Shown here: piece after piece, positions 1 to 64,000 of the stretch
Position numbering within the stretch: the stretch's first letter is position 1
Layout of the letters: every line of letters begins with the position of its first letter
NCBI GenBank assembly: GCA_002256345.1
Contig: NKIY01000001.1
Coordinates: 496,001-560,000 of the forward strand
DNA from: Bradyrhizobiaceae bacterium PARB1
GTDB lineage: Bacteria; Pseudomonadota; Alphaproteobacteria; Rhizobiales; Xanthobacteraceae
Reading direction: 5' to 3'
DNA: 64,000 nt
Position numbers and translations under genes: made by a program
Notes under the pieces: generated by a model
Told to the model about the DNA's origin: nothing
Databases searched by the model: none
Seen by the model: only the letters and a program-made list of their open reading frames with translations

Positions 1-324
1 ATCGACGCCGTATTTCTTCAGCAGGCTCTTGGTGAAATCGCGATGCTCCGGCGTGATGCGGCTTTCCAGCGATTTCCAGGTGACGTGTTTTTCACCGGCG
101 GTGGAGATGTTTTCCGGGATCAGCACATCGATGCCGTAAGGCTTGCCGTCGACATGATCGTCGATCCATTTCAGCTCCTGCTCCAGCGTCTCCGGCGAAT
201 GCACGGTGGCGCCGAGCACGCCGAAGCCGCCGGCGCGACTGACGGCGGCAACCACATCGCGGCAATGGCTGAAAGCGAGCAGGGGAAAGTCGATCCCCAG
301 CATGTCGCAGATCGGCGATTTCAT
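1..324 (-). CDS. Nitronate monooxygenase-like flavoprotein (N-terminal fragment, runs off the window)
   Basis: The first 108 codons lie here and the gene continues beyond base 1. The start is the ATG at 324-322, preceded by a good ribosome site (CGGGAG, minus strand). The translation begins MKSPICDMLGIDFPLLAF and soon reads SRAGGFGVLGAT. Together these resemble the FMN-binding TIM-barrel start of the nitronate monooxygenase / 2-nitropropane dioxygenase family, in which a short P-[IL] segment is followed by a G-G-x-G-x-[IL] turn. Family members oxidise alkyl nitronates, but many paralogues have unknown substrates. The gene diverges from the Baeyer-Villiger monooxygenase. The family call is fairly sure; the substrate is unknown because the C-terminal three quarters are not visible. 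Confidence 0.7.
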   Translation of the reverse strand, partial: MKSPICDMLGIDFPLLAFSHCRDVVAAVSRAGGFGVLGATVHSPETLEQELKWIDDHVDGKPYGIDVLIPENISTAGEKHVTWKSLESRITPEHRDFTKSLLKKYGVD

Positions 325-649
325 GAGCGTCTCCCGGAACTATCGAAGCCGCTTCATGTGGCGGCGTTGGGGAGAGGCTAGCGGAAGAGTGGGGTGACGA
401 AAACTCCCTTGTCATCGCCCGCGAAAGCGGACGATCCAGTATACGGCGGCATTGGTGATGAAGCTCTGCCGACAGTGTTTACTGGATCCCTGCGTTCGCG
501 GGGATGCGGGGATGACAGGCAGAGCGGGTGACGACGGATAAAGCTTCACATTCCGCCTCGCAAAATACGAGCCCCATTTCTCCCTTGCGCTTTCGCGCCC
601 TACGGGAAATGCTGTCCGTAACAAGCAAAGCAAAAAATCCGGGAGTGAA
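325..649. other. Intergenic gap between divergent genes, holding a dispersed repeat
   Basis: These 325 bases separate the divergent nitronate monooxygenase-like and Baeyer-Villiger genes. Both promoters must lie here, but I cannot pick a convincing -35/-10 pair. The main content is the palindromic repeat at about 416-515 (listed separately). I see no credible small coding region. Confidence 0.6.
416..515. repeat. Dispersed palindromic repeat, GATCCAGTA family (copy 1)
   Basis: An inverted pair GATCCAGTA (433-441) / TACTGGATC (480-488) is flanked by CCCGCGAAAGCGG on the left and by CTGCGTTCGCGGGGAT leading to GATGACA on the right. The same module recurs at 63598-63645, with the same spacing logic and the same trailing GATGACA. 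It is non-coding and lies between genes. Confidence 0.65.
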
Positions 650-2365
650 ATGATGGCCGCAGCGCAGCCGCAATCCGTCCAAACCCGAAGCGCCAGCACA
701 GCACAGACAGATGTCGTGGTCGTCGGCGCCGGTTTCTCCGGCCTCTATCTCCTGCACAAGCTCCGCGGTCTTGGTCTTCGCGTAAAGGTTTTCGAACAGG
801 GCGGCGATGTCGGCGGGACCTGGTACTGGAACCGCTATCCCGGCGCGCGCTGCGATGTGGAGAGCATGCAGTATTCGTTCTCCTTCGACGATAAGCTGCA
901 GCAGAGCTGGGACTGGAGCGAGCGCTATGCGCCGCAGCCGGAAATCCTGCGCTATGCCGGCCATGTGGCCGATCGCTACGATCTGCGCCGCGACATCACC
1001 TTCAACACCCGCGTCGAGTCCGCCGTGTTCGATGAGATCGACAACCGCTGGACAGTAACGACATCGGACGGCATGAGTACGGTCGCGCAATATGTGGTGC
1101 TCGCCACCGGTTGCCTCTCCAATGCGCGCTCGCCGGATTTCAAGGGGCTGAAGGATTTCAAGGGCAAGGTCTATCACACCGGCAGCTGGCCACATGAGGC
1201 CGTGGACTTCACCGGCCTGCGCGTCGGCGTCATCGGCACCGGCTCATCGGCGATCCAGTCGATCCCGATCATCGCCGATCAGGCAAAGCAGCTTTACGTC
1301 TTCCAGCGTACCGCGAATTTCAGCGTGCCGGCTCGTAACGCAACGCTCACCGATGCCGAGCGCAAGACATTCCGCGATAACTATGCGGAGATTCGCCGCA
1401 TCGCGCGCGAGGAGATGAAGAACGGCATCTATCAGCCGGTGCCGGACCGCGGCGCGCTGGACGATCCTGAAGAAGCGCGCCGCGAAAAGTACGAAGCGCG
1501 CTGGACCTCGGGCGGCCTCACCTTCATGGGCGTCTACAACAATCTCGGCCTCGACCTCGCGGCCAATGATACCGCAGCCGGTTTCATCCGCGACAAGATC
1601 GCCGATATCGTCAAGGACCCCGAAACGGCAAGGTTGCTGCAGCCGAACAGCCATCCCGTCGGCACCAAGCGCATCTGCGTCGATACCGATTACTACACAA
1701 CCTTCAACCGCCCGAACGTGAAGCTGGTCGATATCAAGACCAATCCCATCGAGGAGATCCTGCCCCATGCGGTGCGCACCGGCGGCGGGGATTACGACGT
1801 CGACGCCATCGTGCTCGCCACCGGCTTCGATGCGATGACGGGCTCCGTCGCCAAGATCGAGATTCGCGGCCGCAATGGCCGGACGCTGAACGACAAATGG
1901 GCGGAAGGTCCGCGCACCTATCTCGGCCTCATGAGTGCGGGCTTTCCGAACCTGTTCATCATCACCGGCCCCGGCTCGCCATCGGTGCTGTCCAACATGC
2001 TGGTCTCCATCGAGCAGCATGTGGACTGGATCACCGACTGCCTCAGCGCCATGGGCAAACGCGGTGCCGAGACCATCGAGGCCACGCGCGCAGCCGAGGA
2101 CAAATGGGTCGATCACGTCAACGAGGTGGCGTCAGCGACGCTCTATCCGCAGGCGAATAGTTGGTACATGGGCGCCAACGTGCCCGGCAAGCCCCGCATC
2201 TTCATGCCCTATATCGGCGGCGTCGGCGTCTATCGCAGGATCTGCGACGAGGTAGCGGCGAAGGGGTATGAGGGATTCGAGATGAACAGTAGCGAAAGTA
2301 GGCGCACGGTTGTTTCCGAATCTTCATCCATCGAGTCGCAATCTTTCGCCGGAACAACCGCGTGA
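650..2365 (+). CDS. Baeyer-Villiger monooxygenase (flavin monooxygenase)
   Basis: This NADPH- and FAD-dependent enzyme inserts oxygen next to a carbonyl, making esters or lactones from ketones. The FAD Rossmann motif GAGFSG is at residues 26-31, GGTWYWNRYPGARCD at about 55-69, the Baeyer-Villiger fingerprint FKGKVYHTGSWP at 170-181, and the NADPH motif GTGSSA at about 196-201. The length of 571 residues is slightly above the usual 530-550. ATG codons at 650 and 653 compete; GGGAG at 641-645 is better spaced for 653. The last 25-30 residues (after KGYEGFEMN) are Ser/Glu-rich and unlike the family terminus. They lie where base composition drops, so the natural C-terminus may have been replaced by the adjacent insert. 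The substrate (cyclic or aryl ketone) is not predictable. Confidence 0.9.
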   Translation: MMAAAQPQSVQTRSASTAQTDVVVVGAGFSGLYLLHKLRGLGLRVKVFEQGGDVGGTWYWNRYPGARCDVESMQYSFSFDDKLQQSWDWSERYAPQPEILRYAGHVADRYDLRRDITFNTRVESAVFDEIDNRWTVTTSDGMSTVAQYVVLATGCLSNARSPDFKGLKDFKGKVYHTGSWPHEAVDFTGLRVGVIGTGSSAIQSIPIIADQAKQLYVFQRTANFSVPARNATLTDAERKTFRDNYAEIRRIAREEMKNGIYQPVPDRGALDDPEEARREKYEARWTSGGLTFMGVYNNLGLDLAANDTAAGFIRDKIADIVKDPETARLLQPNSHPVGTKRICVDTDYYTTFNRPNVKLVDIKTNPIEEILPHAVRTGGGDYDVDAIVLATGFDAMTGSVAKIEIRGRNGRTLNDKWAEGPRTYLGLMSAGFPNLFIITGPGSPSVLSNMLVSIEQHVDWITDCLSAMGKRGAETIEATRAAEDKWVDHVNEVASATLYPQANSWYMGANVPGKPRIFMPYIGGVGVYRRICDEVAAKGYEGFEMNSSESRRTVVSESSSIESQSFAGTTA

Positions 2366-2459
2366 CTTCGAAGCTACACGTAATTTTGAATCGCAGCCCG
2401 CGTTACTGGAAACCCGTGAACTTACATCCGAGAGCGTATTGCCGGCCCAGCTTCTGAAG

Positions 2460-4355
2460 TCAGAATGCCGCGAAAAGCTCCCTCCATTTGTCGACTTGTC
2501 CCGGTATAGGAGCGGCATCGGTAAGTGGCTTCGACGACGGGGAGCGCTTGATGATGGCCCATCCGTTGAAGAAGCTCTCGTCGTAAAAAGACCAGCAAAC
2601 TCCTCCGCATGAACTGCTTGCTTCGACGACGAGGATAGCACGGGAGGAATCCGTCGGGCCGGATGGCCGCGCCTCTCGAAAGAGGACAATGTGATTGAGA
2701 AGCCGTTCCCTTTTCCCGCTCACTGTATGCGCGATGTTGATCACAAATGCATCGCCGAGACGGGCATTCTCAAGTGAGGCGACGCGAGATATCTGAGGAT
2801 CGATTCCCGTTCCCGCGCGAGAAATGAAGGCGTTGGTGTCGATCACGTCCTTCATCTGCCATAGATGCGATAGAAATGCTGAACAATCGATGCCGAACAC
2901 TCGTATCTGCCCTGAAACGGTTTTGTCGTGATTCTCAATGTCGCTAAATATAAAGGGCTTGTCTCCGTCCAGAGCGAGGATCGGCATTCGGACGGGAGGG
3001 CCGACTTTGGCGTTGGCCCCAAAGTGAGGACGGTCCTGCGCTTTCGAACTCTGCGCATATGGTACGCCCTTTCTGGTCCATTCGCCCTTCGCAAGCCGCA
3101 GTTCTGTTATCGGGCTCCAGGGATAGGAGCCCGATACGACGCAATTTTTGTCCGGATCGTCATGTGGCTGCGGCTTGAGTGCGTGGCAAGCTTTTGGCAA
3201 GGACTTCGTATCGATCGTATATTCCTGTTCGGCGTAGTTGAACGCTTGGCGCCATATGGCGGAAGAAGCGGAAGATGAAGCAATGGTATCTCCCGGCTCC
3301 TCCGGTGAGCGCTCTATCGACGATTGGATGACAGGAGCGCCATCGTCGTCTTTCACATCACACCGTGCTGTTTGGCGCTTCTCGGCTGCGAAGTAACACG
3401 GATGGACATAGAAATTCTTCTTGTCGAACGTACCCATCACGAGGACTTCGCCCGTGCTTGCCAAGGCGACACTGCGATGCCCCATCTTGACGCGGCTCAG
3501 TCCAAGGTTGATGCGCATGTTGGCATTCAATGACTTGGTTGGCGACCGTCGTTCGAGCAGAATCTCGGTGCTTACGAAGCCCTTTTTTTGTGTTCTGGCG
3601 GTCAACAGAAAGTGGCGGGCGGGTGAATTGTTGACGACACTGCTCTCGAGTTCCTGCGCTGAAGCAAGAAAGCGTCCCCGGGTATCGATCGTGATTGGAT
3701 CAGAGAAAAATCTGTCGATGCCTGGATTCTTTTTTGTGCGAGAAAGAACAAAACTCTTGTTCTCTCCTCCGGTGACTTTAGTCGCGGCATCGGAAACAGA
3801 AAAAGCGCGAAGTTGCGTGTCCGGAAGGTCCTCAGCGCATTTCACGGCAGGGAGATCGTCTTCAGGAGTCGCCGTGCGATCCACCGCGGATGAGATAGAT
3901 TTCTGGGATGCAGATAGTTGCAGGGCTTGGAATGACAATGATGCGGGAGTTCTCGTATAGATTAGAGCGTCTCTTGGCACGATCGGCTGCGATTGAAGAA
4001 CTACGCGCTGATCGTGCAGATGAACGCGCCAAAGTCGAAAGGATGGGGGCAACGCGCAATCGCCTCGCTTCTTGAAGCGTTGGGTAAACGGCTGTCCTTG
4101 GGCGGACCAGTCGTCAAGTGTGAAGAACTGGATGCGCCAAAGCGCAGGATCTACAACGGCGAATACGTCCCGTTTTTTGTCCTCCTGGCGAGCGAAGCGA
4201 AAAATTGCGCTTGGACCTGCGCCGTTTGTATAAGGTCGAATGATTGCTTGACCGAGCGAGGTTGTATCCGCCGCGACAGCAGGATGAACGGTCAGTAAAA
4301 GAGCTGCGATGCAGCCGGAAAGCATAGCGATTCCGAGTGTCGAAATTGACCGCAT
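2460..4355 (-). CDS. Exported protein of unknown function
   Basis: A 631-residue protein that I do not recognise. It begins with a Sec-type signal (MRSISTLGIAMLSGCIAALLLTVHPAVAA, probable cleavage after AVA). An internal LSGC could alternatively act as a lipobox, making it a lipoprotein. The rest is soluble with no obvious transmembrane span, and has scattered cysteines and many short beta-type stretches. It lies 59 bases downstream of the Tat-exported protein on the same strand, so the two are probably one operon. The DNA is visibly A+T-richer than its surroundings (some 60-base lines near 42-58% G+C), suggesting acquisition by transfer. No catalytic motif could be picked out. It may be a partner of its neighbour or a secreted structural protein. 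Confidence 0.7.
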   Translation of the reverse strand: MRSISTLGIAMLSGCIAALLLTVHPAVAADTTSLGQAIIRPYTNGAGPSAIFRFARQEDKKRDVFAVVDPALWRIQFFTLDDWSAQGQPFTQRFKKRGDCALPPSFRLWRVHLHDQRVVLQSQPIVPRDALIYTRTPASLSFQALQLSASQKSISSAVDRTATPEDDLPAVKCAEDLPDTQLRAFSVSDAATKVTGGENKSFVLSRTKKNPGIDRFFSDPITIDTRGRFLASAQELESSVVNNSPARHFLLTARTQKKGFVSTEILLERRSPTKSLNANMRINLGLSRVKMGHRSVALASTGEVLVMGTFDKKNFYVHPCYFAAEKRQTARCDVKDDDGAPVIQSSIERSPEEPGDTIASSSASSAIWRQAFNYAEQEYTIDTKSLPKACHALKPQPHDDPDKNCVVSGSYPWSPITELRLAKGEWTRKGVPYAQSSKAQDRPHFGANAKVGPPVRMPILALDGDKPFIFSDIENHDKTVSGQIRVFGIDCSAFLSHLWQMKDVIDTNAFISRAGTGIDPQISRVASLENARLGDAFVINIAHTVSGKRERLLNHIVLFREARPSGPTDSSRAILVVEASSSCGGVCWSFYDESFFNGWAIIKRSPSSKPLTDAAPIPGQVDKWRELFAAF

Positions 4356-4414
4356 CTAGGATGCTTCCTTGATAAAATGAAGCCGGAAGGGTGTGAAAAA
4401 TAGTTCCGCTGTAA

Positions 4415-5521
4415 TCAAAGCTCAAACAATACGCTGGGCGCGGTGTCGCCATTCTGGACACCGATTCCGGTAGCCATCATGCCTCGTCGGTTGAAGACAT
4501 CAAGCTGGAATACTCCGTGAAAGCCGTTAGGGCGGTCAGTACCTTTTGATCTCAGCGCTCGCAGATAGCCGAAGGCAATCAGATTGAGAGCGTCCTCATT
4601 GAGGCGGGCGTCGCTCGACAAGGCGAGGCGTCGCCACTCTTTGATCGCAATAGTCGTTTCTTTGCGGCGATATAGCTGGGTGTAATCCGGAGTATAGTCG
4701 CCCTTAGCTGCAAAAACCCTGCCCGAAAACGTAAACTGTCGGCAGGCATCAACCCATTGCGAGATATGATCCAGCATCTCAACGCCACTGGAGAACTTCG
4801 TTCTGAACGCTTTGACATGATCGACCCATAAGCCAGCCATGTCGGCGCCGTTGAAAATGAGAAGATCGACAAAAGTGTAGAACGCGCGCTTGGGAGCATC
4901 GCCTTCTGTCGATAGTCCCATATCTCGCTGCCAGGCATCTGCGTATCTGAGAGCTTGGGTCAGTTCGTTGTCAATCAGTGCGTCCTGGCGTGATCGCAAG
5001 GGCGGTGACTTGAGCCAGCGGCTGACGTCGCTGCGTATGGATGGTTTCAGTTGACCGGATATCCTCCAGCTCTCAAGCACTCTCAGGGCATCTGCCCTGC
5101 GGGAGGGGTTGGCCGAAGCCTTAATCAGTCTGTCTATATCTGCCCGTATACTCGGCGGCGCTGCTGCGACGAAGTCGGGGCCTCCGTCTTTGAGTAACGT
5201 GGAGTAGATGCTCGAGGAGTTATGATTCCACTGCAAGTAGCCCAAGGAAACGACGTCGGTAGCCGACACATTTCCGTATGCATCTTCGATATTCCGTTTT
5301 CCGGACTCGAATAGAGCAATGATTTCGAGTGCAGTTTGTCGCCAATGAGCTGGCACTGGACGGGCTTCGGGGAGGTGAGGCACCTTTTCTGGTAGAGCAA
5401 GAGCAGGGCGGACGCCCGTGGCTGGATTGACGCCAGGGCACTTTTCCGTCGCTTGAGCGAAAGTCGCTCCGAAGGCCGCGACCGCGCCGCCGCAAATTAC
5501 TGACCGGCGTGACAGGTACAC
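4415..5521 (-). CDS. Tat-exported protein with a lysozyme-like motif
   Basis: A 368-residue protein. The N-terminus has twin arginines followed by a hydrophobic stretch (SRRSVICGGAVAAFGATFAQA), a good Tat signal. After it, residues 63-99 read as a helix with glutamate E72 (LFESG), then AYGN, then SLGYLQWN at 92-99. That order (catalytic Glu followed by G-x-x-S-x-G-x-L-Q-W-N) recalls bacterial lysozyme-superfamily or chitosanase-like hydrolases. If so, the protein would cleave peptidoglycan or another polysaccharide in the periplasm. The remaining 270 residues are mostly helical and unrecognised. It leads a probable two-gene operon with the exported protein downstream. The start ATG follows a weak ribosome site. 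The hydrolase assignment is motif-based inference only. Confidence 0.6.
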   Translation of the reverse strand: MYLSRRSVICGGAVAAFGATFAQATEKCPGVNPATGVRPALALPEKVPHLPEARPVPAHWRQTALEIIALFESGKRNIEDAYGNVSATDVVSLGYLQWNHNSSSIYSTLLKDGGPDFVAAAPPSIRADIDRLIKASANPSRRADALRVLESWRISGQLKPSIRSDVSRWLKSPPLRSRQDALIDNELTQALRYADAWQRDMGLSTEGDAPKRAFYTFVDLLIFNGADMAGLWVDHVKAFRTKFSSGVEMLDHISQWVDACRQFTFSGRVFAAKGDYTPDYTQLYRRKETTIAIKEWRRLALSSDARLNEDALNLIAFGYLRALRSKGTDRPNGFHGVFQLDVFNRRGMMATGIGVQNGDTAPSVLFEL

Positions 5522-5688
5522 GACACATCCCCCATGTGTTTATTGCTCGGCCATAACCGTACAAAGCAACAACGAGAAGTGCAACCTTAGGGGGAGTGTC
5601 TTCTTCTGCCGCGCGGCCTGTATGAGCTGCGTCACCGGTTGTAAGATGAAACGTTCATTGTGATTGCGGCGGCGCCGCATAAGAGGGA

Positions 5689-6471
5689 TCAGAACGCCGT
5701 ATACCCGCCATCGATCACGAACGTATCCGCAGTGTGATACGATGACGCCTTGCTCATCAGATACACCGCGATGCCGCCGAAGTCCTCGGGTTCGCCGAAG
5801 CGGCGCACGGGGATGCGGGGCATCACATTGGCGACGAATTTCTCGTTGCCCATGATGCCCGCCGTCATGTCGCTCTTGATCCAGCCGGGCAGAATCGCAT
5901 TCGCCGTCACGCCATGCCGCGCCAGCTCCACCGCCAGCGCGCGCACCAGCGCGTTGATCGCCGCTTTCGTCGCCGCATAGTGTTCGTTGCGCGCGGTGCC
6001 GAAGATCGAGGCGAGGCTCGAGGTTGCCACCAGCCGGCCGAACTTGTCGCCGCCCTCCGCGCGCTCGGTCATGTGCCGCGCCGCGACCTGGAAGGCATGG
6101 AAGACGCCGTCCAGATTGGTCGCAAACATGGTCCGCCACTGTTCTTCGGTGCGATCGATGAAACTGTGCCGGCCGCCGCCGCCGATGCCGGCATTGGCGA
6201 AACAACCGTCGACGCGGCCGAATGTCTTCAGCGTCGCCGCCATCGCAGCCTTCACCGAAGCGGTGTCGGTGACGTCGCAGATCTGCGTTTCCACCTTGCC
6301 GCTCAGACCTGCCATGCTTGCCGCCGCAGCCTTGTTTTTCTCGGCATTGCGGCTCCAGATCGAGACATTGCAGCCGGCGGCTGCCAGCGCCTGAGCGATG
6401 CCAAGGCCGATGCCGCCATTGCCGCCGGTGACCACCGCCACGCGGCCGGAGAGATCGAAAATGTTGCTCAT
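5689..6471 (-). CDS. Short-chain dehydrogenase/reductase
   Basis: A 260-residue classical SDR that interconverts an alcohol and a carbonyl with NAD(P)H. The cofactor motif TGGNGGIG is at 15-22, NAG at 93-95, the catalytic serine at about 151-152 and Y165-x-x-x-K169 (YAATK). The C-terminal FVIDGGYTAF is typical of FabG-like members. It starts at the ATG at 6471, upstream of the A+T-rich insert, and is transcribed towards that insert. It diverges from the PaaG-like hydratase, so a role in the neighbouring acyl-CoA or ketone metabolism is plausible. The substrate cannot be deduced; many genomes carry dozens of such paralogues. Confidence 0.9.
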   Translation of the reverse strand: MSNIFDLSGRVAVVTGGNGGIGLGIAQALAAAGCNVSIWSRNAEKNKAAAASMAGLSGKVETQICDVTDTASVKAAMAATLKTFGRVDGCFANAGIGGGGRHSFIDRTEEQWRTMFATNLDGVFHAFQVAARHMTERAEGGDKFGRLVATSSLASIFGTARNEHYAATKAAINALVRALAVELARHGVTANAILPGWIKSDMTAGIMGNEKFVANVMPRIPVRRFGEPEDFGGIAVYLMSKASSYHTADTFVIDGGYTAF

Positions 6472-6631
6472 GAGCGCTTCCTCATTTGCGCAGGTTATGC
6501 CTGCATCGTTGGATGATCAGCTTTCCAATCGGAAGCATGGACAAGCGCGTTCGAAAAATCAAATATGCCGGTCGAAATCCAATAGCTCCCACACCGCGGA
6601 ATTAAGACGCGGGTTCATTCGCGAGGAAACC

Positions 6632-7426
6632 ATGCAGTTCAAACACGTCACACTCGATTTCGACGGCCAGGTCGCCATCCTGAAACTCGATCATCAGGAG
6701 GTGATGAATGCCGTGTCGGTCGACATGCTCGGCGGCCTGGCAGAGGCGATGGATGAGATCGCCGATCGTCGTGACGACGTGCGCTGTCTCGTCATCACCG
6801 GCGCGGGCCGCGCGTTCTGCACCGGCGCCAATCTGCAGGGGCGCAACAACAACCTGACCGCCAAGCGCAGCAATGCTGGCGCCACGCTGGAGACCGCGTT
6901 CCATCCGTTCCTGCGCCGCCTGCAAAACCTGCATTGCCCGATCGTCACAGCGGTCAACGGTCCCGCGGCCGGCGCCGGCATGAGCTTTGCGTTGATGGGC
7001 GACCTCGTTCTCTGCGCGAAGTCATCCTATTTCCTGCAGGCCTTCCGCCGCATCGGCCTCGTGCCGGATTGCGGCTCGACCTGGATTTTGCCGCGCCTGA
7101 TCGGCAAGGCACGTTCGGTGGAGCTGTCGCTGCTCGGCGAAAAACTCCCGGCAGAGAAGGCGCTGGAATGGGGCCTCGTCAACCGCGTCTATGATGACGC
7201 CGTGCTGATGGATGAAGCCATGAAGCTCGCGCACGATCTCGCCAATGGTCCGACGCTGGCGCTGTCGCTGATCCGCACGCTGTATTGGGAAAGCCCGGAA
7301 AATTCGTTCGAGGATCAGATCAATCTCGAAGTGAAGTCGCAGCGCATTGCCGGCGCTTCTCCGGACTTCAAGGAAGGCGTGTCTGCTTTCCTTGAAAAAC
7401 GCCCTGCAAAATTCACGGGCAAGTAA
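6632..7426 (+). CDS. Enoyl-CoA hydratase/isomerase, PaaG-like
   Basis: A 264-residue crotonase-fold enzyme. The start ATG at 6632 follows GAGGAAA; the open frame extends 78 codons further upstream, but that part has no ribosome site or homology. The oxyanion-hole segments are GAGRAFCTGAN (about residues 56-66) and GPAAGAGMS. In place of the usual hydratase glutamate there is Asp in RIGLVPDCGSTWILPRL. Together with the C-terminus EGVSAFLEKRPAKFTGK this closely resembles PaaG, the ring-1,2-epoxyphenylacetyl-CoA isomerase / 2,3-dehydroadipyl-CoA hydratase. No other paa genes are visible, so it may act on another unsaturated acyl-CoA. It is the first gene of a tight operon with the kinase-like and DUF6285 genes. 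Confidence 0.85.
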   Translation: MQFKHVTLDFDGQVAILKLDHQEVMNAVSVDMLGGLAEAMDEIADRRDDVRCLVITGAGRAFCTGANLQGRNNNLTAKRSNAGATLETAFHPFLRRLQNLHCPIVTAVNGPAAGAGMSFALMGDLVLCAKSSYFLQAFRRIGLVPDCGSTWILPRLIGKARSVELSLLGEKLPAEKALEWGLVNRVYDDAVLMDEAMKLAHDLANGPTLALSLIRTLYWESPENSFEDQINLEVKSQRIAGASPDFKEGVSAFLEKRPAKFTGK

Positions 7427-7429
7427 ACC

Positions 7430-8431
7430 TTGAGCTCAGCTTCACTTGCTGAGCTGCTCGCCCGCAGCGTCTCGTCATGGTGCGAAGGCGCCACGGGCGT
7501 GGTGGATGCGAAGCGCTTGTCCGGCGGAGCCAGCCAGGAGACGTGGTCGTTCGACATCACACATCCCGGCGGCGCCATCGGCGCCATTCTGCGCCGTGCA
7601 CCACCAGGCTATGGCGCGGCGCCCGGCCGCGCGGCAGGGCTCGACGCCGAGGCCGTGCTGATGCGACTGGCTTATGACGCAGGCGTGCCGTCCCCGAAGG
7701 TGCTGCACGTTTTGAATGCAGCGGATGAACTTGGCTCCGGTTTCATCATGCAGCGAGTCGCTGGCGAGACGATCCCGCGCAAAATTCTCCGCGACGATGA
7801 ATTCGCCGCCTTCAGGCCGAAACTGGCGCGGCGGTGCGGGGAAATTCTCGCCGGCATTCACGGATTGGCTGCCTCTGGTTTGCCGCAACTGCGCCGCATG
7901 GATGCCGCAACAGAAGTCGCCGAATTGCAGCAGGAGATCGATAATTTTGGCTGGCCGCGGCCGGTTTTCGAGCTCGCTTTGCGGTGGCTTCGCGACAACT
8001 ATCCCGGCCCATCCGCACGCGTCACGCTGGTGCACGGCGATTTTCGTCACGGCAATCTGATGATCGGTGCAGACGGTGTGCGCGCCGTGCTCGATTGGGA
8101 GCTCGCGCATCTCGGTGATCCCATGGAGGATCTCGGCTGGATCTGCGTGAATTCCTGGCGCTTCGGCGGCATCGACAAACCGGTCGGTGGCTTCGGCAGT
8201 TATGAAGAGTTGTTTGCTGGCTATGAGGCCGCTAGCGGCATCAAGGTCGATGCGGACAGGGTGAAGTTCTGGGAAGTGATGGGCACGTTGCGCTGGGGCG
8301 TGATGTGCGTTGGCATGATGCACCGGTTTCGGATCGGTCCGGATCATTCGATGGAGCGCGCGATGATCGGGCGGCGTGCATCGGAGACGGAAATAGATCT
8401 GCTCAGGCTTCTTGCCCCGCGAGGTGCGTGA
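7430..8431 (+). CDS. APH-family phosphotransferase (acyl-CoA dehydrogenase-associated kinase)
   Basis: A 333-residue aminoglycoside-phosphotransferase-fold protein. The catalytic loop is VHGDFRHGNLMI, followed by the metal-binding segment VLDWELAHLGDPMEDLGW. This is the subtype fused to acyl-CoA dehydrogenase in animal ACAD10/11, where a 4-hydroxyacyl-CoA is phosphorylated before dehydration. Bacterial versions are separate genes beside acyl-CoA dehydrogenases, as here (9819-11093). The start appears to be TTG at 7430, three bases after the preceding stop. It overlaps the DUF6285 gene by one base (TGATG), so the genes are translationally coupled. A role in 4-hydroxy fatty acid catabolism is inferred from the ACAD10/11 parallel. 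Confidence 0.8.
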   Translation: MSSASLAELLARSVSSWCEGATGVVDAKRLSGGASQETWSFDITHPGGAIGAILRRAPPGYGAAPGRAAGLDAEAVLMRLAYDAGVPSPKVLHVLNAADELGSGFIMQRVAGETIPRKILRDDEFAAFRPKLARRCGEILAGIHGLAASGLPQLRRMDAATEVAELQQEIDNFGWPRPVFELALRWLRDNYPGPSARVTLVHGDFRHGNLMIGADGVRAVLDWELAHLGDPMEDLGWICVNSWRFGGIDKPVGGFGSYEELFAGYEAASGIKVDADRVKFWEVMGTLRWGVMCVGMMHRFRIGPDHSMERAMIGRRASETEIDLLRLLAPRGA

Positions 8432-8793
8432 TGCAGGACGAACCGAGGCCGGATGAATTGGTGAAGGCCGTCGCGGATTTTCTCCGCAATGACATCGCGC
8501 CTGATATTTCCGGGCACGCAGGTTTCAAGCTGCGCGTGGCGATCAATGCGCTCGATCTGGTGACGCGACAACTCACTGATGCCAGCGAAGGCGAAGAGCT
8601 CGAGAGGCTAAAGGCGCTGCTCGGCGACGGCAGCTTGAAGGAGCTGAACCAGCTCCTCGCCGATCGCATCAGGACCGGCGAGATCGACCTCGCCACGCCC
8701 GGTGTGCAGGAGCATCTCTGGCAGACGACCCTGGCGAAGCTGAAGGTCGATCAGCCGAATTATGCTGCGTATAGGAGAGAGACGGAGAAGTAG
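8431..8793 (+). CDS. DUF6285 domain protein
   Basis: A 120-residue acidic, helical, soluble protein with no signal. It starts at the ATG sharing a base with the stop of the phosphotransferase gene; the same frame is open further upstream, but that is overlap only. The pattern (RPDELVKAVADFLRNDI, LRVAINALDLVTRQL, YRRETEK at the end) fits the DUF6285 family, whose genes regularly sit directly behind APH-type phosphotransferases and near acyl-CoA dehydrogenases. It is probably an accessory subunit of that kinase; no catalytic motif is visible. The stop codon overlaps the left arm of a palindromic repeat. Confidence 0.75.
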   Translation: MQDEPRPDELVKAVADFLRNDIAPDISGHAGFKLRVAINALDLVTRQLTDASEGEELERLKALLGDGSLKELNQLLADRIRTGEIDLATPGVQEHLWQTTLAKLKVDQPNYAAYRRETEK

Positions 8794-8891
8794 GATGGGT
8801 TGAGCGGAGCGAAAAGCCATGCTGTCCGTCGATTGCGGCGGGCTCGGCTGATGGGTTGTCGCCACGGTGCTGTGCGCTCAACCCATCCTAC
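8790..8891. repeat. Dispersed palindrome, GTAGGATGGGT family (copy A)
   Basis: A 17-base perfect inverted repeat: GTAGGATGGGTTGAGCG at 8790-8806 and its complement at 8875-8891, enclosing about 68 bases. It sits between the convergent DUF6285 and crotonase genes and could serve as a hairpin terminator for both. Related elements lie at 21905, 31256 and 42369. Confidence 0.75.
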
Positions 8892-8901
8892 GAGTTCGGA
8901 G

Positions 8902-9681
8902 TTACTTCCCCTTCCAGTTCGGCTTGCGCTTCTCCGAAAATGCCTTCGGGCCTTCGACATAGTCCTCCGACGCTGCCATCGCCTTCACGGCCGGATAATC
9001 GCGCTGTTCGGTGATCGCCTGTTCGAGCGACACCTGCATGCCCTTCTGGATGGCCTGCTTGGAGGCGCGGATCGACATCGGTGAATTCTGGCAGATCGTC
9101 TCGGCCCAGCGCAGCGCCGCATTTAGCGCCTCGCCCTGCGGCACCACTTCGTTGACGAAGCCGAGCTCATAGCCTTCCTGCGCCTTCACATGGCGCGCAG
9201 TGAGGATCATGCCCATCGCGCGCTTCATGCCGATCTGACGCGGCAGACGCTGCAGCCCTCCAGCGAGTGCGGCGAGACCGACGCGCGGCTCCGGCAGCGC
9301 GAAGGTCGCATTCTCCGCAGCGATGATGAGGTCGCATGCGAGCGCGATCTCGAAGCCGCCGCCCATGGCGACGCCGTTCACCGCGGCGATGATCGGCTTG
9401 TCGCAGTCGAAGCGCGCGGTGAGGCCGGCGAAGCCCGACGTGTTCCAGCCGCGCTTGCCGCCGGCCGCTTGCCATTTCAGGTCGTTGCCGGCGCAGAAAG
9501 CTTTGTCGCCGGCGCCGGTCACGACGGCAACCCACTGTTCGGGATCGTTCGCAAACTCGTTGAACACCTCGTGCAGCTCATTATGCGCGTCAGTGTGCAA
9601 AGCGTTGTAAACCTCCGGCCGCGACAGCGTGACGATCGTGATCGGGCCCTTACGGGTGACAGTGGAGAATTGCAGGGCCAT
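8902..9681 (-). CDS. Enoyl-CoA hydratase (crotonase family, CaiD-like)
   Basis: A 259-residue crotonase-fold protein. I place the start at the ATG at 9681 (MALQFSTVTRKGP); the frame extends 39 codons further, but that part has no family similarity. The oxyanion-hole motifs are GAGDKAFCAGNDLK and AAVNGVAMGGGFEIALACD. The catalytic-region sequence ALPEPRVGLAALAGGLQRLP keeps the glutamate (PEPRVG) expected of a true hydratase. The C-terminus FSEKRKPNWKGK is typical. It hydrates a trans-2-enoyl-CoA or related substrate in the cytoplasm. It is divergent from the acyl-CoA dehydrogenase gene, with 137 bases between them, suggesting the two steps are co-regulated. Confidence 0.88.
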   Translation of the reverse strand: MALQFSTVTRKGPITIVTLSRPEVYNALHTDAHNELHEVFNEFANDPEQWVAVVTGAGDKAFCAGNDLKWQAAGGKRGWNTSGFAGLTARFDCDKPIIAAVNGVAMGGGFEIALACDLIIAAENATFALPEPRVGLAALAGGLQRLPRQIGMKRAMGMILTARHVKAQEGYELGFVNEVVPQGEALNAALRWAETICQNSPMSIRASKQAIQKGMQVSLEQAITEQRDYPAVKAMAASEDYVEGPKAFSEKRKPNWKGK

Positions 9682-9818
9682 CGCGGCCTCCCATTGTTGG
9701 TCGTGTTTTTCGTTGGGCAGAATAAGCGGTGCTGCGCTTGACTTGATCGAATGATGCCATCTTAATCGCCCGATTAACAAGAGCAACAAAGCTCGCATTA
9801 AACATCGGGAGCAGCGCC

Positions 9819-11093
9819 GTGGATTTCTCCTTGCCGGCCGATCTGGTCGCCTATCTCGCCGAACTCGACGCCTTCATCCTTCGTGAGATCAAGCCGCTCG
9901 AAGAGCAGGATGACAATATCCGCTTCTTCGATCACCGCCGCGAATGGGCGCGCACCGATTTCGACAATGGCGGTCTGCCGCGCCACGAATGGGAAAAACT
10001 GCTGCGCGAAGCGAAGAACCGCGCCGACGCCGCGGGCCATTTGCGCTTCGCGATTCCCAAGCGCTATGGCGGCAGGGATGGCAGCAATCTCTGGATGGCC
10101 GTCATTCGCGAGCACTTTGCGACCAAGGGGCTCGGCCTGCACAACGATTTGCAGAATGAGCACTCCATTGTCGGCAACTTGCCGCTGGTGACGATGCTCG
10201 ATCGCTATGGCCGCGACGATCAGAAGGAAATGATCGAAGGCTCGATCACCGGAAAGTATCGCATCACCTTTGGTCTGACCGAACCGGATCATGGCTCCGA
10301 CGCTACGCATATGGAGACCACGGCCGTCGAAACGGCGCGCAATGGCGTCAAGGGCTGGCTGATCAATGGCGAGAAGATGTGGACCACGGGCATGCATGTG
10401 GCCACGCATTGCGCGCTGTTCGCGCGCACATCCGGCAAGGACGGTGATGCGCGCGGCATCACATGCTTCCTCGTGCCGGCGAAAAACGATGGCGTGAAGG
10501 TCGAGGAGTATATGTGGACCTTCAACATGCCGACCGATCACCCACGCGTGTCGTTCACGGATGTCTTTGTGCCGGAGGATGCGCTGTTCGGAGAGGTCGG
10601 CCGCGGCCTCTCATTGGCGCAATGTTTCGTCCATGAAAATCGCATTCGGCAGGCCGCGAGTTCGCTCGGCGCCGCGGTCTATTGCATCAATGAAAGCGTC
10701 AAATATGCGCGCGAGCGCAAGCCCTTTGGCGAAGAGCTGGCGCGCAATCAGGGCATCCAGTTCCCGCTGGTGGAATTGGCGACGCAGGCGGAGATGCTGC
10801 GTCTCCTGATACGCAAGACGGCGTGGGAGATGGACCAGCTCACCCAGGCGCAGGTTGAGCATACGCTGTCGGACAAGGTGTCCATGTGTAACTACTGGGC
10901 CAACCGGCTTTGTTGCGAGTCTGCCGATCGCGCGATGCAGGTACATGGCGGCATGGGTTATTCGCGGCACAAGGCGTTCGAACATATCTATCGTCACCAT
11001 CGCCGCTATCGGATCACCGAAGGCAGCGAGGAGATCCAGAAGCGCAAGGTGGCGGGCTTCCTGTTCGGGTATATGGGGGCGGGGAAACACTAG
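9819..11093 (+). CDS. Acyl-CoA dehydrogenase (ACAD10/11-like)
   Basis: A 424-residue FAD enzyme that forms the alpha-beta double bond of an acyl-CoA and passes electrons to ETF. The start is GTG at 9819 after GGGAG; no ATG fits better. The N-terminal helical domain is followed by the beta-domain signature FGLTEPDHGSDATHMETTA and the C-terminal domain QVHGGMGYSRHKAFEHIYRHHRRYRITEGSEEIQ. This last form (RHHRRYRITEGSEEIQ) is characteristic of the ACAD10/11-like subgroup that accompanies APH-type kinases, matching the neighbour at 7430-8431. It probably completes a beta-oxidation branch with the two crotonases. Chain-length preference is unknown. Confidence 0.9.
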   Translation: MDFSLPADLVAYLAELDAFILREIKPLEEQDDNIRFFDHRREWARTDFDNGGLPRHEWEKLLREAKNRADAAGHLRFAIPKRYGGRDGSNLWMAVIREHFATKGLGLHNDLQNEHSIVGNLPLVTMLDRYGRDDQKEMIEGSITGKYRITFGLTEPDHGSDATHMETTAVETARNGVKGWLINGEKMWTTGMHVATHCALFARTSGKDGDARGITCFLVPAKNDGVKVEEYMWTFNMPTDHPRVSFTDVFVPEDALFGEVGRGLSLAQCFVHENRIRQAASSLGAAVYCINESVKYARERKPFGEELARNQGIQFPLVELATQAEMLRLLIRKTAWEMDQLTQAQVEHTLSDKVSMCNYWANRLCCESADRAMQVHGGMGYSRHKAFEHIYRHHRRYRITEGSEEIQKRKVAGFLFGYMGAGKH

Positions 11094-11104
11094 TCTGCGA
11101 CGTG

Positions 11105-11194
11105 GTAGCCCGGATGGAGCGTAGCGTAATCCGGGGACCGGCGGAAATGTGGAGAGCCTGATTCCCGGATTGCGCTGCGCTCCATCCGGGCTAC
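11105..11194. repeat. Dispersed palindrome, GTAGCCCGGATGGAGCG family
   Basis: A 17-base inverted repeat, GTAGCCCGGATGGAGCG at 11105-11121 with its complement at 11178-11194. An inner pair (GTAATCCGGG / CCCGGATTGC) makes a nested hairpin. It fills the gap between the convergent acyl-CoA dehydrogenase and HAD phosphatase genes. The layout matches the GTAGGATGGGT family but the arm sequence differs. Confidence 0.75.
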
Positions 11195-11201
11195 GGGAGT
11201 A

Positions 11202-11846
11202 TCAATCGATCAGCGCCGTGATCTCCGCCGGCGTTGCCACCAGATACTTCGCGCCGGCTTCCGTCAGCTCCGCACGCCCGCCGTAGCCATAGATCGCGCC
11301 GATCGCCGCCATGCCGTTGTTCGCGGCGCCGATCACGTCGTGCTTGCGGTCGCCAATCATGATGGCGCGGGCAGGATCGGTCGATGTTTCATGCAGCGCG
11401 TAGCGGAGCAGGTCGCTCTTATCGACCCGGGTACCATCCAGCTCCGAGCCGAACACGCGTGCAAAATATCTTCGCAGGCCGAAGTGATCGATGATGCGAT
11501 CGGCGAATACATGCGGCTTGCTGGTGGCGACATAGAGTGTTCGCCCGGAGGAATGCAGCGCAGCCAGCACGGGGACGATGCCGTCATACAGCGTGTTCTC
11601 GAACAGGCCGACGGTGCCGAAGCGTTCGCGATAGAGTTCGACGCCGCGATCGGCGTGCTGCTCGCCGCCGAGCAGCGAAACGAAACTCGCACGCAGCGGC
11701 GGGCCGATGCACCAGGTCAGTTCGTCCTGTGTCGGCACCGGAATGTTCAGCTTGCCAAGTGCATATTGGATCGAGCCGGTGATACCGATCTTCGGATCGG
11801 TCAGCGTACCGTCGAGATCGAAGAAGATAGTGTCGATGTTGCGCAT
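11202..11846 (-). CDS. HAD-family phosphatase, phosphoglycolate phosphatase-like
   Basis: A 214-residue haloacid-dehalogenase superfamily hydrolase. Motif I is FFDLDGTLTDP with nucleophile D10 and acid D12, motif II includes VATSKP, and motif IV is IMIGDRKHDVIGA. The small helical cap between motifs I and II matches the Gph/PgmB type, so a small phosphate monoester such as 2-phosphoglycolate is the likely substrate. The start ATG at 11846 overlaps the last base of the upstream TIGR02301 gene, implying co-transcription and coupling. The exact substrate is uncertain, as these enzymes are promiscuous. Confidence 0.85.
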   Translation of the reverse strand: MRNIDTIFFDLDGTLTDPKIGITGSIQYALGKLNIPVPTQDELTWCIGPPLRASFVSLLGGEQHADRGVELYRERFGTVGLFENTLYDGIVPVLAALHSSGRTLYVATSKPHVFADRIIDHFGLRRYFARVFGSELDGTRVDKSDLLRYALHETSTDPARAIMIGDRKHDVIGAANNGMAAIGAIYGYGGRAELTEAGAKYLVATPAEITALID

Positions 11847-12223
11847 CAGTTGGCATATCTCGCGGTAAGATCGCGTGAAATCCGCGCGCCTTCCTCGACA
11901 TGACGACGGATCGCCGTATTCGCTGCGGGCGTGCAGGTGCGATAGGTCTGCTGAAAGCCGTTATAGCCGCGGTTGAAGGCCGCAATCATGCGGGCGCGGC
12001 GCTCGCCGGATGGCGTTTCCGCATCGACCAGCGCCTGCATCTCGCTGCGCCATTTGTTGCCTTCGTTGTTGCCGCAGACGCCGCGGAGATAGTGCAGGGC
12101 GCCGAGGATTTCTGACATCCGTTGCAGCTCGCCATCGAACGGCGCAGCGCCGTCCTGCGCGGACGCTGGCGCGGAACCGAGGGCTGCTGCGACGATCAGA
12201 ATGGCGAGGAACGGCTGGCGCAT
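11846..12223 (-). CDS. Secreted TIGR02301-type protein
   Basis: A 125-residue protein with a signal peptide (MRQPFLAILIVAAALGSAPASAQ) and a helical mature part carrying two conserved cysteines (RGVCGNN and YRTCTPA). The layout matches the small alphaproteobacterial family TIGR02301, whose function is unknown and whose genes usually lie beside a NUDIX hydrolase, as here. It is probably periplasmic with one disulfide bond. The downstream HAD phosphatase gene starts within its stop codon. Confidence 0.8.
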   Translation of the reverse strand: MRQPFLAILIVAAALGSAPASAQDGAAPFDGELQRMSEILGALHYLRGVCGNNEGNKWRSEMQALVDAETPSGERRARMIAAFNRGYNGFQQTYRTCTPAANTAIRRHVEEGARISRDLTARYAN

Positions 12224-12301
12224 GATGGGTCCGGGAACCCGGCTGATATGCCTGTTCGACGCGGCCGAAGCAAGGCGAAGCGGCGGAGGTGGTAAAGCCG
12301 C

Positions 12302-12718
12302 TCAGCCGCCAGCCAGATCCTGCGCCATGGCCAGGATTGCGGCGAGGCCGTCGGTGGTCTTGTACTGACCGAGATCAACGGGATCGACCCACTGGAAATC
12401 GTCCAGCTCGTCGTTGAGTTCGGGCTCGCCTTCCACCCAGCGGGCGGCGAAGGACATGACGAGATAGTGGCCGCCCACGCCGTCCTTCGGCAACACCTCG
12501 CGAAAGCCGGACAGGCCCACGATGTCGATGACGAGGCCGGTTTCTTCCATCACTTCGCGCGCCAGCGCTTCAGCGAGCGACTCACCGAATTCCACCCGCC
12601 CACCGGGCAGTGAGTAGAAGCCCTTGCCAGGTGAGCGGGCGCGGCGGACGAGGAGTACCTTGCTGTCGCGAAAAATGGCGGCGCTGGTGGCGAGCTGCGG
12701 ATGCGTGGGCTGGGACAA
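12302..12718 (-). CDS. NUDIX hydrolase
   Basis: A 138-residue protein with a complete NUDIX box at about residues 40-62 (GRVEFGESLAEALAREVMEETG), including the metal-binding REVMEE core. Such enzymes hydrolyse nucleoside diphosphates linked to another group. The short form with LPGGRVEFGESL is close to MutT/ADP-ribose pyrophosphatase-like members. It ends 78 bases before the TIGR02301 gene and starts 11 bases after the hypothetical protein at 12730, so all four minus-strand genes may form one transcript. The substrate is not predictable from sequence. Confidence 0.88.
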   Translation of the reverse strand: MSQPTHPQLATSAAIFRDSKVLLVRRARSPGKGFYSLPGGRVEFGESLAEALAREVMEETGLVIDIVGLSGFREVLPKDGVGGHYLVMSFAARWVEGEPELNDELDDFQWVDPVDLGQYKTTDGLAAILAMAQDLAGG

Positions 12719-12729
12719 TGAAACGGCCT

Positions 12730-13254
12730 TTACTGCGCCATGATGCTATCGATGTCGGATTGCTCGTCACGGCCGTTGATGATGCCGCCGGCGGCGCCGA
12801 TCATCGGCTTGACCCATCGGGCCGCCTGTTCGGCCAGCCTGGCGCGTGTCGCATCCTGCTGCACGGTGCGCATGGCATCGCCAACGGTGGAGAGTATCCG
12901 GGTCATCTTGGCGACGATAGCATCGAATTCCTTGCGTACAGCGGACGGTGCAGCGTCATAAGCTGCAATGGCAAGCTCGCGGCCCTTGAAGTTCGACTTG
13001 ACGAAGTGCTCGGCATAGCTGAGCGGTTGCCATTCCAAAAACAATTCGTAGCAGTCCGGCATATCCGGAATCAGCTCGAGCAACATGATCGCTTCGTTGA
13101 AGTGATTCAGGTAGTCGGTGGCCAGGCCGGTGCGCGGGTTGATATTGGCGGCAGCCAGCACCTCGGCGGATGCCGGGAGGCCCGTGCTCGCGCTCTCCCA
13201 ATCGAGGCGATTGTCTTGCGCCGGTTGCACGGCCGTCATGCTCATATTCGCCAC
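12730..13254 (-). CDS. Conserved hypothetical protein
   Basis: A 174-residue soluble, acidic, largely helical protein that I cannot assign. The N-terminus (MANMSMTAVQPAQ) has no signal and offers two ATGs three codons apart; neither has a strong ribosome site. The central part (DYLNHFNEAIMLLELIPDMPDCYELFLEWQPLSYAEHFVKSNF, in pieces) is well structured and likely conserved, while the C-terminus IINGRDEQSDIDSIMAQ may be flexible. It is 11 bases from the NUDIX gene, in the same direction, and divergent from the SRAP gene. Confidence 0.65.
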   Translation of the reverse strand: MANMSMTAVQPAQDNRLDWESASTGLPASAEVLAAANINPRTGLATDYLNHFNEAIMLLELIPDMPDCYELFLEWQPLSYAEHFVKSNFKGRELAIAAYDAAPSAVRKEFDAIVAKMTRILSTVGDAMRTVQQDATRARLAEQAARWVKPMIGAAGGIINGRDEQSDIDSIMAQ

Positions 13255-13306
13255 TGTTGGCGTTTCGGGTTAAAACGACCTGAAGACTCAAGGTTTGACA
13301 ATCGGA

Positions 13307-14065
13307 ATGTGCGGGCGGTTCGTTATTACATCCACGCCGGAGGCGATGCGACAGGTATTTGGCTACAACCAACAGCCGAATTTCCCGGCGCGCTACAATA
13401 TCGCTCCGACTCAGCCCGTGCCTGTGGTCATCGTCGAGAGCGGCATCCGTCATTTTCGTTTGATGCGCTGGGGCTTCGTCCCGTCCTGGGTGAAAGACCC
13501 GCGCAAGTTTACGCTGCTGATTAATGCACGCGCGGAAACCGTGCAAGAAAAGCCCGCCTTCAAAAACGCGATCCGGCGCCGTCGCTGCCTGATTCCGGCC
13601 GATGGTTACTACGAATGGCAAAGCAGTAGTGGACGCAAACAACCGTATTTTATCTATCCGCGTGCGGGCGGCCCGATCGGCTTCGCGGGTCTTGCCGAGA
13701 CATGGATGGGGCCAAATGGCGAGGAGATGGACAGCGTGGCCATCATCACAGCGGAGGCAACCACCGGCATGTCGGTGCTGCATCACCGCGTGCCGGTAAC
13801 GATTGCGGCGGACCGATTTAGCCATTGGCTTGATTGTAGCAGCGACAGCGCGGTCGATGTCCTGGAGCTCCTGGCGGCGCCGGCAGACGGTGTGTTCGAC
13901 TGGCACCCGGTCTCGCCTGCCGTCGGCAGAGTGGCGGTCGACGAGCCGCAGCTGATATTGCCGATCTCGGAGGAGGAGAGGGCAGCTGTGGAGCAGCCGG
14001 TGAAGAGAGTTCAGCGCAAAGTGGCTCCGCCGCCGGAGGACAGTGGGCAGGGATCGCTATTCTAA
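13307..14065 (+). CDS. SRAP/YedK-type abasic-site processing protein
   Basis: A 252-residue SOS-response-associated peptidase domain protein, which crosslinks covalently to abasic sites in single-stranded DNA and shields them. The start must be the ATG at 13307, because the catalytic Cys2 must follow the initiator Met (MCGRFVIT); the open frame extends four codons upstream. The other active-site residues are visible: Asn in RYNIAPTQ, Glu in DGYYEWQ and His in VLHHRVPV. The C-terminal tail (RKVAPPPEDSGQGSLF) is disordered. It is divergent from the hypothetical protein with a short gap. I see no LexA box in the 52-base gap. Confidence 0.9.
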   Translation: MCGRFVITSTPEAMRQVFGYNQQPNFPARYNIAPTQPVPVVIVESGIRHFRLMRWGFVPSWVKDPRKFTLLINARAETVQEKPAFKNAIRRRRCLIPADGYYEWQSSSGRKQPYFIYPRAGGPIGFAGLAETWMGPNGEEMDSVAIITAEATTGMSVLHHRVPVTIAADRFSHWLDCSSDSAVDVLELLAAPADGVFDWHPVSPAVGRVAVDEPQLILPISEEERAAVEQPVKRVQRKVAPPPEDSGQGSLF

Positions 14066-14068
14066 TAG

Positions 14069-14497
14069 CTACGGAGTCATCGGCCGACCATCGAGCCACT
14101 TCGCATAGAGCACGCGATCCTGTTCGACGTAGTCGAGCTTCTCATAGAATTTCTGCACTTTGGTATTGTCGGAGCGTACCAACAGCATCAGCTTTTCGAT
14201 GCCGCGCGCACGCAGCCAGTCTTCAGCCGCCGCCATGACGGCGCGGCCGAAATCCTTGCCTTGATGGGCAGGATCGACGGCGACGTAATAGACCCAGCCG
14301 CGATGGCCGTCGTGGCCGACCAGCACCGAGGCGACGATGGCGTCCCCGTCGCGGCCGATCAGAATGTCGGAGTTCTCGTCGCGGCGCGCGAGCGCGATAT
14401 CCGCGGCCGAGTCGTTCCACGGGCGCGCGAGATTGCAGCGCTGCCAGAGATCGATGACGACAGGAATGTCAGCATCGACGATGGGTGCGATCTTCAT
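14069..14497 (-). CDS. GNAT-family N-acetyltransferase
   Basis: A 142-residue single-domain acetyltransferase. The acetyl-CoA binding segment is WVYYVAVDPAHQGKDFGRAVMAAAEDWLRARG, and the C-terminal motif B (KFYEKLDYVEQDRVLYAKWL) resembles YpeA-like members. The substrate is unknown; these proteins acetylate small amines or N-termini. The gene overlaps the end of the FAD-linked dehydrogenase gene by four bases (ATGA) and is probably its distal operon partner. Confidence 0.85.
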   Translation of the reverse strand: MKIAPIVDADIPVVIDLWQRCNLARPWNDSAADIALARRDENSDILIGRDGDAIVASVLVGHDGHRGWVYYVAVDPAHQGKDFGRAVMAAAEDWLRARGIEKLMLLVRSDNTKVQKFYEKLDYVEQDRVLYAKWLDGRPMTP

Positions 14498-15951
14498 GGC
14501 TGCACCGGCAGCAGCACCTTGCCAGGATTGAGGATGTTCAGCGGATCGAGCATCGCCTTGAAGCTGCGCATCAGCTGCATGGCCACGGGATCCTTCACGC
14601 CCGGCAGGTCGGCGGCTTTGAGCTGACCGATGCCATGCTCGGCGGAGATCGAGCCGCCCATGCGCAGCACAACTTCGAACACGACATCGCTGACATCGTG
14701 CCAGCGCGACAGGAAGGCTTCGCGGCCGGCTTTGTCGCCGAGCGTTTCGCTGGGTTGGCTGACATTGTAGTGGATGTTGCCGTCGCCGAGATGGCCGAAC
14801 GGCACGGGGCGGGCGCCCGGCATCACCTTCGCCACGGCGGCATTGGCCTCGGCGATGAAGGCCGGCACGGCGGCGACAGGCACCGAGATGTCATGCTTGA
14901 TCGAGCCACCTTCCGGCTTCTGCGCCGGCGAGATTTCCTCGCGCAGTTTCCAGAATGCCTGGCGCTGGCTCATATTCTCGGCGATCACGGCGTCATCGAC
15001 GATGCCGTCTTCGAAGCCGCTTTCCAAAATAGACTCCAGCGTGGCACGCGCATCGTCGCGGCCCGAGGACAATTCCATCAGCACGTACCAGTCGTGCCTG
15101 CTGGTGAGCGGATCGCGAATGCCAATGCCGTGGCGGACGCTGAAATCCACGGCGATATGCGCGATCAGCTCGAAGCTGGTGAGATTGCCGCCGGCAGCGC
15201 CGCGCGAGATGTCGAGCAGCTTCAGCGCATCGGCGGGCGACTTCAGGCCGACGAAGGCAGTCTCAACGGCACGCGGCTTCGGAAACAGTTTCAGCGTCGC
15301 GGCAGTGATGATGCCCAGCGTGCCTTCCGCGCCGATAAAAATGTTGCGCAGGTCGTAGCCGGTATTGTCCTTCTTCAGCTTGGACAGGCCGTTTAGAATG
15401 CGGCCATCGGCGAGCACGACTTCAAGGCCAAGCGCCATTTCGCGGGCGACGCCGTAAGCGAGGGCTGTCGTGCCGCCGGCGTTGCTCGAGAGGTTGCCAC
15501 CGATGGTGCAGCTGCCTTCGGAGCCGAGCGAGAGCGGGAACAGGCGATCGGCATCGGCCGCACGCTGCTGTGCGATCTGCAGCACGAGTCCGGCCTCGGC
15601 GGTCATGGTGTTCGAGGAGGTGTCGAGATCGCGAATCTTGTCCATGCGCTTCAGCGAGAGCACGACTTCGCCGCCATAGGGCGTCTGGCCGCCGACAAGG
15701 CCGGTATTGCCGCCTTGCGGAACGATAGGCGTCCGGGTCTCGGTGGCGAGCTTGCAGATCGCGGCGACTTCGGCGGTTGAGCCCGGGCGTAGCACAAGCG
15801 GCGAGGTGCCGGTGAACAGGTTGCGCTCCTCGGTGACGTAAGAATGCACATCGGTGGGATCGGTCAGTGCTTGCTTGTCGCCGACGATGGCAGCGAAGCG
15901 GGCGATGGTGTCGGGCGAGAGCGGCGCCGGCTTCGGGGATACGAAATTCAT
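14494..15951 (-). CDS. FAD-linked D-2-hydroxyacid dehydrogenase (D2HGDH/GlcD family)
   Basis: A 485-residue flavoprotein of the vanillyl-alcohol-oxidase fold. The FAD-binding segments are VPQGGNTGLVGGQ and LGSEGSCTIGGNLSSNAGG, followed by FIGAEGTLGIIT. The C-terminal metal-binding motifs are HLGDGNIHYN and SAEHGIG. These fit D-2-hydroxyglutarate or D-lactate dehydrogenase, which oxidise the D-2-hydroxyacid to the 2-oxoacid and pass electrons to ETF or the quinone pool. Several paralogues are common in the group, so substrate choice between 2-hydroxyglutarate and lactate is open. It is followed by the overlapping GNAT gene and preceded by Sua5, 37 bases away. Confidence 0.88.
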   Translation of the reverse strand: MNFVSPKPAPLSPDTIARFAAIVGDKQALTDPTDVHSYVTEERNLFTGTSPLVLRPGSTAEVAAICKLATETRTPIVPQGGNTGLVGGQTPYGGEVVLSLKRMDKIRDLDTSSNTMTAEAGLVLQIAQQRAADADRLFPLSLGSEGSCTIGGNLSSNAGGTTALAYGVAREMALGLEVVLADGRILNGLSKLKKDNTGYDLRNIFIGAEGTLGIITAATLKLFPKPRAVETAFVGLKSPADALKLLDISRGAAGGNLTSFELIAHIAVDFSVRHGIGIRDPLTSRHDWYVLMELSSGRDDARATLESILESGFEDGIVDDAVIAENMSQRQAFWKLREEISPAQKPEGGSIKHDISVPVAAVPAFIAEANAAVAKVMPGARPVPFGHLGDGNIHYNVSQPSETLGDKAGREAFLSRWHDVSDVVFEVVLRMGGSISAEHGIGQLKAADLPGVKDPVAMQLMRSFKAMLDPLNILNPGKVLLPVQP

Positions 15952-15988
15952 GGGAAGTCCCTAACACGTTTCTTGGTCTTGAATCCGG

Positions 15989-16978
15989 TTATACGGCGGC
16001 GCGGCGCAGCCGGTCGTTGATGGCTTCGCCGAGGCCGTGGGCAGGTACCGGCATCACGGCGATGCCAGCGGCGCCCGATTCCAAGGCGATGGCATCGAGC
16101 GCGCGAAGATAGCCGAAAAGATTGGCGGCGGCTTCCCCGAGATCGCTGGTCTCGGAGAGATTCATCACCGCCTTGGCGTGATCGCTTCCCGGTAGCGCAG
16201 CTGGGCCGAAAGCGAGCAGGGCTTCGTCGGGCTTCACATCCACGGCCATCAGCCGCACCCGCGTACGCGGGGCGTAGTGCGAGGCCAGCATGCCTGGCGC
16301 CAGCGGTTGGCTGCTGTCGCTCTCGGGCTCCTCCGGTGGACGCGCCAGCGCCATGCCCAGCACTTGCTCGATGGCCTCGCGAGGCAGGCCACCCGGCCGC
16401 AGAAGCATGGGTCGGTCGAAGCAGCCGACGATGGTGGATTCGACGCCCACCTCCACCGGCCCGCCATCGACGATCATGTCGATGCGGCCGTCGAGATCGG
16501 CCTTCACATGGGCAGCTGTCGTCGGCGACACATGGCCGGAAATATTGGCGGACGGAGCCACTACGGCGCCGCCGAATGCCTTGAGCAATGTGTGGGCTAT
16601 CGGATGGTCCGGCACCCGGATCGCCACGGTATCGAGCCCGGCGGTGGCGAGATCGGACACGGGGCAGTTCGCAGTCTTGGGAAGCACGAGCGTCAGCGGC
16701 CCTGGCCAGAATACCTCGGCCAACGCGAGTGCCCGCGAATCGAATTTGGCGATCTGCCGTGCAGCTTCAAGGTCCGCCACATGGGCGATCAGTGGATTGA
16801 AGCTTGGTCGTCCCTTGGCTTCATAGATGCCGGCCACAGCGCGCGGGTTGGCGGCATCGGCACCGAGCCCGTAGACGGTCTCGGTCGGAAACGCCACCAG
16901 CCGGCCCGCGCGCAGGCCATCGGCCGCCTCCGCAATGGCGGCGGCATCGACGATCCGGGTGGTGAGGGCCGTTTGCAT
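15989..16978 (-). CDS. L-threonylcarbamoyladenylate synthase (Sua5/YrdC)
   Basis: A 329-residue protein catalysing the first step of t6A tRNA modification, from threonine, bicarbonate and ATP. The N-terminal YrdC domain (about residues 12-200) shows AFPTETVYGLGADA, KGRPSFNPLIAHV and APSANISGHVSPTT. The C-terminal Sua5 domain (about 230-329) makes it the long form rather than the short TsaC. The start ATG at 16978 is 85 bases from the tRNA-Pro gene, which runs the other way. The function is essential and the assignment secure. Confidence 0.93.
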   Translation of the reverse strand: MQTALTTRIVDAAAIAEAADGLRAGRLVAFPTETVYGLGADAANPRAVAGIYEAKGRPSFNPLIAHVADLEAARQIAKFDSRALALAEVFWPGPLTLVLPKTANCPVSDLATAGLDTVAIRVPDHPIAHTLLKAFGGAVVAPSANISGHVSPTTAAHVKADLDGRIDMIVDGGPVEVGVESTIVGCFDRPMLLRPGGLPREAIEQVLGMALARPPEEPESDSSQPLAPGMLASHYAPRTRVRLMAVDVKPDEALLAFGPAALPGSDHAKAVMNLSETSDLGEAAANLFGYLRALDAIALESGAAGIAVMPVPAHGLGEAINDRLRRAAV

Positions 16979-17063
16979 GGCTGTTCCGTAATAAAAATGT
17001 CGCCTGCTTCATACAGGGGTTCTTGCGGTCTGCGAAACCCATCGCTATACAGCCGGCTCTTGT

Positions 17064-17140
17064 CGGAGTGTGGCTCAGCCCGGTAGAGCACTGCGTTCGG
17101 GACGCAGGGGTCGCAGGTTCGAATCCTGCCACTCCGACCA
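17064..17140 (+). tRNA. tRNA-Pro, anticodon CGG
   Basis: The 77-base cloverleaf reads directly. The acceptor arm CGGAGTG (17064-17070) pairs with CACTCCG before the discriminator A and an encoded CCA. The D-loop is GCTCAGCCCGGTAGAGC. The anticodon stem CTGCG/CGCAG encloses loop TTCGGGA, giving anticodon CGG, which reads proline codon CCG. The T arm is GCAGG-TTCGAAT-CCTGC. In a G+C-rich genome CCG is a major proline codon. Confidence 0.97.
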
Positions 17141-17523
17141 TGATTTCAAAGACTTAGAAAATTCGTTGAATGCCCGGACAACGAGTTTTGCGATAGATCG
17201 ACGCCCGCTGCGCCGATCTCGGTGGCTTCCGCCAAGACCTCTCAGATCGATCAGTTTCAGTCCGGAATTTGCAGCAACTCGTCCTCTGGCGAATGCGATC
17301 TGGGCGCTCGTTGATCCCATAAGATGCGATCCAAAGCTCGATATCAGGCCTCGGCCGAACGCTCAGTGCCGAATGAGATCATTAACCCCTTGTTAACCAC
17401 GTCGTCCGAGCCTCCACTTCATGCGGTGGCACCGGAGCCTTCCTGGCCGGTATCCGATAGAGAGGTCGTTCGGCGGACACCGGGCGGCCTCTTGCCAATT
17501 TTCAGGCCTGCGATGGACAAGAT
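17141..17523. other. Intergenic region with an isolated CtrA-type site
   Basis: This is the gap between tRNA-Pro and the terminator of the small membrane protein gene. I see no credible coding frame: the frames crossing it either run through the tRNA or lack start signals. The one notable element is the TTAA-N7-TTAAC motif at 17382-17397 (listed separately). A small RNA driven from that site is possible but not demonstrable here. Confidence 0.5.
17382..17397. promoter_or_regulatory. CtrA-type binding motif (TTAA-N7-TTAAC)
   Basis: TTAA at 17382-17385, seven bases, then TTAAC at 17393-17397 exactly match the consensus of the alphaproteobacterial cell-cycle regulator CtrA. No gene start lies within 150 bases downstream on the plus strand. 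On the minus strand the nearest upstream gene is Sua5, on the far side of the tRNA. Confidence 0.4.
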
Positions 17524-17555
17524 AAAAGCCCGCCGGATAATCCGGGCGGGCTTTT
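17524..17555 (-). terminator. Intrinsic terminator of the small membrane protein gene
   Basis: AAAAGCCCGCC (17524-17534) pairs with GGCGGGCTTTT (17545-17555) with a short inner stem. A T run follows on either strand, so it can work in both directions. It lies 31 bases past the stop of the 42-residue gene on the minus strand. Confidence 0.8.
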
Positions 17556-17586
17556 GCCAGGTAATCGTCAGATCGCGCGCGTCGCG

Positions 17587-17715
17587 TTAGTGCCGAAATC
17601 CGAGATACAGGCCGATCATCGCTACGGCTGACACCAGCGTGAAACAGAACAGGCCCCAGCCGATGATGGTTGCTTCGTCCGGGCCCTTGCGCGCGGTCTT
17701 TCCTTGTACGGTCAA
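17587..17715 (-). CDS. Small single-pass membrane protein (42 residues)
   Basis: A 43-codon frame with start TTG at 17715-17713, preceded on the minus strand by GGGAGAGACGA, a strong ribosome site. The translation begins (M)TVQGKTARKGPDEATIIGW, continues as one hydrophobic helix (about residues 18-38: GWGLFCFTLVSAVAMIGLYL) and ends GFRH. The N-terminus is basic, so it should face the cytoplasm. A strong terminator lies 31 bases downstream. The ribosome site, helix and terminator together support a real gene. I recognise no family; function unknown. Confidence 0.6.
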   Translation of the reverse strand: MTVQGKTARKGPDEATIIGWGLFCFTLVSAVAMIGLYLGFRH

Positions 17716-17834
17716 TCGTCTCTCCCAATCGCTTGTTGCAACCGCATCTGGAGGCGGCGCTTAAGCAAATCGTAACGATGGGAGGCTGCGTGTCTAGATA
17801 GTAATGATGGTGCGGTGCAACGTGACGGCCAGCC

Positions 17835-18182
17835 TCAATCGTTCAGCCGCTTGCGATAGGCGATCGGGTCCATGTCGCGGACATCAACGCTGAGGCTTTT
17901 GGTCTGTGGCAGCAGAGCCGCAAGGGTTTCACGCAGCGATTCGCTGATATTGATCTTCTGCGTGTGGGTCCGGCCTTCCAGCAGATAGACCGAGACGTGG
18001 CAGAAGCCATCTTTCTCCCGCGCTACCAGATAATCTGAAAACGCCGTCGCGCGGACCTTGATGTCCGCAGCCTTCATCGCGCCGGTGTCGGCTGCGGTGT
18101 CATGCACGGCTTCCATCAGCCTGGCGACGTCGAGCAATCCGCCATGGCCGTCGTTGGAATATTCGATGACGAGATGCGGCAT
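17835..18182 (-). CDS. 5-carboxymethyl-2-hydroxymuconate isomerase-like protein (HpaF/CHMI)
   Basis: A 115-residue tautomerase-fold protein. MPHLVIEYS at the N-terminus puts the catalytic Pro at position 2. Together with FCHVSVYLLEGRT and the overall length, this matches CHMI, which isomerises the ring-fission product in the homoprotocatechuate meta pathway. It lies 18 bases behind the IclR gene and is co-directional with the ferredoxin reductase, so it belongs to the catabolic locus at 17.8-29.8 kb. None of the other hpa genes is present. It may therefore act on a related ring-fission product, or the rest of the pathway may lie elsewhere. Confidence 0.82.
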   Translation of the reverse strand: MPHLVIEYSNDGHGGLLDVARLMEAVHDTAADTGAMKAADIKVRATAFSDYLVAREKDGFCHVSVYLLEGRTHTQKINISESLRETLAALLPQTKSLSVDVRDMDPIAYRKRLND

Positions 18183-18200
18183 GGACGTTTCCCCAATTGA

Positions 18201-18986
18201 TCAGAGCAGCAGTGGTTTCACCGTTGCTGCAGCATCGCGCAGCAACGGCAGGAAGCGGTCGATCATCTCGCCAGTGGACACACGGTCCACATGGGCGCCC
18301 ATATTGATCGCGGCGACGATGGCGCCATCATAACGCCGCACCGGCACCGAGATCGAGCGGAAACCTGGCTCGGCCTCGCGATCGACCAGCGAGTAGCCTT
18401 TCTCGCGATCGGTAATGATGGCGGCCTTGATCGATTCCTTGTCGGTCACCGTGAATGGCGTCATCGCCGTCAGTGTCATCGCTTCGAGAATGTCCGTCAG
18501 TTCCTCGTTCGCATATTTGCCAAGCATCGCGCGGCCGACCGACGAGCAATAGGCGGGCAGGCGATAGCCGAGATCGATGCCTGCGGAGAATACACGCGCC
18601 GGGCTCGCACGCGCGACGAAGACAACGTCATTGCCTTGCAGCACGGCGAGCGACGAAATTTCCTGTGCCGCGCTGGAGATCTGGTCGAGCACTGGCTGCA
18701 GGATGGTGACGATCTGGTTCGACGTCATATAGGAGCCGGCCAGCGCCAGCACCTGCGGCGTCAACGCGAACAGTTTCCCGTCGCCGACCACGTAACCGCG
18801 ATGTTCCAGCGTGAACAGAATACGCCGGGCGGTTGCGCGCGGCAGGTCCGCGGCCTTGGCGACATCGCTCAAGGTCATGGGCCGCGAATGGCCACCGAAC
18901 AGCTCGAACACGCGCAAGCCGCGATCGAGACTTTCGATGAAGTCGGTATTGCCGCGTTCCTCGTCGGGCCGTTTGATCTTTGGCAT
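18201..18986 (-). CDS. IclR-family transcriptional regulator
   Basis: A 261-residue regulator. The N-terminal winged helix-turn-helix (about residues 18-80) reads IESLDRGLRVFELFGG, then LSDVAKAADLPRATARRILFTLEHRGYV. The effector domain (about 90-255) includes VGRAMLGKY, GYSLVDREAEPGFRSISVPV and GAIVAAINMGAHVDR. It resembles the PcaR/PobR branch, which controls aromatic catabolism. It sits between the CHMI and reductase genes on the minus strand, 11 bases from the reductase. It probably controls the divergent Rieske operon through the palindromic sites at 20299-20455. The inducer is unknown. Confidence 0.9.
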   Translation of the reverse strand: MPKIKRPDEERGNTDFIESLDRGLRVFELFGGHSRPMTLSDVAKAADLPRATARRILFTLEHRGYVVGDGKLFALTPQVLALAGSYMTSNQIVTILQPVLDQISSAAQEISSLAVLQGNDVVFVARASPARVFSAGIDLGYRLPAYCSSVGRAMLGKYANEELTDILEAMTLTAMTPFTVTDKESIKAAIITDREKGYSLVDREAEPGFRSISVPVRRYDGAIVAAINMGAHVDRVSTGEMIDRFLPLLRDAAATVKPLLL

Positions 18987-18997
18987 GTGGTGTCGGC

Positions 18998-20221
18998 CTA
19001 TTTGCCCGATTCGAATTTCTTCAGATCGAAGGCGAGATCGGCGGCCTGTTCGGGCGTCGGCGACAGAGAAGCGGTAATCAGGCGGCGTGCGATCATCTGG
19101 TCGCCGGGCCGGTTGATACTGTCCACTGCGGTGAGCTTGCCATCGCGATAGTAGAAGACCGAGAACTTGCCGTCATTCATATCGCCGCGGATCACTGCGG
19201 TATCGGTGGGCTCGGACAGGCCGACGATCTGCAGCTTGGCGTCATATTGATCGGACCAGAAGCGCGGCACAGCATCATAGGCTTCCGGCTTGCCCGCGAT
19301 CATCGAGCCCGCAGCCTTGCCCTGATCGGTGGCGTTCTGCACGGCTTCGAGGCGCACGCGTCGGCCGGCGAAGGAGTTGTAATGATTGCTGACATCGCCT
19401 GCGGCATAAATGTTCGCTGCCGAGGTGCGGCCATGTTCATCGACCTCAATACCGTTGGTACTCGCAATGCCGGCCTGCATCGCAAGCTCGTCATTGGCGA
19501 TGCCGCCGATGCCGGCGACGATGAGATCGGCGCGCACGCGCAGGCCGCTCGAGGTGACGACTTCATGCGCGGCCCCATTGCTTTCGATAGCAACAACAGA
19601 TTCGTTGAAGCGGATATCGACGCCGTGCGAACGATGGATGTCGAGCAGGAATTGCGAGATCAGCGGCGACACCGCGCGCTCCAGCAGGCGCGATTGCGCC
19701 TCCATCAGCGTCACTTTCTTGCCGGTCTTGGCGGCAGTTGAAGCGACTTCGAGGCCGATGAAGCCGCCGCCGACGATGACGACGTCTTGCGCTGCTTCGA
19801 GGCGAGGCTTGAGCGTCAGCGCATCGTCGAGCGTGCGCAGATAGACGATGCCGTCGCGGTCGTGACCTGGGATTGTAAGGCGCCTTGCGCGCGAGCCGGT
19901 GGCGATGACGAGCGAGTCGAATGGCAGGCTGTCGCCGCCTTCGAGTTTGATGCGATTGGTTGCGCGATCCAGTTCGACGGCGCGACGGCCGAGCACCATC
20001 TCGATGCCCTGGCCTTTGAAGTAGTCGTCGCCGCGCAGGAAAAGGCTGTTGTGGGCGAGGTCGCCGGACAGGAACGCCTTGGACAGCGGGGGGCGCTGAT
20101 AGGGCAGGTGAATTTCGTCCGCGACAATACGGATCGGCTCCTGATAGCCTTTTTCGCGCGCACTGATACCGGCCTGGACGCCTGCATAAGAGGCGCCGAC
20201 GATGACGAGGCCGTTGCTCAT
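18998..20221 (-). CDS. FAD-dependent ferredoxin reductase-type oxidoreductase
   Basis: A 407-residue NAD(P)H:ferredoxin reductase of the kind that feeds electrons to Rieske oxygenases or cytochrome P450s. The FAD motif GASYAG is at residues 8-13, the segment LPYQRPPLSK is diagnostic, the NADH Rossmann motif GGGFIGLE is in the middle, and the C-terminal FAD segment is IYAAGDVS. I place the start at the ATG at 20221 after AGGGAG; the frame runs 34 codons further without similarity. It is divergent from the Rieske oxygenase, so it is the likely electron donor. However, no ferredoxin gene is present in the locus. Confidence 0.9.
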   Translation of the reverse strand: MSNGLVIVGASYAGVQAGISAREKGYQEPIRIVADEIHLPYQRPPLSKAFLSGDLAHNSLFLRGDDYFKGQGIEMVLGRRAVELDRATNRIKLEGGDSLPFDSLVIATGSRARRLTIPGHDRDGIVYLRTLDDALTLKPRLEAAQDVVIVGGGFIGLEVASTAAKTGKKVTLMEAQSRLLERAVSPLISQFLLDIHRSHGVDIRFNESVVAIESNGAAHEVVTSSGLRVRADLIVAGIGGIANDELAMQAGIASTNGIEVDEHGRTSAANIYAAGDVSNHYNSFAGRRVRLEAVQNATDQGKAAGSMIAGKPEAYDAVPRFWSDQYDAKLQIVGLSEPTDTAVIRGDMNDGKFSVFYYRDGKLTAVDSINRPGDQMIARRLITASLSPTPEQAADLAFDLKKFESGK

Positions 20222-20298
20222 GGGCGCACTCCCTGGGCGCGATCGCCCCGCAATTTCAAAGTGTTCGACATCATTAGCTCCTGATCTCTGTCCGTATA

Positions 20299-20314
20299 TT
20301 GAACAAATGTTCGA
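20299..20314. promoter_or_regulatory. Candidate IclR operator 1 (palindrome)
   Basis: TTGAACAAATGTTCGA is a near-perfect dyad (TGAACA / TGTTCG around AA), 78 bases upstream of the reductase start. IclR proteins bind such short dyads. It shares its GAAC/GTTC half-sites with the array at 20430-20455. Confidence 0.45.
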
Positions 20315-20429
20315 TACTCGCAAGCCGATGTGTTGAGCGGGAAATGCTGCACATGCTCAGTAGGGCAGCAGTTCATGCTGTAAAATTCTGCTTGATTAGA
20401 ATTAGTCCAGCGCTAAAATTCGGACATAA

Positions 20430-20455
20430 GTTCAATAGGCGAACGTAAATCGTTC
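20430..20455. promoter_or_regulatory. Candidate IclR operator 2 (phased GTTC/GAAC array)
   Basis: GTTC at 20430, GAAC at 20441 and GTTC at 20452 form two overlapping dyads (GTTC-N7-GAAC and GAAC-N7-GTTC). The spacing is exactly 11 bases, one helical turn, placing all half-sites on one DNA face. The last is 72 bases upstream of the Rieske start. Confidence 0.45.
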
Positions 20456-20526
20456 AAAGCTGACTTCGCTCACCGGATCGATGTGCTTCGATCAAGTCGA
20501 GTGAAACGAGGAGAGGTCCAAGCGCC

Positions 20527-21894
20527 ATGATGAGCCAAGAGCAGAACGACCTGATCACCCGCGTCGGGCCCAAGGCGCCCGCCGGCAAACTGATGCGCAT
20601 GTATTGGCAGCCTGCCGCGCTCACTGCAGAGCTGGAAGGCGAGCGTCCGATCCGCCCAGTGCGTCTCCTCGGCGAAGATTTCGTTGTCTTCCGTGACGAG
20701 CAGGGCCGCTATGGGCTGCTTGATCGTGACTGCCCGCATCGTGGCGCCGATCTCGCTTTCGGCCGGCTTGAAGGTGGCGGCGTGCGCTGCGCCTTCCATG
20801 GTTGGCTGTTCGATGTCGAAGGCAAGTGCCTGGAAACGCCGGCCGAGCCGAAGAATTCGCGTCTCTGCCAGGGTATCAAGCAGCGCGCTTATCCGGTCGT
20901 GGAGAAGGGCGGCATCCTGTGGGCCTATCTCGGCGAGGGCGAGCCGCCGGCCTTCCCGGAAATCGACTGCTTCGCTGCGCCAGGGCAATACACCTTCGCC
21001 TTCAAGGGCCTGTTTGAGTGCAACTGGCTGCAGGCGTTGGAGGTCGGCATCGATCCCGCTCACGCCTCATTCCTGCATCGCTTCTTCGAGGACGAGGACG
21101 TCAAGGCGTCCTATGGCAAACAGTTCCGCGGCGCTTCGGCCGGCACGGAAGTGCCGATGACCAAGATCCTGCGCGAATATGATCGCCCGATTATCAACGT
21201 GGAATCGACCGAATACGGCTTGCGTCTCATTGCGCTGCGCGAGCTGGATGAGGAGCGCACCCACGTGCGCGTCACTAACCAGCTTTTCCCGCATGGTTTC
21301 GTCATTCCCATGAGCTCGGAAATGACGATCACCCAGTGGCATGTGCCGGTCGATGACGAGAACTGCTACTGGTATGCGATCTTCACCAGCTATACCAAGC
21401 CGGTGGACAAGAAGAAGATGACCGACCAGCGGCTCGAGCTCTATGAGCTGCCGAACTACACCTCGCGCAAGAACAAGCGCAACGATTACGGCTTCGATCC
21501 GCACGAGCAGAAGCACGAGACCTATACGGGCATGGGCGCCGACATCAATGTTCATGACCAGTGGGCAGTGGAGTCCATGGGCAAGATCCAGGACCGCACG
21601 CGCGAGCATCTTGGCTCCAGCGACAAGGCAATCATCGCCTATCGCAAGCTGCTCCGCGCAGAGATCGAGAAGGTCGCCGGCGGCCAGAAGCCGCTGCTGT
21701 TCCTCGATGCCGACAGCGCGCGCAGCATTCAGGGGCCGGGCACCATGGATGGTATCGGCCCGAGCAAGGGCTGGGAAACCTACTGGATGGAAGTTGATGT
21801 CGCCCGCCGCCGCGGCGCGCCATGGATGGCGCCGGTGCCTGCCGATCAGACCGAGCCCGGCCACAACGTCGTCCATCTGCCGGCGGCAGAGTAA
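20527..21894 (+). CDS. Rieske non-haem iron oxygenase, phthalate-dioxygenase type
   Basis: A 455-residue oxygenase alpha subunit. The Rieske [2Fe-2S] motif is C69-P-H71 ... C88-A-F-H91. The mononuclear iron site is NWLQALEVGIDPAHASFLH with bridging D176 and ligands H179 and H184. The length and the lack of a beta-subunit gene place it with phthalate 4,5-dioxygenase or O/N-demethylase-type enzymes, which hydroxylate rings or remove alkyl groups. Both ATG codons at 20527 and 20530 are usable after GAGGAGAGG. It opens the plus-strand operon and faces the reductase and IclR genes. A palindromic repeat separates it from the GS-like gene. The substrate is unknown. Confidence 0.9.
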   Translation: MMSQEQNDLITRVGPKAPAGKLMRMYWQPAALTAELEGERPIRPVRLLGEDFVVFRDEQGRYGLLDRDCPHRGADLAFGRLEGGGVRCAFHGWLFDVEGKCLETPAEPKNSRLCQGIKQRAYPVVEKGGILWAYLGEGEPPAFPEIDCFAAPGQYTFAFKGLFECNWLQALEVGIDPAHASFLHRFFEDEDVKASYGKQFRGASAGTEVPMTKILREYDRPIINVESTEYGLRLIALRELDEERTHVRVTNQLFPHGFVIPMSSEMTITQWHVPVDDENCYWYAIFTSYTKPVDKKKMTDQRLELYELPNYTSRKNKRNDYGFDPHEQKHETYTGMGADINVHDQWAVESMGKIQDRTREHLGSSDKAIIAYRKLLRAEIEKVAGGQKPLLFLDADSARSIQGPGTMDGIGPSKGWETYWMEVDVARRRGAPWMAPVPADQTEPGHNVVHLPAAE

Positions 21895-21904
21895 GTTTAA
21901 GGCC

Positions 21905-21992
21905 GTAGGGTGGGCAAAGCGAAGCGCGCTCACCACGTCGTGCATGGATCGCAATGGTGGGCACCGCGCGAGGGAGCCTTTGCCCACCCTGC
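21905..21992. repeat. Dispersed palindrome, GTAGGRTGGG family (copy B)
   Basis: Outer arms GTAGGGTGGGCAAAG (21905-21919) and CTTTGCCCACCCTGC (21978-21992) enclose an inner GCGCGCTCACCAC / GGTGGGCACCGCGC pair. It lies between the Rieske and GS-like genes and could reduce or process read-through within the operon. Confidence 0.7.
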
Positions 21993-22014
21993 AGCTTGGC
22001 TGTCGTAGGAGAGC

Positions 22015-23454
22015 ATGTTGAGTTTCGTTGAACGTCACGGTTTGTGGTCCGCGGAGCAGAAAGAAGCAGCCGCAAGGCTGCGCGCCCTGGTCGAGGAGCA
22101 GCGGCTGGAAGTGATCCGGCTTTCGTTCCCAGATCAGCATGGCATCCTGAGAGGCAAGACGCTGATCGCAAGCGAAGCGTTGCGCTGCTTCGAAAGCGGC
22201 TGCTCCATCACCACGACGATGTTCGCCAAGGACACTTCGCACAAGACGGTGTTTCCGGTGTTCACGTCTGGCGGCGGCTTCGGCATTCCTGAGATGCAGG
22301 GTGCAGCCGACGTGCTGATGATCCCCGATCCGACGACATTCCGGGTGTTGCCTTGGGCGCCTGAGACGGGTTGGATTCTGTGCGATGTGCATTTCGCCGA
22401 TGGTCGCCCTGTGCCTTTCGCGACACGAAATCTGTTCAAGAAGGTACTCGGAGATCTTGAGACGCGCGGCTACGATTTCATCGCCGGCCTCGAAGTCGAG
22501 TTTCACATCTTCCGCGTCGAAAACGAACGGATGAAACCGGAAGATGCCGGGCAGCCCGGCAATCCACCGGAAGTCAGCCTGCTGTCGCATGGCTACAATT
22601 ATCTCACCGAGCAGCGCTACGATCAGATGGAGCCCGTGCTGGAGATCATCCGGCGCGATGTGCTGGCGCTGAACCTGCCATTGCGCTCGGTGGAGGTCGA
22701 ATACGGCCCGAGCCAGTGCGAGTTCACGTTTCAGCCGACAGTCGGTCTGACGCCTGCCGATAGCATGGTGCTGTTTCGATCAGCCGTGAAGCAGATCGCG
22801 CATCGTCACGGTTATCACGCGACTTTCATGTGCCGTCCGAAGATTCCGAATGTGGTGTCGTCGGGCTGGCATCTGCATCAGTCGATCGTGTCGCGCGCCA
22901 CGGGCGCCAATGCATTCATGCCGACCGAGGGTACGCAGCCGCTATCGTCGTTCGGGCAGGGGTACCTCGCCGGTCTGCTCGCGCATGCGCGCGCGGCAAC
23001 TGTGTTCACCACACCGACCATCAACGGTTACAAGCGCTATCGCTCCTATTCGCTGGCGCCGGACCGTGCCATCTGGGGCAGGGATAACCGTGGCGCGATG
23101 CTGCGTGTGCTGGGCGGTCCTAACGATCCTGCCACGCGTATCGAGAACCGCGTCGGCGAGCCGGCCGCCAATCCATATCTCTATATGTCGTCGCAGATTC
23201 TCTCGGGCCTGGACGGTGTCGATCGCAAGCTCGATCCTGGACCAAGTGCCGATACGCCTTACGAGACCAATGCCGATCTCCTGCCGAAATCGCTGCGCGA
23301 GGCAACGTTCGCGCTCAAGGAGGATCCGTTCTTCCGCGAGAAGATGGGCGCGACCATGGTCGACTATTATACGCACATCAAGAATGCTGAAATCGATCGA
23401 TTCCAGGCAGAAGTTTCCGACTGGGAGCAGCGCGAATATTTCGAAATGTTCTGA
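22015..23454 (+). CDS. Glutamine synthetase-like gamma-glutamyl ligase
   Basis: A 479-residue glutamine synthetase family protein. The metal and substrate residues are kept: Glu pairs in GLEVEFHIF and EVEYGPSQCEFTF, the histidine motif SGWHLHQS, the arginine segment NGYKRYRSYSLAP, and RIENRVGEPAANPYLY. It should therefore be active. It differs from GlnA in length and in the N-terminus, and resembles the ligases that glutamylate amines (PuuA, aniline TdnQ/AtdA1, isopropylamine IpuC types). In this operon a role in ATP-dependent gamma-glutamylation of an amine substrate is more likely than ammonia assimilation, but this is inference. The ATG at 22015 follows a TAGGAGAGC ribosome site. Confidence 0.85.
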   Translation: MLSFVERHGLWSAEQKEAAARLRALVEEQRLEVIRLSFPDQHGILRGKTLIASEALRCFESGCSITTTMFAKDTSHKTVFPVFTSGGGFGIPEMQGAADVLMIPDPTTFRVLPWAPETGWILCDVHFADGRPVPFATRNLFKKVLGDLETRGYDFIAGLEVEFHIFRVENERMKPEDAGQPGNPPEVSLLSHGYNYLTEQRYDQMEPVLEIIRRDVLALNLPLRSVEVEYGPSQCEFTFQPTVGLTPADSMVLFRSAVKQIAHRHGYHATFMCRPKIPNVVSSGWHLHQSIVSRATGANAFMPTEGTQPLSSFGQGYLAGLLAHARAATVFTTPTINGYKRYRSYSLAPDRAIWGRDNRGAMLRVLGGPNDPATRIENRVGEPAANPYLYMSSQILSGLDGVDRKLDPGPSADTPYETNADLLPKSLREATFALKEDPFFREKMGATMVDYYTHIKNAEIDRFQAEVSDWEQREYFEMF

Positions 23455-23561
23455 GCCGCGACGATGACGCGCACCCCGCGTCGTTGCAACGATAATCGGC
23501 ACGTTTATTGAATACGAACAACGACATCAAAATGCATCGATCACTTGAGGGGACAACCAGA

Positions 23562-24737
23562 ATGATAAAGATGAGCCGTTCGATACTTGCACTGGCGATC
23601 GTGGGCGCGATGACGGGAACGGCGAATGCCGACGTCATCAAGGTCGGCGTCATCGGCACCATGTCGGGGCCGTATGCGCTGTTCGGCAAGAACTTCAAGA
23701 TGGGCATCGACGCCTGGGTCGCCGAGAACGGCAACAAGGTCGGCAACCACACCGTCGAATTTATCTATCGTGACGAGGAAGCGCCGAATCCCGCCAAGTC
23801 GAAGGCGCTGGCGCAGGAACTGCTCGTCAAGGACAAGGTGCAATATCTCGCCGGCATCTATTTCACGCCGAATGCCATGGCTGTCGCGCCGCTGCTGGAA
23901 GAATCCAAGACGCCGCTGATCGTGATGAATGCGGCAACCTCGTCCATCGTCGAGAAGAGCCCCTATATCGTTCGCACTTCATTCACCATGTGGCAGAACA
24001 CCGTGCCGGCTGCGAAGGTCGCGTTCAAGAACGGTGCGAAGAAGGTCGCGATTGCCGTCAGCGACTATGGTCCGGGCATCGATGCCGAAGCTGCGTTCAA
24101 AAAGACCTTTGAAGGCGAGGGTGGCGCGGTCGTCGAAGCGATCCGCATTCCGCTCGCCACCACTGATTTCAGCCCGATCATGCAGCGTATCAAGGACTCC
24201 GGCGCTGACACGATCTTCACCTTCCTGCCGTCCGGTCCGCCGACCCTCGGTTTCGTCAAGGCTTATATCGATAACGGCCTGAAGGCCGGCGGCGTCAAGC
24301 TGATGTCGACCGGTGACGTCGTTACCGAGCCGGATCTGCCGAATATCGGCGACGCCGGCATCGGCATCCTTTCGACCTATCACTATTCGGTGTCGCACGA
24401 CTCCAAGGAAAACGCCGCCTTTCTCGCTGCAATGAAGAAGGCCGGTGCGGGCAATGATGAGGTCACCATGACCTCGGTCGCCGCCTATGACGGTGCGCGC
24501 CTGATCTACAAGATGATCGAGGCCACCGACGGCAAGCGCGATCCTGCCAAGGCCGTGGATGCGGTCAAGGACATGAAGTGGGTGTCGCCGCGCGGTCCGG
24601 TGTCGATCGATCCCGCGACCCGCCACATTCGCCAGAACGTCTATCTGCGCAGCGTTGCCAAGGTGGACGGCAAGTTGATCAACAAGGAAGAACAGACCTT
24701 TGCCGATCAGCCCGACTGGGCGCTGAGCAAGCAGTAA
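23562..24737 (+). CDS. Liv-type ABC transporter substrate-binding protein
   Basis: A 391-residue periplasmic binding protein (Peripla_BP_6). I choose the ATG at 23562 because GAGGGG lies ten bases upstream and a signal peptide starts there (MIKMSRSILALAIVGAMTGTANA, cleaved before D24). The frame is open to a TTG at 23508. The mature start VIKVGVIGTMSGPYALFGKNFK and later SYDGA-type segments (VAAYDGARLIYKMIEA) are typical. These proteins bind amino acids, amides or aromatic acids. Position in the Rieske/GS operon suggests it brings in the pathway's substrate. Confidence 0.9.
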   Translation: MIKMSRSILALAIVGAMTGTANADVIKVGVIGTMSGPYALFGKNFKMGIDAWVAENGNKVGNHTVEFIYRDEEAPNPAKSKALAQELLVKDKVQYLAGIYFTPNAMAVAPLLEESKTPLIVMNAATSSIVEKSPYIVRTSFTMWQNTVPAAKVAFKNGAKKVAIAVSDYGPGIDAEAAFKKTFEGEGGAVVEAIRIPLATTDFSPIMQRIKDSGADTIFTFLPSGPPTLGFVKAYIDNGLKAGGVKLMSTGDVVTEPDLPNIGDAGIGILSTYHYSVSHDSKENAAFLAAMKKAGAGNDEVTMTSVAAYDGARLIYKMIEATDGKRDPAKAVDAVKDMKWVSPRGPVSIDPATRHIRQNVYLRSVAKVDGKLINKEEQTFADQPDWALSKQ

Positions 24738-24747
24738 GGACTGGTCA

Positions 24748-24787
24748 TTCCGGGGCGCGTGCAGCGCCAGTCGTCCGCGTCCCGGAA
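24748..24787 (+). other. Hairpin after the substrate-binding protein gene
   Basis: TTCCGGGGCGCG (24748-24759) faces CGCGTCCCGGAA (24776-24787), an imperfect 12-base stem with one bulge. It starts ten bases past the stop codon and has no T run. It may protect the upstream mRNA and so raise binding-protein expression relative to the permease. Confidence 0.55.
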
Positions 24788-24808
24788 ACTCGAAATGTTA
24801 AATCTCAG

Positions 24809-26440
24809 ATGACTCACGCCGCGTCCTCTATCTTTCTCACCAACGGCCGTATCTATCGTTCCGCCTGGGACGAGGCTCCCGCGGACAGTATCGTCGTCAG
24901 CGATGGCAGGGTGATCTGGACCGGCGCCGCGGATGCCGCGCCTGCTGCCGATGAGATTATCGATCTCAACGGCGCGACGGTTATCCCCGGTCTCACCGAC
25001 GCGCATATCCATCTGTTTGCGATCGCCCATGCCCGCCTGCAGGTGCCGGTGACGCCGCGCGATGCATCGGCAGTCGATGCCGTTCTCGCGTTGCTAGTGA
25101 AGCGTGCGGGTGACATTCCGACCGATAAATGGGTGCTCGGCGCAGGCCTCGACGAGAATGGTCTGGTTGAACACCGACTGCCGACGCGGGCCGAAATCGA
25201 CGCCGCCATTCCCGATCATCCCGTGCTGATCCGCCGCTTCTGCGGCCATGTCGCTGTCGTCAACAGCAAAGCGCTGGAGCTGCTCGACATCGACGATAGC
25301 ATCGCCGATCCCGAGGGCGGCACCTTCGGCCGCACGGCAGACGGCCTGCTCGATGGCTGCGCCAAGGAGAGCGCAGCCGAGCTGATTTTCCGTGCAGCGC
25401 CGCCAATGGATCGGGATGAATTGGTCGCCGCCTTGCGCGCGACCGTCGTGGACAGCGCGCGCATGGGTCTCGTTGCGGCCGTGGAGGCCGCAGTCGGCTT
25501 CACCGTCGGCTTCGATGACGAATTCGCAATTTGGAATGAGCTGCGCAAGGGTGGCGCTGTGCCGATGCGCCTCGGCTTCATGAACCAGCTCGATCCCGAT
25601 GAGGCCGCCGAGCGCGAGCTTGCGCCGACGCAGGACGCCGACTGGCAGTCCATGAGCCTGAAATATTTTGCGGACGGTATCGTTGGCGCGCGTACCGCTG
25701 CGGTCAGCGAAGACTATGCGGACACCCCTAGCCGCGGCTTCTTCATGCGTGAGGAGGCCGAATTGCAGCGCGTGATCGGCGAGGCGCATGCGGCCGGCTG
25801 GCAGGTGGCCGTGCATTGCTGCGGCGATCGCGCCAGCAACTGCATCATCGAGGCCTATGAGAAGGCGCAGGCCGCGAACCCGCGCGCCGATATGCGCCAT
25901 CGCATCGAACATTATTTCGTGCCTCCTGAAGATGGGCTCGCGCGCATGAAGGCGCTGGGCGCACTGGTCGTCACCCAGCCGAGCTTCCTCACGCGCATGC
26001 GCCGCTCCATCGCCGGTGCTTTCGGCGCGCGTGCCGATCGCTGTTATCCTGCCCGCTCGGTCATCGATGCCGGCGTCACCTATATCGCCAGCTCGGACGC
26101 GCCCACCGGCTCCTGGTCGCCGTGGGATGGTATCGGCGATGCCGTCGGCCGTGCATCGGACGGCGGCGCGGCCATCGGGCCAGGCGAAGCGGTGAGCGCG
26201 CGCGAGGCCATTCACAGCTATACGGTGGGCGGTGCCATCGCTATGAAGCAGGAGCAGTGGCGTGGTACGCTGATGCCCGGCATGGCCGCGGATCTCATCG
26301 CGCTCGATCGCGATCCCTTCACCTCGGATGCCGCTTCGCTGAAATCGATGCAGGTGTTACTGACCATCACGCGCGGCGCCGTCGTCCATGACGCCATGTC
26401 GCAGCGATCGGAATGGCGCCCGGCTGCGCATTCGGCATAG
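24809..26440 (+). CDS. Amidohydrolase family 3 (YtcJ/NfdA-like)
   Basis: A 543-residue metal-dependent hydrolase of the amidohydrolase superfamily. The metal-binding motif DAHIHLF is followed by KYFADGIVGARTAA, HCCGDRA, HRIEHYF and the aspartate in SSDAPTGSW. This order fits the YtcJ group, which includes N-substituted formamide deformylase NfdA. It should cleave an amide or formamide bond. The ATG at 24809 is chosen; the longer frame overlaps the binding protein. It is inserted between the binding-protein and permease genes of the ABC system, so uptake and hydrolysis are linked. It might act on the gamma-glutamyl amide or on the imported amide itself. Confidence 0.87.
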   Translation: MTHAASSIFLTNGRIYRSAWDEAPADSIVVSDGRVIWTGAADAAPAADEIIDLNGATVIPGLTDAHIHLFAIAHARLQVPVTPRDASAVDAVLALLVKRAGDIPTDKWVLGAGLDENGLVEHRLPTRAEIDAAIPDHPVLIRRFCGHVAVVNSKALELLDIDDSIADPEGGTFGRTADGLLDGCAKESAAELIFRAAPPMDRDELVAALRATVVDSARMGLVAAVEAAVGFTVGFDDEFAIWNELRKGGAVPMRLGFMNQLDPDEAAERELAPTQDADWQSMSLKYFADGIVGARTAAVSEDYADTPSRGFFMREEAELQRVIGEAHAAGWQVAVHCCGDRASNCIIEAYEKAQAANPRADMRHRIEHYFVPPEDGLARMKALGALVVTQPSFLTRMRRSIAGAFGARADRCYPARSVIDAGVTYIASSDAPTGSWSPWDGIGDAVGRASDGGAAIGPGEAVSAREAIHSYTVGGAIAMKQEQWRGTLMPGMAADLIALDRDPFTSDAASLKSMQVLLTITRGAVVHDAMSQRSEWRPAAHSA

Positions 26441-26448
26441 GATCACCC

Positions 26449-27318
26449 ATGCGTACCATCTTCAGCATCATGACCGACGCCGTCGCCTACGGGATGGTGC
26501 TGTTCATCATCTCCATCGGCCTGTCGATCATGATGGGCCTCATGCGCGTGGTGAACCTTGCCCATGGTGCCTTCGCCATGATCGGCGGCTATCTCGCCTC
26601 CTATGCATTGCGCGACCTCGGCGTGCATTACAGCGTCGCCATCCTGATTGCGGTGGTCGGCGCCATCGTCGCCTCGATCCCCTTCGAACTGCTGCTGTAT
26701 CGGCGCATCTACCGCAAGGCCGATCCCCTGATCCAGGTGCTGATGACCATCGGCATCACTTTCCTCATTATCGGCATCGTCAATGGTATCTTCGGCCCCT
26801 CGTTGAAGCCGATCCCGCTGCCGCCGACCCTGAGTGGTCCGCTCGATATCGGCTTCCGCATGCTGCCGACGCACCGCGTCTTCGTCATTGCCTGCGGCAT
26901 CGTCGTGGCGCTGGCGCTCTGGCTGCTGATCGAAAAGACCGAATTTGGCATCAAGCTGCGCGCCTCCGTCGATCACAGCGGCATGGCCGATGCGCTCGGC
27001 ATCCGAACCGAGATCATCTATGCCGCGACCTTTGCTCTTGCCATCGGTCTCGGCGCCTTCGGCGGCGTGGTCGGTGCGGAGATCCTGCCGATAGAACCCT
27101 TCTATGCGCTGCGCTATATGGTGACCTTCCTCGTTGTCGTCTCCGTCGGCGGCGCTGGATCGATCCTCGGTGCGCTGTCGGCATCGTTGTTGCTCGGCCT
27201 CGCCGATACGACCGGAAAATATCTCGCGCCTGAATTCGGCGATTTCTTCTTCTATCTCTCGGTGATCGTCATCGTGTTTCTGTTCCCGCACGGCCTCTTC
27301 GGTAAGGCGCACGCATGA
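26449..27318 (+). CDS. Liv-type ABC permease (LivH)
   Basis: A 289-residue inner-membrane permease with about eight helices (MVLFIISIGLSIMMGLMRVVNLAHGAFAMIGGY is the typical family start). The ATG at 26449 is eight bases after the amidohydrolase stop. It pairs with LivM to form the translocation channel. It overlaps the LivM gene by four bases (ATGA). Confidence 0.92.
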   Translation: MRTIFSIMTDAVAYGMVLFIISIGLSIMMGLMRVVNLAHGAFAMIGGYLASYALRDLGVHYSVAILIAVVGAIVASIPFELLLYRRIYRKADPLIQVLMTIGITFLIIGIVNGIFGPSLKPIPLPPTLSGPLDIGFRMLPTHRVFVIACGIVVALALWLLIEKTEFGIKLRASVDHSGMADALGIRTEIIYAATFALAIGLGAFGGVVGAEILPIEPFYALRYMVTFLVVVSVGGAGSILGALSASLLLGLADTTGKYLAPEFGDFFFYLSVIVIVFLFPHGLFGKAHA

Positions 27319-28316
27319 GCGACATTGCCGTGACCCACATTCCCCACAAGCGCAGCGTCCCGTTCGCTCAGGAGGCTGGTGGCGCACTCGCCATCCTGGC
27401 GCTCGGCGCTGTCGGCTATTTCCTCTACCCCGACGATCTGGCCTTCCTGACCCGCCTCATCGGCATCGCATTCCTGGTGCTGTCGCTCGATCTCGTCACT
27501 GGCTATTGCGGCGTCGCGACGCTCGGCCATGCCGCACAGTTCGGCGTCGGCGCCTATGCGGCGGGGATCGCGTGCGTCCGCGGCGTCACCGATCCCGTTG
27601 CCTTGCTGGCGGTCGGCCTGTTCGCGGGCACAGTCATGGGGTTGATCTCGGGCGCCTTGATCACCCGTTTCCGCGGATTGCCTCAACTCGTGTTGTCGAT
27701 TGCCATCGGCCAGCTCGTTGCCGGTCTTGCCAACAAGCTGTCCTGGCTCACCGGCGGTAGCGACGGCCTGTCGGGTATTGAGCCTGGCAAGGTGTTCGGT
27801 GTGTTCGGCTTCGACATGTATAGCCGCACGGCCTTCCTGTTCTCGCTCGGCGTTCTGGTGATCACATTCGTCGTGCTCCAACGTTTCGTCCGCTCGCCAT
27901 TCGGCCTGATGTGCCGCGGCATCAAGGACGACGATCTGCGTGCCAGGATGATTGGCGTCTCGATCTATCCGCGCCTCGTCGCGATGTATGGTGTCGCAGG
28001 AGCCGTCGCCGGCATCGGCGGCGCTCTGACGGCGATTTCGACCGGTGTCGTTGGTCTCGACAGCGTCAGCTTCGAACGCTCGGCGGAGGTGCTGGTGATG
28101 CTCGTGCTCGGCGGGGCCGGGCATCTGTGGGGTGCGCTGGCAGGCACGGTTATCTTCATGATCTTCGAGCATATCGTGGCCGCCGCCAATCCATACCACT
28201 GGATGACGCTGGTTGGCCTGTTGCTCATCCTGATCGTCGTTTTCGCGCCGCGCGGCCTGATCGAGCCGGCTCTGTCGCTGCTGGCGAAGTTCAAGCGCAA
28301 GGGAGAGGCGGCATGA
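27315..28316 (+). CDS. Liv-type ABC permease (LivM)
   Basis: A 333-residue permease. After a hydrophilic N-terminus (about 20 residues) it has roughly nine to ten membrane helices. The conserved features are LGHAAQFGVGAYAA, LVLSIAIGQLVAG and GAGHLWGALAGTVIFM before a C-terminal IVVFAPRGL. It forms the heterodimeric channel with LivH. It starts inside the LivH stop and overlaps the LivG start, so translation is coupled throughout. Confidence 0.92.
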   Translation: MSDIAVTHIPHKRSVPFAQEAGGALAILALGAVGYFLYPDDLAFLTRLIGIAFLVLSLDLVTGYCGVATLGHAAQFGVGAYAAGIACVRGVTDPVALLAVGLFAGTVMGLISGALITRFRGLPQLVLSIAIGQLVAGLANKLSWLTGGSDGLSGIEPGKVFGVFGFDMYSRTAFLFSLGVLVITFVVLQRFVRSPFGLMCRGIKDDDLRARMIGVSIYPRLVAMYGVAGAVAGIGGALTAISTGVVGLDSVSFERSAEVLVMLVLGGAGHLWGALAGTVIFMIFEHIVAAANPYHWMTLVGLLLILIVVFAPRGLIEPALSLLAKFKRKGEAA

Positions 28317-29077
28317 CCGATCTCCTCGAAGCCCGCAGCGTCTCCCGCTCCTTCGGCGGCCTGCATGTGACCCGCGATGTCAATTTCAAGCTCGCGTCCG
28401 GCGATCGTGTTGCATTGATAGGCCCGAATGGCGCGGGCAAGACGACGTTGGTGAATCTCATCACTGGCGATATCGCGCCGAGCGAAGGCCAGTTCTTCAT
28501 GGGTGGCGATGACATTACCCACCTGAGCATTCCCGAGCGCGTTCGCCGCGGCCTGGTGCGTACCTTCCAGACGACGCGGCTGTTCGCCAATCTCACAGTC
28601 GCCGACAATGTCGCGCTGGCGATCATGCAACGCAAGCGCATCAGCCGCCGCTTCTTTTCCAGCTCGACGGAAATGCCCGAAGTGAAAGCCGAATGGAGCG
28701 AGATTCTCGCGCGTCTCGGTCTTGATCGCCTCGCATATCGCAAGGTGGTCGAACTCGCTTATGGCCAGCAGCGCCTGATTGAGCTCGCCATCGGTCTGGC
28801 GCTACGCCCGAAGGTGCTGCTGCTCGACGAACCGGCCGCCGGCGTGCCGCATGACGAGGCGCCAAAAATTCTCGATGCCATCAACCGCCTGCCGTCCGAC
28901 ATCGCCGTGCTGATGATCGAGCACGATATGGATCTGGTGTTCAAATTCGCCAAGCGCGTGCTGGTGCTGGCGGCCGGGCGGCTGATCTTCGAGGGATCGC
29001 CCCAGGACGTCACAGCCGATCATGAAGTGCGCCGCGCCTATCTCGGGAGCTATGCCGATGCCCGCCGCAGCGCTTGA
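28313..29077 (+). CDS. Liv-type ABC ATPase (LivG)
   Basis: A 254-residue ATP-binding subunit. Walker A is GPNGAGKTT, the Q-loop segment is VRTFQTTRLFANLTVADNV, the signature region reads VVELAYGQQRLIELAIGLA, and Walker B is VLLLDEPAAGV. The C-terminal extension (EVRRAYLGS) is typical of LivG. The ATG overlaps the LivM stop (ATGA). The signature YGQQR is standard for this subfamily rather than LSGGQ. The substrate is set by the binding protein at 23562. Confidence 0.92.
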   Translation: MTDLLEARSVSRSFGGLHVTRDVNFKLASGDRVALIGPNGAGKTTLVNLITGDIAPSEGQFFMGGDDITHLSIPERVRRGLVRTFQTTRLFANLTVADNVALAIMQRKRISRRFFSSSTEMPEVKAEWSEILARLGLDRLAYRKVVELAYGQQRLIELAIGLALRPKVLLLDEPAAGVPHDEAPKILDAINRLPSDIAVLMIEHDMDLVFKFAKRVLVLAAGRLIFEGSPQDVTADHEVRRAYLGSYADARRSA

Positions 29078-29771
29078 GATTCGCGGCCTTTGCGCCGGCT
29101 ATGGGCAGACCCGCATCATCGAGGATGTCTCTTTCGACGTGCAACCCGGCGATCGCCTGGCGGTGCTCGGCCGCAACGGCATGGGCAAGACGACGCTATT
29201 GGCGACCCTGATGGGGCTGACCACGCGTCACGGCGGAGAGATCAGGCTCGGCGAAGACAACATCGCCGGCCGCCGCACCTCAGCACGCGCTGAACTTGGC
29301 ATCGGCTACGTGCCGCAAACCCGCGATATCTTCGCTTCGCTGACGGTTGAGGAAAACTTGCGCGCCGGCCTCAAGGGTCGCCCGCTGTCGGCACTGGACG
29401 AGGCCTATGCGATGTTCCCGCGTCTGCGCGAGCGCCGCGGCAATTTCGGCAAGCAGCTTTCCGGCGGTGAGCAGCAAATGTTGTCCATGGCCCGCACACT
29501 GCTCGGCAAACCGTCAATTCTGTTGCTCGACGAGCCGCTCGAGGGACTGGCGCCGGTTATCTGCGACGAATTGATGGCTATGCTGGTCAAGCTCGCCGCC
29601 ACCGGCGAGATGACCATCATCCTGGTGGAACAGCAGATCGAACGTGCGCTCGACTTTGCGAACAGCGTCATGGTGATGGAGCGCGGGCGCACGAGTTGGA
29701 CCGGAACGCCCGAGACTCTGAAGAGCGATCACGGGTTGATCGATCGCCTGGTCGGTGTCGGCATCCACTGA
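29058..29771 (+). CDS. Liv-type ABC ATPase (LivF)
   Basis: A 237-residue ATP-binding subunit, the second of the pair. Walker A is GRNGMGKTT, the signature LSGGEQQM, and Walker B ILLLDEPLEGLAP. GGGAG at 29045-29049 is eight bases from the ATG at 29058, which I prefer over ATGs at 29022 and 29052. It overlaps LivG by 20 bases. This is the last gene of the plus-strand operon; no clear terminator follows before the convergent hypothetical gene. Confidence 0.92.
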   Translation: MPAAALEIRGLCAGYGQTRIIEDVSFDVQPGDRLAVLGRNGMGKTTLLATLMGLTTRHGGEIRLGEDNIAGRRTSARAELGIGYVPQTRDIFASLTVEENLRAGLKGRPLSALDEAYAMFPRLRERRGNFGKQLSGGEQQMLSMARTLLGKPSILLLDEPLEGLAPVICDELMAMLVKLAATGEMTIILVEQQIERALDFANSVMVMERGRTSWTGTPETLKSDHGLIDRLVGVGIH

Positions 29772-29801
29772 GCGGGGCCGGACGATGATGGGCGGTGCGG
29801 C

Positions 29802-30023
29802 TCAGGCCGCGAGATCCCACAATTTAGGGCAGCCACGCAACACGACGGCCCGTCCGGTCGTGGTCAGGGTCGGCGCATCGTCCACCAGCGCAACAAGACC
29901 CAGCTCGGCCAGTTGGTCGAGCACATAGCGGTTCAGCTTGCCCACGGGGGCGCCGGTGGGGCGTAGTGCCCGCAGCATATCCCACTGATTGGCGGTGAGC
30001 TGAAAGTCCGTCTCGGTCGACAT
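29802..30023 (-). CDS. Small hypothetical protein
   Basis: A 73-residue protein starting at the ATG at 30023 (MSTETDFQLTANQWDML) after AGGA; a 19-codon upstream extension is open but lacks a ribosome site. The sequence LTANQWDMLRALRPTG, LNRYVLDQLAELGLVALVDDAPTLTTTGRAV reads like a compact winged-helix, but I cannot name a family. The gene is convergent with livF. Confidence 0.55.
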   Translation of the reverse strand: MSTETDFQLTANQWDMLRALRPTGAPVGKLNRYVLDQLAELGLVALVDDAPTLTTTGRAVVLRGCPKLWDLAA

Positions 30024-30262
30024 GGTGTCCTGCTTCTGGTCGTGTTTCGCGCATTGCGCTCGTTTGATCGCGTACGCCACTTACGGAGTTCGCATGAATC
30101 TCTTGCGACAGCCTTGCGGCCGAATTTGGAGTGCACCGGATTATTTGTCGGGTGACGCTCTCGCGCTTGTTTTGCGCGGCTGTCATATCGACGTGTCACA
30201 TAGGCGCGCTTACTGCGGGCGCGAATCACATCGCGTTCACATCTAGAGAAAAGTGGAGCGGC

Positions 30263-31246
30263 GTGCCACCCGTGTTGCGAAATATCATCGAGGTGATGCG
30301 CCATCGTCTCACTTTGCGGCTGCTAGGCATCGCTGTCAGCCTCACGATTGCCGTGATTGCGTTCCTGGCGCTGAGCAGGGCGCTGAAAGGCGTCGATCTC
30401 GACAAGGTTCTGGCCGCCATGCGTATGGTGGAGCCCATGGCGATCGCCTTGTCGCTGGCCTTTGTCGCGATCTCCTATGGCAGCCTCACGCTCTATGACT
30501 GGCTGGCGCTGAAGATGATCGGGCGTGGCGATCTGCCTTATCGCGTAGCCGCTCTGGCGAATTTCACCAGCTATCCGATCGCGCACGGGACCGGCGCCGT
30601 ACTGCTGGTATCGTCCGCAGTGCGCTATCGGATCTATGCACCGCACGGCATCGGACCCGGCGGCGTTGCCCGCATCTGCTTTCTTACCGGATTAACGTTC
30701 TGGCTCGGTAATCTCACCGCGCTTGCGCTCAGTACGATCTATGCGCCGGAAGCCATCAGCAAGATCGACCAGCTCGCGCCCGAGGTGAATCGCGGCATTG
30801 CCATCGCGATCCTGCTCGGCATCGTCGGCTATGTGTTCTGGACCTGGAACGGCACCCGCGCCATCGGCGGCGGCCAGTGGTCGGTTCCGGTGCCAAGCGG
30901 CCGCAACGTATTCCTGCAGATCGGCATCGGCCTCGTCGATCTCGGCGCGGCCGCGCTCTCCATGTACGTGCTGATCCCGGAAACGATGAATGTCGGCGTC
31001 GCCCAGGTGATCGTGGTGTTCATCGCGGCAACGCTGCTCGGCTTCGCCAGCCATGCGCCAGCCGGCATCGGCGTGTTCGACGCGACGATCCTCATCGGGC
31101 TTGGCGGTGAGCATACGGAGCAACTGCTTGCCGTGCTGCTATTGTTCCGCCTGTTCTATCATCTGATCCCGTTCATCCTCTCGCTCGCGCTGTTCGGCGG
31201 GGTCGAGGCCTATCGGAATGTGGTGAAGCGGAAGAAGGTGGCGTAG
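30263..31246 (+). CDS. Lysylphosphatidylglycerol synthase/flippase-type membrane protein (UPF0104)
   Basis: A 327-residue integral membrane protein with about eight helices, from LLGIAVSLTIAVIAFLAL to FHLIPFILSLALF-type C-terminal spans. It matches the transmembrane half of MprF and the YbhN/UPF0104 family, which move or handle lipids; the lysyl-transferase domain is absent. I choose GTG at 30263 after GGAG. The frame is open from GTG 30131, and an ATG at 30296 is also possible. It lies next to the betaine-lipid genes, which suggests a membrane-lipid role, though no direct link can be shown. Confidence 0.75.
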   Translation: MPPVLRNIIEVMRHRLTLRLLGIAVSLTIAVIAFLALSRALKGVDLDKVLAAMRMVEPMAIALSLAFVAISYGSLTLYDWLALKMIGRGDLPYRVAALANFTSYPIAHGTGAVLLVSSAVRYRIYAPHGIGPGGVARICFLTGLTFWLGNLTALALSTIYAPEAISKIDQLAPEVNRGIAIAILLGIVGYVFWTWNGTRAIGGGQWSVPVPSGRNVFLQIGIGLVDLGAAALSMYVLIPETMNVGVAQVIVVFIAATLLGFASHAPAGIGVFDATILIGLGGEHTEQLLAVLLLFRLFYHLIPFILSLALFGGVEAYRNVVKRKKVA

Positions 31247-31255
31247 GGCGATATC

Positions 31256-31290
31256 GTAGGATGGGTATCGCTGCGCTCAACCCATCCTAC
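31256..31290. repeat. Dispersed palindrome, GTAGGATGGGT family (copy C, short)
   Basis: An 11-base inverted repeat, GTAGGATGGGT (31256-31266) and ACCCATCCTAC (31280-31290), with a 13-base loop. It lies between the convergent flippase-like and btaB genes and is the short form of the element at 8790. Confidence 0.75.
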
Positions 31291-31292
31291 GG

Positions 31293-31994
31293 TCACTTCT
31301 TCAGCGTAAGCACAGCCGACTGCGCGTAGCCCCGGAATGGCCGCTTGAAGTCGAGCTGGGCCTGGTGGCGCTCGGCGAGGGTGACGAGCGCATTCTGCAG
31401 ATCGCTCCGCGGGGTCACATCGAACATTGCGAGCCAACGCTGCAGCACGCGGCGTGCGCTGGCGGGCAGGCGTTCCTGATCGCCGAAATCGACGATGTGG
31501 AGCTTGCCGCCCGGCTTCAGCCGCGTCACGGCCTCGTCGAGGACGCCCTGCCAGTCGGGGATCATCGAGAGCGCGTAGGACACCACGATGTGGTCCGGCG
31601 CGATGCCGAAGATTTTCAAGGGATCGAAATCGGTGGCATCACCATGGGCGACACGGATGCGCCCGTCGAGGCCGTGGCGCTTGATCGAGCCGAGGGCGGT
31701 GGTCAGCATTTCCGTCGAAACGTCGATGCCGGTGAACTGCGCCGCCGGATAGTGCCGCGCGGCCTGGACGAGGTTGCGACCGGTGCCGCAGCCGATTTCC
31801 AGCACTTCGGCGCCCGCTGCGGGTTTGAGTTCGGCGATGAGCTGATCGCGGCCGAGCAGGTAGTAACGGCGGGTGGCGTCATAAATGAAGCGCTGCCAGC
31901 GATACATCCGGTTCATGCGATGGGTAGCGTCGTTCGGCCAAGATGCCTGCGAAGTCGCGCCGGCGGTGGTTTCGGCTTCGGATACGATCGTCAC
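31293..31994 (-). CDS. btaB: Diacylglyceryl-homoserine N-methyltransferase BtaB
   Basis: A 233-residue SAM-dependent methyltransferase. Motif I is EVLEIGCGTGRN (about 63-73), followed by YPAAQFTGIDVS. The N-terminus MNRMYRWQRFIYDATRRYYLLGRD is characteristic of BtaB. It adds three methyl groups to diacylglyceryl-homoserine to make the betaine lipid DGTS, which replaces phospholipids under phosphate limitation. The start is GTG at 31994 after GAGGTG. It is divergent from btaA rather than co-transcribed, with a Pho-box-like site oriented towards btaB between them. Confidence 0.9.
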   Translation of the reverse strand: MTIVSEAETTAGATSQASWPNDATHRMNRMYRWQRFIYDATRRYYLLGRDQLIAELKPAAGAEVLEIGCGTGRNLVQAARHYPAAQFTGIDVSTEMLTTALGSIKRHGLDGRIRVAHGDATDFDPLKIFGIAPDHIVVSYALSMIPDWQGVLDEAVTRLKPGGKLHIVDFGDQERLPASARRVLQRWLAMFDVTPRSDLQNALVTLAERHQAQLDFKRPFRGYAQSAVLTLKK

Positions 31995-32043
31995 GATGCA
32001 CCTCGTCGGATGTCGGAATGAATCGCACCCATGTCAGCCGAAC

Positions 32044-32061
32044 ACGACAGCGATGTGACAG
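32044..32061 (-). promoter_or_regulatory. Pho-box-like site (PhoB binding)
   Basis: On the minus strand the site reads CTGTCAC-ATCG-CTGTCGT, two 7-mers four bases apart. Each differs from the Pho box repeat CTGTCAT by one base. It lies 50 bases upstream of the btaB start and about 110 from btaA. A lone TTGTCAT half-site is at 32067-32073 on the plus strand. Confidence 0.6.
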
Positions 32062-32170
32062 TGGATTTGTCATATCGAGGCAGCGTCACGGAGAACGTTT
32101 GTCGCAAAACTGCAGTCTGCGGTTGATAAAAATTTCAGATTGTCGATTTGGGGCCGTCAAAAGGACCACT

Positions 32171-33385
32171 ATGAACACCCAACTGATCGCCGACGCCGTT
32201 CGCAACAGCCGCTCTAGCGATGAAGCGACGGTGTGGGACTCTCTCTTCGCTTTCTGGTTCCGCCGGCTCGTCTACACTCAGATCTGGGAAGACCCGGAAG
32301 CCGACATGGCGGCGCTTCAGTTGAAGCCGGGTTCGTCGATCGTCACCATCTCCAGCGGCGGCTGCAACGCGCTGTCCTATCTCGCGGCCAAGCCGGCGCA
32401 TGTCTATGCCGTGGACCTCAACGAAGCGCATCTGTCGCTCCTCAAGCTCAAGCTTGCCGGCCTGCGCGCGCTGCCGAACTATCAGGATTTCTGGGCCTTC
32501 TTTGGTGAGGGAAATTCCAAGGCCAATGCCACGATCTATCGCGAGCGCCTGCGCCCGATTCTGGATGATGAAGCGCGCGGCTACTGGGACGAACGCACTT
32601 TCTTCGGCATCGGCCGTCCGCGCTACGGCTATTTTACTGACGGCTTCTATCGCCACGGTGCGCTTGGTCGTTTCATTGGCTTCGGCCACATGATTGCCAA
32701 GGTCGCCGGCGTCGATCTCGATGCGTTGCTGAAAGCTGGGGCCGGCTCGCCCGAGCGCAAGCAGGCGCTGGAGAAGCTCCACAGCGTATTCCATTCGTGG
32801 TTCGCGCGGATGCTGACGCGTACCCCGGCGCTGGTGTTCAGCCTTGGGATTCCGCCGCAGCAGCGCACGCTGCTGGCTGGCGACCAGCCGCTCAACGAAG
32901 TGCTCTACCAGCGCACCATGGCGCTGATCGACGTGCATCCCAACGCAAACAACTACTTCGCTTGGCAGGCGCTGAGCCGCAGCTATATCGGCCCCGGTGA
33001 TACCTGCCTGCCGCTCTATCTGCAGCAGAGCCGCTATGCCGACACCGCCAGCCGCGCCGCGCTGGTGACGCCGGTGCATGCCAATCTACGCGTCTTCCTT
33101 GAAAGCCTGCCAGCGCGTGAGATCGACGCGGTGGTGCTGCTCGACTCCCAGGACTGGATGGCACCGGACGAAATCCGCGCGCTGTGGGATGCCATCGATC
33201 GTGCCGGCAATGACGGCATCCGCGTGATCTTCCGCACCGCTGGCGCTGAGTCGCCGCTGGAGGAAGAGGTGCATGCTCCGCTGCGCCAGACCTGGCAGCG
33301 CGATCCCGAGCGCAGCGCGCAGGGTCTCGCCCAGGACCGTTCGGGCATCTATGGCGGCTTCCATCTCTATACGCGGAAGCAGTAA
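32171..33385 (+). CDS. btaA: SAM:diacylglycerol 3-amino-3-carboxypropyltransferase BtaA
   Basis: A 404-residue DUF3419-family enzyme that transfers the aminocarboxypropyl group of SAM to diacylglycerol, the first step of DGTS betaine-lipid synthesis. Family features are VYTQIWEDPEADMAALQL, ISSGGCNALSYLA (the SAM site) and AVDLNEAHLSLLKLKL. The ATG at 32171 follows AAGGA; a longer frame upstream lacks homology. It is paired divergently with btaB. A hairpin terminator at 33390-33421 follows. The product is membrane-associated at the inner face. Confidence 0.93.
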   Translation: MNTQLIADAVRNSRSSDEATVWDSLFAFWFRRLVYTQIWEDPEADMAALQLKPGSSIVTISSGGCNALSYLAAKPAHVYAVDLNEAHLSLLKLKLAGLRALPNYQDFWAFFGEGNSKANATIYRERLRPILDDEARGYWDERTFFGIGRPRYGYFTDGFYRHGALGRFIGFGHMIAKVAGVDLDALLKAGAGSPERKQALEKLHSVFHSWFARMLTRTPALVFSLGIPPQQRTLLAGDQPLNEVLYQRTMALIDVHPNANNYFAWQALSRSYIGPGDTCLPLYLQQSRYADTASRAALVTPVHANLRVFLESLPAREIDAVVLLDSQDWMAPDEIRALWDAIDRAGNDGIRVIFRTAGAESPLEEEVHAPLRQTWQRDPERSAQGLAQDRSGIYGGFHLYTRKQ

Positions 33386-33389
33386 GACT

Positions 33390-33421
33390 CTGACTTCTCC
33401 CCGCTTGCGGGGAGAAGTCAG
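33390..33421. terminator. Perfect hairpin between convergent btaA and livF
   Basis: CTGACTTCTCCCCGC (33390-33404) and its exact complement (33407-33421) form a 15-base stem with a two-base loop. It ends four bases past the btaA stop and abuts the livF stop. Its CTCCCCGC core resembles other repeats in this window. Confidence 0.75.
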
Positions 33422-33424
33422 TTC

Positions 33425-34118
<694 letters not shown>

Positions 34119-34138
<20 letters not shown>

Positions 34139-34862
34139 CCTCCGTCTTGCCGATATAGGCTTCGATCACCTTCTCATTCTTTACGATGTCTTCGGGTGGC
34201 CCGACGGCGATGATCTCGCCGAAATTCATCGCGATCACGCGCGATACCAGCGCCATGAATTCGCGCAACTTGTGCTCGATCAGCAGAATGGTGAGGTTCT
34301 CCTCGCGGTGCAGCCGGCGGATCAGTTGCGCCAACTGCTCGATTTCGCTGCTGCCGAGGCCAGCGAAGGGCTCGTCAAGTAGCAGCAGGTCCGGCCGCGT
34401 GGCCAGCGCGCGGGCGATTTCGAGGCGGCGAAGGTCGCCATAGGGTAACGTCTCCACCGGTTCCTTGTCGCGGCCGCCGAGACCCACCTGCGCAAGCAGG
34501 TGGCGCGCGCGCTCCTCCTTGTCCTTGTCCTCACTCGCGCGCGGCGACATGCAGGCCACCAGCACGTTCTCCAGGAGGTTCATGCCGATGAAGGGCCGCG
34601 TCAGCTGGAAGGTGCGCGCCATGCCCCGATTGACCACCTTGTAGGGCGCCAGCTCGCGCACCAGCTCGCCATTGAAGTGAATAGTGCCTGATGTCGGCTG
34701 CATGAAGCCGGTCAGGATGTTGAACAGCGTCGTCTTGCCGGCACCGTTCGGCCCAAGAATTCCGGTGAAGTCGCCCTTCTTGAGGGTGAAGCTGGCATTC
34801 TTTACGGCGGTGAGGCCGCCGAAGCGCTTGGTCACGCCGTTGACTTCGAGGAGATCGCTCAT
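34119..34862 (-). CDS. Second Liv-type ABC ATPase (LivG)
   Basis: A 247-residue ATP-binding subunit with Walker A GPNGAGKTT, signature region LPYGDLRRLEIARALA and Walker B LLLLDEPFAGLGSSE. The ARTFQLTRPF segment is typical of LivG. It overlaps LivM by four bases and LivF by 20, so translation is coupled. It pairs with LivF to power transport through LivHM. Confidence 0.92.
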
Positions 34863-35788
34863 CGGAGGCGCTCCGTCATCCGGCGCCAGAGCGGCGCGAT
34901 CAAGCCATTAGGCAGGAAGAACAGGATCATCATTAGCGTCAGCGTATAGATCCAGAGCCGGTATTCGCCGAAGCCGCGCAGCATTTCCGTGAGCAGCGTG
35001 AGCAGGATCGCGGCGACCGCTGCACCATAGATCGAGCCGATGCCGCCCACATAGACCATGATGATCACGGTGATGGAGACGATGACCGAGAACAGTGGCG
35101 GCGAGACCTGTAGCTGGTAATGCGCATAGAGCGCGCCGCCGAGTCCGGCGAAGGCGGCCGAGATCATCAGCGACACGATCTTGTAGAAGGTGACATTGAT
35201 GCCGGCGGCCTGACATGTCGCCTCGTCGCCGCGGATCGCACGCAGCAGCAGGCCCCAATGCGATTGCGCCAGCAGTGTGAGGATGATGACGGTCACGACA
35301 AGAATGCCGAGTGCAAACCAGTAGTAATGCAGCGGCGCCCTGATCAGCGGATCGAGGCCATAGATGCCTTCCTCGCCGCCGGTTTGTTCCCAGAAGATCA
35401 GGCACAGGCGCTGCAGGATCGCCGAGGTGGAGAGCATCGCCAGCGCGAAATAAGGGCCGCGCAAGCGCAGTGTCGGGAAGCCGACCAGCACTGCGAAGAC
35501 GACGGCGACGATAACGCCGAGCGGCAGGCTGTACCAGGGATTGGCTGCCCAGATGGATGACAGGAAGCCGGCCGTATAGGCGCCTGCGCCGATGAACAAC
35601 GAATGTCCGAAATTTTCGCGGCCGGTGAGCCCGGACATGAAGTCCCAGCTCGCGGCCCAGATGCCGTAGATCACGCAGACCGTGAGCACGCCGGTAAGAT
35701 AATTGCTGCCGGTAATAGCTGGCACGGCCGCGAGGATGGCGACGACGACGATGCCGCCGATGATGTCGATGGGGGCGATGCGTTTCAT
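34859..35788 (-). CDS. Second Liv-type ABC permease (LivM)
   Basis: A 309-residue inner-membrane permease with about ten helices. Family features are SGLTGRENFGHSLFIGAGAYTAG, LRLRGPYFALAMLSTSAI and YVGGIGSIYGAAV. It lies one base after the LivH stop and overlaps the LivG start. It forms the translocation channel with LivH. Confidence 0.92.
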   Translation of the reverse strand: MKRIAPIDIIGGIVVVAILAAVPAITGSNYLTGVLTVCVIYGIWAASWDFMSGLTGRENFGHSLFIGAGAYTAGFLSSIWAANPWYSLPLGVIVAVVFAVLVGFPTLRLRGPYFALAMLSTSAILQRLCLIFWEQTGGEEGIYGLDPLIRAPLHYYWFALGILVVTVIILTLLAQSHWGLLLRAIRGDEATCQAAGINVTFYKIVSLMISAAFAGLGGALYAHYQLQVSPPLFSVIVSITVIIMVYVGGIGSIYGAAVAAILLTLLTEMLRGFGEYRLWIYTLTLMMILFFLPNGLIAPLWRRMTERLR

Positions 35789-35789
35789 G

Positions 35790-36644
35790 TCAGAAGGCCG
35801 CCCGTCGTCCGAGGATACCTGCCGGCCGGATCATCAGCGTGATCACGACCGCAACGAGCGACACCAGCTCCGTCCATGACGTGGAGATGAGATAGGCGAC
35901 GATGGTCTCGGAATAGCCAAGGATCAGCGAGGCGATGATGCTGCCTGGAATGGAGCCGAGGCCGCCCACGATCACGATGGCGAAGGCCTTCACCATCGGC
36001 AGCAGTCCCATCGTCGGCTGCACCGTGAGGAACGGCGACACCAGAATGCCAGCCAGCGCTGCCGTGCCGGCGGAGATCGCCATCACGATGGAGAAGATCC
36101 GGTTGGTCGGGATGCCCATATACTGCGCGGCTTCGGGATCTTGCGAAACAGCGAGAATGGCAGCTCCCAATCGTGTCCGCTGGATGAACAGCCAGAGCAG
36201 CAGCAACACGAGCACGCCCATCACCAGCGCCAGCAGACGCTGCCCGCCGATGTCCACGCCGCCGATGGTGAGCTTGTCTGCGACGAAGGAGGGGACATTG
36301 CGATATTCGGAGCCAAAGGTGATGAACAGCGCCTGCTCGACGGCGAGCGACACGGCGAGCGTGATCATCAGCACAGCGAGCTGCGACGAGCGGAGCGGCC
36401 GCACCAGGAAGCGTTCCATCAGCACGCCGAAGCCGGCGACCAGCAGCACCGCCAGCGGCGCTGCGATCAGCAGCGGGAAGCCGAGCAGCGAGGTGAAGAC
36501 ATAGGCCGAATAGGCACCAAGCGCATAGAACGAGCCATGGGCGAGATTGAGGATGCGGGCCACGCCGAAGATCAGCGTGAAGCCGACGGCGAGCATGGCG
36601 TAGATGGCGCTCGATACGGCGCCGTAAATCAAGATCTGAAGCAT
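35790..36644 (-). CDS. Second Liv-type ABC permease (LivH)
   Basis: A 284-residue permease. The start is chosen at the ATG at 36644 (MLQILIYGAVSSAIYAMLAVG), where the family similarity begins; the frame is open 22 codons further. It has about eight membrane helices with VARILNLAHGSFYALGAY and IVIVGGLGSIPGSI. It is separated from the binding-protein gene by 126 bases that hold a strong hairpin. Confidence 0.92.
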   Translation of the reverse strand: MLQILIYGAVSSAIYAMLAVGFTLIFGVARILNLAHGSFYALGAYSAYVFTSLLGFPLLIAAPLAVLLVAGFGVLMERFLVRPLRSSQLAVLMITLAVSLAVEQALFITFGSEYRNVPSFVADKLTIGGVDIGGQRLLALVMGVLVLLLLWLFIQRTRLGAAILAVSQDPEAAQYMGIPTNRIFSIVMAISAGTAALAGILVSPFLTVQPTMGLLPMVKAFAIVIVGGLGSIPGSIIASLILGYSETIVAYLISTSWTELVSLVAVVITLMIRPAGILGRRAAF

Positions 36645-36707
36645 GAGAACCCGCTGTTGAAGACCGGACGGCGGAAGGCAAACTTCTACGGGTTTGCGCC
36701 TCCGTTT

Positions 36708-36735
36708 CACGACCGGCGGAGGTTCGCCGGTCGTG
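36708..36735 (-). other. Hairpin between binding-protein and permease genes
   Basis: CACGACCGGCG (36708-36718) and CGCCGGTCGTG (36725-36735) form a perfect 11-base stem with a 6-base loop, 36 bases past the stop of the binding-protein gene. A short dyad GCGGTCAGGTGACCGC lies at 36745-36760. There is no T run, so it is more likely an mRNA stabiliser or weak attenuator than a full terminator. Confidence 0.6.
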
Positions 36736-36770
36736 CGGTTGCACGCGGTCAGGTGACCGCAATCAGCGGA

Positions 36771-37991
36771 TCAGTTGCTCATCCAGGGCGGTGGGATCAT
36801 CGGGCCGGTGGCCGAGGCCTTCGGCCAGACCACGACGCGGGCGCCGTCCTTCTGCCATTGCGCGAATAGCAGGTTCTGCAGGCCGGGGCCGGTCTTCACG
36901 TCATGCACTTCGTCGAACTGGATCTTGCCAGCGATGCCGACATGGTCGGTCTTCTCCAGCTCCTTGATCACGGCGGCCGGATCGACCGAGTTGGCGCGCT
37001 TCACGGCATCGGCATAGACATGCACGGCGTCGTAGGTACCGACACCCGTATAGACCGGCGCAGTCCCGAAGCGCTTCACGAATTCATCCCAGAACGGGAT
37101 CGTCTTCGGCGTCAGTGCGGCGCGGGTTGCGAACAGGCCGACGGTCTCGCCGAGCGCCTTGCCGCTGACGCGGGTGAAGAAGTCGGCATCCTGGCTCTTC
37201 ACATCGATGCCGCCGATAGGGATCGGCACCTGCGCGTCATGCCACTGCTTGACGAAGATGTCGGATGAGGCGTGCGACAGGATCACGATCAGATATTGCG
37301 CGCCGGAATTCTTCACCTTGGCGAACAGCGGCGAGAAGTCGGAGGTCGAGGTGTCGAAGAATTCCGACAGCGGCACTTCGGTGCCCCCATCGATGGCGCC
37401 CTTCTTCAGGATCGGAACCAGGTCCTGCACCCATTTGGCGTTCTCGCCGACGATGGCGACCTTCTTCAGGCCCATCTCGCCCTTGAGCTTGCCATTGATG
37501 AAGTCCACCAGTGCGCGGGCCTGATGGCCGGCATGGATCGGGAAGGCGCGGAAGATGTATTTGTAGTTCTCGTAATCCGTCTTCACCTTGGCGGTGATGG
37601 CGGGGGAGGCCGCGCCGACGCCGATATAGATCGTCTTGGCATTGACGATATGCGGCAGCTGCGCCAGCGTCACACCGGACGTGTAACCGCCGATCAGCAC
37701 ATCGACTTTGTCGTCGGCGGTGAGCTTCTTGATCGCAGCGATGCCTTGTTCGGGGTTTTCGGTCTCATCAGCGACGACCATTTCCAGTTTGCGCCCGAGC
37801 AATCCGCCCTTGGCGTTGATCTCCTCGATCGCCATCTTCGCAGCGTTCTGTGTATCGCGGCCGACCTGGAGCTGGATCGAGGTGGGAATACCGATCTTGA
37901 TCGGCTGCTGCGCCATTGTTGGCGCAGTCGAAGCGAGCGTGCCAGCAACAATCATACTGGCAGCCGCAAGCGGCCTCAGAAATGAGTTCAT
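36771..37991 (-). CDS. Second Liv-type substrate-binding protein
   Basis: A 406-residue periplasmic binding protein. The ATG at 37991 opens a signal peptide (MNSFLRPLAAASMIVAGTLASTAPTMAQ); the frame runs 29 codons further without similarity. The mature start QPIKIGIPTSIQLQVGRDTQ and PAITAKVK-type segments fit the Peripla_BP_6 family (amide, urea, aromatic or amino-acid binders). It is the first gene of the five-gene transporter operon. The ligand cannot be named. About 460 non-coding bases lie upstream. Confidence 0.9.
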   Translation of the reverse strand: MNSFLRPLAAASMIVAGTLASTAPTMAQQPIKIGIPTSIQLQVGRDTQNAAKMAIEEINAKGGLLGRKLEMVVADETENPEQGIAAIKKLTADDKVDVLIGGYTSGVTLAQLPHIVNAKTIYIGVGAASPAITAKVKTDYENYKYIFRAFPIHAGHQARALVDFINGKLKGEMGLKKVAIVGENAKWVQDLVPILKKGAIDGGTEVPLSEFFDTSTSDFSPLFAKVKNSGAQYLIVILSHASSDIFVKQWHDAQVPIPIGGIDVKSQDADFFTRVSGKALGETVGLFATRAALTPKTIPFWDEFVKRFGTAPVYTGVGTYDAVHVYADAVKRANSVDPAAVIKELEKTDHVGIAGKIQFDEVHDVKTGPGLQNLLFAQWQKDGARVVVWPKASATGPMIPPPWMSN

Positions 37992-38455
37992 GGTATCTCT
38001 CCCTAGACTTACATCTGGGTCATTGCCCGATGCTTTTTGTATGAGACCAGACTGCCAAGCGCGCGGAGCGCAAGTCAAGAACGATTGCGCGCAATGGCAT
38101 GTTGTCGCGCCGTACTATCCGTTTGTTTGAGAGGAGAGCCTCTGCTGCAATGCGAGTTCGTGTCTTGGATGTACACCCGAACGAAGTCACTCGTTGCATG
38201 GTTGTGAGCAATGGCAGCCCACTCGATGAGCGTTGCATGCAAACTTAGTTTGAATTGATGTTTGAAACGGCAGCGTCGCTGCCCGAAGGGGTGGGACCGC
38301 CGACGCAGGTGAAAACGGCGGTCCCGTGCCGGGCATTAAAATTCGAGGAAGGGAAAGCGACTTCCGCCTCCGCGCTGCACGGCACGGGATTGACGGTATA
38401 TTGCGCCGCATTTGCTGCAACTTACTTCAAATTTTAACCTAACTGATTAGGCTTA
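37992..38455. other. Intergenic region with overlapping hairpins
   Basis: No credible coding frame is present in these 464 bases. The promoter of the second Liv operon should be close to 38000-38100. The notable content is two mutually exclusive inverted repeats at 38293-38388 (listed separately). The stretch from 38389 to 38455 is A+T-rich and leads to the stop of the DUF6455 gene. Confidence 0.5.
38293..38388. other. Two competing stem-loops sharing one arm
   Basis: GGGACCGCC (38293-38301) pairs with GGCGGTCCC (38317-38325). CCCGTGCCG (38323-38331) pairs with CGGCACGGG (38380-38388). The two stems share bases 38323-38325 and cannot both form in full. A smaller GAAG...CTTC pair lies inside the second loop. 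Confidence 0.5.
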
Positions 38456-38908
38456 CTAGGCTGGCTTTTTGAGTAATTTCGCCAGAGGCGGAGAATAATT
38501 TACTCCGTGATCGCGCATCAGCGTGATCTCATTGGCATTGGCGCAGTAATCCTCGTACTTAGCGGCTGCAGTCTTGGCTGCAAGATCGGCGTGGCAGGCG
38601 CGCTTATGGGCGCAGCCGGCGCAGGCATGGCGCATCTCCATCATTTGCGGCGGCGCGATCTTGTTGATCGTCTCCTCACGAAAGCCGAGCGCCCGGAGTA
38701 GCCGTGGAAGTTCTTCCGCGCCATCGGTGCCGTGGCGGACAAGGGCGTCGAGGTCCGCCGGGGTCAGCCCGAGTTCATGCGCCATGCGGCGATGCTCGCC
38801 GGGGTCGAGTCCGCCAAGTTCGGCGAATTGGCGGCGCTGCTGAAGCCAGTCGCCCAGTTGGTCGAGCACATAGCTGACGACGGGATAGGGATGGTGGGCT
38901 GGTGTCAT
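38456..38908 (-). CDS. DUF6455 protein with a cysteine cluster
   Basis: A 150-residue protein. The C-terminal half carries C96-x2-C99-x5-C105 and C122 (CAGCAHKRACHADL ... YCANA), the pattern of the DUF6455 family, which probably binds a metal or iron-sulfur centre. The N-terminal half (LDPGEHRRMAHELGLTPADLDALV) is helical and may be a regulatory or dimerising domain. No signal peptide is seen, so it is cytoplasmic. It is divergent from the small secreted protein and has no operon partner. Function unknown. Confidence 0.72.
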   Translation of the reverse strand: MTPAHHPYPVVSYVLDQLGDWLQQRRQFAELGGLDPGEHRRMAHELGLTPADLDALVRHGTDGAEELPRLLRALGFREETINKIAPPQMMEMRHACAGCAHKRACHADLAAKTAAAKYEDYCANANEITLMRDHGVNYSPPLAKLLKKPA

Positions 38909-39139
38909 CGCGTTCTCCTGCTGCTGACAATGTTACGCGCAGGATCGATCCGATGGGCTCCTACCACATTGTTCCAGATCAATCGCCGGTTGCGGCCGGG
39001 CTGGTTAGGCTTACCGGCAGAAATGCCTGTCCTTGAGCCATTTCCATGGAACGGCTGGGGTGGATTCCCGGTTGTTCGTCCATAGATTGGAGCCACTGTC
39101 ATTTTCCAGAAGCCGGGAACGTGGCGTCGGGAGGCGTAG

Positions 39140-39556
39140 ATGACGTTCAGATTTTTGACCGCAGCTGCCGTCGGCATCGCATTGCTGACAGGGTTGTCGG
39201 CTGCGCAGGCCGAGCCGGCTGCAACGACTTACAAAGCTGGTGAATTCCTGATGCTCGATTTGCAGAAGGCGTTGCTGTCGCCGAAACCGCTCGGGCCCCG
39301 CGCAAAGTTCGAAGCGTATCCGATCGAAGCCCGCTCTGACGCCAAGAACGCGATCGATGCAGCAGCCGACAAGACGGTGGCGCAGAAGGCGGTGCCGGTC
39401 GCGAGGCCGCCGCGCAATGTCGCTACGCGCCCGCAACCGCCAGCACGCACGCGAGTCGCCCGTCCGCGGAGCAATCCGCTGGACGCCAATGCGGCGGATA
39501 CACGGATTCAAACCTGGCCATGCCGGTCGGGCGGGATTTGTAACTGGCAGCGCTAA
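39140..39556 (+). CDS. Small secreted basic protein of unknown function
   Basis: A 138-residue protein with a clear signal peptide (MTFRFLTAAAVGIALLTGLSAAQA). The mature part begins EPAATTYKAGEFLMLDLQKALLSPKPLGPRAKFE, continues with a Pro/Arg-rich stretch (ARPPRNVATRPQPPARTRVARPR) and ends with a cysteine pair (WPCRSGGICNWQR). It looks periplasmic and partly disordered. The ATG at 39140 follows GGGAGG. A perfect terminator is 24 bases downstream, so it is a single-gene unit. Confidence 0.7.
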   Translation: MTFRFLTAAAVGIALLTGLSAAQAEPAATTYKAGEFLMLDLQKALLSPKPLGPRAKFEAYPIEARSDAKNAIDAAADKTVAQKAVPVARPPRNVATRPQPPARTRVARPRSNPLDANAADTRIQTWPCRSGGICNWQR

Positions 39557-39579
39557 GCGTGGCTTTTGCTTTACAACTG

Positions 39580-39608
39580 AAAACGGCGACGCAATGCGTC
39601 GCCGTTTT
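39580..39608 (+). terminator. Rho-independent terminator
   Basis: AAAACGGCGACGC (39580-39592), a 3-base loop, then GCGTCGCCGTTTT (39596-39608) form a perfect 13-base stem ending in a T run. It lies 24 bases after the small secreted protein gene and may also serve the convergent M20 gene. Confidence 0.9.
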
Positions 39609-39634
39609 GCTTTGTTCGCAAGAAACGTGAGGAC

Positions 39635-40924
39635 TTAGCTCTTCACATCTTCCACGCCGCACCATTCGGCGATGAACAGTGCCAGCGCCGTTGTGGTCTT
39701 CTTCAGCGAGGGGAGATTGACGCCTTCGTCGAAGCCGTGGACGCCGCGCGAGATGCAGCCGTAGTTCAGCGTCGGCACCTTGTCGAACAGCGCATAGACG
39801 CGGCTGTCGAGATAGGCCAGCGAGGTCTCCGGCTTCGGCTTCTGGCCGAACACCACTTCATGCGCCGCAGCCAGGGTGTTCTCGGCATCCGAGCCGGGCT
39901 TGAGTTCATAGCCTTCGGCCTGGAAGCCGTTGAAGGTCACGGTCGGCGGAATGTTCGACAGGAACGGATCCTGACGCGAGAAGGCGGCGACACGGTCGAC
40001 GATCTCCTTCTTGGCGGCTTCCGCGGTCTTGCCGGGGAGCAGCGAGATGCGGAAGTCGATCTTGCACCAGGCCGGCACCGACGAGGCCCAGTCACCGCCT
40101 GCGATCTTGCCGATGTTGAGATTCACCGGTTTCTCGATATGCTTGAAGTGCTCGTGCTCGCCCTTGGTTGCGTTCCATTCGGCTTCGAGCTTGCGCAATT
40201 CGCCGACGACACGATAGGCGCCGTCGATGGCATTCGCGCCGGTCCCCATGCGCTGCACATGCACCGGCACGCCGCGCACTTCCACCTGGAACCAGACCAC
40301 GCCGACATTGGCGCGGGTGATGGTCTCATGCGAGGGCTCCGAGATCACCACGGCATCGGCCTTGTAGCCGCGTAGATGCGTCATCAGCGCGCCGTCGCCG
40401 GTGGATTCTTCCTCGACCACCGACTGGATATAGACGGTCGCCGCCGGCTGCAGGCCAATGCTCTTGAGCGCGTCGAGTGCGAAGATGTTGGAGGCGCAGC
40501 CCGCTTTCATGTCGCCGGCGCCGCGGCCCTGCATCCACTCGCCCTGGATGACGGGGTCGTAGGGCGGGGTGCTCCACATGTCGTGCGGGCCTTCCGGCAC
40601 CACGTCCACATGGCCCTGCAGGATCAGCGAGCGGCCTGTCTCATTGCGCGGGCGATGCGTGCCCACAACGATCGGAGCCTGCGAATGCTTATCGTCCCAT
40701 GCGCCGGCGCCGGGATGGCGCTTCAGCGCTTCGGTATCCATGTTGAAGCGCTCCATGCTGTAGCCGCGCTCCTTCATGGCGCGGAACATGAAGTCCTGCA
40801 TGGTGTGTTCGTTGCCACGGGTGGACTCGTGACGAACCATGTTCTGGGTGAACTTGACCTGGGCATCAAAGCCCTTGTCGACGGCGGCGATGATCTTGTC
40901 GCGGAGTGCGGGATCGAGGGGCAT
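39635..40924 (-). CDS. M20-family metallohydrolase (ArgE/DapE/ACY1-like deacylase)
   Basis: A 429-residue di-zinc hydrolase. The metal ligands and catalytic residues are recognisable: LQGHVDVVPEG, GRGAGDMKAGC, SVVEEESTGDGA and the C-terminal SRGVHGFDEGVNLP. It removes an acyl group from an N-acyl amino acid or cleaves a small peptide, in the cytoplasm. The start ATG at 40924 follows AAGGAAAA; 38 more codons are open upstream. It lies 110 bases downstream of the aminotransferase gene with a hairpin between them, and belongs to the N-acylated amine locus. The specific substrate is open. Confidence 0.88.
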   Translation of the reverse strand: MPLDPALRDKIIAAVDKGFDAQVKFTQNMVRHESTRGNEHTMQDFMFRAMKERGYSMERFNMDTEALKRHPGAGAWDDKHSQAPIVVGTHRPRNETGRSLILQGHVDVVPEGPHDMWSTPPYDPVIQGEWMQGRGAGDMKAGCASNIFALDALKSIGLQPAATVYIQSVVEEESTGDGALMTHLRGYKADAVVISEPSHETITRANVGVVWFQVEVRGVPVHVQRMGTGANAIDGAYRVVGELRKLEAEWNATKGEHEHFKHIEKPVNLNIGKIAGGDWASSVPAWCKIDFRISLLPGKTAEAAKKEIVDRVAAFSRQDPFLSNIPPTVTFNGFQAEGYELKPGSDAENTLAAAHEVVFGQKPKPETSLAYLDSRVYALFDKVPTLNYGCISRGVHGFDEGVNLPSLKKTTTALALFIAEWCGVEDVKS

Positions 40925-40983
40925 TCGGGTGTTTTCCTTTTTATTAGTTTGCTTGGTCGTCGAAAGTAACGGTGGCGCTCGAT

Positions 40984-41026
40984 CACCTCTCCCCCTAGCG
41001 AAGCTTCGCTTCGCGGGGGAGAGGTG
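40984..41026. repeat. CTCCCCC-type hairpin
   Basis: CACCTCTCCCCC (40984-40995) and GGGGGAGAGGTG (41015-41026) form a perfect 12-base stem around an inner GCGAAGCTTCGC dyad. It sits between the aminotransferase and M20 genes and shares its arm sequence with the repeats at 52325 and 62345. It lacks a T run. Confidence 0.7.
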
Positions 41027-41034
41027 AAACAAGA

Positions 41035-42312
41035 TCAAGCCGTCAGCGCGCGCTCGAGCTTTTCCATGCCTTCGTCGAGGATCTCGTCCTGGGCGGTGAG
41101 CGGCACCAGCACACGGATGGTGTTGAAGTTGACGCCGCAGGACAGCAGGATCAGGCCTTCTTCGGTGGCCTTCTGCGTCACCTTCTTGGTCATTTCCGCA
41201 TCCGGCGTATCGGTGCCGCGCTCCTTGACGATATCGAAGGCGATCATGGCGCCGACATTGCGGATCGCCGCGATCGGCACGAGGTCGTTGCGTTGCTGCA
41301 TCTTCTTCAGGCGCGTGGTGATGCGCTCGCCGATATGGTTGGCGCGATCAACCAGCTTCTCCTTCTCGAACACGTCGAGCACGGCCATGGCAGCCGCGAT
41401 CGCCAGCGGATTGCCGGCATAGGTGCCGCCCAGGCCGCCCGGATCGGCAGCGTCCATGATCTTCGCTTTGCCGATCACGCCCGACAGCGGGAAACCACCG
41501 GCGAGGCTCTTGGCCACGGTGATGAGATCAGGCTTCACGTCGTAATGTTCCATTGCGAACATCTTGCCGGTGCGGCCGTAACCCGTCTGCACTTCGTCGG
41601 CGATGAAGACGATGCCGTTCTCGTTGCAGATTTTTCGCAATGCGCGCATCAGTTCCGGCGGCGCCTGGTGGAAGCCGCCTTCGCCCTGCACGGGCTCGAT
41701 GATGATGGCAGCGACGCGGGCCGGATCGATATCGGCCTTGAACAGGAAGTTGAGGTACTTCAGCGACTCCTCGACGGTGACATCGAGCTGGGCGGCCGGG
41801 AAGGGCACATGCCAGACTTCCGGCATCGAGGCGCCGAAGCCCTTCTTGTAGGGGAACACCTTGCCGGTCATGGTCATGGTCATGTGGGTGCGGCCATGGA
41901 AACCGCCGGTGAAGGCGATCACGCCGGCGCGGCCGGTTGCGGCGCGCGCCATCTTGATGGCGTTTTCGGTGGCTTCGGCGCCGGTGGTGAAGAAGGCGGT
42001 CTTGGTGTCGCCGTCGATCGGGGCCAGCTTGTTGAGGCGCTCGGCGAGGGTGACATAGGATTCATACAGCAGCACCTGGAAGCAGGTGTGCGTGAAGTTT
42101 TCCATCTGCGCCCTGACGGCAGCCATGATGTGCGGATGGCAGTGGCCGGTGTTCAGCACGGCGATGCCGCCAGCGAAATCGACATAGCGCTTGCCTTCGA
42201 CGTCCCAGACTTCGGCGTTCAGCGCGCGCTGCGCCGAGATCGGGGTGGAGTGGCCGATGCCGCGAGGAACTGCGGCTTCGCGGCGCGCGAAGATTTCTGC
42301 ATTGGTAGCCAT
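41035..42312 (-). CDS. gabT: 4-aminobutyrate aminotransferase (class III PLP)
   Basis: A 425-residue PLP enzyme that moves the omega-amino group of GABA or a similar amine to 2-oxoglutarate. The PLP lysine is K268 in TVAKSLAGGFPLSG, as in E. coli GabT. Other features are TTGAEATENAIKMARAATGR and IIEPVQGEGGFHQAP. It lies behind the deacetylase gene (151-base gap with a palindrome) and before the M20 gene. In this context it may act on the amine released by deacetylation. Omega-amino acids other than GABA are possible. Confidence 0.88.
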   Translation of the reverse strand: MATNAEIFARREAAVPRGIGHSTPISAQRALNAEVWDVEGKRYVDFAGGIAVLNTGHCHPHIMAAVRAQMENFTHTCFQVLLYESYVTLAERLNKLAPIDGDTKTAFFTTGAEATENAIKMARAATGRAGVIAFTGGFHGRTHMTMTMTGKVFPYKKGFGASMPEVWHVPFPAAQLDVTVEESLKYLNFLFKADIDPARVAAIIIEPVQGEGGFHQAPPELMRALRKICNENGIVFIADEVQTGYGRTGKMFAMEHYDVKPDLITVAKSLAGGFPLSGVIGKAKIMDAADPGGLGGTYAGNPLAIAAAMAVLDVFEKEKLVDRANHIGERITTRLKKMQQRNDLVPIAAIRNVGAMIAFDIVKERGTDTPDAEMTKKVTQKATEEGLILLSCGVNFNTIRVLVPLTAQDEILDEGMEKLERALTA

Positions 42313-42368
42313 TCGAGTTTGGTCCTTCGAGTTTTCTTGAATTGTTGTAGGAGACGGCTGTTTAGGCC

Positions 42369-42451
42369 GTAGGACGGGTAGAGCGTAGCGATACCCATCG
42401 CTTTCGTTGACGTGAATGATGGGTTTCGCGAAGACGCTCTACCCATCCCAC
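42369..42451. repeat. Dispersed palindrome, GTAGGAYGGGT family (copy D)
   Basis: Outer arms GTAGGACGGGTAGAGCG (42369-42385) and CGCTCTACCCATCCCAC (42435-42451) match with few mismatches. An inner CGATACCCATC / GATGGGTTTCGC pair nests within. It lies between the deacetylase and aminotransferase genes, inside what should be one transcript. Confidence 0.7.
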
Positions 42452-42462
42452 GAATGCGGTGA

Positions 42463-43488
42463 TCAGCGCGCCGATTCAAAGCCGGCGAGCGTGGAGGTGA
42501 GATTGGCCCCCAGGATGTCGGAGAGATATCCGCCTTCCTGAACAATGACGGTGGGCAGGCCCATGCGCGCAATGGCAGCGCCGATGCGGTTGAAGCCTGG
42601 TGTGGTGACTTTCAGTGCCGCAAGCGGGTCGTGCTCGGAAGCATCGAGGCCGAGCGCAAGAACGAGCGCTGTGGGCGCGAATGACTTGATCGTCTTCTCT
42701 GCCAGCGCGAGCGCATCGATGAAACCGTCGTCGCCGGTGCCCAGCGCGAGTGGGATGTTGAGATTGGTGCCGAGGCCATTGCCTTCCCCCTTCTCATCCG
42801 CATAGCCCCAGACGAACGGATAGTAGCCAGTCGGGTCCGCATGGATCGAGACGGTCAGCACATCCGGGCGCGAATAGAAAATGCCCTGGGTGCCGTTGCC
42901 GTGATGCACGTCAACATCGAGGATGGCGACGCGTTCATGTCTGGTGCGCAGGTGCTCGGCAGCGATCGCTGAATTGTTCATGAAACAGAAGCCGCCGGCC
43001 ATATCTCTGTAAGCATGATGGCCGGGCGGGCGGCACAGTGCGTAGACGGCGTCTTCGCCATCCATCACCATTTGCGCGGCCGTGACGGCGACATCCGTAG
43101 AGGCGCAGGCGCCGGCCCAGGTGCCCCGGCCGATCGGCGCGGCGGTATCGGCGGTGTGCCAGCCGAGCTTGCCGATGATGTGGGTGGGATAGCTGCCCGG
43201 CACGCGGTTGGGGTGGATGTTGGCGATCATTTCCGGGCCGTAGTCCGGCAGCTGCGTCCATTCCTCCCATGCGCTTTCGAGAAAGCGCAGATATTCGGGC
43301 GAATGTACGCGGGCCCGCGGGCCTTGGCCGAATTCGGTCGGCGCGACCAGCGTATGCTTGCCGTCGGCGAGGCCCTTGAGCAGGCGCTCGGCACGCTCCG
43401 GCTGCTCGGTGGTCTTGCGGACCTGGCCGCGTACCAGGAAGAATTGCGGGTCATGACTCTTGTGCTTGTCCGAATAGACTGCCTTCAC
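42463..43488 (-). CDS. Acetylpolyamine amidohydrolase / histone-deacetylase family
   Basis: A 341-residue zinc deacetylase. The active site is complete: H158-H159 in RPPGHHA, zinc ligands D193 and H195 in LDVDVHHGNGT, D282 in GLDASEHDP, and Y321 in QEGGY. The long N-terminal part (EQPERAERLL) matches acetylpolyamine amidohydrolases such as AphA more than histone-like deacetylases. It should remove the acetyl group from acetylputrescine, acetylcadaverine or similar. The GntR gene overlaps its start by four bases (ATGA), and the aminotransferase follows, so deacetylation and transamination are probably consecutive steps. Confidence 0.88.
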   Translation of the reverse strand: MKAVYSDKHKSHDPQFFLVRGQVRKTTEQPERAERLLKGLADGKHTLVAPTEFGQGPRARVHSPEYLRFLESAWEEWTQLPDYGPEMIANIHPNRVPGSYPTHIIGKLGWHTADTAAPIGRGTWAGACASTDVAVTAAQMVMDGEDAVYALCRPPGHHAYRDMAGGFCFMNNSAIAAEHLRTRHERVAILDVDVHHGNGTQGIFYSRPDVLTVSIHADPTGYYPFVWGYADEKGEGNGLGTNLNIPLALGTGDDGFIDALALAEKTIKSFAPTALVLALGLDASEHDPLAALKVTTPGFNRIGAAIARMGLPTVIVQEGGYLSDILGANLTSTLAGFESAR

Positions 43489-44192
43489 GGGGCGGCTCCA
43501 TTGGTTGATGCGGGGATTTCGCGGACGAGTTTACCGACTTCGCGCCAGGCGGCGGCGATGTGATAGTCGAACCGTGCCGCGATGATGTCGGCATGACCCT
43601 GTTCGAGCACGTCCAGCAGGGCTTCGTGCGTCTGTGCAATGCGCGATGGATCGTCATAGAGGCGGCCGATCAGGCCGATTACCATGCGGAGCTCGGACGA
43701 CAGATCGTCGAACACTTTCAGCAGCCGCTGGCTGCCGGCGATCTCAATGACCATACGGTGGAATTTATAGTCTTCCTCGACCTGCCTTGCGTGGTCTTCC
43801 AGATCAGCCGTTTCATGCAGGACGTCGATCTGTCGACGCAGTGCGTCGCGATTGGCGGGGGTGAGGTTCTTGGCCGCAAGCAGCGCCGCATGACATTCGA
43901 CGCAGATGCGCAGATCGTAAATCTCGTCGATATCGCGCGCTTCGAGTTTGCGCACGAAGAAGCCACGGCGCGGATGTGAGACGAGAAGACCCTGCTGCTC
44001 CAGCAGTCGCGCTGCTTCGCGCACTGGCGCACGGCTGATGCCGAGTTCGCGCGCAATACCCGCTTCGACGACTTTGGCACCAGGTGCGAGCTGTCCGTTG
44101 ATCACTGCCTGCGTCAGCACACGCGCCACCTGACCGACGAGATCGGTGTCGGCGAGGGCAGCCAGACCAACAGGAGGGGACATCAAACGCAT
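43485..44192 (-). CDS. GntR-family regulator (FCD subfamily)
   Basis: A 235-residue regulator. The N-terminal winged helix (about residues 17-75) contains GAKVVEAGIARELGISRAPVREAARLLEQQGLL, followed by the FCD effector domain with YDLRICVECHAALLAA and DYKFHRMVIEIAGSQRLL. The histidine and acidic residues expected to hold a metal in FCD proteins seem present. It is first in the minus-strand operon and divergent from the aldolase/ABC operon, so it probably represses both. The start ATG at 44192 lacks a clear ribosome site; 44183 is an alternative. Confidence 0.88.
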   Translation of the reverse strand: MRLMSPPVGLAALADTDLVGQVARVLTQAVINGQLAPGAKVVEAGIARELGISRAPVREAARLLEQQGLLVSHPRRGFFVRKLEARDIDEIYDLRICVECHAALLAAKNLTPANRDALRRQIDVLHETADLEDHARQVEEDYKFHRMVIEIAGSQRLLKVFDDLSSELRMVIGLIGRLYDDPSRIAQTHEALLDVLEQGHADIIAARFDYHIAAAWREVGKLVREIPASTNGAAP

Positions 44193-44214
44193 AGGGAAAA
44201 AGCCCGTTTCATGC

Positions 44215-44248
44215 CGTGTACAAGAATTAAGCGTCGATTGTCGACAGT
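44215..44248. promoter_or_regulatory. Candidate GntR/FCD operators between divergent operons
   Basis: Two short dyads lie here: CGTGTACAAG (44215-44224, core TGTACA) and ATTGTCGACAGT (44237-44248, core TGTCGACA). Both carry the TTGT/ACAA half-sites typical of FCD operators, with centres about two helical turns apart. They sit within 60 bases of the GntR start. Confidence 0.4.
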
Positions 44249-44315
44249 TTAATCTTGCGGCCTGCCATGCGATTGTGTTTGCTCAACCCATCTTAAAAAG
44301 CCGGGAAGTACGCCT

Positions 44316-45089
44316 GTGAATATGCATGCCAATTTGACGCCGACCCTCGATGCCGCCAAGCAGGTCCGTGTCGATCTCGCTGCTGCCTATCGTTTGATCC
44401 ATCGCCACGGCCTCGATGACAGCATCTATACGCATATCTCCGTCCGCGTTCCCGGCACCAAAGACCGCTTTCTCATCAATCCCTATGGCATGCGGTTCGA
44501 GGAAGTGACGGCGTCGAACCTCGTTACGGTCGATACCGACGGCAAGGTCGTTGATGACCCGCTTGGCCTCGGTATCAACCCCGCTGGCTTCACCATTCAT
44601 AGTGCAGTGCACTCGGCGCGCCACGATGCGCATTGCGTGCTACATACCCACACCGTCGCTGGTGTCGCGGTGTCGTGCCTCAAGGAAGGCCTTATGCCGC
44701 TAAACCAGTGGTCCATGCAGTTTACCGACCGCATCGCCTATCATGATTTCGAGGGCATCGCGCTCGACCTGTCGGAGCGCGAGCGTCTCGTTGCCGATCT
44801 CGGCGACAAGATGGTTCTCATCCTGCGCAACCACGGCCTGCTCACCTGCGGTCGCTCTGTCGGCGAAGCCTTCAAGCTCATGTTCAACATGGAGCGCTCC
44901 TGCCGCGCGCAGCTCGCCATTCTTTCAACTGGCGCTGAAATCGTTCGCCCGTCGCACGCCATTGCCTCGCACACCGCCGGCCAGTATGACCGCGGCTACA
45001 CGAAGGTGCACGCAGAAGGCAAACCGGACAGTGAATGGGAAGCGTTCAAGCGCATGCTCGATCGTACGGATCCCGATTACAAGACTTGA
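44316..45089 (+). CDS. Class II aldolase/adducin domain protein
   Basis: A 257-residue zinc-binding protein of the fuculose-aldolase fold. The zinc histidines are in VLHTHTVAGVAV, and the C-terminal RNHGLLTCG is typical. Start GTG at 44316 is better spaced from GGGAAG than the ATG at 44322. Members cleave sugar phosphates, decarboxylate, or are catalytically uncharacterised. The protein lacks the features of a named aldolase. It opens the plus-strand operon with the peptide ABC transporter and a hydroxyacid dehydrogenase. Confidence 0.85.
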   Translation: MNMHANLTPTLDAAKQVRVDLAAAYRLIHRHGLDDSIYTHISVRVPGTKDRFLINPYGMRFEEVTASNLVTVDTDGKVVDDPLGLGINPAGFTIHSAVHSARHDAHCVLHTHTVAGVAVSCLKEGLMPLNQWSMQFTDRIAYHDFEGIALDLSERERLVADLGDKMVLILRNHGLLTCGRSVGEAFKLMFNMERSCRAQLAILSTGAEIVRPSHAIASHTAGQYDRGYTKVHAEGKPDSEWEAFKRMLDRTDPDYKT

Positions 45090-45156
45090 TCCGGTTCGTA
45101 CCAAACATCGTCAATTGTTCTGGGTCGCGTGCCGTCAGGCTCCAAGGGGGAAAGAG

Positions 45157-46704
45157 ATGTTGAAGAAACTGGTATTGGCGTTGGCTCTCAGCAGCGTGAG
45201 CACATTCGCTCTGGCGCAGGAGCCGAAACTCGGCGGCACTATCAATGCCGTGATCCAGCCGGAGCCGCCCGGTCTGATGCTTGCGCTCGTGCAGAACGGC
45301 CCGACCCAGATGGTGGCAGGCAACATCTATGAAGGCCTGTTGCGCTACAACAAGAAGCTGGAGCCGCAACCAGGCCTCGCCGAGAGCTGGACCATCAGCC
45401 CCGATGCGAAGACCTACACGTTCAAGCTCAAGCAGGGCGTGACCTGGCATGATGGCAAGCCGTTTACTTCGGCTGACGTGCTGTTCTCCATCGAGACGCT
45501 TAAGGTCACCCATGCGCGTGCGCGCGGCAATCTCGTTCAGCTCGAGAAGGTCGAGGCGCCAGACGACTACACCGTCGTCTTCACGCTGAAGCAGCCGTTC
45601 GGCCCCTTCATCGGCATCTTCGAGGTCGGCTCGATGCCGATGATCCCGAAGCACATCTACGAAGGCACCGATATCAAGACCAATCCGGCCAACAACACGC
45701 CGATCGGCACCGGTCCTTTCATGCTCAAGGAGTGGAAGAAGGGCTCGTTCATCCAGCTGGTGAAGAACCCGAACTATCACGTCAAGGGCAAGCCCTATAT
45801 CGACGGCATCTACTGGCAGGTCATTCCGGATGCTGCTGCGCGCTCGGTTGCCTACGAGACCGGCAAGGTCGATGTACTGCCCGGCGGTTCGATCGAGAAT
45901 TTCGACGTGCCACGCGTCAGCAAGCTGCCGAACACCTGCGTCACCGGCGAGGGCTGGGAGTTCTTCTCGCCGCTCGCCTGGATGTGGTTGAACAACCGCA
46001 ACCCGATCCTCGCGAACAAGAAGGTTCGTCAGGCCATCATGTATGCGGTGGACCGCGAATTCGCGAAGGACGTGATCTGGAACGGCCTCGGCAAGGTAGC
46101 AACTGGCCCGTCGGCGTCGACCATCAAGTTCTATACCGACAATGTGCCGAAGTATCCTTACGATCCGGCGAAGGCCAAGGCTCTCCTCAAGGAAGCCGGT
46201 TACAAGGGTGAAAAGATCCGCATCATGCCGCTGCCCTACGGCGAAACGTGGCAGCGCTGGGGTGAGGCTGTGAAGCAGAACCTCGTTGATGTCGGCTTCA
46301 ACATCGAGACCATCGCCACTGACGTGCCGGGCTCGAACCAGCGCAACAGCGAATGGGATTTCGATATCTCCTTCACCTATCTCTATCAGTACGGTGATCC
46401 GGCGCTGGGTGTCGCTCGTAACTACGTGTCGAGCCAGATCGTCAAAGGTCAGCTCTTCAACAATCTCGAAGGTTATTCGAATCCGGAGGTCGACAAGCTG
46501 TTCGAGGAAGGCGCGACGGCAACGCCGGATTCGAAGCGCAAGGAGATCTACGACAAGGTGCAGAAGATCCTGGTCGAGGACGTTCCGGTGGCGTGGCTGC
46601 TCGAACTGCAGTTCCCGACCATCATGAACTGCAAGGTCAAGAACCTCATCACCACCGGCATCGGCGTGAATGACGGCTTCCGCGATGCCTGGATCGACAA
46701 GTAA
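45157..46704 (+). CDS. Peptide/nickel-type ABC substrate-binding protein (family 5)
   Basis: A 515-residue periplasmic solute-binding protein. The start at 45157 follows AAGGGGGAAAGAG and opens a signal peptide (MLKKLVLALALSSVSTFALAQ). The family start LAESWTISPDAKTYTFKLKQGVTWHDGKPFTSADV is standard. It binds peptides, opines or modified amino acids; the local genes (deacylase, aminotransferase) suggest an N-acylated compound. A strong terminator hairpin follows before the permease genes. Confidence 0.92.
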   Translation: MLKKLVLALALSSVSTFALAQEPKLGGTINAVIQPEPPGLMLALVQNGPTQMVAGNIYEGLLRYNKKLEPQPGLAESWTISPDAKTYTFKLKQGVTWHDGKPFTSADVLFSIETLKVTHARARGNLVQLEKVEAPDDYTVVFTLKQPFGPFIGIFEVGSMPMIPKHIYEGTDIKTNPANNTPIGTGPFMLKEWKKGSFIQLVKNPNYHVKGKPYIDGIYWQVIPDAAARSVAYETGKVDVLPGGSIENFDVPRVSKLPNTCVTGEGWEFFSPLAWMWLNNRNPILANKKVRQAIMYAVDREFAKDVIWNGLGKVATGPSASTIKFYTDNVPKYPYDPAKAKALLKEAGYKGEKIRIMPLPYGETWQRWGEAVKQNLVDVGFNIETIATDVPGSNQRNSEWDFDISFTYLYQYGDPALGVARNYVSSQIVKGQLFNNLEGYSNPEVDKLFEEGATATPDSKRKEIYDKVQKILVEDVPVAWLLELQFPTIMNCKVKNLITTGIGVNDGFRDAWIDK

Positions 46705-46720
46705 GTAACGCTGTCCAGTG

Positions 46721-46758
46721 CCCGTGACGATCGCAATGATCGTCACGGGTTTTCTTTT
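46721..46758 (+). terminator. Intrinsic terminator/attenuator between binding protein and permease
   Basis: CCCGTGACGATC (46721-46732), loop GCAAT, GATCGTCACGGG (46738-46749) and then TTTTCTTTT form a perfect 12-base stem with a T tract. It lies inside the operon, 16 bases after the binding-protein stop, so it should attenuate the downstream permease genes. Confidence 0.9.
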
Positions 46759-46786
46759 GCTCTCACCTGACCGCGGTGGATCTCTG

Positions 46787-47758
46787 ATGCTGTCATTTGT
46801 TGCCCAGAGGATCGTGAAGGGCGTTTTCGTCCTGCTCGCGATCGTCGTGATGAACTTCTTTCTGATCCGCCTCGCGCCAGGCGATCCCGCCTCGGTGATG
46901 GCCGGCGAAGCCGGCGCCAGCGATGCGCAATTCGTGCAGCAGCTGCGCGAGAAGTTCTCGCTCGACCGACCTCTGCCCGAACAGCTCTTCACCTATGTGA
47001 AGGGCGTCGTGAAGCTTGATCTCGGCTTTTCGTTCCGCCAGCAGGCGCCGGTGTCCACGCTGATCGCCGAACGGCTGCCAGCGACGCTGCTGCTGACGCT
47101 GACGGCGTTCGCGATATCGCTGATCCTCGGCATCACATTCGGTACGCTCGCCGCGAGATTTGCGGGGACATGGGCGGATACCGCCATCACCGTTTCTGCG
47201 TTGTTGTTTTACGCGACGCCGATTTTCTGGGTCGCGCTGATGTCGATCCTGCTGTTCTCCGTCTATCTCGGCTGGCTGCCCAGCTTCGGCTACGAGACGG
47301 TGGGCGCGAATTACACCGGATGGGCGCATGTGAAGGATGTCGCCCTGCATCTGGTCATGCCGGCGATGACCATCGGTCTGTTTTTCATGGCGACCTATAC
47401 GCGCATGACCCGCGCCTCGATGCTCGAAGTGAAGCGGCTTGATTTCGTCAAGACCGCGCGCGCCAAGGGTCTCCGCAACAACATCATCCAGCGCCGCCAC
47501 GTGCTGCGCAACGCACTGCTGCCGGTGGTGACGCTGGCAGGCGTGCATTCGGGCACGCTGGTCGGCGGCGCCGTGCTCACCGAGACGGTGTTTGCGTGGC
47601 CGGGCATCGGCCGTCTGCTCTATGAGGCGCTGCTCCAACGCGACTACAACCTCCTGCTCGGCGTCTTCGTGGTCTGCTCGGCCATGGTGCTGATCTTCAA
47701 TCTCGTCACCGACCTCGTCTATCGTCTGGTCGATCCGCGCATCGAGTTTGCCAAATGA
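46787..47758 (+). CDS. Peptide-type ABC permease (DppB)
   Basis: A 323-residue inner-membrane permease with six helices. The N-terminus (MLSFVAQRIVKGVFVLLAIVVMNFFLIRLAPGDPA) and the C-terminal signature (ARAKGLRNNIIQRRHVLRNALLP) are typical of DppB/OppB. I place the start at the ATG at 46787 after GGTGGA; the frame is open 23 codons upstream through the terminator. It overlaps the DppC gene by four bases. Confidence 0.92.
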   Translation: MLSFVAQRIVKGVFVLLAIVVMNFFLIRLAPGDPASVMAGEAGASDAQFVQQLREKFSLDRPLPEQLFTYVKGVVKLDLGFSFRQQAPVSTLIAERLPATLLLTLTAFAISLILGITFGTLAARFAGTWADTAITVSALLFYATPIFWVALMSILLFSVYLGWLPSFGYETVGANYTGWAHVKDVALHLVMPAMTIGLFFMATYTRMTRASMLEVKRLDFVKTARAKGLRNNIIQRRHVLRNALLPVVTLAGVHSGTLVGGAVLTETVFAWPGIGRLLYEALLQRDYNLLLGVFVVCSAMVLIFNLVTDLVYRLVDPRIEFAK

Positions 47759-48594
47759 AGAAGTTCTGGAAATTGATGCTGCGCAATCCCGGCGGCGTGA
47801 TCGGACTGGTCCTGCTGACCGTGGCGGTGATCATTGCGATCTTCGGCCCGATGATTTTTCCGACCTCGCCGTGGCGCATGGTGCAGCGGCCGTTCCTGCC
47901 GCCCTTCACCAATCCGATGGTGACGCTCGGCACCGACGCGCTTGGCCGCGATGTGTTCGCCGGCTTGATCTATGGCGCGCGGGTGTCGTTGCTGGTCGGT
48001 CTCGTCTCCACCACGGTGGCGCTGACCATTGGCGTGCCGGTGGGCGCCATCGCCGGCTATTTCGGCGGAAAGGTCGATGACGCGATGATGCGCGGCACCG
48101 AATTCTTCCAGACCATTCCGAGTTTCGCGCTGGCCATCGTGCTGGTGGCCATCCTGCAGCCGTCGATCTATTCCATCGTCGGCGCCATCGCCATCGTGTC
48201 CTGGCCGCCGGTGGCGCGCCTTGTCCGCGGCGAGGTGCTGTCGCTGCGTACGCGCGAATATGTGCAGGCTGCGGTCGTCACCGGCCAGAGCAACAGCTGG
48301 ATCATCTGGCGCGAGATCCTGCCGAATGCGCTCTCGCCGGTGATCGTGCTGGCCTCGCTGATGGTGGCCAATGCGATCCTGCTGGAATCCTCGCTGTCGT
48401 TCCTCGGTCTTGGCGATCCCAACCTGATGTCCTGGGGCTACATGGTCGGCGCTGGCCGCACCGTGATCCGGCAGGCCTGGTGGATCACCGTATTCCCCGG
48501 CATCGCCATCCTGCTCTCGGTGCTCGCCATGAACCTGATCGGCGAAGGCCTCAACGATGCGCTCAATCCGCGCCTGGCAAAGGATAGCCGCTGA
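47755..48594 (+). CDS. Peptide-type ABC permease (DppC)
   Basis: A 279-residue inner-membrane permease. The N-terminal helix and LGTDALGRDVFAGLIYGARVSLLVGL are characteristic of DppC/OppC. The EAA-type loop VVTGQSNSWIIWREILPNALSP contacts the ATPase. It starts inside the DppB stop (ATGA) and ends one base into the ATPase start (TGATG). It forms the channel with DppB. Confidence 0.92.
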   Translation: MKKFWKLMLRNPGGVIGLVLLTVAVIIAIFGPMIFPTSPWRMVQRPFLPPFTNPMVTLGTDALGRDVFAGLIYGARVSLLVGLVSTTVALTIGVPVGAIAGYFGGKVDDAMMRGTEFFQTIPSFALAIVLVAILQPSIYSIVGAIAIVSWPPVARLVRGEVLSLRTREYVQAAVVTGQSNSWIIWREILPNALSPVIVLASLMVANAILLESSLSFLGLGDPNLMSWGYMVGAGRTVIRQAWWITVFPGIAILLSVLAMNLIGEGLNDALNPRLAKDSR

Positions 48595-50213
48595 TGACCC
48601 AAGCGCCCGCGGTTGCCATCAAGAACCTGAAGATCGCGCTGCCCAAGAGCGCGGAACGTGCCTATGCCGTCGATGGCGTCTCCATCGATCTGATCCCCGG
48701 CGAGATCGTCTGTGTGGTCGGTGAATCCGGCTCGGGCAAGTCCATGTGCGCCCATGCGCTGATGGGCCTGTTGCCCGATACGGTGAAAACCGAGACCGGC
48801 GAGATTTCCTTCGAGGGCAAGAATCTCCTGAAATTCAGCGAAGACCAATGGCGAGACGTGCGTGGCCGCGGCATCGCCATGGTGTTCCAGGAGCCGATGA
48901 CCGCGCTCAATCCTTTGATGCGCATCGGCGACCAGATGATGGAGATGTTCGAGGCTCATGGCCTGCTGACGCCGAGGGAGCGCCGCGCCAAGGCGCTCAA
49001 TCTGGCGAAGGAGGTCGGGCTGCCCGACCCCGAGCGTATCATTCGCGCCTATCCGCACCAGCTTTCCGGCGGTCAGCGCCAGCGCGCCATGATCGCCATG
49101 GCGCTCGCACTGGAGCCGCAGGTTCTGGTGGCCGACGAGCCGACCACCGCGCTCGACGTGACCACGCAGGCGCAGATTCTCAAACTGATCCGCAACCTGC
49201 AGCGCAGCCGCAACATGGCTGTGATGTTTATCACCCATGATTTCGGTGTCGTCGCCGATATCGCCGATCGCGTCGTCGTGCTCCGCCATGGCAAGATCGT
49301 GGAGGAAGGCTCGATCGACGCGGTGTTCCGAAATCCGCAGCACGATTACACCAAGGCACTCCTCGCCGCGGTGCCGTCGATGGACCCGCCGGCGCGTGCG
49401 CCGCTCGACGAGACGAACAAGGCGGTGGATGTCATCGGCCTCGATAAGACCTATGTGACCCCGCAAGGCTGGTTCAAGCCAGATCGCCGCGTGCAGGCCG
49501 CGAATGAGGTGACGTTCTCGGTCCTCAAGGGTGAGACAGTGGGTCTGGTCGGCGAGTCCGGTTCGGGCAAGTCATCGGTCGCACGTCTGGTCATGCGCCT
49601 GATCGAGGCCGACCGCGGCACTGTCCGTATCGGCGACGTCGATCTCACCGCGCTGGAAGGCCGTGCGCTGCGCGACCAGCGTCATCGCATCCAGATGATC
49701 TTCCAGGATCCGTTCGCCTCGCTGAATCCGCGCCGCAAGGTCGGCCAGATCATCAGCGACGGCCCGATCGCCCGCGGTACCGCAGCGAAAGTGGCGATGG
49801 ACCGCGCGCGCGAGCTTCTTGGCATGGTCGGCCTCGACGCCGGCGCGCTAGAGCGTTACCCGCACGAATTCTCCGGCGGCCAGCGCCAGCGCATCGGCAT
49901 CGCCCGCGCGCTCGCGATGGACCCCGAGATCATCGTCGCCGATGAAGCGGTGTCCGCGCTCGATGTGTCGGTGCAGGCGCAGGTGCTGAAGCTGCTCGAA
50001 GACCTCAAGGCGCGCCTCGGCCTGTCCATGCTGTTCATCACCCACGATCTGCGCGTCGCCGCCCAGATCTGCGATCGCATCGCTGTGATGCAGCGCGGCG
50101 AGATCGTCGAATTGAAGCCGACCGCACAGCTCTTCGCATCGCCCGAACATCCCTATACACGCGAATTGCTCGGTGCCGTTCCCGGCCAGAGCTCGCCATC
50201 GCAGGCAGCCTGA
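48594..50213 (+). CDS. Fused two-domain peptide-type ABC ATPase (DppD-DppF)
   Basis: A 539-residue protein with both ATPase halves in one chain. First domain: Walker A GESGSGKS at 43-50, signature LSGGQRQR, Walker B VADEPTTALD. Second domain: Walker A GESGSGKS at about 320, signature FSGGQRQR, Walker B VADEAVSALD. Each half carries the C-terminal peptide-transporter extension (HDYTKALLAAVPS and HPYTRELLGAVPG). Such fusions are common in rhizobial systems. It powers the DppBC permease. Confidence 0.93.
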   Translation: MTQAPAVAIKNLKIALPKSAERAYAVDGVSIDLIPGEIVCVVGESGSGKSMCAHALMGLLPDTVKTETGEISFEGKNLLKFSEDQWRDVRGRGIAMVFQEPMTALNPLMRIGDQMMEMFEAHGLLTPRERRAKALNLAKEVGLPDPERIIRAYPHQLSGGQRQRAMIAMALALEPQVLVADEPTTALDVTTQAQILKLIRNLQRSRNMAVMFITHDFGVVADIADRVVVLRHGKIVEEGSIDAVFRNPQHDYTKALLAAVPSMDPPARAPLDETNKAVDVIGLDKTYVTPQGWFKPDRRVQAANEVTFSVLKGETVGLVGESGSGKSSVARLVMRLIEADRGTVRIGDVDLTALEGRALRDQRHRIQMIFQDPFASLNPRRKVGQIISDGPIARGTAAKVAMDRARELLGMVGLDAGALERYPHEFSGGQRQRIGIARALAMDPEIIVADEAVSALDVSVQAQVLKLLEDLKARLGLSMLFITHDLRVAAQICDRIAVMQRGEIVELKPTAQLFASPEHPYTRELLGAVPGQSSPSQAA

Positions 50214-50219
50214 TCCTCG

Positions 50220-51170
50220 ATGTCTTCGACGTCTCTTCGCTGCGTTCTTCTCAGCACCACGCTCGACCTGCGCGGATATCTCGCGCAGGAAATGGCCAAG
50301 CTCGATGGCAAGGTGACATTCGTCGATCACCTCGATGGCAGCGATCCCGCCGATGTGCAGATGGCCATCGGCTGGCATCCGCCGGCCGATGCGTTCGATC
50401 ACTATCCGAACCTCAAGGCCGTGTGCTCGATCGCAGCCGGCGCCGACAGCCTGCTGCATTGCCCGAGCATGCGCGACGGCATCGAGATCGTACGCGTGGT
50501 CGAGCCGGCCCAGGCCGAGATGATGTCGGGTTTTGTTGCCTGGCATGCGATCTCCCATCAGCGCCAGATGGGCGTTTATCGGCAGCAGCAGCGCGACAAG
50601 ATCTGGCAGCGGCAGCCGCAGCGTAGCGCAGCCGATGTTCCGGTCGGAATTCTCGGCTACGGCGCCATGGGTGCCCGCGTTGCCGCCGATCTGACGACGC
50701 TCGGCTTTCCCGTGAAGGTCTGGAGCCGCACGGCGAAGCCGACGACGCCCGGTGTGCTCGGTTTGAGCGGTGTCGACGGTCTCGATCGGATGCTCGACGA
50801 CACCGAAGTGCTGGTCAATCTGCTGCCGCTGACCTCGGAGACGCGCGGCATCCTGAATGCATCGCTGTTCGCGAAGCTGCGCCGCGGCGCCTATCTCATC
50901 CATGTCGGCCGCGGCCCGCATATGGTCGATGCGGATGTGTTCGCTGCCCTGGATAGTGGCCAACTGTCCGGCGCGGCCATCGATGTGTTTCACGTCGAGC
51001 CGCTGCCGCCCGACAGCCCGTTCTGGACGCACCCGAAAATCGCGCTCACCCCGCACGATGCCTGCGATGCGAGCATGACCGCCATCGGTAAAACCATTCG
51101 CGCGACGGCGGAATCGGTGCAGGCCGGTGTGAAGCCGAAGGATACGGTGGATCGGGCGAGGGGATATTGA
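50220..51170 (+). CDS. D-2-hydroxyacid dehydrogenase (glyoxylate/hydroxypyruvate reductase GhrA-like)
   Basis: A 316-residue NAD(P)H-dependent enzyme. The Rossmann motif is GILGYGAMGARV (about 143-154), the substrate Arg is in IHVGRGPHMVD, the Glu in DVFHVEPLPP and the catalytic His in LTPHDACDAS. It reduces a 2-oxoacid such as glyoxylate or hydroxypyruvate. It starts six bases after the ATPase stop and is the last gene of the operon. It may handle a 2-oxoacid released by the aminotransferase or aldolase. Confidence 0.87.
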   Translation: MSSTSLRCVLLSTTLDLRGYLAQEMAKLDGKVTFVDHLDGSDPADVQMAIGWHPPADAFDHYPNLKAVCSIAAGADSLLHCPSMRDGIEIVRVVEPAQAEMMSGFVAWHAISHQRQMGVYRQQQRDKIWQRQPQRSAADVPVGILGYGAMGARVAADLTTLGFPVKVWSRTAKPTTPGVLGLSGVDGLDRMLDDTEVLVNLLPLTSETRGILNASLFAKLRRGAYLIHVGRGPHMVDADVFAALDSGQLSGAAIDVFHVEPLPPDSPFWTHPKIALTPHDACDASMTAIGKTIRATAESVQAGVKPKDTVDRARGY

Positions 51171-51185
51171 ACTGCGGGTGGGGAC

Positions 51186-51320
51186 CTAGCGTGCCAGCCA
51201 GAAGCCGCCGACGACAAGGACGACGGCCAGCGTGACGATCACGCCGAGCACGGCAAAAATGATGGCCCAGAGTCCGTGGGAATCCAGCCATGCACGAAGC
51301 GCTTTCTCCACCTTGAACAT
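51186..51320 (-). CDS. Small single-pass membrane protein (41-44 residues)
   Basis: A 45-codon frame on the minus strand. The translation starts MFKVEKALRAWLDSHGLW, continues with a single hydrophobic helix (AIIFAVLGVIVTLAVVLVVG) and ends GFWLAR. GGGAG directly abuts the ATG at 51320 but is nine bases from GTG at 51311, so the start may be that GTG, giving 41 residues. The charged N-terminus, helix and short tail resemble other bacterial small membrane proteins. It lies between the convergent dehydrogenase gene and the divergent aldo-keto reductase. Function unknown. Confidence 0.55.
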   Translation of the reverse strand: MFKVEKALRAWLDSHGLWAIIFAVLGVIVTLAVVLVVGGFWLAR

Positions 51321-51410
51321 CTCCCTGCGATGTGAGTTCCTGTTTTGGTACGGGCAGCGTATCAGATCGTGCAGGCGGTGTCCTGTGGCGGGCTGCCTCA
51401 GAGCCTGATC

Positions 51411-51435
51411 CCGAAAAGTGGATACCGGTTTTCGG
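51411..51435. repeat. Dispersed CCGAAAA/TTTTCGG palindrome
   Basis: CCGAAAA (51411-51417), an 11-base spacer GTGGATACCGG, and TTTTCGG (51429-51435) form a dyad extended by GATC / ATC on the outside. I recall closely similar sequences scattered in rhizobial genomes. It lies 39 bases upstream of the aldo-keto reductase start and could affect its promoter. Confidence 0.55.
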
Positions 51436-51473
51436 ATCGGATCATGCCCTGAAAGATGGAATCAGGAGGTCTC

Positions 51474-52307
51474 ATGCAGTCGATCGAAACCCAAGATATC
51501 ACCACTCAAGGCATTACAGTGCCGAAGCTCGGCCTTGGCACCTTCAAAATGACGGGCGAAGCCTGCATCGCCGGTGTCGAAAGTGCGCTCAAGCTCGGCT
51601 ATCGCCACATCGATACAGCGGAGATGTATGGCAACGAGGCGGAAGTCGGCGCCGGTATCAAGGCCGCCGGATTGGCGCGCAATGATCTCCATGTCACGAC
51701 CAAGGTCTGGCATGAGAACCTCGCCCCAGATGCCATCAAGCGCGCCTTCGATGCCAGCCAGACCAAGCTCGGCCTCGATGTCATCGATCTCTATCTCGTG
51801 CACTGGCCGTCGAAGGGCATGAACCTGCCGGCCATCTTCGAGACGCTGATGAAGTTCAAGGACGAGGGGCGCATCCGCGCGCTCGGCGTCGCCAATTTTC
51901 CGGTGGCGCTGATGAAGCAGGCGGTGGAGGAGATCGGCGCGCCGGTGGCCTGCAACCAGGTCGAATATCACGCGCTGCTGAGCCAGGCCAAGCTGCTGAC
52001 CTATTTGCGCGCGAAGTCGATCCCGCTCGTCGCTTACTGCCCGCTGGGGCAGGGCCGTCTTGCCGACAACGCGGCGATGCAGACAATCGCCGCCAAACAT
52101 GGCGTCACCGCTGCGCAGGTCGCGCTGAAGTGGCTGCTCGATCAGGAGGGTGTTGCCGCGATTCCGAAAGCGTCGCGTCAGGTGAGCCAGCAGGCCAATC
52201 TCGATGCCTGGAAAGTTACGCTCGACGACGAGGATCGCAAGGTGATCGCCGGCCTGCCGAAGGACGAGCGCCTCGTGAAACCGGCCTTCGCGCCGGATTG
52301 GGATTGA
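51474..52307 (+). CDS. Aldo-keto reductase (2,5-diketo-D-gluconate reductase-like)
   Basis: A 277-residue NADPH-dependent reductase of an alpha/beta barrel fold. The catalytic tetrad is complete: D47 and Y52 (HIDTAEMYGNE), K77 (TTKVW) and H110 (YLVHWP). The NADPH-binding end has IPKASRQVSQ. The start ATG at 51474 follows a perfect AGGAGGT. It reduces an aldehyde or ketone; the group includes DkgA/DkgB. It stands as its own unit, and a palindromic repeat follows. Confidence 0.9.
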   Translation: MQSIETQDITTQGITVPKLGLGTFKMTGEACIAGVESALKLGYRHIDTAEMYGNEAEVGAGIKAAGLARNDLHVTTKVWHENLAPDAIKRAFDASQTKLGLDVIDLYLVHWPSKGMNLPAIFETLMKFKDEGRIRALGVANFPVALMKQAVEEIGAPVACNQVEYHALLSQAKLLTYLRAKSIPLVAYCPLGQGRLADNAAMQTIAAKHGVTAAQVALKWLLDQEGVAAIPKASRQVSQQANLDAWKVTLDDEDRKVIAGLPKDERLVKPAFAPDWD

Positions 52308-52324
52308 GCGCTTCTTTCTTCCTT

Positions 52325-52450
52325 CTCCCCTTGTGGTAGAAGGTGCCTCCGCGAAGCGGAGGCGGATGAGGGGTAGCCGCGGAGCTCGGAGTCTGTGGCT
52401 ACCCCTCACCCGTCCGCGCTGCGCGCGGCCACCCTCTCCCACAAGGGGAG
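52325..52450. repeat. Nested CTCCCC-type palindrome (copy 1)
   Basis: Outer arms CTCCCCTTGTGG (52325-52336) and CCACAAGGGGAG (52439-52450) enclose inner arms GAGGGGTAGCC (52368-52378) and GGCTACCCCTC (52397-52407). Two small hairpins lie between them. It sits between the convergent aldo-keto reductase and nikR genes. The layout matches the element at 62345-62496. Confidence 0.75.
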
Positions 52451-52466
52451 AGGGAAGGGCAGCACC

Positions 52467-52907
52467 TCACCCGTGTGAGTGCCCTGTTTTCTTCCTGGCC
52501 GCTTTCTTCCCGGTCGGCATCATCACCACGCGTCCATGTTTCACGCCGCGTTCCGCGATGATGTGATCCGCGAAGTGCTGCACCTCCTTGCCCGGCCCGC
52601 GCAGCGCCGTGACCTCCATGCAATTGTCGTCGTCGAGATGCACATGCAGCGTCGCTAGCGAAAGATCGTGGTGATGGTGATAGGTGTCTACCAGCCGGCG
52701 TGACAGGTCCCGCTGGGCATGGTCATAGACATAGACAAGAGCAGCAACGCAGTCGCCGGATTTGCCCAGCTCTTGTGCAGTCTGCTGCATTCCTGCGCGG
52801 GTCAGATCGCGGATCGCTTCGGACCGGTTCTGATAGCCGCGTTCGGCGATCAGCGCATCGAGATCTGCCATCAGTTCATCGTCGAGCGTGATCGTAATGC
52901 GCTGCAT
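52467..52907 (-). CDS. nikR: Nickel-responsive regulator NikR
   Basis: A 146-residue regulator. The N-terminal ribbon-helix-helix (MQRITITLDDELMADLDALI ... NRSEAIRDL) binds DNA and the C-terminal ACT-like domain binds nickel. The nickel ligands match E. coli NikR with a shift of one: H77, H88, H90 and C96 in TYHHHHDLSLATLHVHLDDDNC. It represses nickel-uptake genes when nickel is bound. Its start is preceded by GGAGG. The C-terminal tail GKKAARKKTGHSHG is basic and His-containing, an unusual addition. It faces a TonB-dependent receptor across an operator. Confidence 0.92.
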   Translation of the reverse strand: MQRITITLDDELMADLDALIAERGYQNRSEAIRDLTRAGMQQTAQELGKSGDCVAALVYVYDHAQRDLSRRLVDTYHHHHDLSLATLHVHLDDDNCMEVTALRGPGKEVQHFADHIIAERGVKHGRVVMMPTGKKAARKKTGHSHG

Positions 52908-52924
52908 CTTTCGCCTCCGGAAAA

Positions 52925-52952
52925 GTATGATGATTTATTGACATCATCATAC
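52925..52952. promoter_or_regulatory. NikR operator (GTATGA-N16-TCATAC)
   Basis: GTATGA (52925-52930), exactly 16 bases, and TCATAC (52947-52952) match the E. coli NikR consensus fully. The dyad extends inward (GTATGATGAT / ATCATCATAC). It lies 17 bases upstream of nikR and about 100 upstream of the receptor, so it can control both. Confidence 0.85.
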
Positions 52953-53058
52953 TCGCCTGCCAGTTTTCGAACCATGTTGGTCTGCAACATAGCTTGTCGG
53001 CTGCCGCGGCGGGACTGTTGTTTCGCATCTGATGAATGTCCGCTGGGGGCGGCCCGTG

Positions 53059-55353
53059 ATGAAGCGTATGTCTCGCGATCTGTCGTTGGTCGCGGCGGTC
53101 ATGCTCGTTCCCACCGAAGCAATGGCGCAAGGCACGACGACGCTGGCTCCGGTTGAAGTCGAAGCGCCGAGGCCGCGCCTCGTGGCGCCGGCCAGGCATT
53201 CCGGATCTGCTGCGAAAGGCCGCCACGCGGCGCGTCGTCCCGCGCCGCCCGTCGCTGTGGCCAGCGGTGTCGGCGCCACCAATCCCGGCGCCAATGTCGC
53301 GCAGCTTCCGGTTGGCGCAGCGAGCGAAAAGAATATCAGCGGCACTGACGTCAATGCGCGTCCGTTGTCGCGCCCTGTCGAGGCATTGGAAGTCGCGCCG
53401 GGGCTGATCATCACCCAGCACTCCGGCGACGGCAAAGCCAATCAATATTTCCTGCGCGGGGTGAATCTCGATCACGGCACCGATCTGGCGATCACCATCG
53501 ACGGCATGCCCGTGAACATGCGTACCCATGGCCACGGCCAGGGTTATGCCGATATGAACTTCCTGATCCCGGAGCTGATCAGCGTCGTCAATGTCCGCAA
53601 GGGGCCGTATTTCGCCGATGAGGGCGACTTCTCCTCGGTCGGGGCGATCCATGTCAGCCTGATCGACAGCGTGGAAAGGACCATGGCGTCCATCACGACG
53701 GGCAGCTTCGGCTATAACCGTGCCTTCGGAGTCACCTCGGGCAAGACGGGCGACGGCAACCTGCTCGTGGCCGCGGAAGCCAATATCTATAACGGTCCGT
53801 GGGACGATCCCGACAAGCTCAAGAAGATCAACGCCGTTGTCCGCTACAGCCAGGGCACGCCGGACAATGGCTTCTCGCTCACCGGCATGGCGTATGCCAA
53901 TCGCTGGAATTCCACCGATCAGGTGCCGCTGCGCGCCATCACCTCCGGGCAGATCGGCCTCTATGGCGCGCTCGATCCGACCGATGGCGGCAATGCCGAG
54001 CGCTTCTCCATCTCGGGCCGCTATCGCGACAGTGACAGCACGAGCGCGACCAAGGTCGATTTCTACGCTATCAAGAGTAAGCTCAACTTGTGGAATAACT
54101 TTACGTTCTTCCTGAGCGATCCCGAGAATGGCGATCAGTTTCATCAGAATGACGACCGCGTGCTCGGCGGCATCAATGCCTCGCATACGTTCAAGGGATA
54201 TCTCGGCGGCTTCCGCACCGAGACCGAAATCGGGGCCCAGAGCCGTTACGACAATATCAATGTCAGTCTCGGCAACACCGTTCGCCGGCAGTTTCTCTCC
54301 ACCACGCGCAGCGATCTCGTAAAGGAGGCCAGCGCTGGCATCTTTGTGCAGAACACCACCTGGTGGACCGACTGGTTGCGCAGCAATGTCGGCTGGCGCG
54401 GCGATTACTACAATGCATCGGTCAGTTCGCTGTTCAATGCGGCCAATTCCGGCACGGCCAATGCGACGATCGGCAGCCCGAAAGCCGGCCTCGTGTTCGG
54501 ACCTTTCGCCAGGACCGAGCTGTTTGTGAATGCCGGTGAAGGCTTTCACAGCAATGACGCCCGCGGCGTGACCATCAGGGAATCGCCCTCCGACGGCTCG
54601 CCGGTGGATTCATCGCCATTCCTGGTGAAGACGCGCGGTGCCGAGGTCGGCCTGCGCACAAAACTCATTCCCGGCCTCACCAGCTCCATCGCACTGTTCA
54701 CGCTGGAGTCTGCTTCGGAAATCCTGTTCGTCGGTGATGCCGGCGACACCGAAGCAAGCCGCCCGAGCCGCCGCATCGGCTTCGAATGGACCAACGACTA
54801 CAAGCCGACATCGTGGCTCAGCCTCGAGGCCGATCTCGCCATGACGCGCGCGCGCTTCCGCGGCAGCAATGCCGATCAGGCTGCCGCTTATGCCGAACTT
54901 GATGGCTATCCGGCCTCGCAGACCGGCAACGCTCCCGGCAACTACATTCCCGGGGCGCCGAATATGATCGCTTCGGCCGGGATTCGGCTGGGCGAGGCGA
55001 AAGGCTGGTTCGGCGCGTTGCGCTACCGCTATTTCGGTCCGCGACCGCTCACCGAGGATGCCGCCTTTATTTCGCCGGCCACGGGGCTGCTCAACGGCCA
55101 GGTCGGCTATCGCTTCGACAATGGCTGGCGCATTCAGCTCGATGCATTCAACATCCTCAACAGCAAGTCCGACCAGATCACCTATGCCTATGGCTCGCTG
55201 CTGAAGACGGACGCGCTGTTTGCTGCCTGTTTCCCGGCCGGCGGCGGTGCGCCGACAGCCCCTGCGGCGGTCTGCCAGACCGGCATCATGGATCGCATTT
55301 TGCATCCGGTCGAGCCGCTGGCGCTGCGCGTGACCCTGGCGGGCGCATTCTGA
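53059..55353 (+). CDS. TonB-dependent outer-membrane receptor, probably for nickel
   Basis: A 764-residue receptor. The start at 53059 opens a signal peptide (MKRMSRDLSLVAAVMLVPTEAMA); ATG 53032 in frame is nine codons further upstream. A TonB-box-like LAPVEVEA is near the mature N-terminus, the plug domain (about residues 85-215) has ITQHSGDGKANQYFLRGVNL and IDGMPVNMRTHGHGQGY, and the barrel ends in the aromatic LRVTLAGAF. The NikR operator upstream points to nickel, or a nickel chelate, as the substrate. It is transcribed from the shared region with nikR; the lactonase gene follows 81 bases later. Confidence 0.88.
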   Translation: MKRMSRDLSLVAAVMLVPTEAMAQGTTTLAPVEVEAPRPRLVAPARHSGSAAKGRHAARRPAPPVAVASGVGATNPGANVAQLPVGAASEKNISGTDVNARPLSRPVEALEVAPGLIITQHSGDGKANQYFLRGVNLDHGTDLAITIDGMPVNMRTHGHGQGYADMNFLIPELISVVNVRKGPYFADEGDFSSVGAIHVSLIDSVERTMASITTGSFGYNRAFGVTSGKTGDGNLLVAAEANIYNGPWDDPDKLKKINAVVRYSQGTPDNGFSLTGMAYANRWNSTDQVPLRAITSGQIGLYGALDPTDGGNAERFSISGRYRDSDSTSATKVDFYAIKSKLNLWNNFTFFLSDPENGDQFHQNDDRVLGGINASHTFKGYLGGFRTETEIGAQSRYDNINVSLGNTVRRQFLSTTRSDLVKEASAGIFVQNTTWWTDWLRSNVGWRGDYYNASVSSLFNAANSGTANATIGSPKAGLVFGPFARTELFVNAGEGFHSNDARGVTIRESPSDGSPVDSSPFLVKTRGAEVGLRTKLIPGLTSSIALFTLESASEILFVGDAGDTEASRPSRRIGFEWTNDYKPTSWLSLEADLAMTRARFRGSNADQAAAYAELDGYPASQTGNAPGNYIPGAPNMIASAGIRLGEAKGWFGALRYRYFGPRPLTEDAAFISPATGLLNGQVGYRFDNGWRIQLDAFNILNSKSDQITYAYGSLLKTDALFAACFPAGGGAPTAPAAVCQTGIMDRILHPVEPLALRVTLAGAF

Positions 55354-55434
55354 TTTTGCCGCAGCGCAGCTTGCCGTAAGGCAGACTGCGTATCATCATC
55401 GCTCGCAACCAGAAAATCGGCGGGAGGAGATGGA

Positions 55435-56538
55435 ATGCATGCGCGCAGAGCACTTCATCGGATCGGTATGGTCGTCGCCGCATTTGCGGCGCTCGCAATG
55501 AGCCAGGCCATGGCTGCCACCTTCGTTTATGTTGGCAATGCGGATAGCCAGGATATCAACGTTCTCGAATTGAAGGCGAATGGCGATCTGTCCGCCGTCG
55601 AGACCGTCAAGGTGCCGGGGCCGGCAAAGCCAGGCGGCTCGCTGCCGCTGGTGATCAGTCCCGAGAAGCACAGGCTCTATGCCGCCCTGCGCAACGAGCC
55701 ATATACGGCCGTCACCTTCGACATCGATGCCAGGACCGGAAAGCTGGAATTGGTCGGCCCGGGACCGCTGGCGGACTCGATGGCCTATATCACCATCGAT
55801 CGCACCGGCCGCTTTCTGCTCGCTGCCAGCTATGGCGGCAACAAGGTGACGGTGAGTGCGATCGGTCCCAACGGGGTGATCGCTCCGGCGGAGCAGGTGG
55901 TGAATACCCAGCCCAATGCCCATGCCATCGTCGTCGATCCCACCAATCGCTATGTGCTGCATACCAGCCTCGGCGGCGATGTCGTCTATCAGCAGAAATT
56001 CGACCCCAGGACTGGCAAGCTCACGCCCAATGATCCGCCGACCGTGAGCGTGAAAGCCAAGGGTGGCCCGCGTCATCTCGTGTTCTCGCCGGACAGGAAG
56101 TTCGTCTATCTGCTCAACGAGCTCGATGCTGCGATCTATGTCTTCCCGTGGGATGCGAAGACGGGAACGCTGATGAAGGAAGTACAAGTCGCGAGCGCAT
56201 TGCCGAAGGGCTTCGACGGCAAGCCATGGGCAGCGGATATCCATCTCACGCCGGACGGCAAATATCTCTACGCCTCGGAGCGCACCAGCAGCACGCTGGC
56301 TGCTTTCGGTGTCGATCCTAAGACAGGCACATTGAGTGCGATCGGCTCCTATGCGGCCGCGAAACAGCCGCGCGGTTTCGCCATCGATCCGTCGGGTCGC
56401 TATCTGCTCGCGGTGGGGCAACTGTCCGACAGTATGACCAGCTACACCATCGACAAGAAGACCGGCGTGCTGACCAGGCTGACGGAGATTCCTATGGGCA
56501 AGAATCCGAACTGGGTGGAAATCGTGGCATTGCCGTAA
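55435..56538 (+). CDS. Exported beta-propeller lactonase-family protein
   Basis: A 367-residue protein of the seven-bladed 6-phosphogluconolactonase/YbhE fold. It carries a signal peptide (MHARRALHRIGMVVAAFAALAMSQAMAA), so it acts in the periplasm, unlike cytosolic Pgl. Blade repeats are visible (DIDARTGKLELVG, FDPRTGKLTPN, WDAKTGTLMKE, VDPKTGTLSAIG, IDKKTGVLTRL). The start ATG follows GGAGGAGATGG. It is downstream of the nickel receptor but function and link are unknown; it could hydrolyse a lactone or just be a binding propeller. A hairpin terminator follows. Confidence 0.8.
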   Translation: MHARRALHRIGMVVAAFAALAMSQAMAATFVYVGNADSQDINVLELKANGDLSAVETVKVPGPAKPGGSLPLVISPEKHRLYAALRNEPYTAVTFDIDARTGKLELVGPGPLADSMAYITIDRTGRFLLAASYGGNKVTVSAIGPNGVIAPAEQVVNTQPNAHAIVVDPTNRYVLHTSLGGDVVYQQKFDPRTGKLTPNDPPTVSVKAKGGPRHLVFSPDRKFVYLLNELDAAIYVFPWDAKTGTLMKEVQVASALPKGFDGKPWAADIHLTPDGKYLYASERTSSTLAAFGVDPKTGTLSAIGSYAAAKQPRGFAIDPSGRYLLAVGQLSDSMTSYTIDKKTGVLTRLTEIPMGKNPNWVEIVALP

Positions 56539-56540
56539 AC

Positions 56541-56576
56541 CCCATGTCGTCCGGGCTTTCGCCGGGACGACATGGG
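56541..56576. terminator. Hairpin terminator between convergent genes
   Basis: CCCATGTCGTCC (56541-56552) and GGACGACATGGG (56565-56576) form a perfect 12-base stem with an inner GGC/GCC pair. It lies just past the lactonase stop and just before the end of the convergent aminotransferase gene, so it can serve both. Confidence 0.75.
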
Positions 56577-56578
56577 AC

Positions 56579-57817
56579 TTACCCCTTCGCCCGCGTCACA
56601 TTCGCGATCCGTTCCGGCACGCCGAACTCCTTCCGGCAGACATCCGCCAGCACCGCGATCCCCTCGCGGATTTCCTCATGGGTCGGGCTGGCGAAGCAGA
56701 TGCGGATGTGACTGTGCGCATAGGCCTTGTCCACCGACCATTCCGGCCCCGGATTGATCGACACGCCCGCTTTCAACGCTGCCTGATAGAGCTGCATTGC
56801 ATCCACATTGTCCGGCAGCTTCACCCACAGGAAGATGCCGCCCTTCGGCTCCTCGAATTCCGCCGCGGTGCCGAACTGTTCGTTCAGTGCCTCCATCAGC
56901 GTATCCAGCTTGGCCCGCAGCCCGCGCGTCGCCTTCGGCACGTGGGTGGCGAAATGCGGCACGCAGTATTCCGCCAGCACCATCTGCTCCAGTGCACCGG
57001 AGCCCGCATCGGTCTTCAGCGCCAGCATGCGCGACATGATCTCCCATGGTGCCACGATGAAGCCGACGCGCAGGGCAGGGGCGATCGACTTCGAGAACGA
57101 GCCGATGTGAATGACGCTGCCGGTCGTATCCAGCGCATGGATCGCTGGCGGGCGCTCGCCGGTCCAGACGAGGTCCGCATAGCAGTCGTCCTCGAACACC
57201 GGCACGCCATATTGCGCCGACAATGCCAGCAGCTCGCGGCGATGGCTTTCCGGCATGATGGTCGCCGTCGGGTTCTGCACGGTGGGGATCGTGTAGATAT
57301 ATTTCGGCCGGACGCCTTTGGCTTGGAGGTCCGCCAGTGCAGCGGCAAGAGCGTCCATTCGCATCCCGTCCTGGTCGAGCGGGATGCCGACAATGTTGAC
57401 GCCGAGCCGGGTCAGCCGATTGATCGAGCCCTGATAGCAGTCCTGCTCGATGATCACGGTGTCGCCCCTGGCGAGCAGCGCGTGATTGACGAGGTCCAGC
57501 GCCTGCAGCGAGCCCGATACCATCAGGATGTCATCTACCGTACACGTCATTCCGGCATCGCGCTTGAGTTTGTCGGCGATGAAATTGCGCATCGGCAGAT
57601 AGCCCTGCGGCCCGCTCGCCAGCCCATAGGTCGCCAGCGTATGTCCCTCGCGGGTGAGCACGGCCTCGGCCGCGGCCTTGAGGTCTGCCACCGGAACCTG
57701 TTCGGCATCGTTGTTGCCGCCGACGAAACTGTATTTGGCCAGCCCGGTCCATCTGGCGGCTGCGGCCGGCAGGCCGGCAGGTAAAAGCGGCGCGTAGTCG
57801 AACCGTGCTGATGTCAT
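56579..57817 (-). CDS. PLP-dependent aminotransferase, class I/II (2-aminoadipate/MocR-type)
   Basis: A 412-residue aminotransferase without a DNA-binding domain. The PLP lysine is K243 in HIGSFSKSIAPALRVGF; other features are ATYGLASGPQGYLPMR, NPTATIMPESHRRELL and EDDCYADL. It resembles LysN/2-aminoadipate aminotransferase and the aminotransferase half of MocR regulators. The substrate may be an aromatic or branched amino acid. It starts at the ATG at 57817 and is divergent from the antiporter gene. Confidence 0.88.
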   Translation of the reverse strand: MTSARFDYAPLLPAGLPAAAARWTGLAKYSFVGGNNDAEQVPVADLKAAAEAVLTREGHTLATYGLASGPQGYLPMRNFIADKLKRDAGMTCTVDDILMVSGSLQALDLVNHALLARGDTVIIEQDCYQGSINRLTRLGVNIVGIPLDQDGMRMDALAAALADLQAKGVRPKYIYTIPTVQNPTATIMPESHRRELLALSAQYGVPVFEDDCYADLVWTGERPPAIHALDTTGSVIHIGSFSKSIAPALRVGFIVAPWEIMSRMLALKTDAGSGALEQMVLAEYCVPHFATHVPKATRGLRAKLDTLMEALNEQFGTAAEFEEPKGGIFLWVKLPDNVDAMQLYQAALKAGVSINPGPEWSVDKAYAHSHIRICFASPTHEEIREGIAVLADVCRKEFGVPERIANVTRAKG

Positions 57818-57965
57818 TGACGTCGTCTCCCTCGATCGATTTTGTCATCTTCGGACCGCCTCGTTGGACGGCCTCGCCTGCAAATTCAGATAGCCGGATT
57901 TAGCCCTTTGCCCCCACGCGCCACGCCATTAGAGTGCAGCGCGAAAGCTGAGCATTGGCAGGGGC

Positions 57966-59693
57966 ATGCACGACCTTATCCGCGATATCACCCTATGTAT
58001 CCTGTTTGCATGGGCCATCGGGCTGGCTGCGCATTTCTTCCGGCAACCCCTGATTCTTGCTTATCTGGTCGCCGGCTTCATCATCGGACCCTATGGCAGC
58101 GGGTGGGTCAAGTCGGACGAGTCGGTCTCGACCATCTCCGAACTCGGCTTGATCTTCATGCTGTTCATGATCGGCCTCGAGATCGATCTGAAGAAGATCA
58201 TCCGTGCCGGCAAAGTCATCCTGATCGCCGCGGGGGCGCAGCTCGTCGGCGGCTGCGTGCTTGGCGCCGCCTTCTTCGTGGCGATCGGTCTGAAGCTCGG
58301 CGGTGGCGGTTTCGATGCGCTGTATCTCGCGGTCGCCTGCGCGCTGTCCTCGACGGTGGTCATCGTCAAGGTCCTCTACGAGAAGCGCGAGCTCGACACG
58401 CTGCCCGGCCGCATCACCCTCGGCATCCTGGTGCTGCAGGACATCTTCGCCATCCTGTTTCTGGCCGTGCAGCCGAGCCTCGACAATCTGCAGGTTGGCG
58501 TCGTGCTTGTCTCGTTCCTGCGTGTCGGTGCGCTGATGGCGACGGCGCTGGTGCTGAGCCGCTATGTACTGCCGCCGCTGTTCCACCAGATCGCTCGGCA
58601 ACCGGAACTGGTGATGCTCGGCGCGCTGGCGTGGTGCTTCCTGATTGGCGAAATTGCCGAGCGTCTGCATCTGTCGCGCGAAATGGGTTCGCTGGTCGCG
58701 GGCGTCGCACTCTCGACCTTCCCCTATGCGCTCGATGTCACTGCCAAGGTGACGACGCTGCGGGATTTCTTCATCACACTGTTCTTCGTCGGCGTCGGCA
58801 TGACGATCCCGGTGCCGGATCTCGCCACGGTGAAGCTCGCCTTGGTGATCGCCATCTTCGCTGTCGTCAGCCGGCTCGTCACCACCTTCACGCCGCTTTA
58901 CATGATGAAGCAGGGCCTGCGCGCCAGTTTGTTGCCGGCGCTCAATCTGGCGCAGATCAGCGAATTCTCGCTGGTGGTGCTGCAGACCGGCATCGCGGCC
59001 AATCACATCACCAAGGAAACCTCGAGCGCGGCGTCGTTTGCTTTCGTCATCCTCGCGGTGCTGTCCACCTTCGCAATGGTACAGAGCGACCGGATCACCC
59101 GCTGGGCCATACCGGTGTTCAAACGTTCCGGCCTGCGCGATCTCGATCACGGGCAGGGTGGCGAGACCGAGCATGGCGCCGGTCACGGGGCGACCCGCCG
59201 CATCGTCATTCTCGGCTTCTTCCGCACGGCCTCGGCGCTACTGAGCCAGATCGAACGGCAGAACAAGGAACTCCTCGACCATATCAGCGTGATCGATTTC
59301 AATCCGAACGTCTATCGCACGCTCGCCGCCCGCGGCCAGCATGTGGTCTATGGCGATATCAGCAATGTGGACACGCTGGTCCATGCCGGCGTCGGCAATG
59401 CCGAGATCATCATCCTCAGCGTGCCGGATTCCCTGCTCAAGGGCGCCAATAACGAGAAGCTGGTCCGCCATGTCCGATCGATCAATCCGACCGCCAAGAT
59501 CATCTCCACGGCAGATCTGCTCAGCGACGTCGGGGACATTTATGCCGCCGGTGCGGATTACGTCACGGTCACCCGCGTCAGCGACGCTCATGCGCTGTAC
59601 GACGTGATCGAGGCGGTGGACCAGGGCCTGCTGGAGGCCAAGCGCGCCGACATGGATGAACGGCTGGCGGAGCGAAGGGAAGTCTTGCCTTAA
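57966..59693 (+). CDS. CPA2-family cation/proton antiporter with RCK/TrkA-N domain
   Basis: A 575-residue membrane protein. About 12-13 helices occupy residues 1-390 (ILAYLVAGFIIGPYGSG; GLIFMLFMIGLEIDL; LSSTVVIVKVL). A cytosolic TrkA-N domain follows at about 410-550 (RIVILGFFRTASALLSQIE ... VIDFNPN). The Rossmann glycines are unusual (GFFRTAS instead of GxGxxG), so nucleotide binding may be altered. It resembles KefB/RosB/YbaL types that export K+ or Na+. The ATG at 57966 follows AGGGGC. It is likely monocistronic; the RibB gene starts 135 bases later. Confidence 0.88.
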   Translation: MHDLIRDITLCILFAWAIGLAAHFFRQPLILAYLVAGFIIGPYGSGWVKSDESVSTISELGLIFMLFMIGLEIDLKKIIRAGKVILIAAGAQLVGGCVLGAAFFVAIGLKLGGGGFDALYLAVACALSSTVVIVKVLYEKRELDTLPGRITLGILVLQDIFAILFLAVQPSLDNLQVGVVLVSFLRVGALMATALVLSRYVLPPLFHQIARQPELVMLGALAWCFLIGEIAERLHLSREMGSLVAGVALSTFPYALDVTAKVTTLRDFFITLFFVGVGMTIPVPDLATVKLALVIAIFAVVSRLVTTFTPLYMMKQGLRASLLPALNLAQISEFSLVVLQTGIAANHITKETSSAASFAFVILAVLSTFAMVQSDRITRWAIPVFKRSGLRDLDHGQGGETEHGAGHGATRRIVILGFFRTASALLSQIERQNKELLDHISVIDFNPNVYRTLAARGQHVVYGDISNVDTLVHAGVGNAEIIILSVPDSLLKGANNEKLVRHVRSINPTAKIISTADLLSDVGDIYAAGADYVTVTRVSDAHALYDVIEAVDQGLLEAKRADMDERLAERREVLP

Positions 59694-59828
59694 CCTCTCC
59701 CCGCAAGCGTGGGAGGCAGAAATCTCCCATTCCGCACTGCGAACCCGCATACCGGCCCTCGTTTGCGCGGGTTGCACCGCTCCTCGCTCTGCGCCATATC
59801 ACTGGGCATAACGAATGAGAGCATCCCG

Positions 59829-60905
59829 ATGGCCGATCCGATTTCTGACGTTCTGAAGGCATTCGCCGCTGGCGAGATGGTCGTGGTCACCGATGACGAC
59901 GATCGCGAAGGCGAAGGCGATCTGATCGTCGCGGCGTCGTTTTGCACCCCGGAGAAAATGGCCTTCATCATCCGCCACACCTCCGGCATCGTCTGTGCGC
60001 CGATCACCACCGAGGATGCCCGCCGCCTGCGCCTCGATCCGATGGTGGTCAACAACGACAGCAACCACACCACAGCCTTCACGGTGTCCATCGACTACAA
60101 GCCGGATAACGGCACCGGCATCTCCGCCGAAGAGCGCGCCTCCTGCTGCCGCGCGCTGACCAATCCCAATGCCGGCGCCAATGATTTTGCGCGACCCGGG
60201 CATATCTTCCCGCTGATCGCCAAGGATGGCGGCGTGCTGATGCGTTCCGGCCATACGGAAGCCGCTGTCGATCTCTGCAAGATGTCCAATCTTCCGCCGG
60301 TCGGCGTCATCAGCGAATTGATGAACGACGACGGTTCGGTGATGAAGGGCCAGCAGGTCGTCGACTTCGCCGCGAAGCACAAGCTCAAGCACGTTACCAT
60401 CGCCGACATGATCGCCTATCGGCAGGCGCGCGAGAAGCTGATCGAGCGCGTCTCGAGCTTTACCACCGAAAGCCCGATTGGCACGCTGCAGGGCTATTCC
60501 TATCGCTCGCCGTTCGATCCGATCCATCACGTGGCCTTCGTCTATGGCAGCGTCGGCGACGGCAAGAATGTGCTGACCCGCTTCCACAAGCCGAACATCG
60601 TGCGCGACACCTTTTTCGGCCCGGCGAAGATGAATGTCATTCTGGAGCGCTTCAAGAAGAACGGCAGCGGTGTGCTGGTATATCTGCGCGACGGTGCCGC
60701 AGGTGTTCCCGTCGAGCCGCTGGATGCCCCGAAGTCGGCGGAAGCCGACCGCAACCGGCAGTGGCGTGAGATCGGCGTGGGTGCACAGATTTTGCGCGAC
60801 CTTGGCGTTACCTCGATCCGCCATCTCACCTCATCGGCTCATGACTATAAGGGCCTGTCGGGTTTCGGTATCGAGATCGCCTGTAACGAACAGCTTGAAG
60901 GCTAA
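59829..60905 (+). CDS. ribB: 3,4-dihydroxy-2-butanone 4-phosphate synthase RibB with a degenerate GTP cyclohydrolase II domain
   Basis: A 358-residue riboflavin-pathway protein. The N-terminal half (about residues 1-205) has the active DHBP synthase motifs DDDDREGEGDL, RHTSGIVCAP and RSGHTEAAVDL. The C-terminal half keeps the length of a GTP cyclohydrolase II domain. It lacks the zinc cysteines and the RVHSECLTGD motif, so it should be catalytically dead. The start ATG at 59829 is chosen; the frame is open 40 codons upstream. I see no FMN riboswitch in the 135-base upstream gap. Confidence 0.88.
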   Translation: MADPISDVLKAFAAGEMVVVTDDDDREGEGDLIVAASFCTPEKMAFIIRHTSGIVCAPITTEDARRLRLDPMVVNNDSNHTTAFTVSIDYKPDNGTGISAEERASCCRALTNPNAGANDFARPGHIFPLIAKDGGVLMRSGHTEAAVDLCKMSNLPPVGVISELMNDDGSVMKGQQVVDFAAKHKLKHVTIADMIAYRQAREKLIERVSSFTTESPIGTLQGYSYRSPFDPIHHVAFVYGSVGDGKNVLTRFHKPNIVRDTFFGPAKMNVILERFKKNGSGVLVYLRDGAAGVPVEPLDAPKSAEADRNRQWREIGVGAQILRDLGVTSIRHLTSSAHDYKGLSGFGIEIACNEQLEG

Positions 60906-61042
60906 AGGTCCAAGACCTAAAATATCGCATTCTTCATAGGTCAAAGCCGCTCCGGCGGCGATGGCGTATGTGAGACATCACGCGCAGGCAAGGAAACAAA
61001 AAGCCCGCGCGTCAGATCAATCATGATGTGAAAGGGATTTCG

Positions 61043-62254
61043 ATGAGCGTTGCCGCCAAGGGTAAGGACAAGCCCGCTGCGAATTTTCAGTGGGACGATG
61101 CGTTCCTGCTCGATAGCCAGCTCACCGAAGACGAGCGCATGATCCGCGACACCGCTCGCGCCTACGCCCAGGACAAGCTGCTGCCGCGCGTCACCGACGC
61201 TTACCTCAACGAGCACACCGATCGCGAGATCTTCAACGAGATGGGCGAGCTCGGCCTGATCGGCGTCACGCTCCCGGAAGAATACGGCTGCGCCAATGCC
61301 AGCTATGTCGCCTACGGCCTTGTGAACCGCGAGATCGAGCGCATCGACTCTGGCTACCGCTCGATGAACTCGGTGCAGTCGTCGCTGGTGATGTATCCGA
61401 TCTATGCCTATGGCAGCGAAGAGCAGCGCAAGAAGTATCTGCCCAAGCTCGCCACCGGCGAGTGGGTCGGCTGCTTCGGCCTCACCGAGCCGGATGCCGG
61501 TTCCGATCCCGGCGGCATGAAGACCCGCGCCGAGAAGGTATCGGACGGTTACAAACTCACTGGCTCGAAGATGTGGATCTCGAACGCCCCGATCGCCGAC
61601 GTGTTCGTGGTGTGGGCGAAGTCCGCAGCGCATGACAACCAGATCCGCGGCTTCGTACTCGAAAAGGGCATGAAGGGTCTGTCGGCACCGAAGATCGGCG
61701 GCAAGCTGTCGCTGCGCGCCTCGATCACCGGCGAAATCGTCATGGATAACGTGATCGTGCCGGAAGAGAATCTGTTGCCCAACGTGTCGGGCCTCAAGGG
61801 TCCGTTCGGCTGCCTCAACCGCGCCCGTTACGGCATCTCCTGGGGCGTGCTCGGCGCCGCCGAGGACTGCATGGCGCGCGCTCGCCAGTACACGCTGGAC
61901 CGCAAGCAGTTCAACCGCCCGCTCGCTGCCACCCAGCTGGTGCAGAAGAAGCTCGCCGACATGCTGACCGAGATCTCGCTCGGCCTTCAGGGCTCGCTTC
62001 GCGTCGGCCGGTTGATGGACGAGGGCAATTTCCACCCGGACATGATCTCGGTGGTGAAGCGCAACAATTGCGGCAAGGCTCTCGATATCGCCCGCGTGGC
62101 CCGCGACATGCATGGCGGCAATGGTATCCAGATCGAATACCAGGTGATGCGCCACGCGCAGAACCTCGAGACCGTGAACACCTATGAAGGTACGCACGAC
62201 GTCCATGCGCTGATCCTCGGCCGCGCGATCACGGGCATCCAGGCGTTCGGTTAA
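61043..62254 (+). CDS. gcdH: Glutaryl-CoA dehydrogenase
   Basis: A 403-residue acyl-CoA dehydrogenase that oxidatively decarboxylates glutaryl-CoA to crotonyl-CoA, a step in lysine and aromatic degradation. Family features are [53 protein letters not shown] and the catalytic Glu in [21 protein letters not shown]. The ATG at 61043 follows AAGGGATTTCG; five more codons are open upstream. It is a single-gene unit with a terminator 25 bases downstream. Confidence 0.92.
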
Positions 62255-62279
62255 GCGGAAGCGCTGTCAGTGTTGCGAA

Positions 62280-62307
62280 ATGCCCGGCTTCGGCCGGGCA
62301 TTTTTGT
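62280..62307 (+). terminator. Rho-independent terminator of gcdH
   Basis: ATGCCCGGC (62280-62288), tetraloop TTCG, GCCGGGCAT (62293-62301) and a T run. It is a classic terminator with a stable loop, 25 bases after the gcdH stop. Confidence 0.95.
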
Positions 62308-62344
62308 TTTGAACGGTCTTGGTGAGCGACGATGCTAGTGGATT

Positions 62345-62496
62345 CCCTCCCCCTTGCGGGGAGGGTGGTGCGTAGCGCCGGGTGGGGGTGCCCCACGTGA
62401 CGTCATACCGTGGGGCACCCCCACCCGACCGACCCAAGTGTGGGCCGGCCGCCTACGGCGGACAAATGCGTCCGCCAGACCCCGCAAGGGGGAGGG
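62345..62496. repeat. Nested CTCCCC-type palindrome (copy 2)
   Basis: Outer arms CCCTCCCCCTTGCGGGG (62345-62361) and its exact complement (62480-62496). Inner arms CGGGTGGGGGTGCCCCAC (62379-62396) and its exact complement (62410-62427). The inner 18-base stem has a 13-base loop, so the DNA could extrude as a cruciform. It has the same architecture as 52325-52450. Confidence 0.85.
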
Positions 62497-62610
62497 AGAA
62501 GAGGAGCGCCTCCGCTCATATGTGCTGCATATCAGCCGCGTCCCGCTGCCGTTTGCATTCCCCCGCCACCTTGCTAGTCATCACGAGCAAGAACATTGGG
62601 AAGGACGACC

Positions 62611-63543
62611 ATGAGCGACAAGGACAACAGCGCGAACGACGACATCCCGTTCAACCGCGACTATCCGCTGAAGCCCGGCGTGGTCGACCAGGTTCGCCCC
62701 GGTGTCCGCCGCGTCCTCTGCAACAATCCGTCGCCTTTCACCTTCACCGGCACCAACAGTTATATCGTCGGCGAGGGCAAGGTCGCGATCATCGATCCCG
62801 GTCCGGACAATGAAGCCCATGCGAAGGCGTTGCTCGACGCCGTGAAGGGTGAGACCGTGACGCATATCATCGTCACCCATACCCACAGCGACCATTCGCC
62901 GAATACCAAGCGCATCAAGGCTGCGACCGGCGCCTCCGTCTACGCCGAAGGCCCGCACCGGGCCTCGCGCCCGCGCTTCGAAAGCGAGAAGCACTCGCCG
63001 GAATCCGGCGCCGATCGCGATTTCAAGCCCGATGTCCTCGTGCGCGACGGCGATGTGATCGAAGGCGACGGCTGGGCGCTGGAAGGCGTGGCGACGCCCG
63101 GTCACACTGCCAACCACATGGCATTCTCCTGGCGCGAGAAGAACTGGCTCTTTGTCGCCGATCACGTCATGGGCTGGTCCACCTCCATCGTCGCGCCGCC
63201 GGACGGTTCGATGATCGATTACATGGCCTCATTGGAAAAGCTCGCCGCACGACCGGAGGATCTGTATTTCTCCGGCCACGGTCCGGACATTCCCGACGCC
63301 CAGCGTTTCGTCCGCTTTCTGATCCGCCACCGCAAGGCCCGCGAAGCCTCCATCCTGCACCGGCTCGCGAAAGGTGAAGCGGATATCCCGACCATCGTCC
63401 GCGCGATCTATATCGGGCTGGATCCGCGGCTGTCAGGTGCAGCAGGTTATTCCGTGCTGGCGCATCTGGAAGATCTGGTCATCCGCGGCGTCGTTGCGAC
63501 GGACGGCGATCCGGTGATCGGCGGAAGTTATCGCGTGGCGTAA
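62611..63543 (+). CDS. Metallo-beta-lactamase-fold hydrolase (LACTB2-like)
   Basis: A 310-residue hydrolase. The metal-binding motif is THTHSDHSP (about 89-97), followed by TPGHTANH, FVADHVMGW and SGHGPDIPD. The C-terminal winged-helix (about 250-310, HRKAREASILHRLAKGEADIPTI) is typical of LACTB2-type enzymes. The start ATG at 62611 follows AAGGACGACC. LACTB2 is a single-strand RNA endonuclease in animals, but bacterial relatives also hydrolyse thioesters or lactones; the substrate is unknown. Confidence 0.88.
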   Translation: MSDKDNSANDDIPFNRDYPLKPGVVDQVRPGVRRVLCNNPSPFTFTGTNSYIVGEGKVAIIDPGPDNEAHAKALLDAVKGETVTHIIVTHTHSDHSPNTKRIKAATGASVYAEGPHRASRPRFESEKHSPESGADRDFKPDVLVRDGDVIEGDGWALEGVATPGHTANHMAFSWREKNWLFVADHVMGWSTSIVAPPDGSMIDYMASLEKLAARPEDLYFSGHGPDIPDAQRFVRFLIRHRKAREASILHRLAKGEADIPTIVRAIYIGLDPRLSGAAGYSVLAHLEDLVIRGVVATDGDPVIGGSYRVA

Positions 63544-63552
63544 CCTCCCCAA

Positions 63553-63645
63553 TGTCGTCGCCCGGCCGTGCGCAGCAATTGCGCGCTAGGACCGGGCGAT
63601 CCAGTACGCACCAGCCTGAGTCTACTGGATCATCTGCTTTCGCGG
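63553..63645. repeat. Dispersed palindromic repeat, GATCCAGTA family (copy 2)
   Basis: GATCCAGTA (63598-63606) and TACTGGATC (63623-63631) match the copy at 416-515, including the trailing CGCGGATGATGACA. CCGGCCGTGCGCAG...CTAGGACCGGGC forms an extra dyad to the left. It lies between the convergent hydrolase and DUF1499 genes. Confidence 0.7.
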
Positions 63646-63669
63646 ATGATGACAGACGGAGCGGGAGCG

Positions 63670-64000
63670 TTACTTCTTCCCTTTCACCGCCGCCTTTGCG
63701 GCCGGTGTGGCCTTTGGCTTCGGCGCATTGTCCACCGCCGTATTGATGTCTTCGATCAGCTTCGTCACACGCGCGGCATTGCTGCCGAAGTCACCCTCGA
63801 AATAGCGTGACGAGGAGCGGATATCGACCCGCGAGCCTTCGCCGTCCGGCACAAAGCGGATCGAGACATCCTCGCGAAAGCCCATGATCGGCGTGCGCGC
63901 CACCGCCTCGATGCGGCCGATGCGGCGTGGCGGCTGCGGCGGGCGCTCGTCGATCACCAGCCACTTGCGCTTGTTGACCAGCGCCAGCGTCACCTCATAG
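63670..64000 (-). CDS. DUF1499 family protein (C-terminal fragment)
   Basis: The C-terminal 110 codons of a gene that continues past the window end; the frame is open to the last base. The visible part includes RIGRIEAVARTPIMGFREDVSIRFVP and SRVDIRSSSRYFEGDFGSNAARVTKLIEDIN, the hallmark of DUF1499 proteins, then a Lys/Ala-rich tail (AKAAVKGKK). Function unknown. The gene is convergent with the MBL hydrolase. The GTG at 63993 is only an internal valine codon, not a start. Confidence 0.78.
   Translation of the reverse strand, partial: YEVTLALVNKRKWLVIDERPPQPPRRIGRIEAVARTPIMGFREDVSIRFVPDGEGSRVDIRSSSRYFEGDFGSNAARVTKLIEDINTAVDNAPKPKATPAAKAAVKGKK

What the first reader, a model, noticed from the sequence alone, without database searches (positions are those of the whole stretch)
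17835..29771. Candidate amine/anilide catabolic system: Rieske oxygenase, GS-like ligase, amidohydrolase and dedicated Liv transporter
Seen: one IclR gene lies between a CHMI-like isomerase and a ferredoxin reductase. These face a tight plus-strand run of Rieske oxygenase, GS-like ligase with intact active site, binding protein, family 3 amidohydrolase, LivH, LivM, LivG and LivF. Known: GS-like ligases glutamylate aniline (TdnQ/AtdA1) and isopropylamine (IpuC) before oxygenation. Inference: an amine or anilide is imported, glutamylated, oxygenated and released by the amidohydrolase. This gene combination does not match a pathway I know.
Basis: partly seen in the sequence, partly recalled or inferred. 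Interest (0 to 1): 0.75.

Follow-up and report, generated by a model that had tools for sequence, protein, structure and literature searches.

The report
Probable 4-aminobenzoate-to-protocatechuate gene cluster
This stretch of a soil bacterium's genome most likely encodes the import and breakdown of 4-aminobenzoate, the vitamin building block PABA: the amine is first tagged with glutamate, then an oxygenase turns it into protocatechuate, a common food molecule; two published strains that grow on PABA had no genes found for this step.

Summary
In detail: all eleven genes are present and intact in the stated order. The Rieske and GS-like genes are a fixed pair (117 of 120 loci), of the type of the sad genes for 4-aminobenzenesulfonate rather than aniline TdnQ/AtdA1, so the combination is not unprecedented. 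The product is probably protocatechuate: in Afipia relatives the same run of genes continues into pcaH-pcaG; elsewhere the pair lies near pcaB-pcaD, pobA or pnbB. The regulator is a PcaR/PcaU/PobR-type IclR; a PcaU-like palindrome at the Rieske promoter occurs in 85 of 98 loci with the IclR gene, 0 of 22 without. The binding protein matches PDB 4evs and 4f06, recalled as 4-hydroxybenzoate complexes. A lysine replaces the tunnel phenylalanine of aniline ligases in 119 of 120 loci. Best reading: 4-aminobenzoate is imported, N-gamma-glutamylated, 3,4-dioxygenated and released as protocatechuate. No activity was shown; 3-aminobenzoate and sulfanilate remain possible; the amidohydrolase's role and the absent ferredoxin are unexplained.

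The parts
17835..18182 (-). CHMI-like tautomerase (115 aa, starts Met-Pro). Possible role: turning the dienone left after loss of the amide into the catechol; inferred only
   Evidence: PF02962 51.5 bits; NCBIfam CHMI equivalog far below cut-off, 20 of 215; relatives beside the ligase gene in SA1, Palleronia and Pseudooceanicola and directly after pcaHG in L150
18201..18986 (-). IclR-family regulator of the PcaR/PcaU/PobR group, divergent from the main operon
   Evidence: TIGR02431 307 bits, cut-off 284.75
18998..20221 (-). FAD-dependent ferredoxin reductase, probable electron supply for the oxygenase
   Evidence: PF07992 and PF14759; NCBIfam AndAa 345 bits, below cut-off 650; start codon read from the sequence
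20430..20444 (+). Operator-like palindrome GTTCAATAGGCGAAC at the Rieske promoter, probable IclR site
   Evidence: only match of GTTCRNNNNNYGAAC in the 64 kb window; chance mean 0.16, 14 of 100 shuffles had a match; same pattern in 86 of 121 upstream regions, 0-1 of 121 in letter shuffles; in 85 of 98 loci with a divergent IclR gene, 0 of 22 without (window left out); PcaU/PcaR motif class in PMC8222616 (passages)
20527..21894 (+). Rieske non-haem iron oxygenase alpha subunit of the LigXa/phthalate-dioxygenase type (SadA-like)
   Evidence: PF00355 65.9 bits, PF19301 92.9 bits; CxH-CxxH and D-x2-H-x4-H motifs present; 78% to the SA1 plasmid protein
22015..23454 (+). GS-like gamma-glutamyl-arylamine ligase (SadB-like), proposed 4-aminobenzoate ligase
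   Evidence: PF00120 270 bits; best solved relative is 8wwu, 478 bits, taken as NpaA1 because its sequence carries the residues that the NpaA1 paper numbers; tree; active-site map; tunnel lysine
23562..24737 (+). Periplasmic binding protein with signal peptide, probable para-substituted benzoate binder
   Evidence: 694 and 688 bits to PDB 4evs and 4f06; that these hold 4-hydroxybenzoate is recalled, the output gives no ligand
24809..26440 (+). Amidohydrolase family 3 enzyme, accessory; possible N-acyl- or glutamyl-arylamide hydrolase
   Evidence: PF07969 306 bits; present in 22 of 31 loci with the transporter
26449..27318 (+). LivH-type permease
   Evidence: PF02653
27315..28316 (+). LivM-type permease
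   Evidence: PF02653
28313..29077 (+). LivG-type ATPase
   Evidence: best models UrtD and LivG, both below cut-off
29052..29771 (+). LivF-type ATPase (start codon uncertain)
   Evidence: PF00005 104.5 bits

Best explanation
The locus is an uptake and catabolic cluster for 4-aminobenzoate (PABA) or a very close amino-benzoate. Steps: (1) the binding protein and LivHMGF import the para-substituted benzoate. (2) The GS-like ligase, with ATP and glutamate, makes N-gamma-glutamyl-4-aminobenzoate; a lysine in its entry tunnel holds the carboxylate. (3) The Rieske oxygenase, fed by the FAD reductase and a ferredoxin from elsewhere in the genome, dihydroxylates carbons 3 and 4. (4) The amide nitrogen leaves, most simply as glutamine, and the ring re-aromatises to protocatechuate, perhaps helped by the CHMI-like tautomerase. 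(5) Protocatechuate enters the beta-ketoadipate pathway through PcaHG encoded elsewhere. The IclR protein, of the PcaR/PcaU/PobR group, controls the operon through the palindrome at 20430-20444. Shown by computation: pairing, family membership, operator-like motif and its link to the IclR gene, tunnel lysine, and pca/pob/pnb neighbours in relatives. Inferred: the substrate, every reaction, glutamine as leaving group, and the roles of CHMI and the amidohydrolase.
For: Product: in L050 and L054 (Afipia) Rieske-ligase-binding protein-amidohydrolase-LivHMGF is followed about 45 bases on, same strand, by pcaH (scored on L054: 378.6 bits, cut-off 296.4) and pcaG (scored on L050: 270.6, cut-off 126.25); L149 (G197) shows the same run. 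Four genomes of the family search (G065, G168, G188, G197; G168 has the contig length of L054) have pcaH 7.0-7.8 kb from the ligase, left end to left end. A Roseobacteraceae plasmid has ligase-CHMI facing pcaB-pcaD. pobA lies within about 7 kb of the ligase in 5 loci (named by family score in L113, by 67-71% identity in the rest) and pnbB in 4 plasmid loci (PF16155, 4-hydroxylaminobenzoate lyase, 201 bits in L086; annotated DUF4863 in L084; 80-81% identity in L151 and L152). Regulator and operator: 85 of 98 loci with the IclR gene have the palindrome, 0 of 22 without it. Substrate class: binding protein (RPA0985 and RPA4029 of R. palustris bind 4-hydroxybenzoate in PMC3223731, passages); lysine at the NpaA1 position-75 equivalent in 119 of 120 loci, in the SA1 ligase and in nine other plasmid rows that have this oxygenase, against Phe in NpaA1, DcaQ, Sphingobium CFD-2, Rhodococcus CS98 and Rhizobium BG4. 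Chemistry: in the naphthylamine system the gamma-glutamyl amide is the direct oxygenase substrate (PMC11335346, passages). The genome has two pcaH genes. Open gap: PMC6460240 and PMC8879955 (passages).
Against: No activity, growth or expression data for this organism. pca genes are not in the window; pcaHG adjacency was seen in one genus only, plus pcaBD on one plasmid. 3-Aminobenzoate would also give protocatechuate. The characterised relatives known to me act on 4-aminobenzenesulfonate. No ferredoxin gene in the locus; a search of the genome gave three matches, none on the window's contig, best 43% identical; in the 120 loci a ferredoxin gene was seen in only 3 and the reductase gene in 24. 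Of 93 family genomes with the ligase, 35 lack pcaH at the threshold used; the association (odds ratio 3.0) is not corrected for relatedness, nor are the palindrome counts. The palindrome is in only 2 of 6 plasmid loci and 3 of 17 divergent ones, and not in SA1. In 50 of 120 loci benzoate-CoA ligase or benzoate-regulator genes lie nearby, which do not point to protocatechuate. The position-75 lysine could be shared ancestry; two rows without this oxygenase have neither Phe nor Lys there (Stutzerimonas His, PuuA Met).
Confidence: 0.7

Rival explanations
1. The physiological substrate is 3-aminobenzoate (or another meta-amino benzoate); oxygenation at carbons 3 and 4 would also give protocatechuate.
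For: Same product and therefore the same pca neighbours and regulator type.
Against: R. palustris binding proteins of this kind bind para-hydroxybenzoate (PMC3223731 passages; the link to 4evs/4f06 is recalled); pobA and pnbB neighbours handle para-substituted benzoates; SadAB acts on a para-amino acid.
Confidence: 0.1
2. It is a sulfanilate (4-aminobenzenesulfonate) system like the sad operon, making 4-sulfocatechol.
For: 70-78% identity to the pair on the plasmid of sulfanilate degrader SA1; the SA1 ligase nests among the window's relatives (14-row group, 92/93); the window's genome has a second pcaHG-pobA-like-pcaB cluster with a maleylacetate reductase-like gene (44% to SA1's) on contig C14.
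Against: In the relatives that run on into ring-cleavage genes, the pcaH genes scored (L054, L149) are above the protocatechuate equivalog cut-off; the pair is common in Bradyrhizobium and the ligase in 93 of 198 family genomes, unlikely for a mainly man-made compound; PMC5632844 itself argues for a natural analogue.
Confidence: 0.08
3. One reading: an aniline or anilide is imported, glutamylated, oxygenated and freed by the amidohydrolase.
For: Gene families are those named; NpaA1 is the best solved relative of the ligase.
Against: Oxygenase is the alpha-only LigXa type, not the alpha-beta type beside the ligases of L088, L092 and L093; ligase outside the aniline clade (100/98 support for that clade); tunnel Phe replaced by Lys; binding protein of benzoate type; amidohydrolase not conserved.
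Confidence: 0.06
4. The natural substrate is an N-acylated or conjugated 4-aminobenzoate (for example 4-acetamidobenzoate or a folate fragment), which the amidohydrolase first opens; the rest is as in the best explanation.
For: Amidohydro_3 gene inside the run in 22 of 31 transporter loci; a second one beside the pair in Cupriavidus (PF07969) and, by similarity to it, in seven of the 40 loci L100-L139; no GATase (the AtdA2/TdnT part) in the window's locus.
Against: 9 of 31 transporter loci lack it; no function known for its nearest solved relatives.
Confidence: 0.25

Closest known systems
sad operon, 4-aminobenzenesulfonate 3,4-dioxygenase (Hydrogenophaga intermedia PBC; Novosphingobium resinovorum SA1)
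   Same: Rieske oxygenase paired with a GS-like ligase plus reductase; SA1 plasmid proteins 78% and 70% identical; same ligase group and same tunnel lysine. The Hydrogenophaga sequences themselves were not compared
   Different: Window adds a benzoate-type Liv importer, an amidohydrolase and a PcaR-type IclR; relatives lead to ordinary pcaHG rather than 4-sulfocatechol genes; no ferredoxin gene in the locus
Aniline and chloroaniline dioxygenase systems (Atd/Tdn/Dca) and the 1-naphthylamine system (Npa)
   Same: Glutamylation by a GS-like ligase before Rieske oxygenation
   Different: Two-subunit oxygenase, GATase present, tunnel with Phe75, separate ligase clade
Liv-type aromatic-acid binding proteins of Rhodopseudomonas palustris (RPA0985, RPA4029, RPA0668/HbaE)
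   Same: The window's binding protein matches the solved chains 4evs and 4f06 at 694 and 688 bits; which R. palustris gene each chain is, is recalled
   Different: HbaE-I lies with anaerobic CoA-dependent benzoate genes (PMC3223731 passages); here the importer is beside an aerobic ligase-oxygenase pair
PobA and PnbAB peripheral routes to protocatechuate
   Same: Same product, and the same neighbourhood in 5 and 4 loci
   Different: Those use a flavin hydroxylase or a nitroreductase plus lyase; this uses a ligase plus a Rieske oxygenase

Membership tests
Sad-type amine ligase-dioxygenase | Rieske alpha-only oxygenase of LigXa/phthalate-dioxygenase type | tested here: met
   PF19301 92.9 bits and PF00355; best solved relatives include a putative phthalate 4,5-dioxygenase, 7fhr
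Sad-type amine ligase-dioxygenase | GS-like gene immediately beside the oxygenase gene | tested here: met
   window, and 117 of 120 loci; the 13 plasmid records with a Rieske hit of at least 52% all carry the ligase
Sad-type amine ligase-dioxygenase | Ferredoxin and FAD reductase genes | tested here: inconclusive
   reductase present; no ferredoxin gene in the locus, distant homologues elsewhere in the genome; ferredoxin near in SA1, Methylobacterium nodulans, Caballeronia, Polaromonas, L054, L134, but in only 3 of 120 loci
Sad-type amine ligase-dioxygenase | Activity on 4-aminobenzenesulfonate | not testable with these tools
   needs enzyme or growth assay
Aniline-type (Atd/Tdn/Npa) system | Two-subunit (alpha and beta) oxygenase and GATase partner | tested here: not met
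   no beta subunit or GATase in the locus; both present in L088 and L093
Aniline-type (Atd/Tdn/Npa) system | Ligase in the DcaQ/NpaA1 clade with aromatic tunnel residues | tested here: not met
   tree; Lys instead of Phe75, though Phe86 is kept
Ammonia-assimilating GlnA | Asp50 and Glu327 equivalents; curated GlnA score | tested here: not met
   Pro81 and Leu347; TIGR00653 223 bits, cut-off 429; the genome's own GlnA is a different gene
PuuA gamma-glutamylputrescine synthetase | Curated family score | tested here: not met
   NF045547 236 bits, cut-off 650
PcaR/PcaU/PobR regulators | Curated subfamily score and GTTCG-type palindromic operator | tested here: met
   307 bits, cut-off 284.75; palindrome at 20430
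PcaR/PcaU/PobR regulators | Response to an aromatic acid effector | not testable with these tools
   needs induction or binding assay
4-Aminobenzoate-to-protocatechuate route (proposed) | Ring-cleavage genes for protocatechuate in the same operon | tested here: not met
   not in the window itself; met in relatives L050, L054 and L149; own pcaH copies lie on contigs C1 and C14
4-Aminobenzoate-to-protocatechuate route (proposed) | Ligase and oxygenase act on 4-aminobenzoate | not testable with these tools
   needs enzyme assay

The most novel reading that the evidence does not exclude
A widespread bacterial pathway for the folate precursor 4-aminobenzoate exists that captures its nitrogen as glutamine: ligase, LigXa-type oxygenase and a CHMI-like tautomerase together convert 4-aminobenzoate, glutamate, ATP and oxygen to protocatechuate and glutamine. 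The sulfanilate-degrading sad genes are an offshoot of it.
Probability: 0.4. Interest if true: 0.75.

Novelty: new variant of a known kind. Interest (0 to 1): 0.6.

Why it matters
Bacteria that grow on 4-aminobenzoate are known, but two genome papers state that no genes for it could be found (PMC6460240, PMC8879955; passages). This locus gives named candidate genes, a product and a regulator, so the question can be tested directly. It also offers a natural ancestor for the sulfanilate genes, whose original substrate was left open in PMC5632844. The ligase was found at E 1e-150 or better in 93 of 198 genomes of the family (at least one of these, G082, is of another type).

Tried and rejected
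Rejected: ammonia-assimilating GlnA and PuuA; aniline or anilide substrate; GATase-dependent Atd-type system (no GATase in the locus). Tried with little result: PcaR site recalled as a 15-mer, 2 mismatches at 20309 but the total number of hits is near chance (5 against mean 2.2), replaced by the conserved palindrome; Rieske pocket residues of phthalate dioxygenase (looked at by eye), not discriminating and not used; genome-wide association of ligase with pcaH, weak and not corrected for kinship; nearest solved relatives of the amidohydrolase, function unknown. Ten paper searches listed no paper that I could see assigning a ligase-Rieske pair to 4-aminobenzoate; most subscription journals are not in that library, so this does not prove absence. 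The original sad gene papers (Gan 2012, Hegedus 2017) were not read; what I know of them beyond PMC5632844 and PMC6167471 is recalled.

Limits of counts: the 80 loci are the best 80 of at least 585; the 40 are my choice from the 94 matches (20 divergent, 20 closer). Upstream regions: 121 of 127 candidates (80 + 40 loci, 6 plasmid loci, window) had the Rieske gene in place and at least 150 bases; by group the palindrome was in 70 of 77 (L004-L083), 3 of 17 (L100-L119), 10 of 20 (L120-L139), 2 of 6 plasmids, and the window. GyrB, RecF, DnaN, DnaA and Liv names were given by eye.

Full report
What is there. The window lies in a 6.95 Mb genome, and the loci nearest to its ligase gene are mostly from Bradyrhizobium, Tardiphaga and Afipia. 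The plus-strand run from the Rieske gene to LivF is compact, and no terminator-like site lies in its gaps.

The pair. The GS-like gene has the Rieske gene directly upstream in 117 of 120 loci examined (the three misses are L100, L101 and L119). In plasmids, 13 records have a Rieske hit of at least 52% identity, and all 13 are also in the list for the ligase; the next hits fall to 40% (top 40 of 671 and top 25 of 44 records seen). So the oxygenase and the ligase are probably one functional unit. The transporter is a less constant partner: binding protein plus LivH on the same strand in 31 of 120 loci, 22 of them with the amidohydrolase; reductase gene in 24, ferredoxin gene in 3, IclR gene in 95 and CHMI-like gene in 25 of 120. 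Annotated plasmid relatives have MFS, TRAP or other ABC importer genes nearby.

Which ligase. The best solved relative is 8wwu (478 bits), which agrees in numbered residues with NpaA1, the 1-naphthylamine ligase. In a 31-row tree the window's protein falls in a 20-row group (91/99) with the ligase of Novosphingobium resinovorum SA1 and plasmid relatives, and with SA1 in a 14-row group (92/93). The aniline-type rows (NpaA1, DcaQ, Stutzerimonas, Sphingobium) form their own group (100/98); GlnA and PuuA lie far away. Two rows that have this oxygenase, Nitratireductor and Novosphingobium RL4, fall outside the 20-row group with weak support. SA1 is a sulfanilate degrader (PMC6167471 table, passages; PMC5632844), and its locus has a maleylacetate reductase gene upstream. 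That this copy is the working SadB of SA1 is inference. The ligase keeps E160, E162, E229, E236, H286, R341, R359, R375, E377 and R379, equivalents of GS residues, and lacks the equivalents of Asp50 and Glu327. PMC11335346 describes loss of conserved GS catalytic residues in organic-amine ligases (passages).

Which kind of amine. PMC11335346 (passages and two sections) names the entry-tunnel residues of NpaA1. At position 75, Phe in NpaA1, DcaQ, Sphingobium CFD-2, Rhodococcus CS98 and Rhizobium BG4, the window has Lys. So do 80 of 80 loci, 39 of 40 further loci, the SA1 ligase, seven other plasmid rows and two. The one exception among the 120 loci, L119 with Phe, has no such Rieske gene nearby. 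Not every other row has Phe there: Stutzerimonas has His and PuuA has Met. A positive charge in the tunnel fits an amine with an acid group; shared ancestry is the alternative.

Which product. In two Afipia loci the run of genes continues into pcaH and pcaG, and L149 shows the complete order Rieske-ligase-binding protein-amidohydrolase-LivHMGF-pcaH. pcaH lies 7.0-7.8 kb from the ligase in four genomes of the family search, one of them the same as L054. In Palleronia the ligase is followed by a CHMI-like gene and faces pcaB-pcaD (pcaD by annotation). pobA is near the pair in L113, L114, L115, L117 and L118, and pnbB in L084, L086, L151 and L152. PobA and PnbB make protocatechuate and PcaHG cleaves it (established pathway knowledge; the family names are). 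The IclR protein is of the PcaR/PcaU/PobR subfamily. A palindrome GTTCR-N5-YGAAC stands before the Rieske gene in 86 of 121 regions, with half-sites kept and spacer changing between lineages. It is found in 85 of 98 loci with a divergent IclR gene and in 0 of 22 without one; among the divergent loci L100-L119 it is in 3 of 3 against 0 of 14. The published PcaU and PcaR motifs are of this class (PMC8222616, passages). Neither count is corrected for kinship.

Which substrate. Protocatechuate from an amine by 3,4-dioxygenation means 4- or 3-aminobenzoate. The binding protein matches PDB 4evs and 4f06 at 694 and 688 bits, recalled as 4-hydroxybenzoate complexes from R. palustris strains. PMC3223731 reports that R. 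palustris proteins of this kind bind 4-hydroxybenzoate or benzoate (passages). Together with the para-acting Sad enzymes this favours 4-aminobenzoate. In 50 of 120 loci, all from the list, a benzoate-CoA ligase-like or benzoate-regulator-like gene lies within about 8 kb, which again says benzoate-like but not protocatechuate.

How it works. In the naphthylamine system the gamma-glutamyl amide is the direct substrate of the oxygenase and a dihydroxy product results (PMC11335346). By analogy the window's pair makes N-gamma-glutamyl-4-aminobenzoate, oxidises carbons 3 and 4, and the unstable product loses the amide. Loss of glutamine rather than glutamate plus ammonia is my inference. The CHMI-like protein recurs with the ligase or with pcaHG in several lineages and may speed the final tautomerisation; this too is inference. 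The amidohydrolase may open N-acyl or glutamyl conjugates, or stand in for the GATase of aniline systems.

What is not explained. No ferredoxin gene is in the locus, though some relatives have one; the genome's nearest homologues are 43% identical. Of the 20 divergent loci L100-L119, 19 show no reductase gene like the window's and none the window's importer; several lie next to genes that look like gyrB, recF and dnaN. Of 93 ligase-bearing family genomes 35 lack pcaH at the threshold used.

Novelty. A ligase-Rieske pair is known (sad, atd, tdn, npa). What is new, as far as ten searches of one open library show, is the assignment of this pair to 4-aminobenzoate and protocatechuate, with importer and regulator. 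Two papers report growth on 4-aminobenzoate and say that no genes were found (PMC6460240, PMC8879955; passages).

Noticed in passing
L144:8557-10230 and L143:10001-11242: In two Rhodobacterales plasmids the oxygenase has no Rieske domain; in Pseudooceanicola a separate 132-aa Rieske protein is encoded just upstream of a 409-aa LigXa_C protein. A split Rieske oxygenase.
   Followed up: partly
L103-L118: In 7 to 9 of the 20 divergent loci the Rieske-ligase pair lies beside genes that look by eye like gyrB, recF and dnaN, perhaps near the replication origin.
   Followed up: partly
L147 (own genome, contig C14, 146-158 kb): A second pcaHG-like set with a pobA-like gene, pcaB, a maleylacetate reductase-like gene and, by eye, a TRAP-type binding protein; substrate unknown.
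   Followed up: partly
L122-L126, L128, L135: A second amidohydrolase gene, 47-50% identical to the Amidohydro_3 gene beside the pair in Cupriavidus, lies just upstream of the Rieske gene.
   Followed up: partly
L085:1343-2173: A dihydropteroate synthase gene (folP) lies on the SA1 plasmid about 8 kb from the sad-like Rieske gene; possibly protection against 4-aminobenzoate analogues.
   Followed up: no
window:2001-6000: G+C drops to 0.55-0.56 against 0.61-0.62 on either side; the two large ORFs there (2460-4355, 4415-5521) gave no Pfam match at 1e-15.
   Followed up: no
window:33425-38078: What looks like a second Liv-type ABC transporter set on the minus strand, about 4 kb downstream; only its binding protein was scanned (PF13458).
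   Followed up: no
window:17064-17140: tRNA-Pro gene just outside the cluster; signs of an integrated element were not looked for.
   Followed up: no
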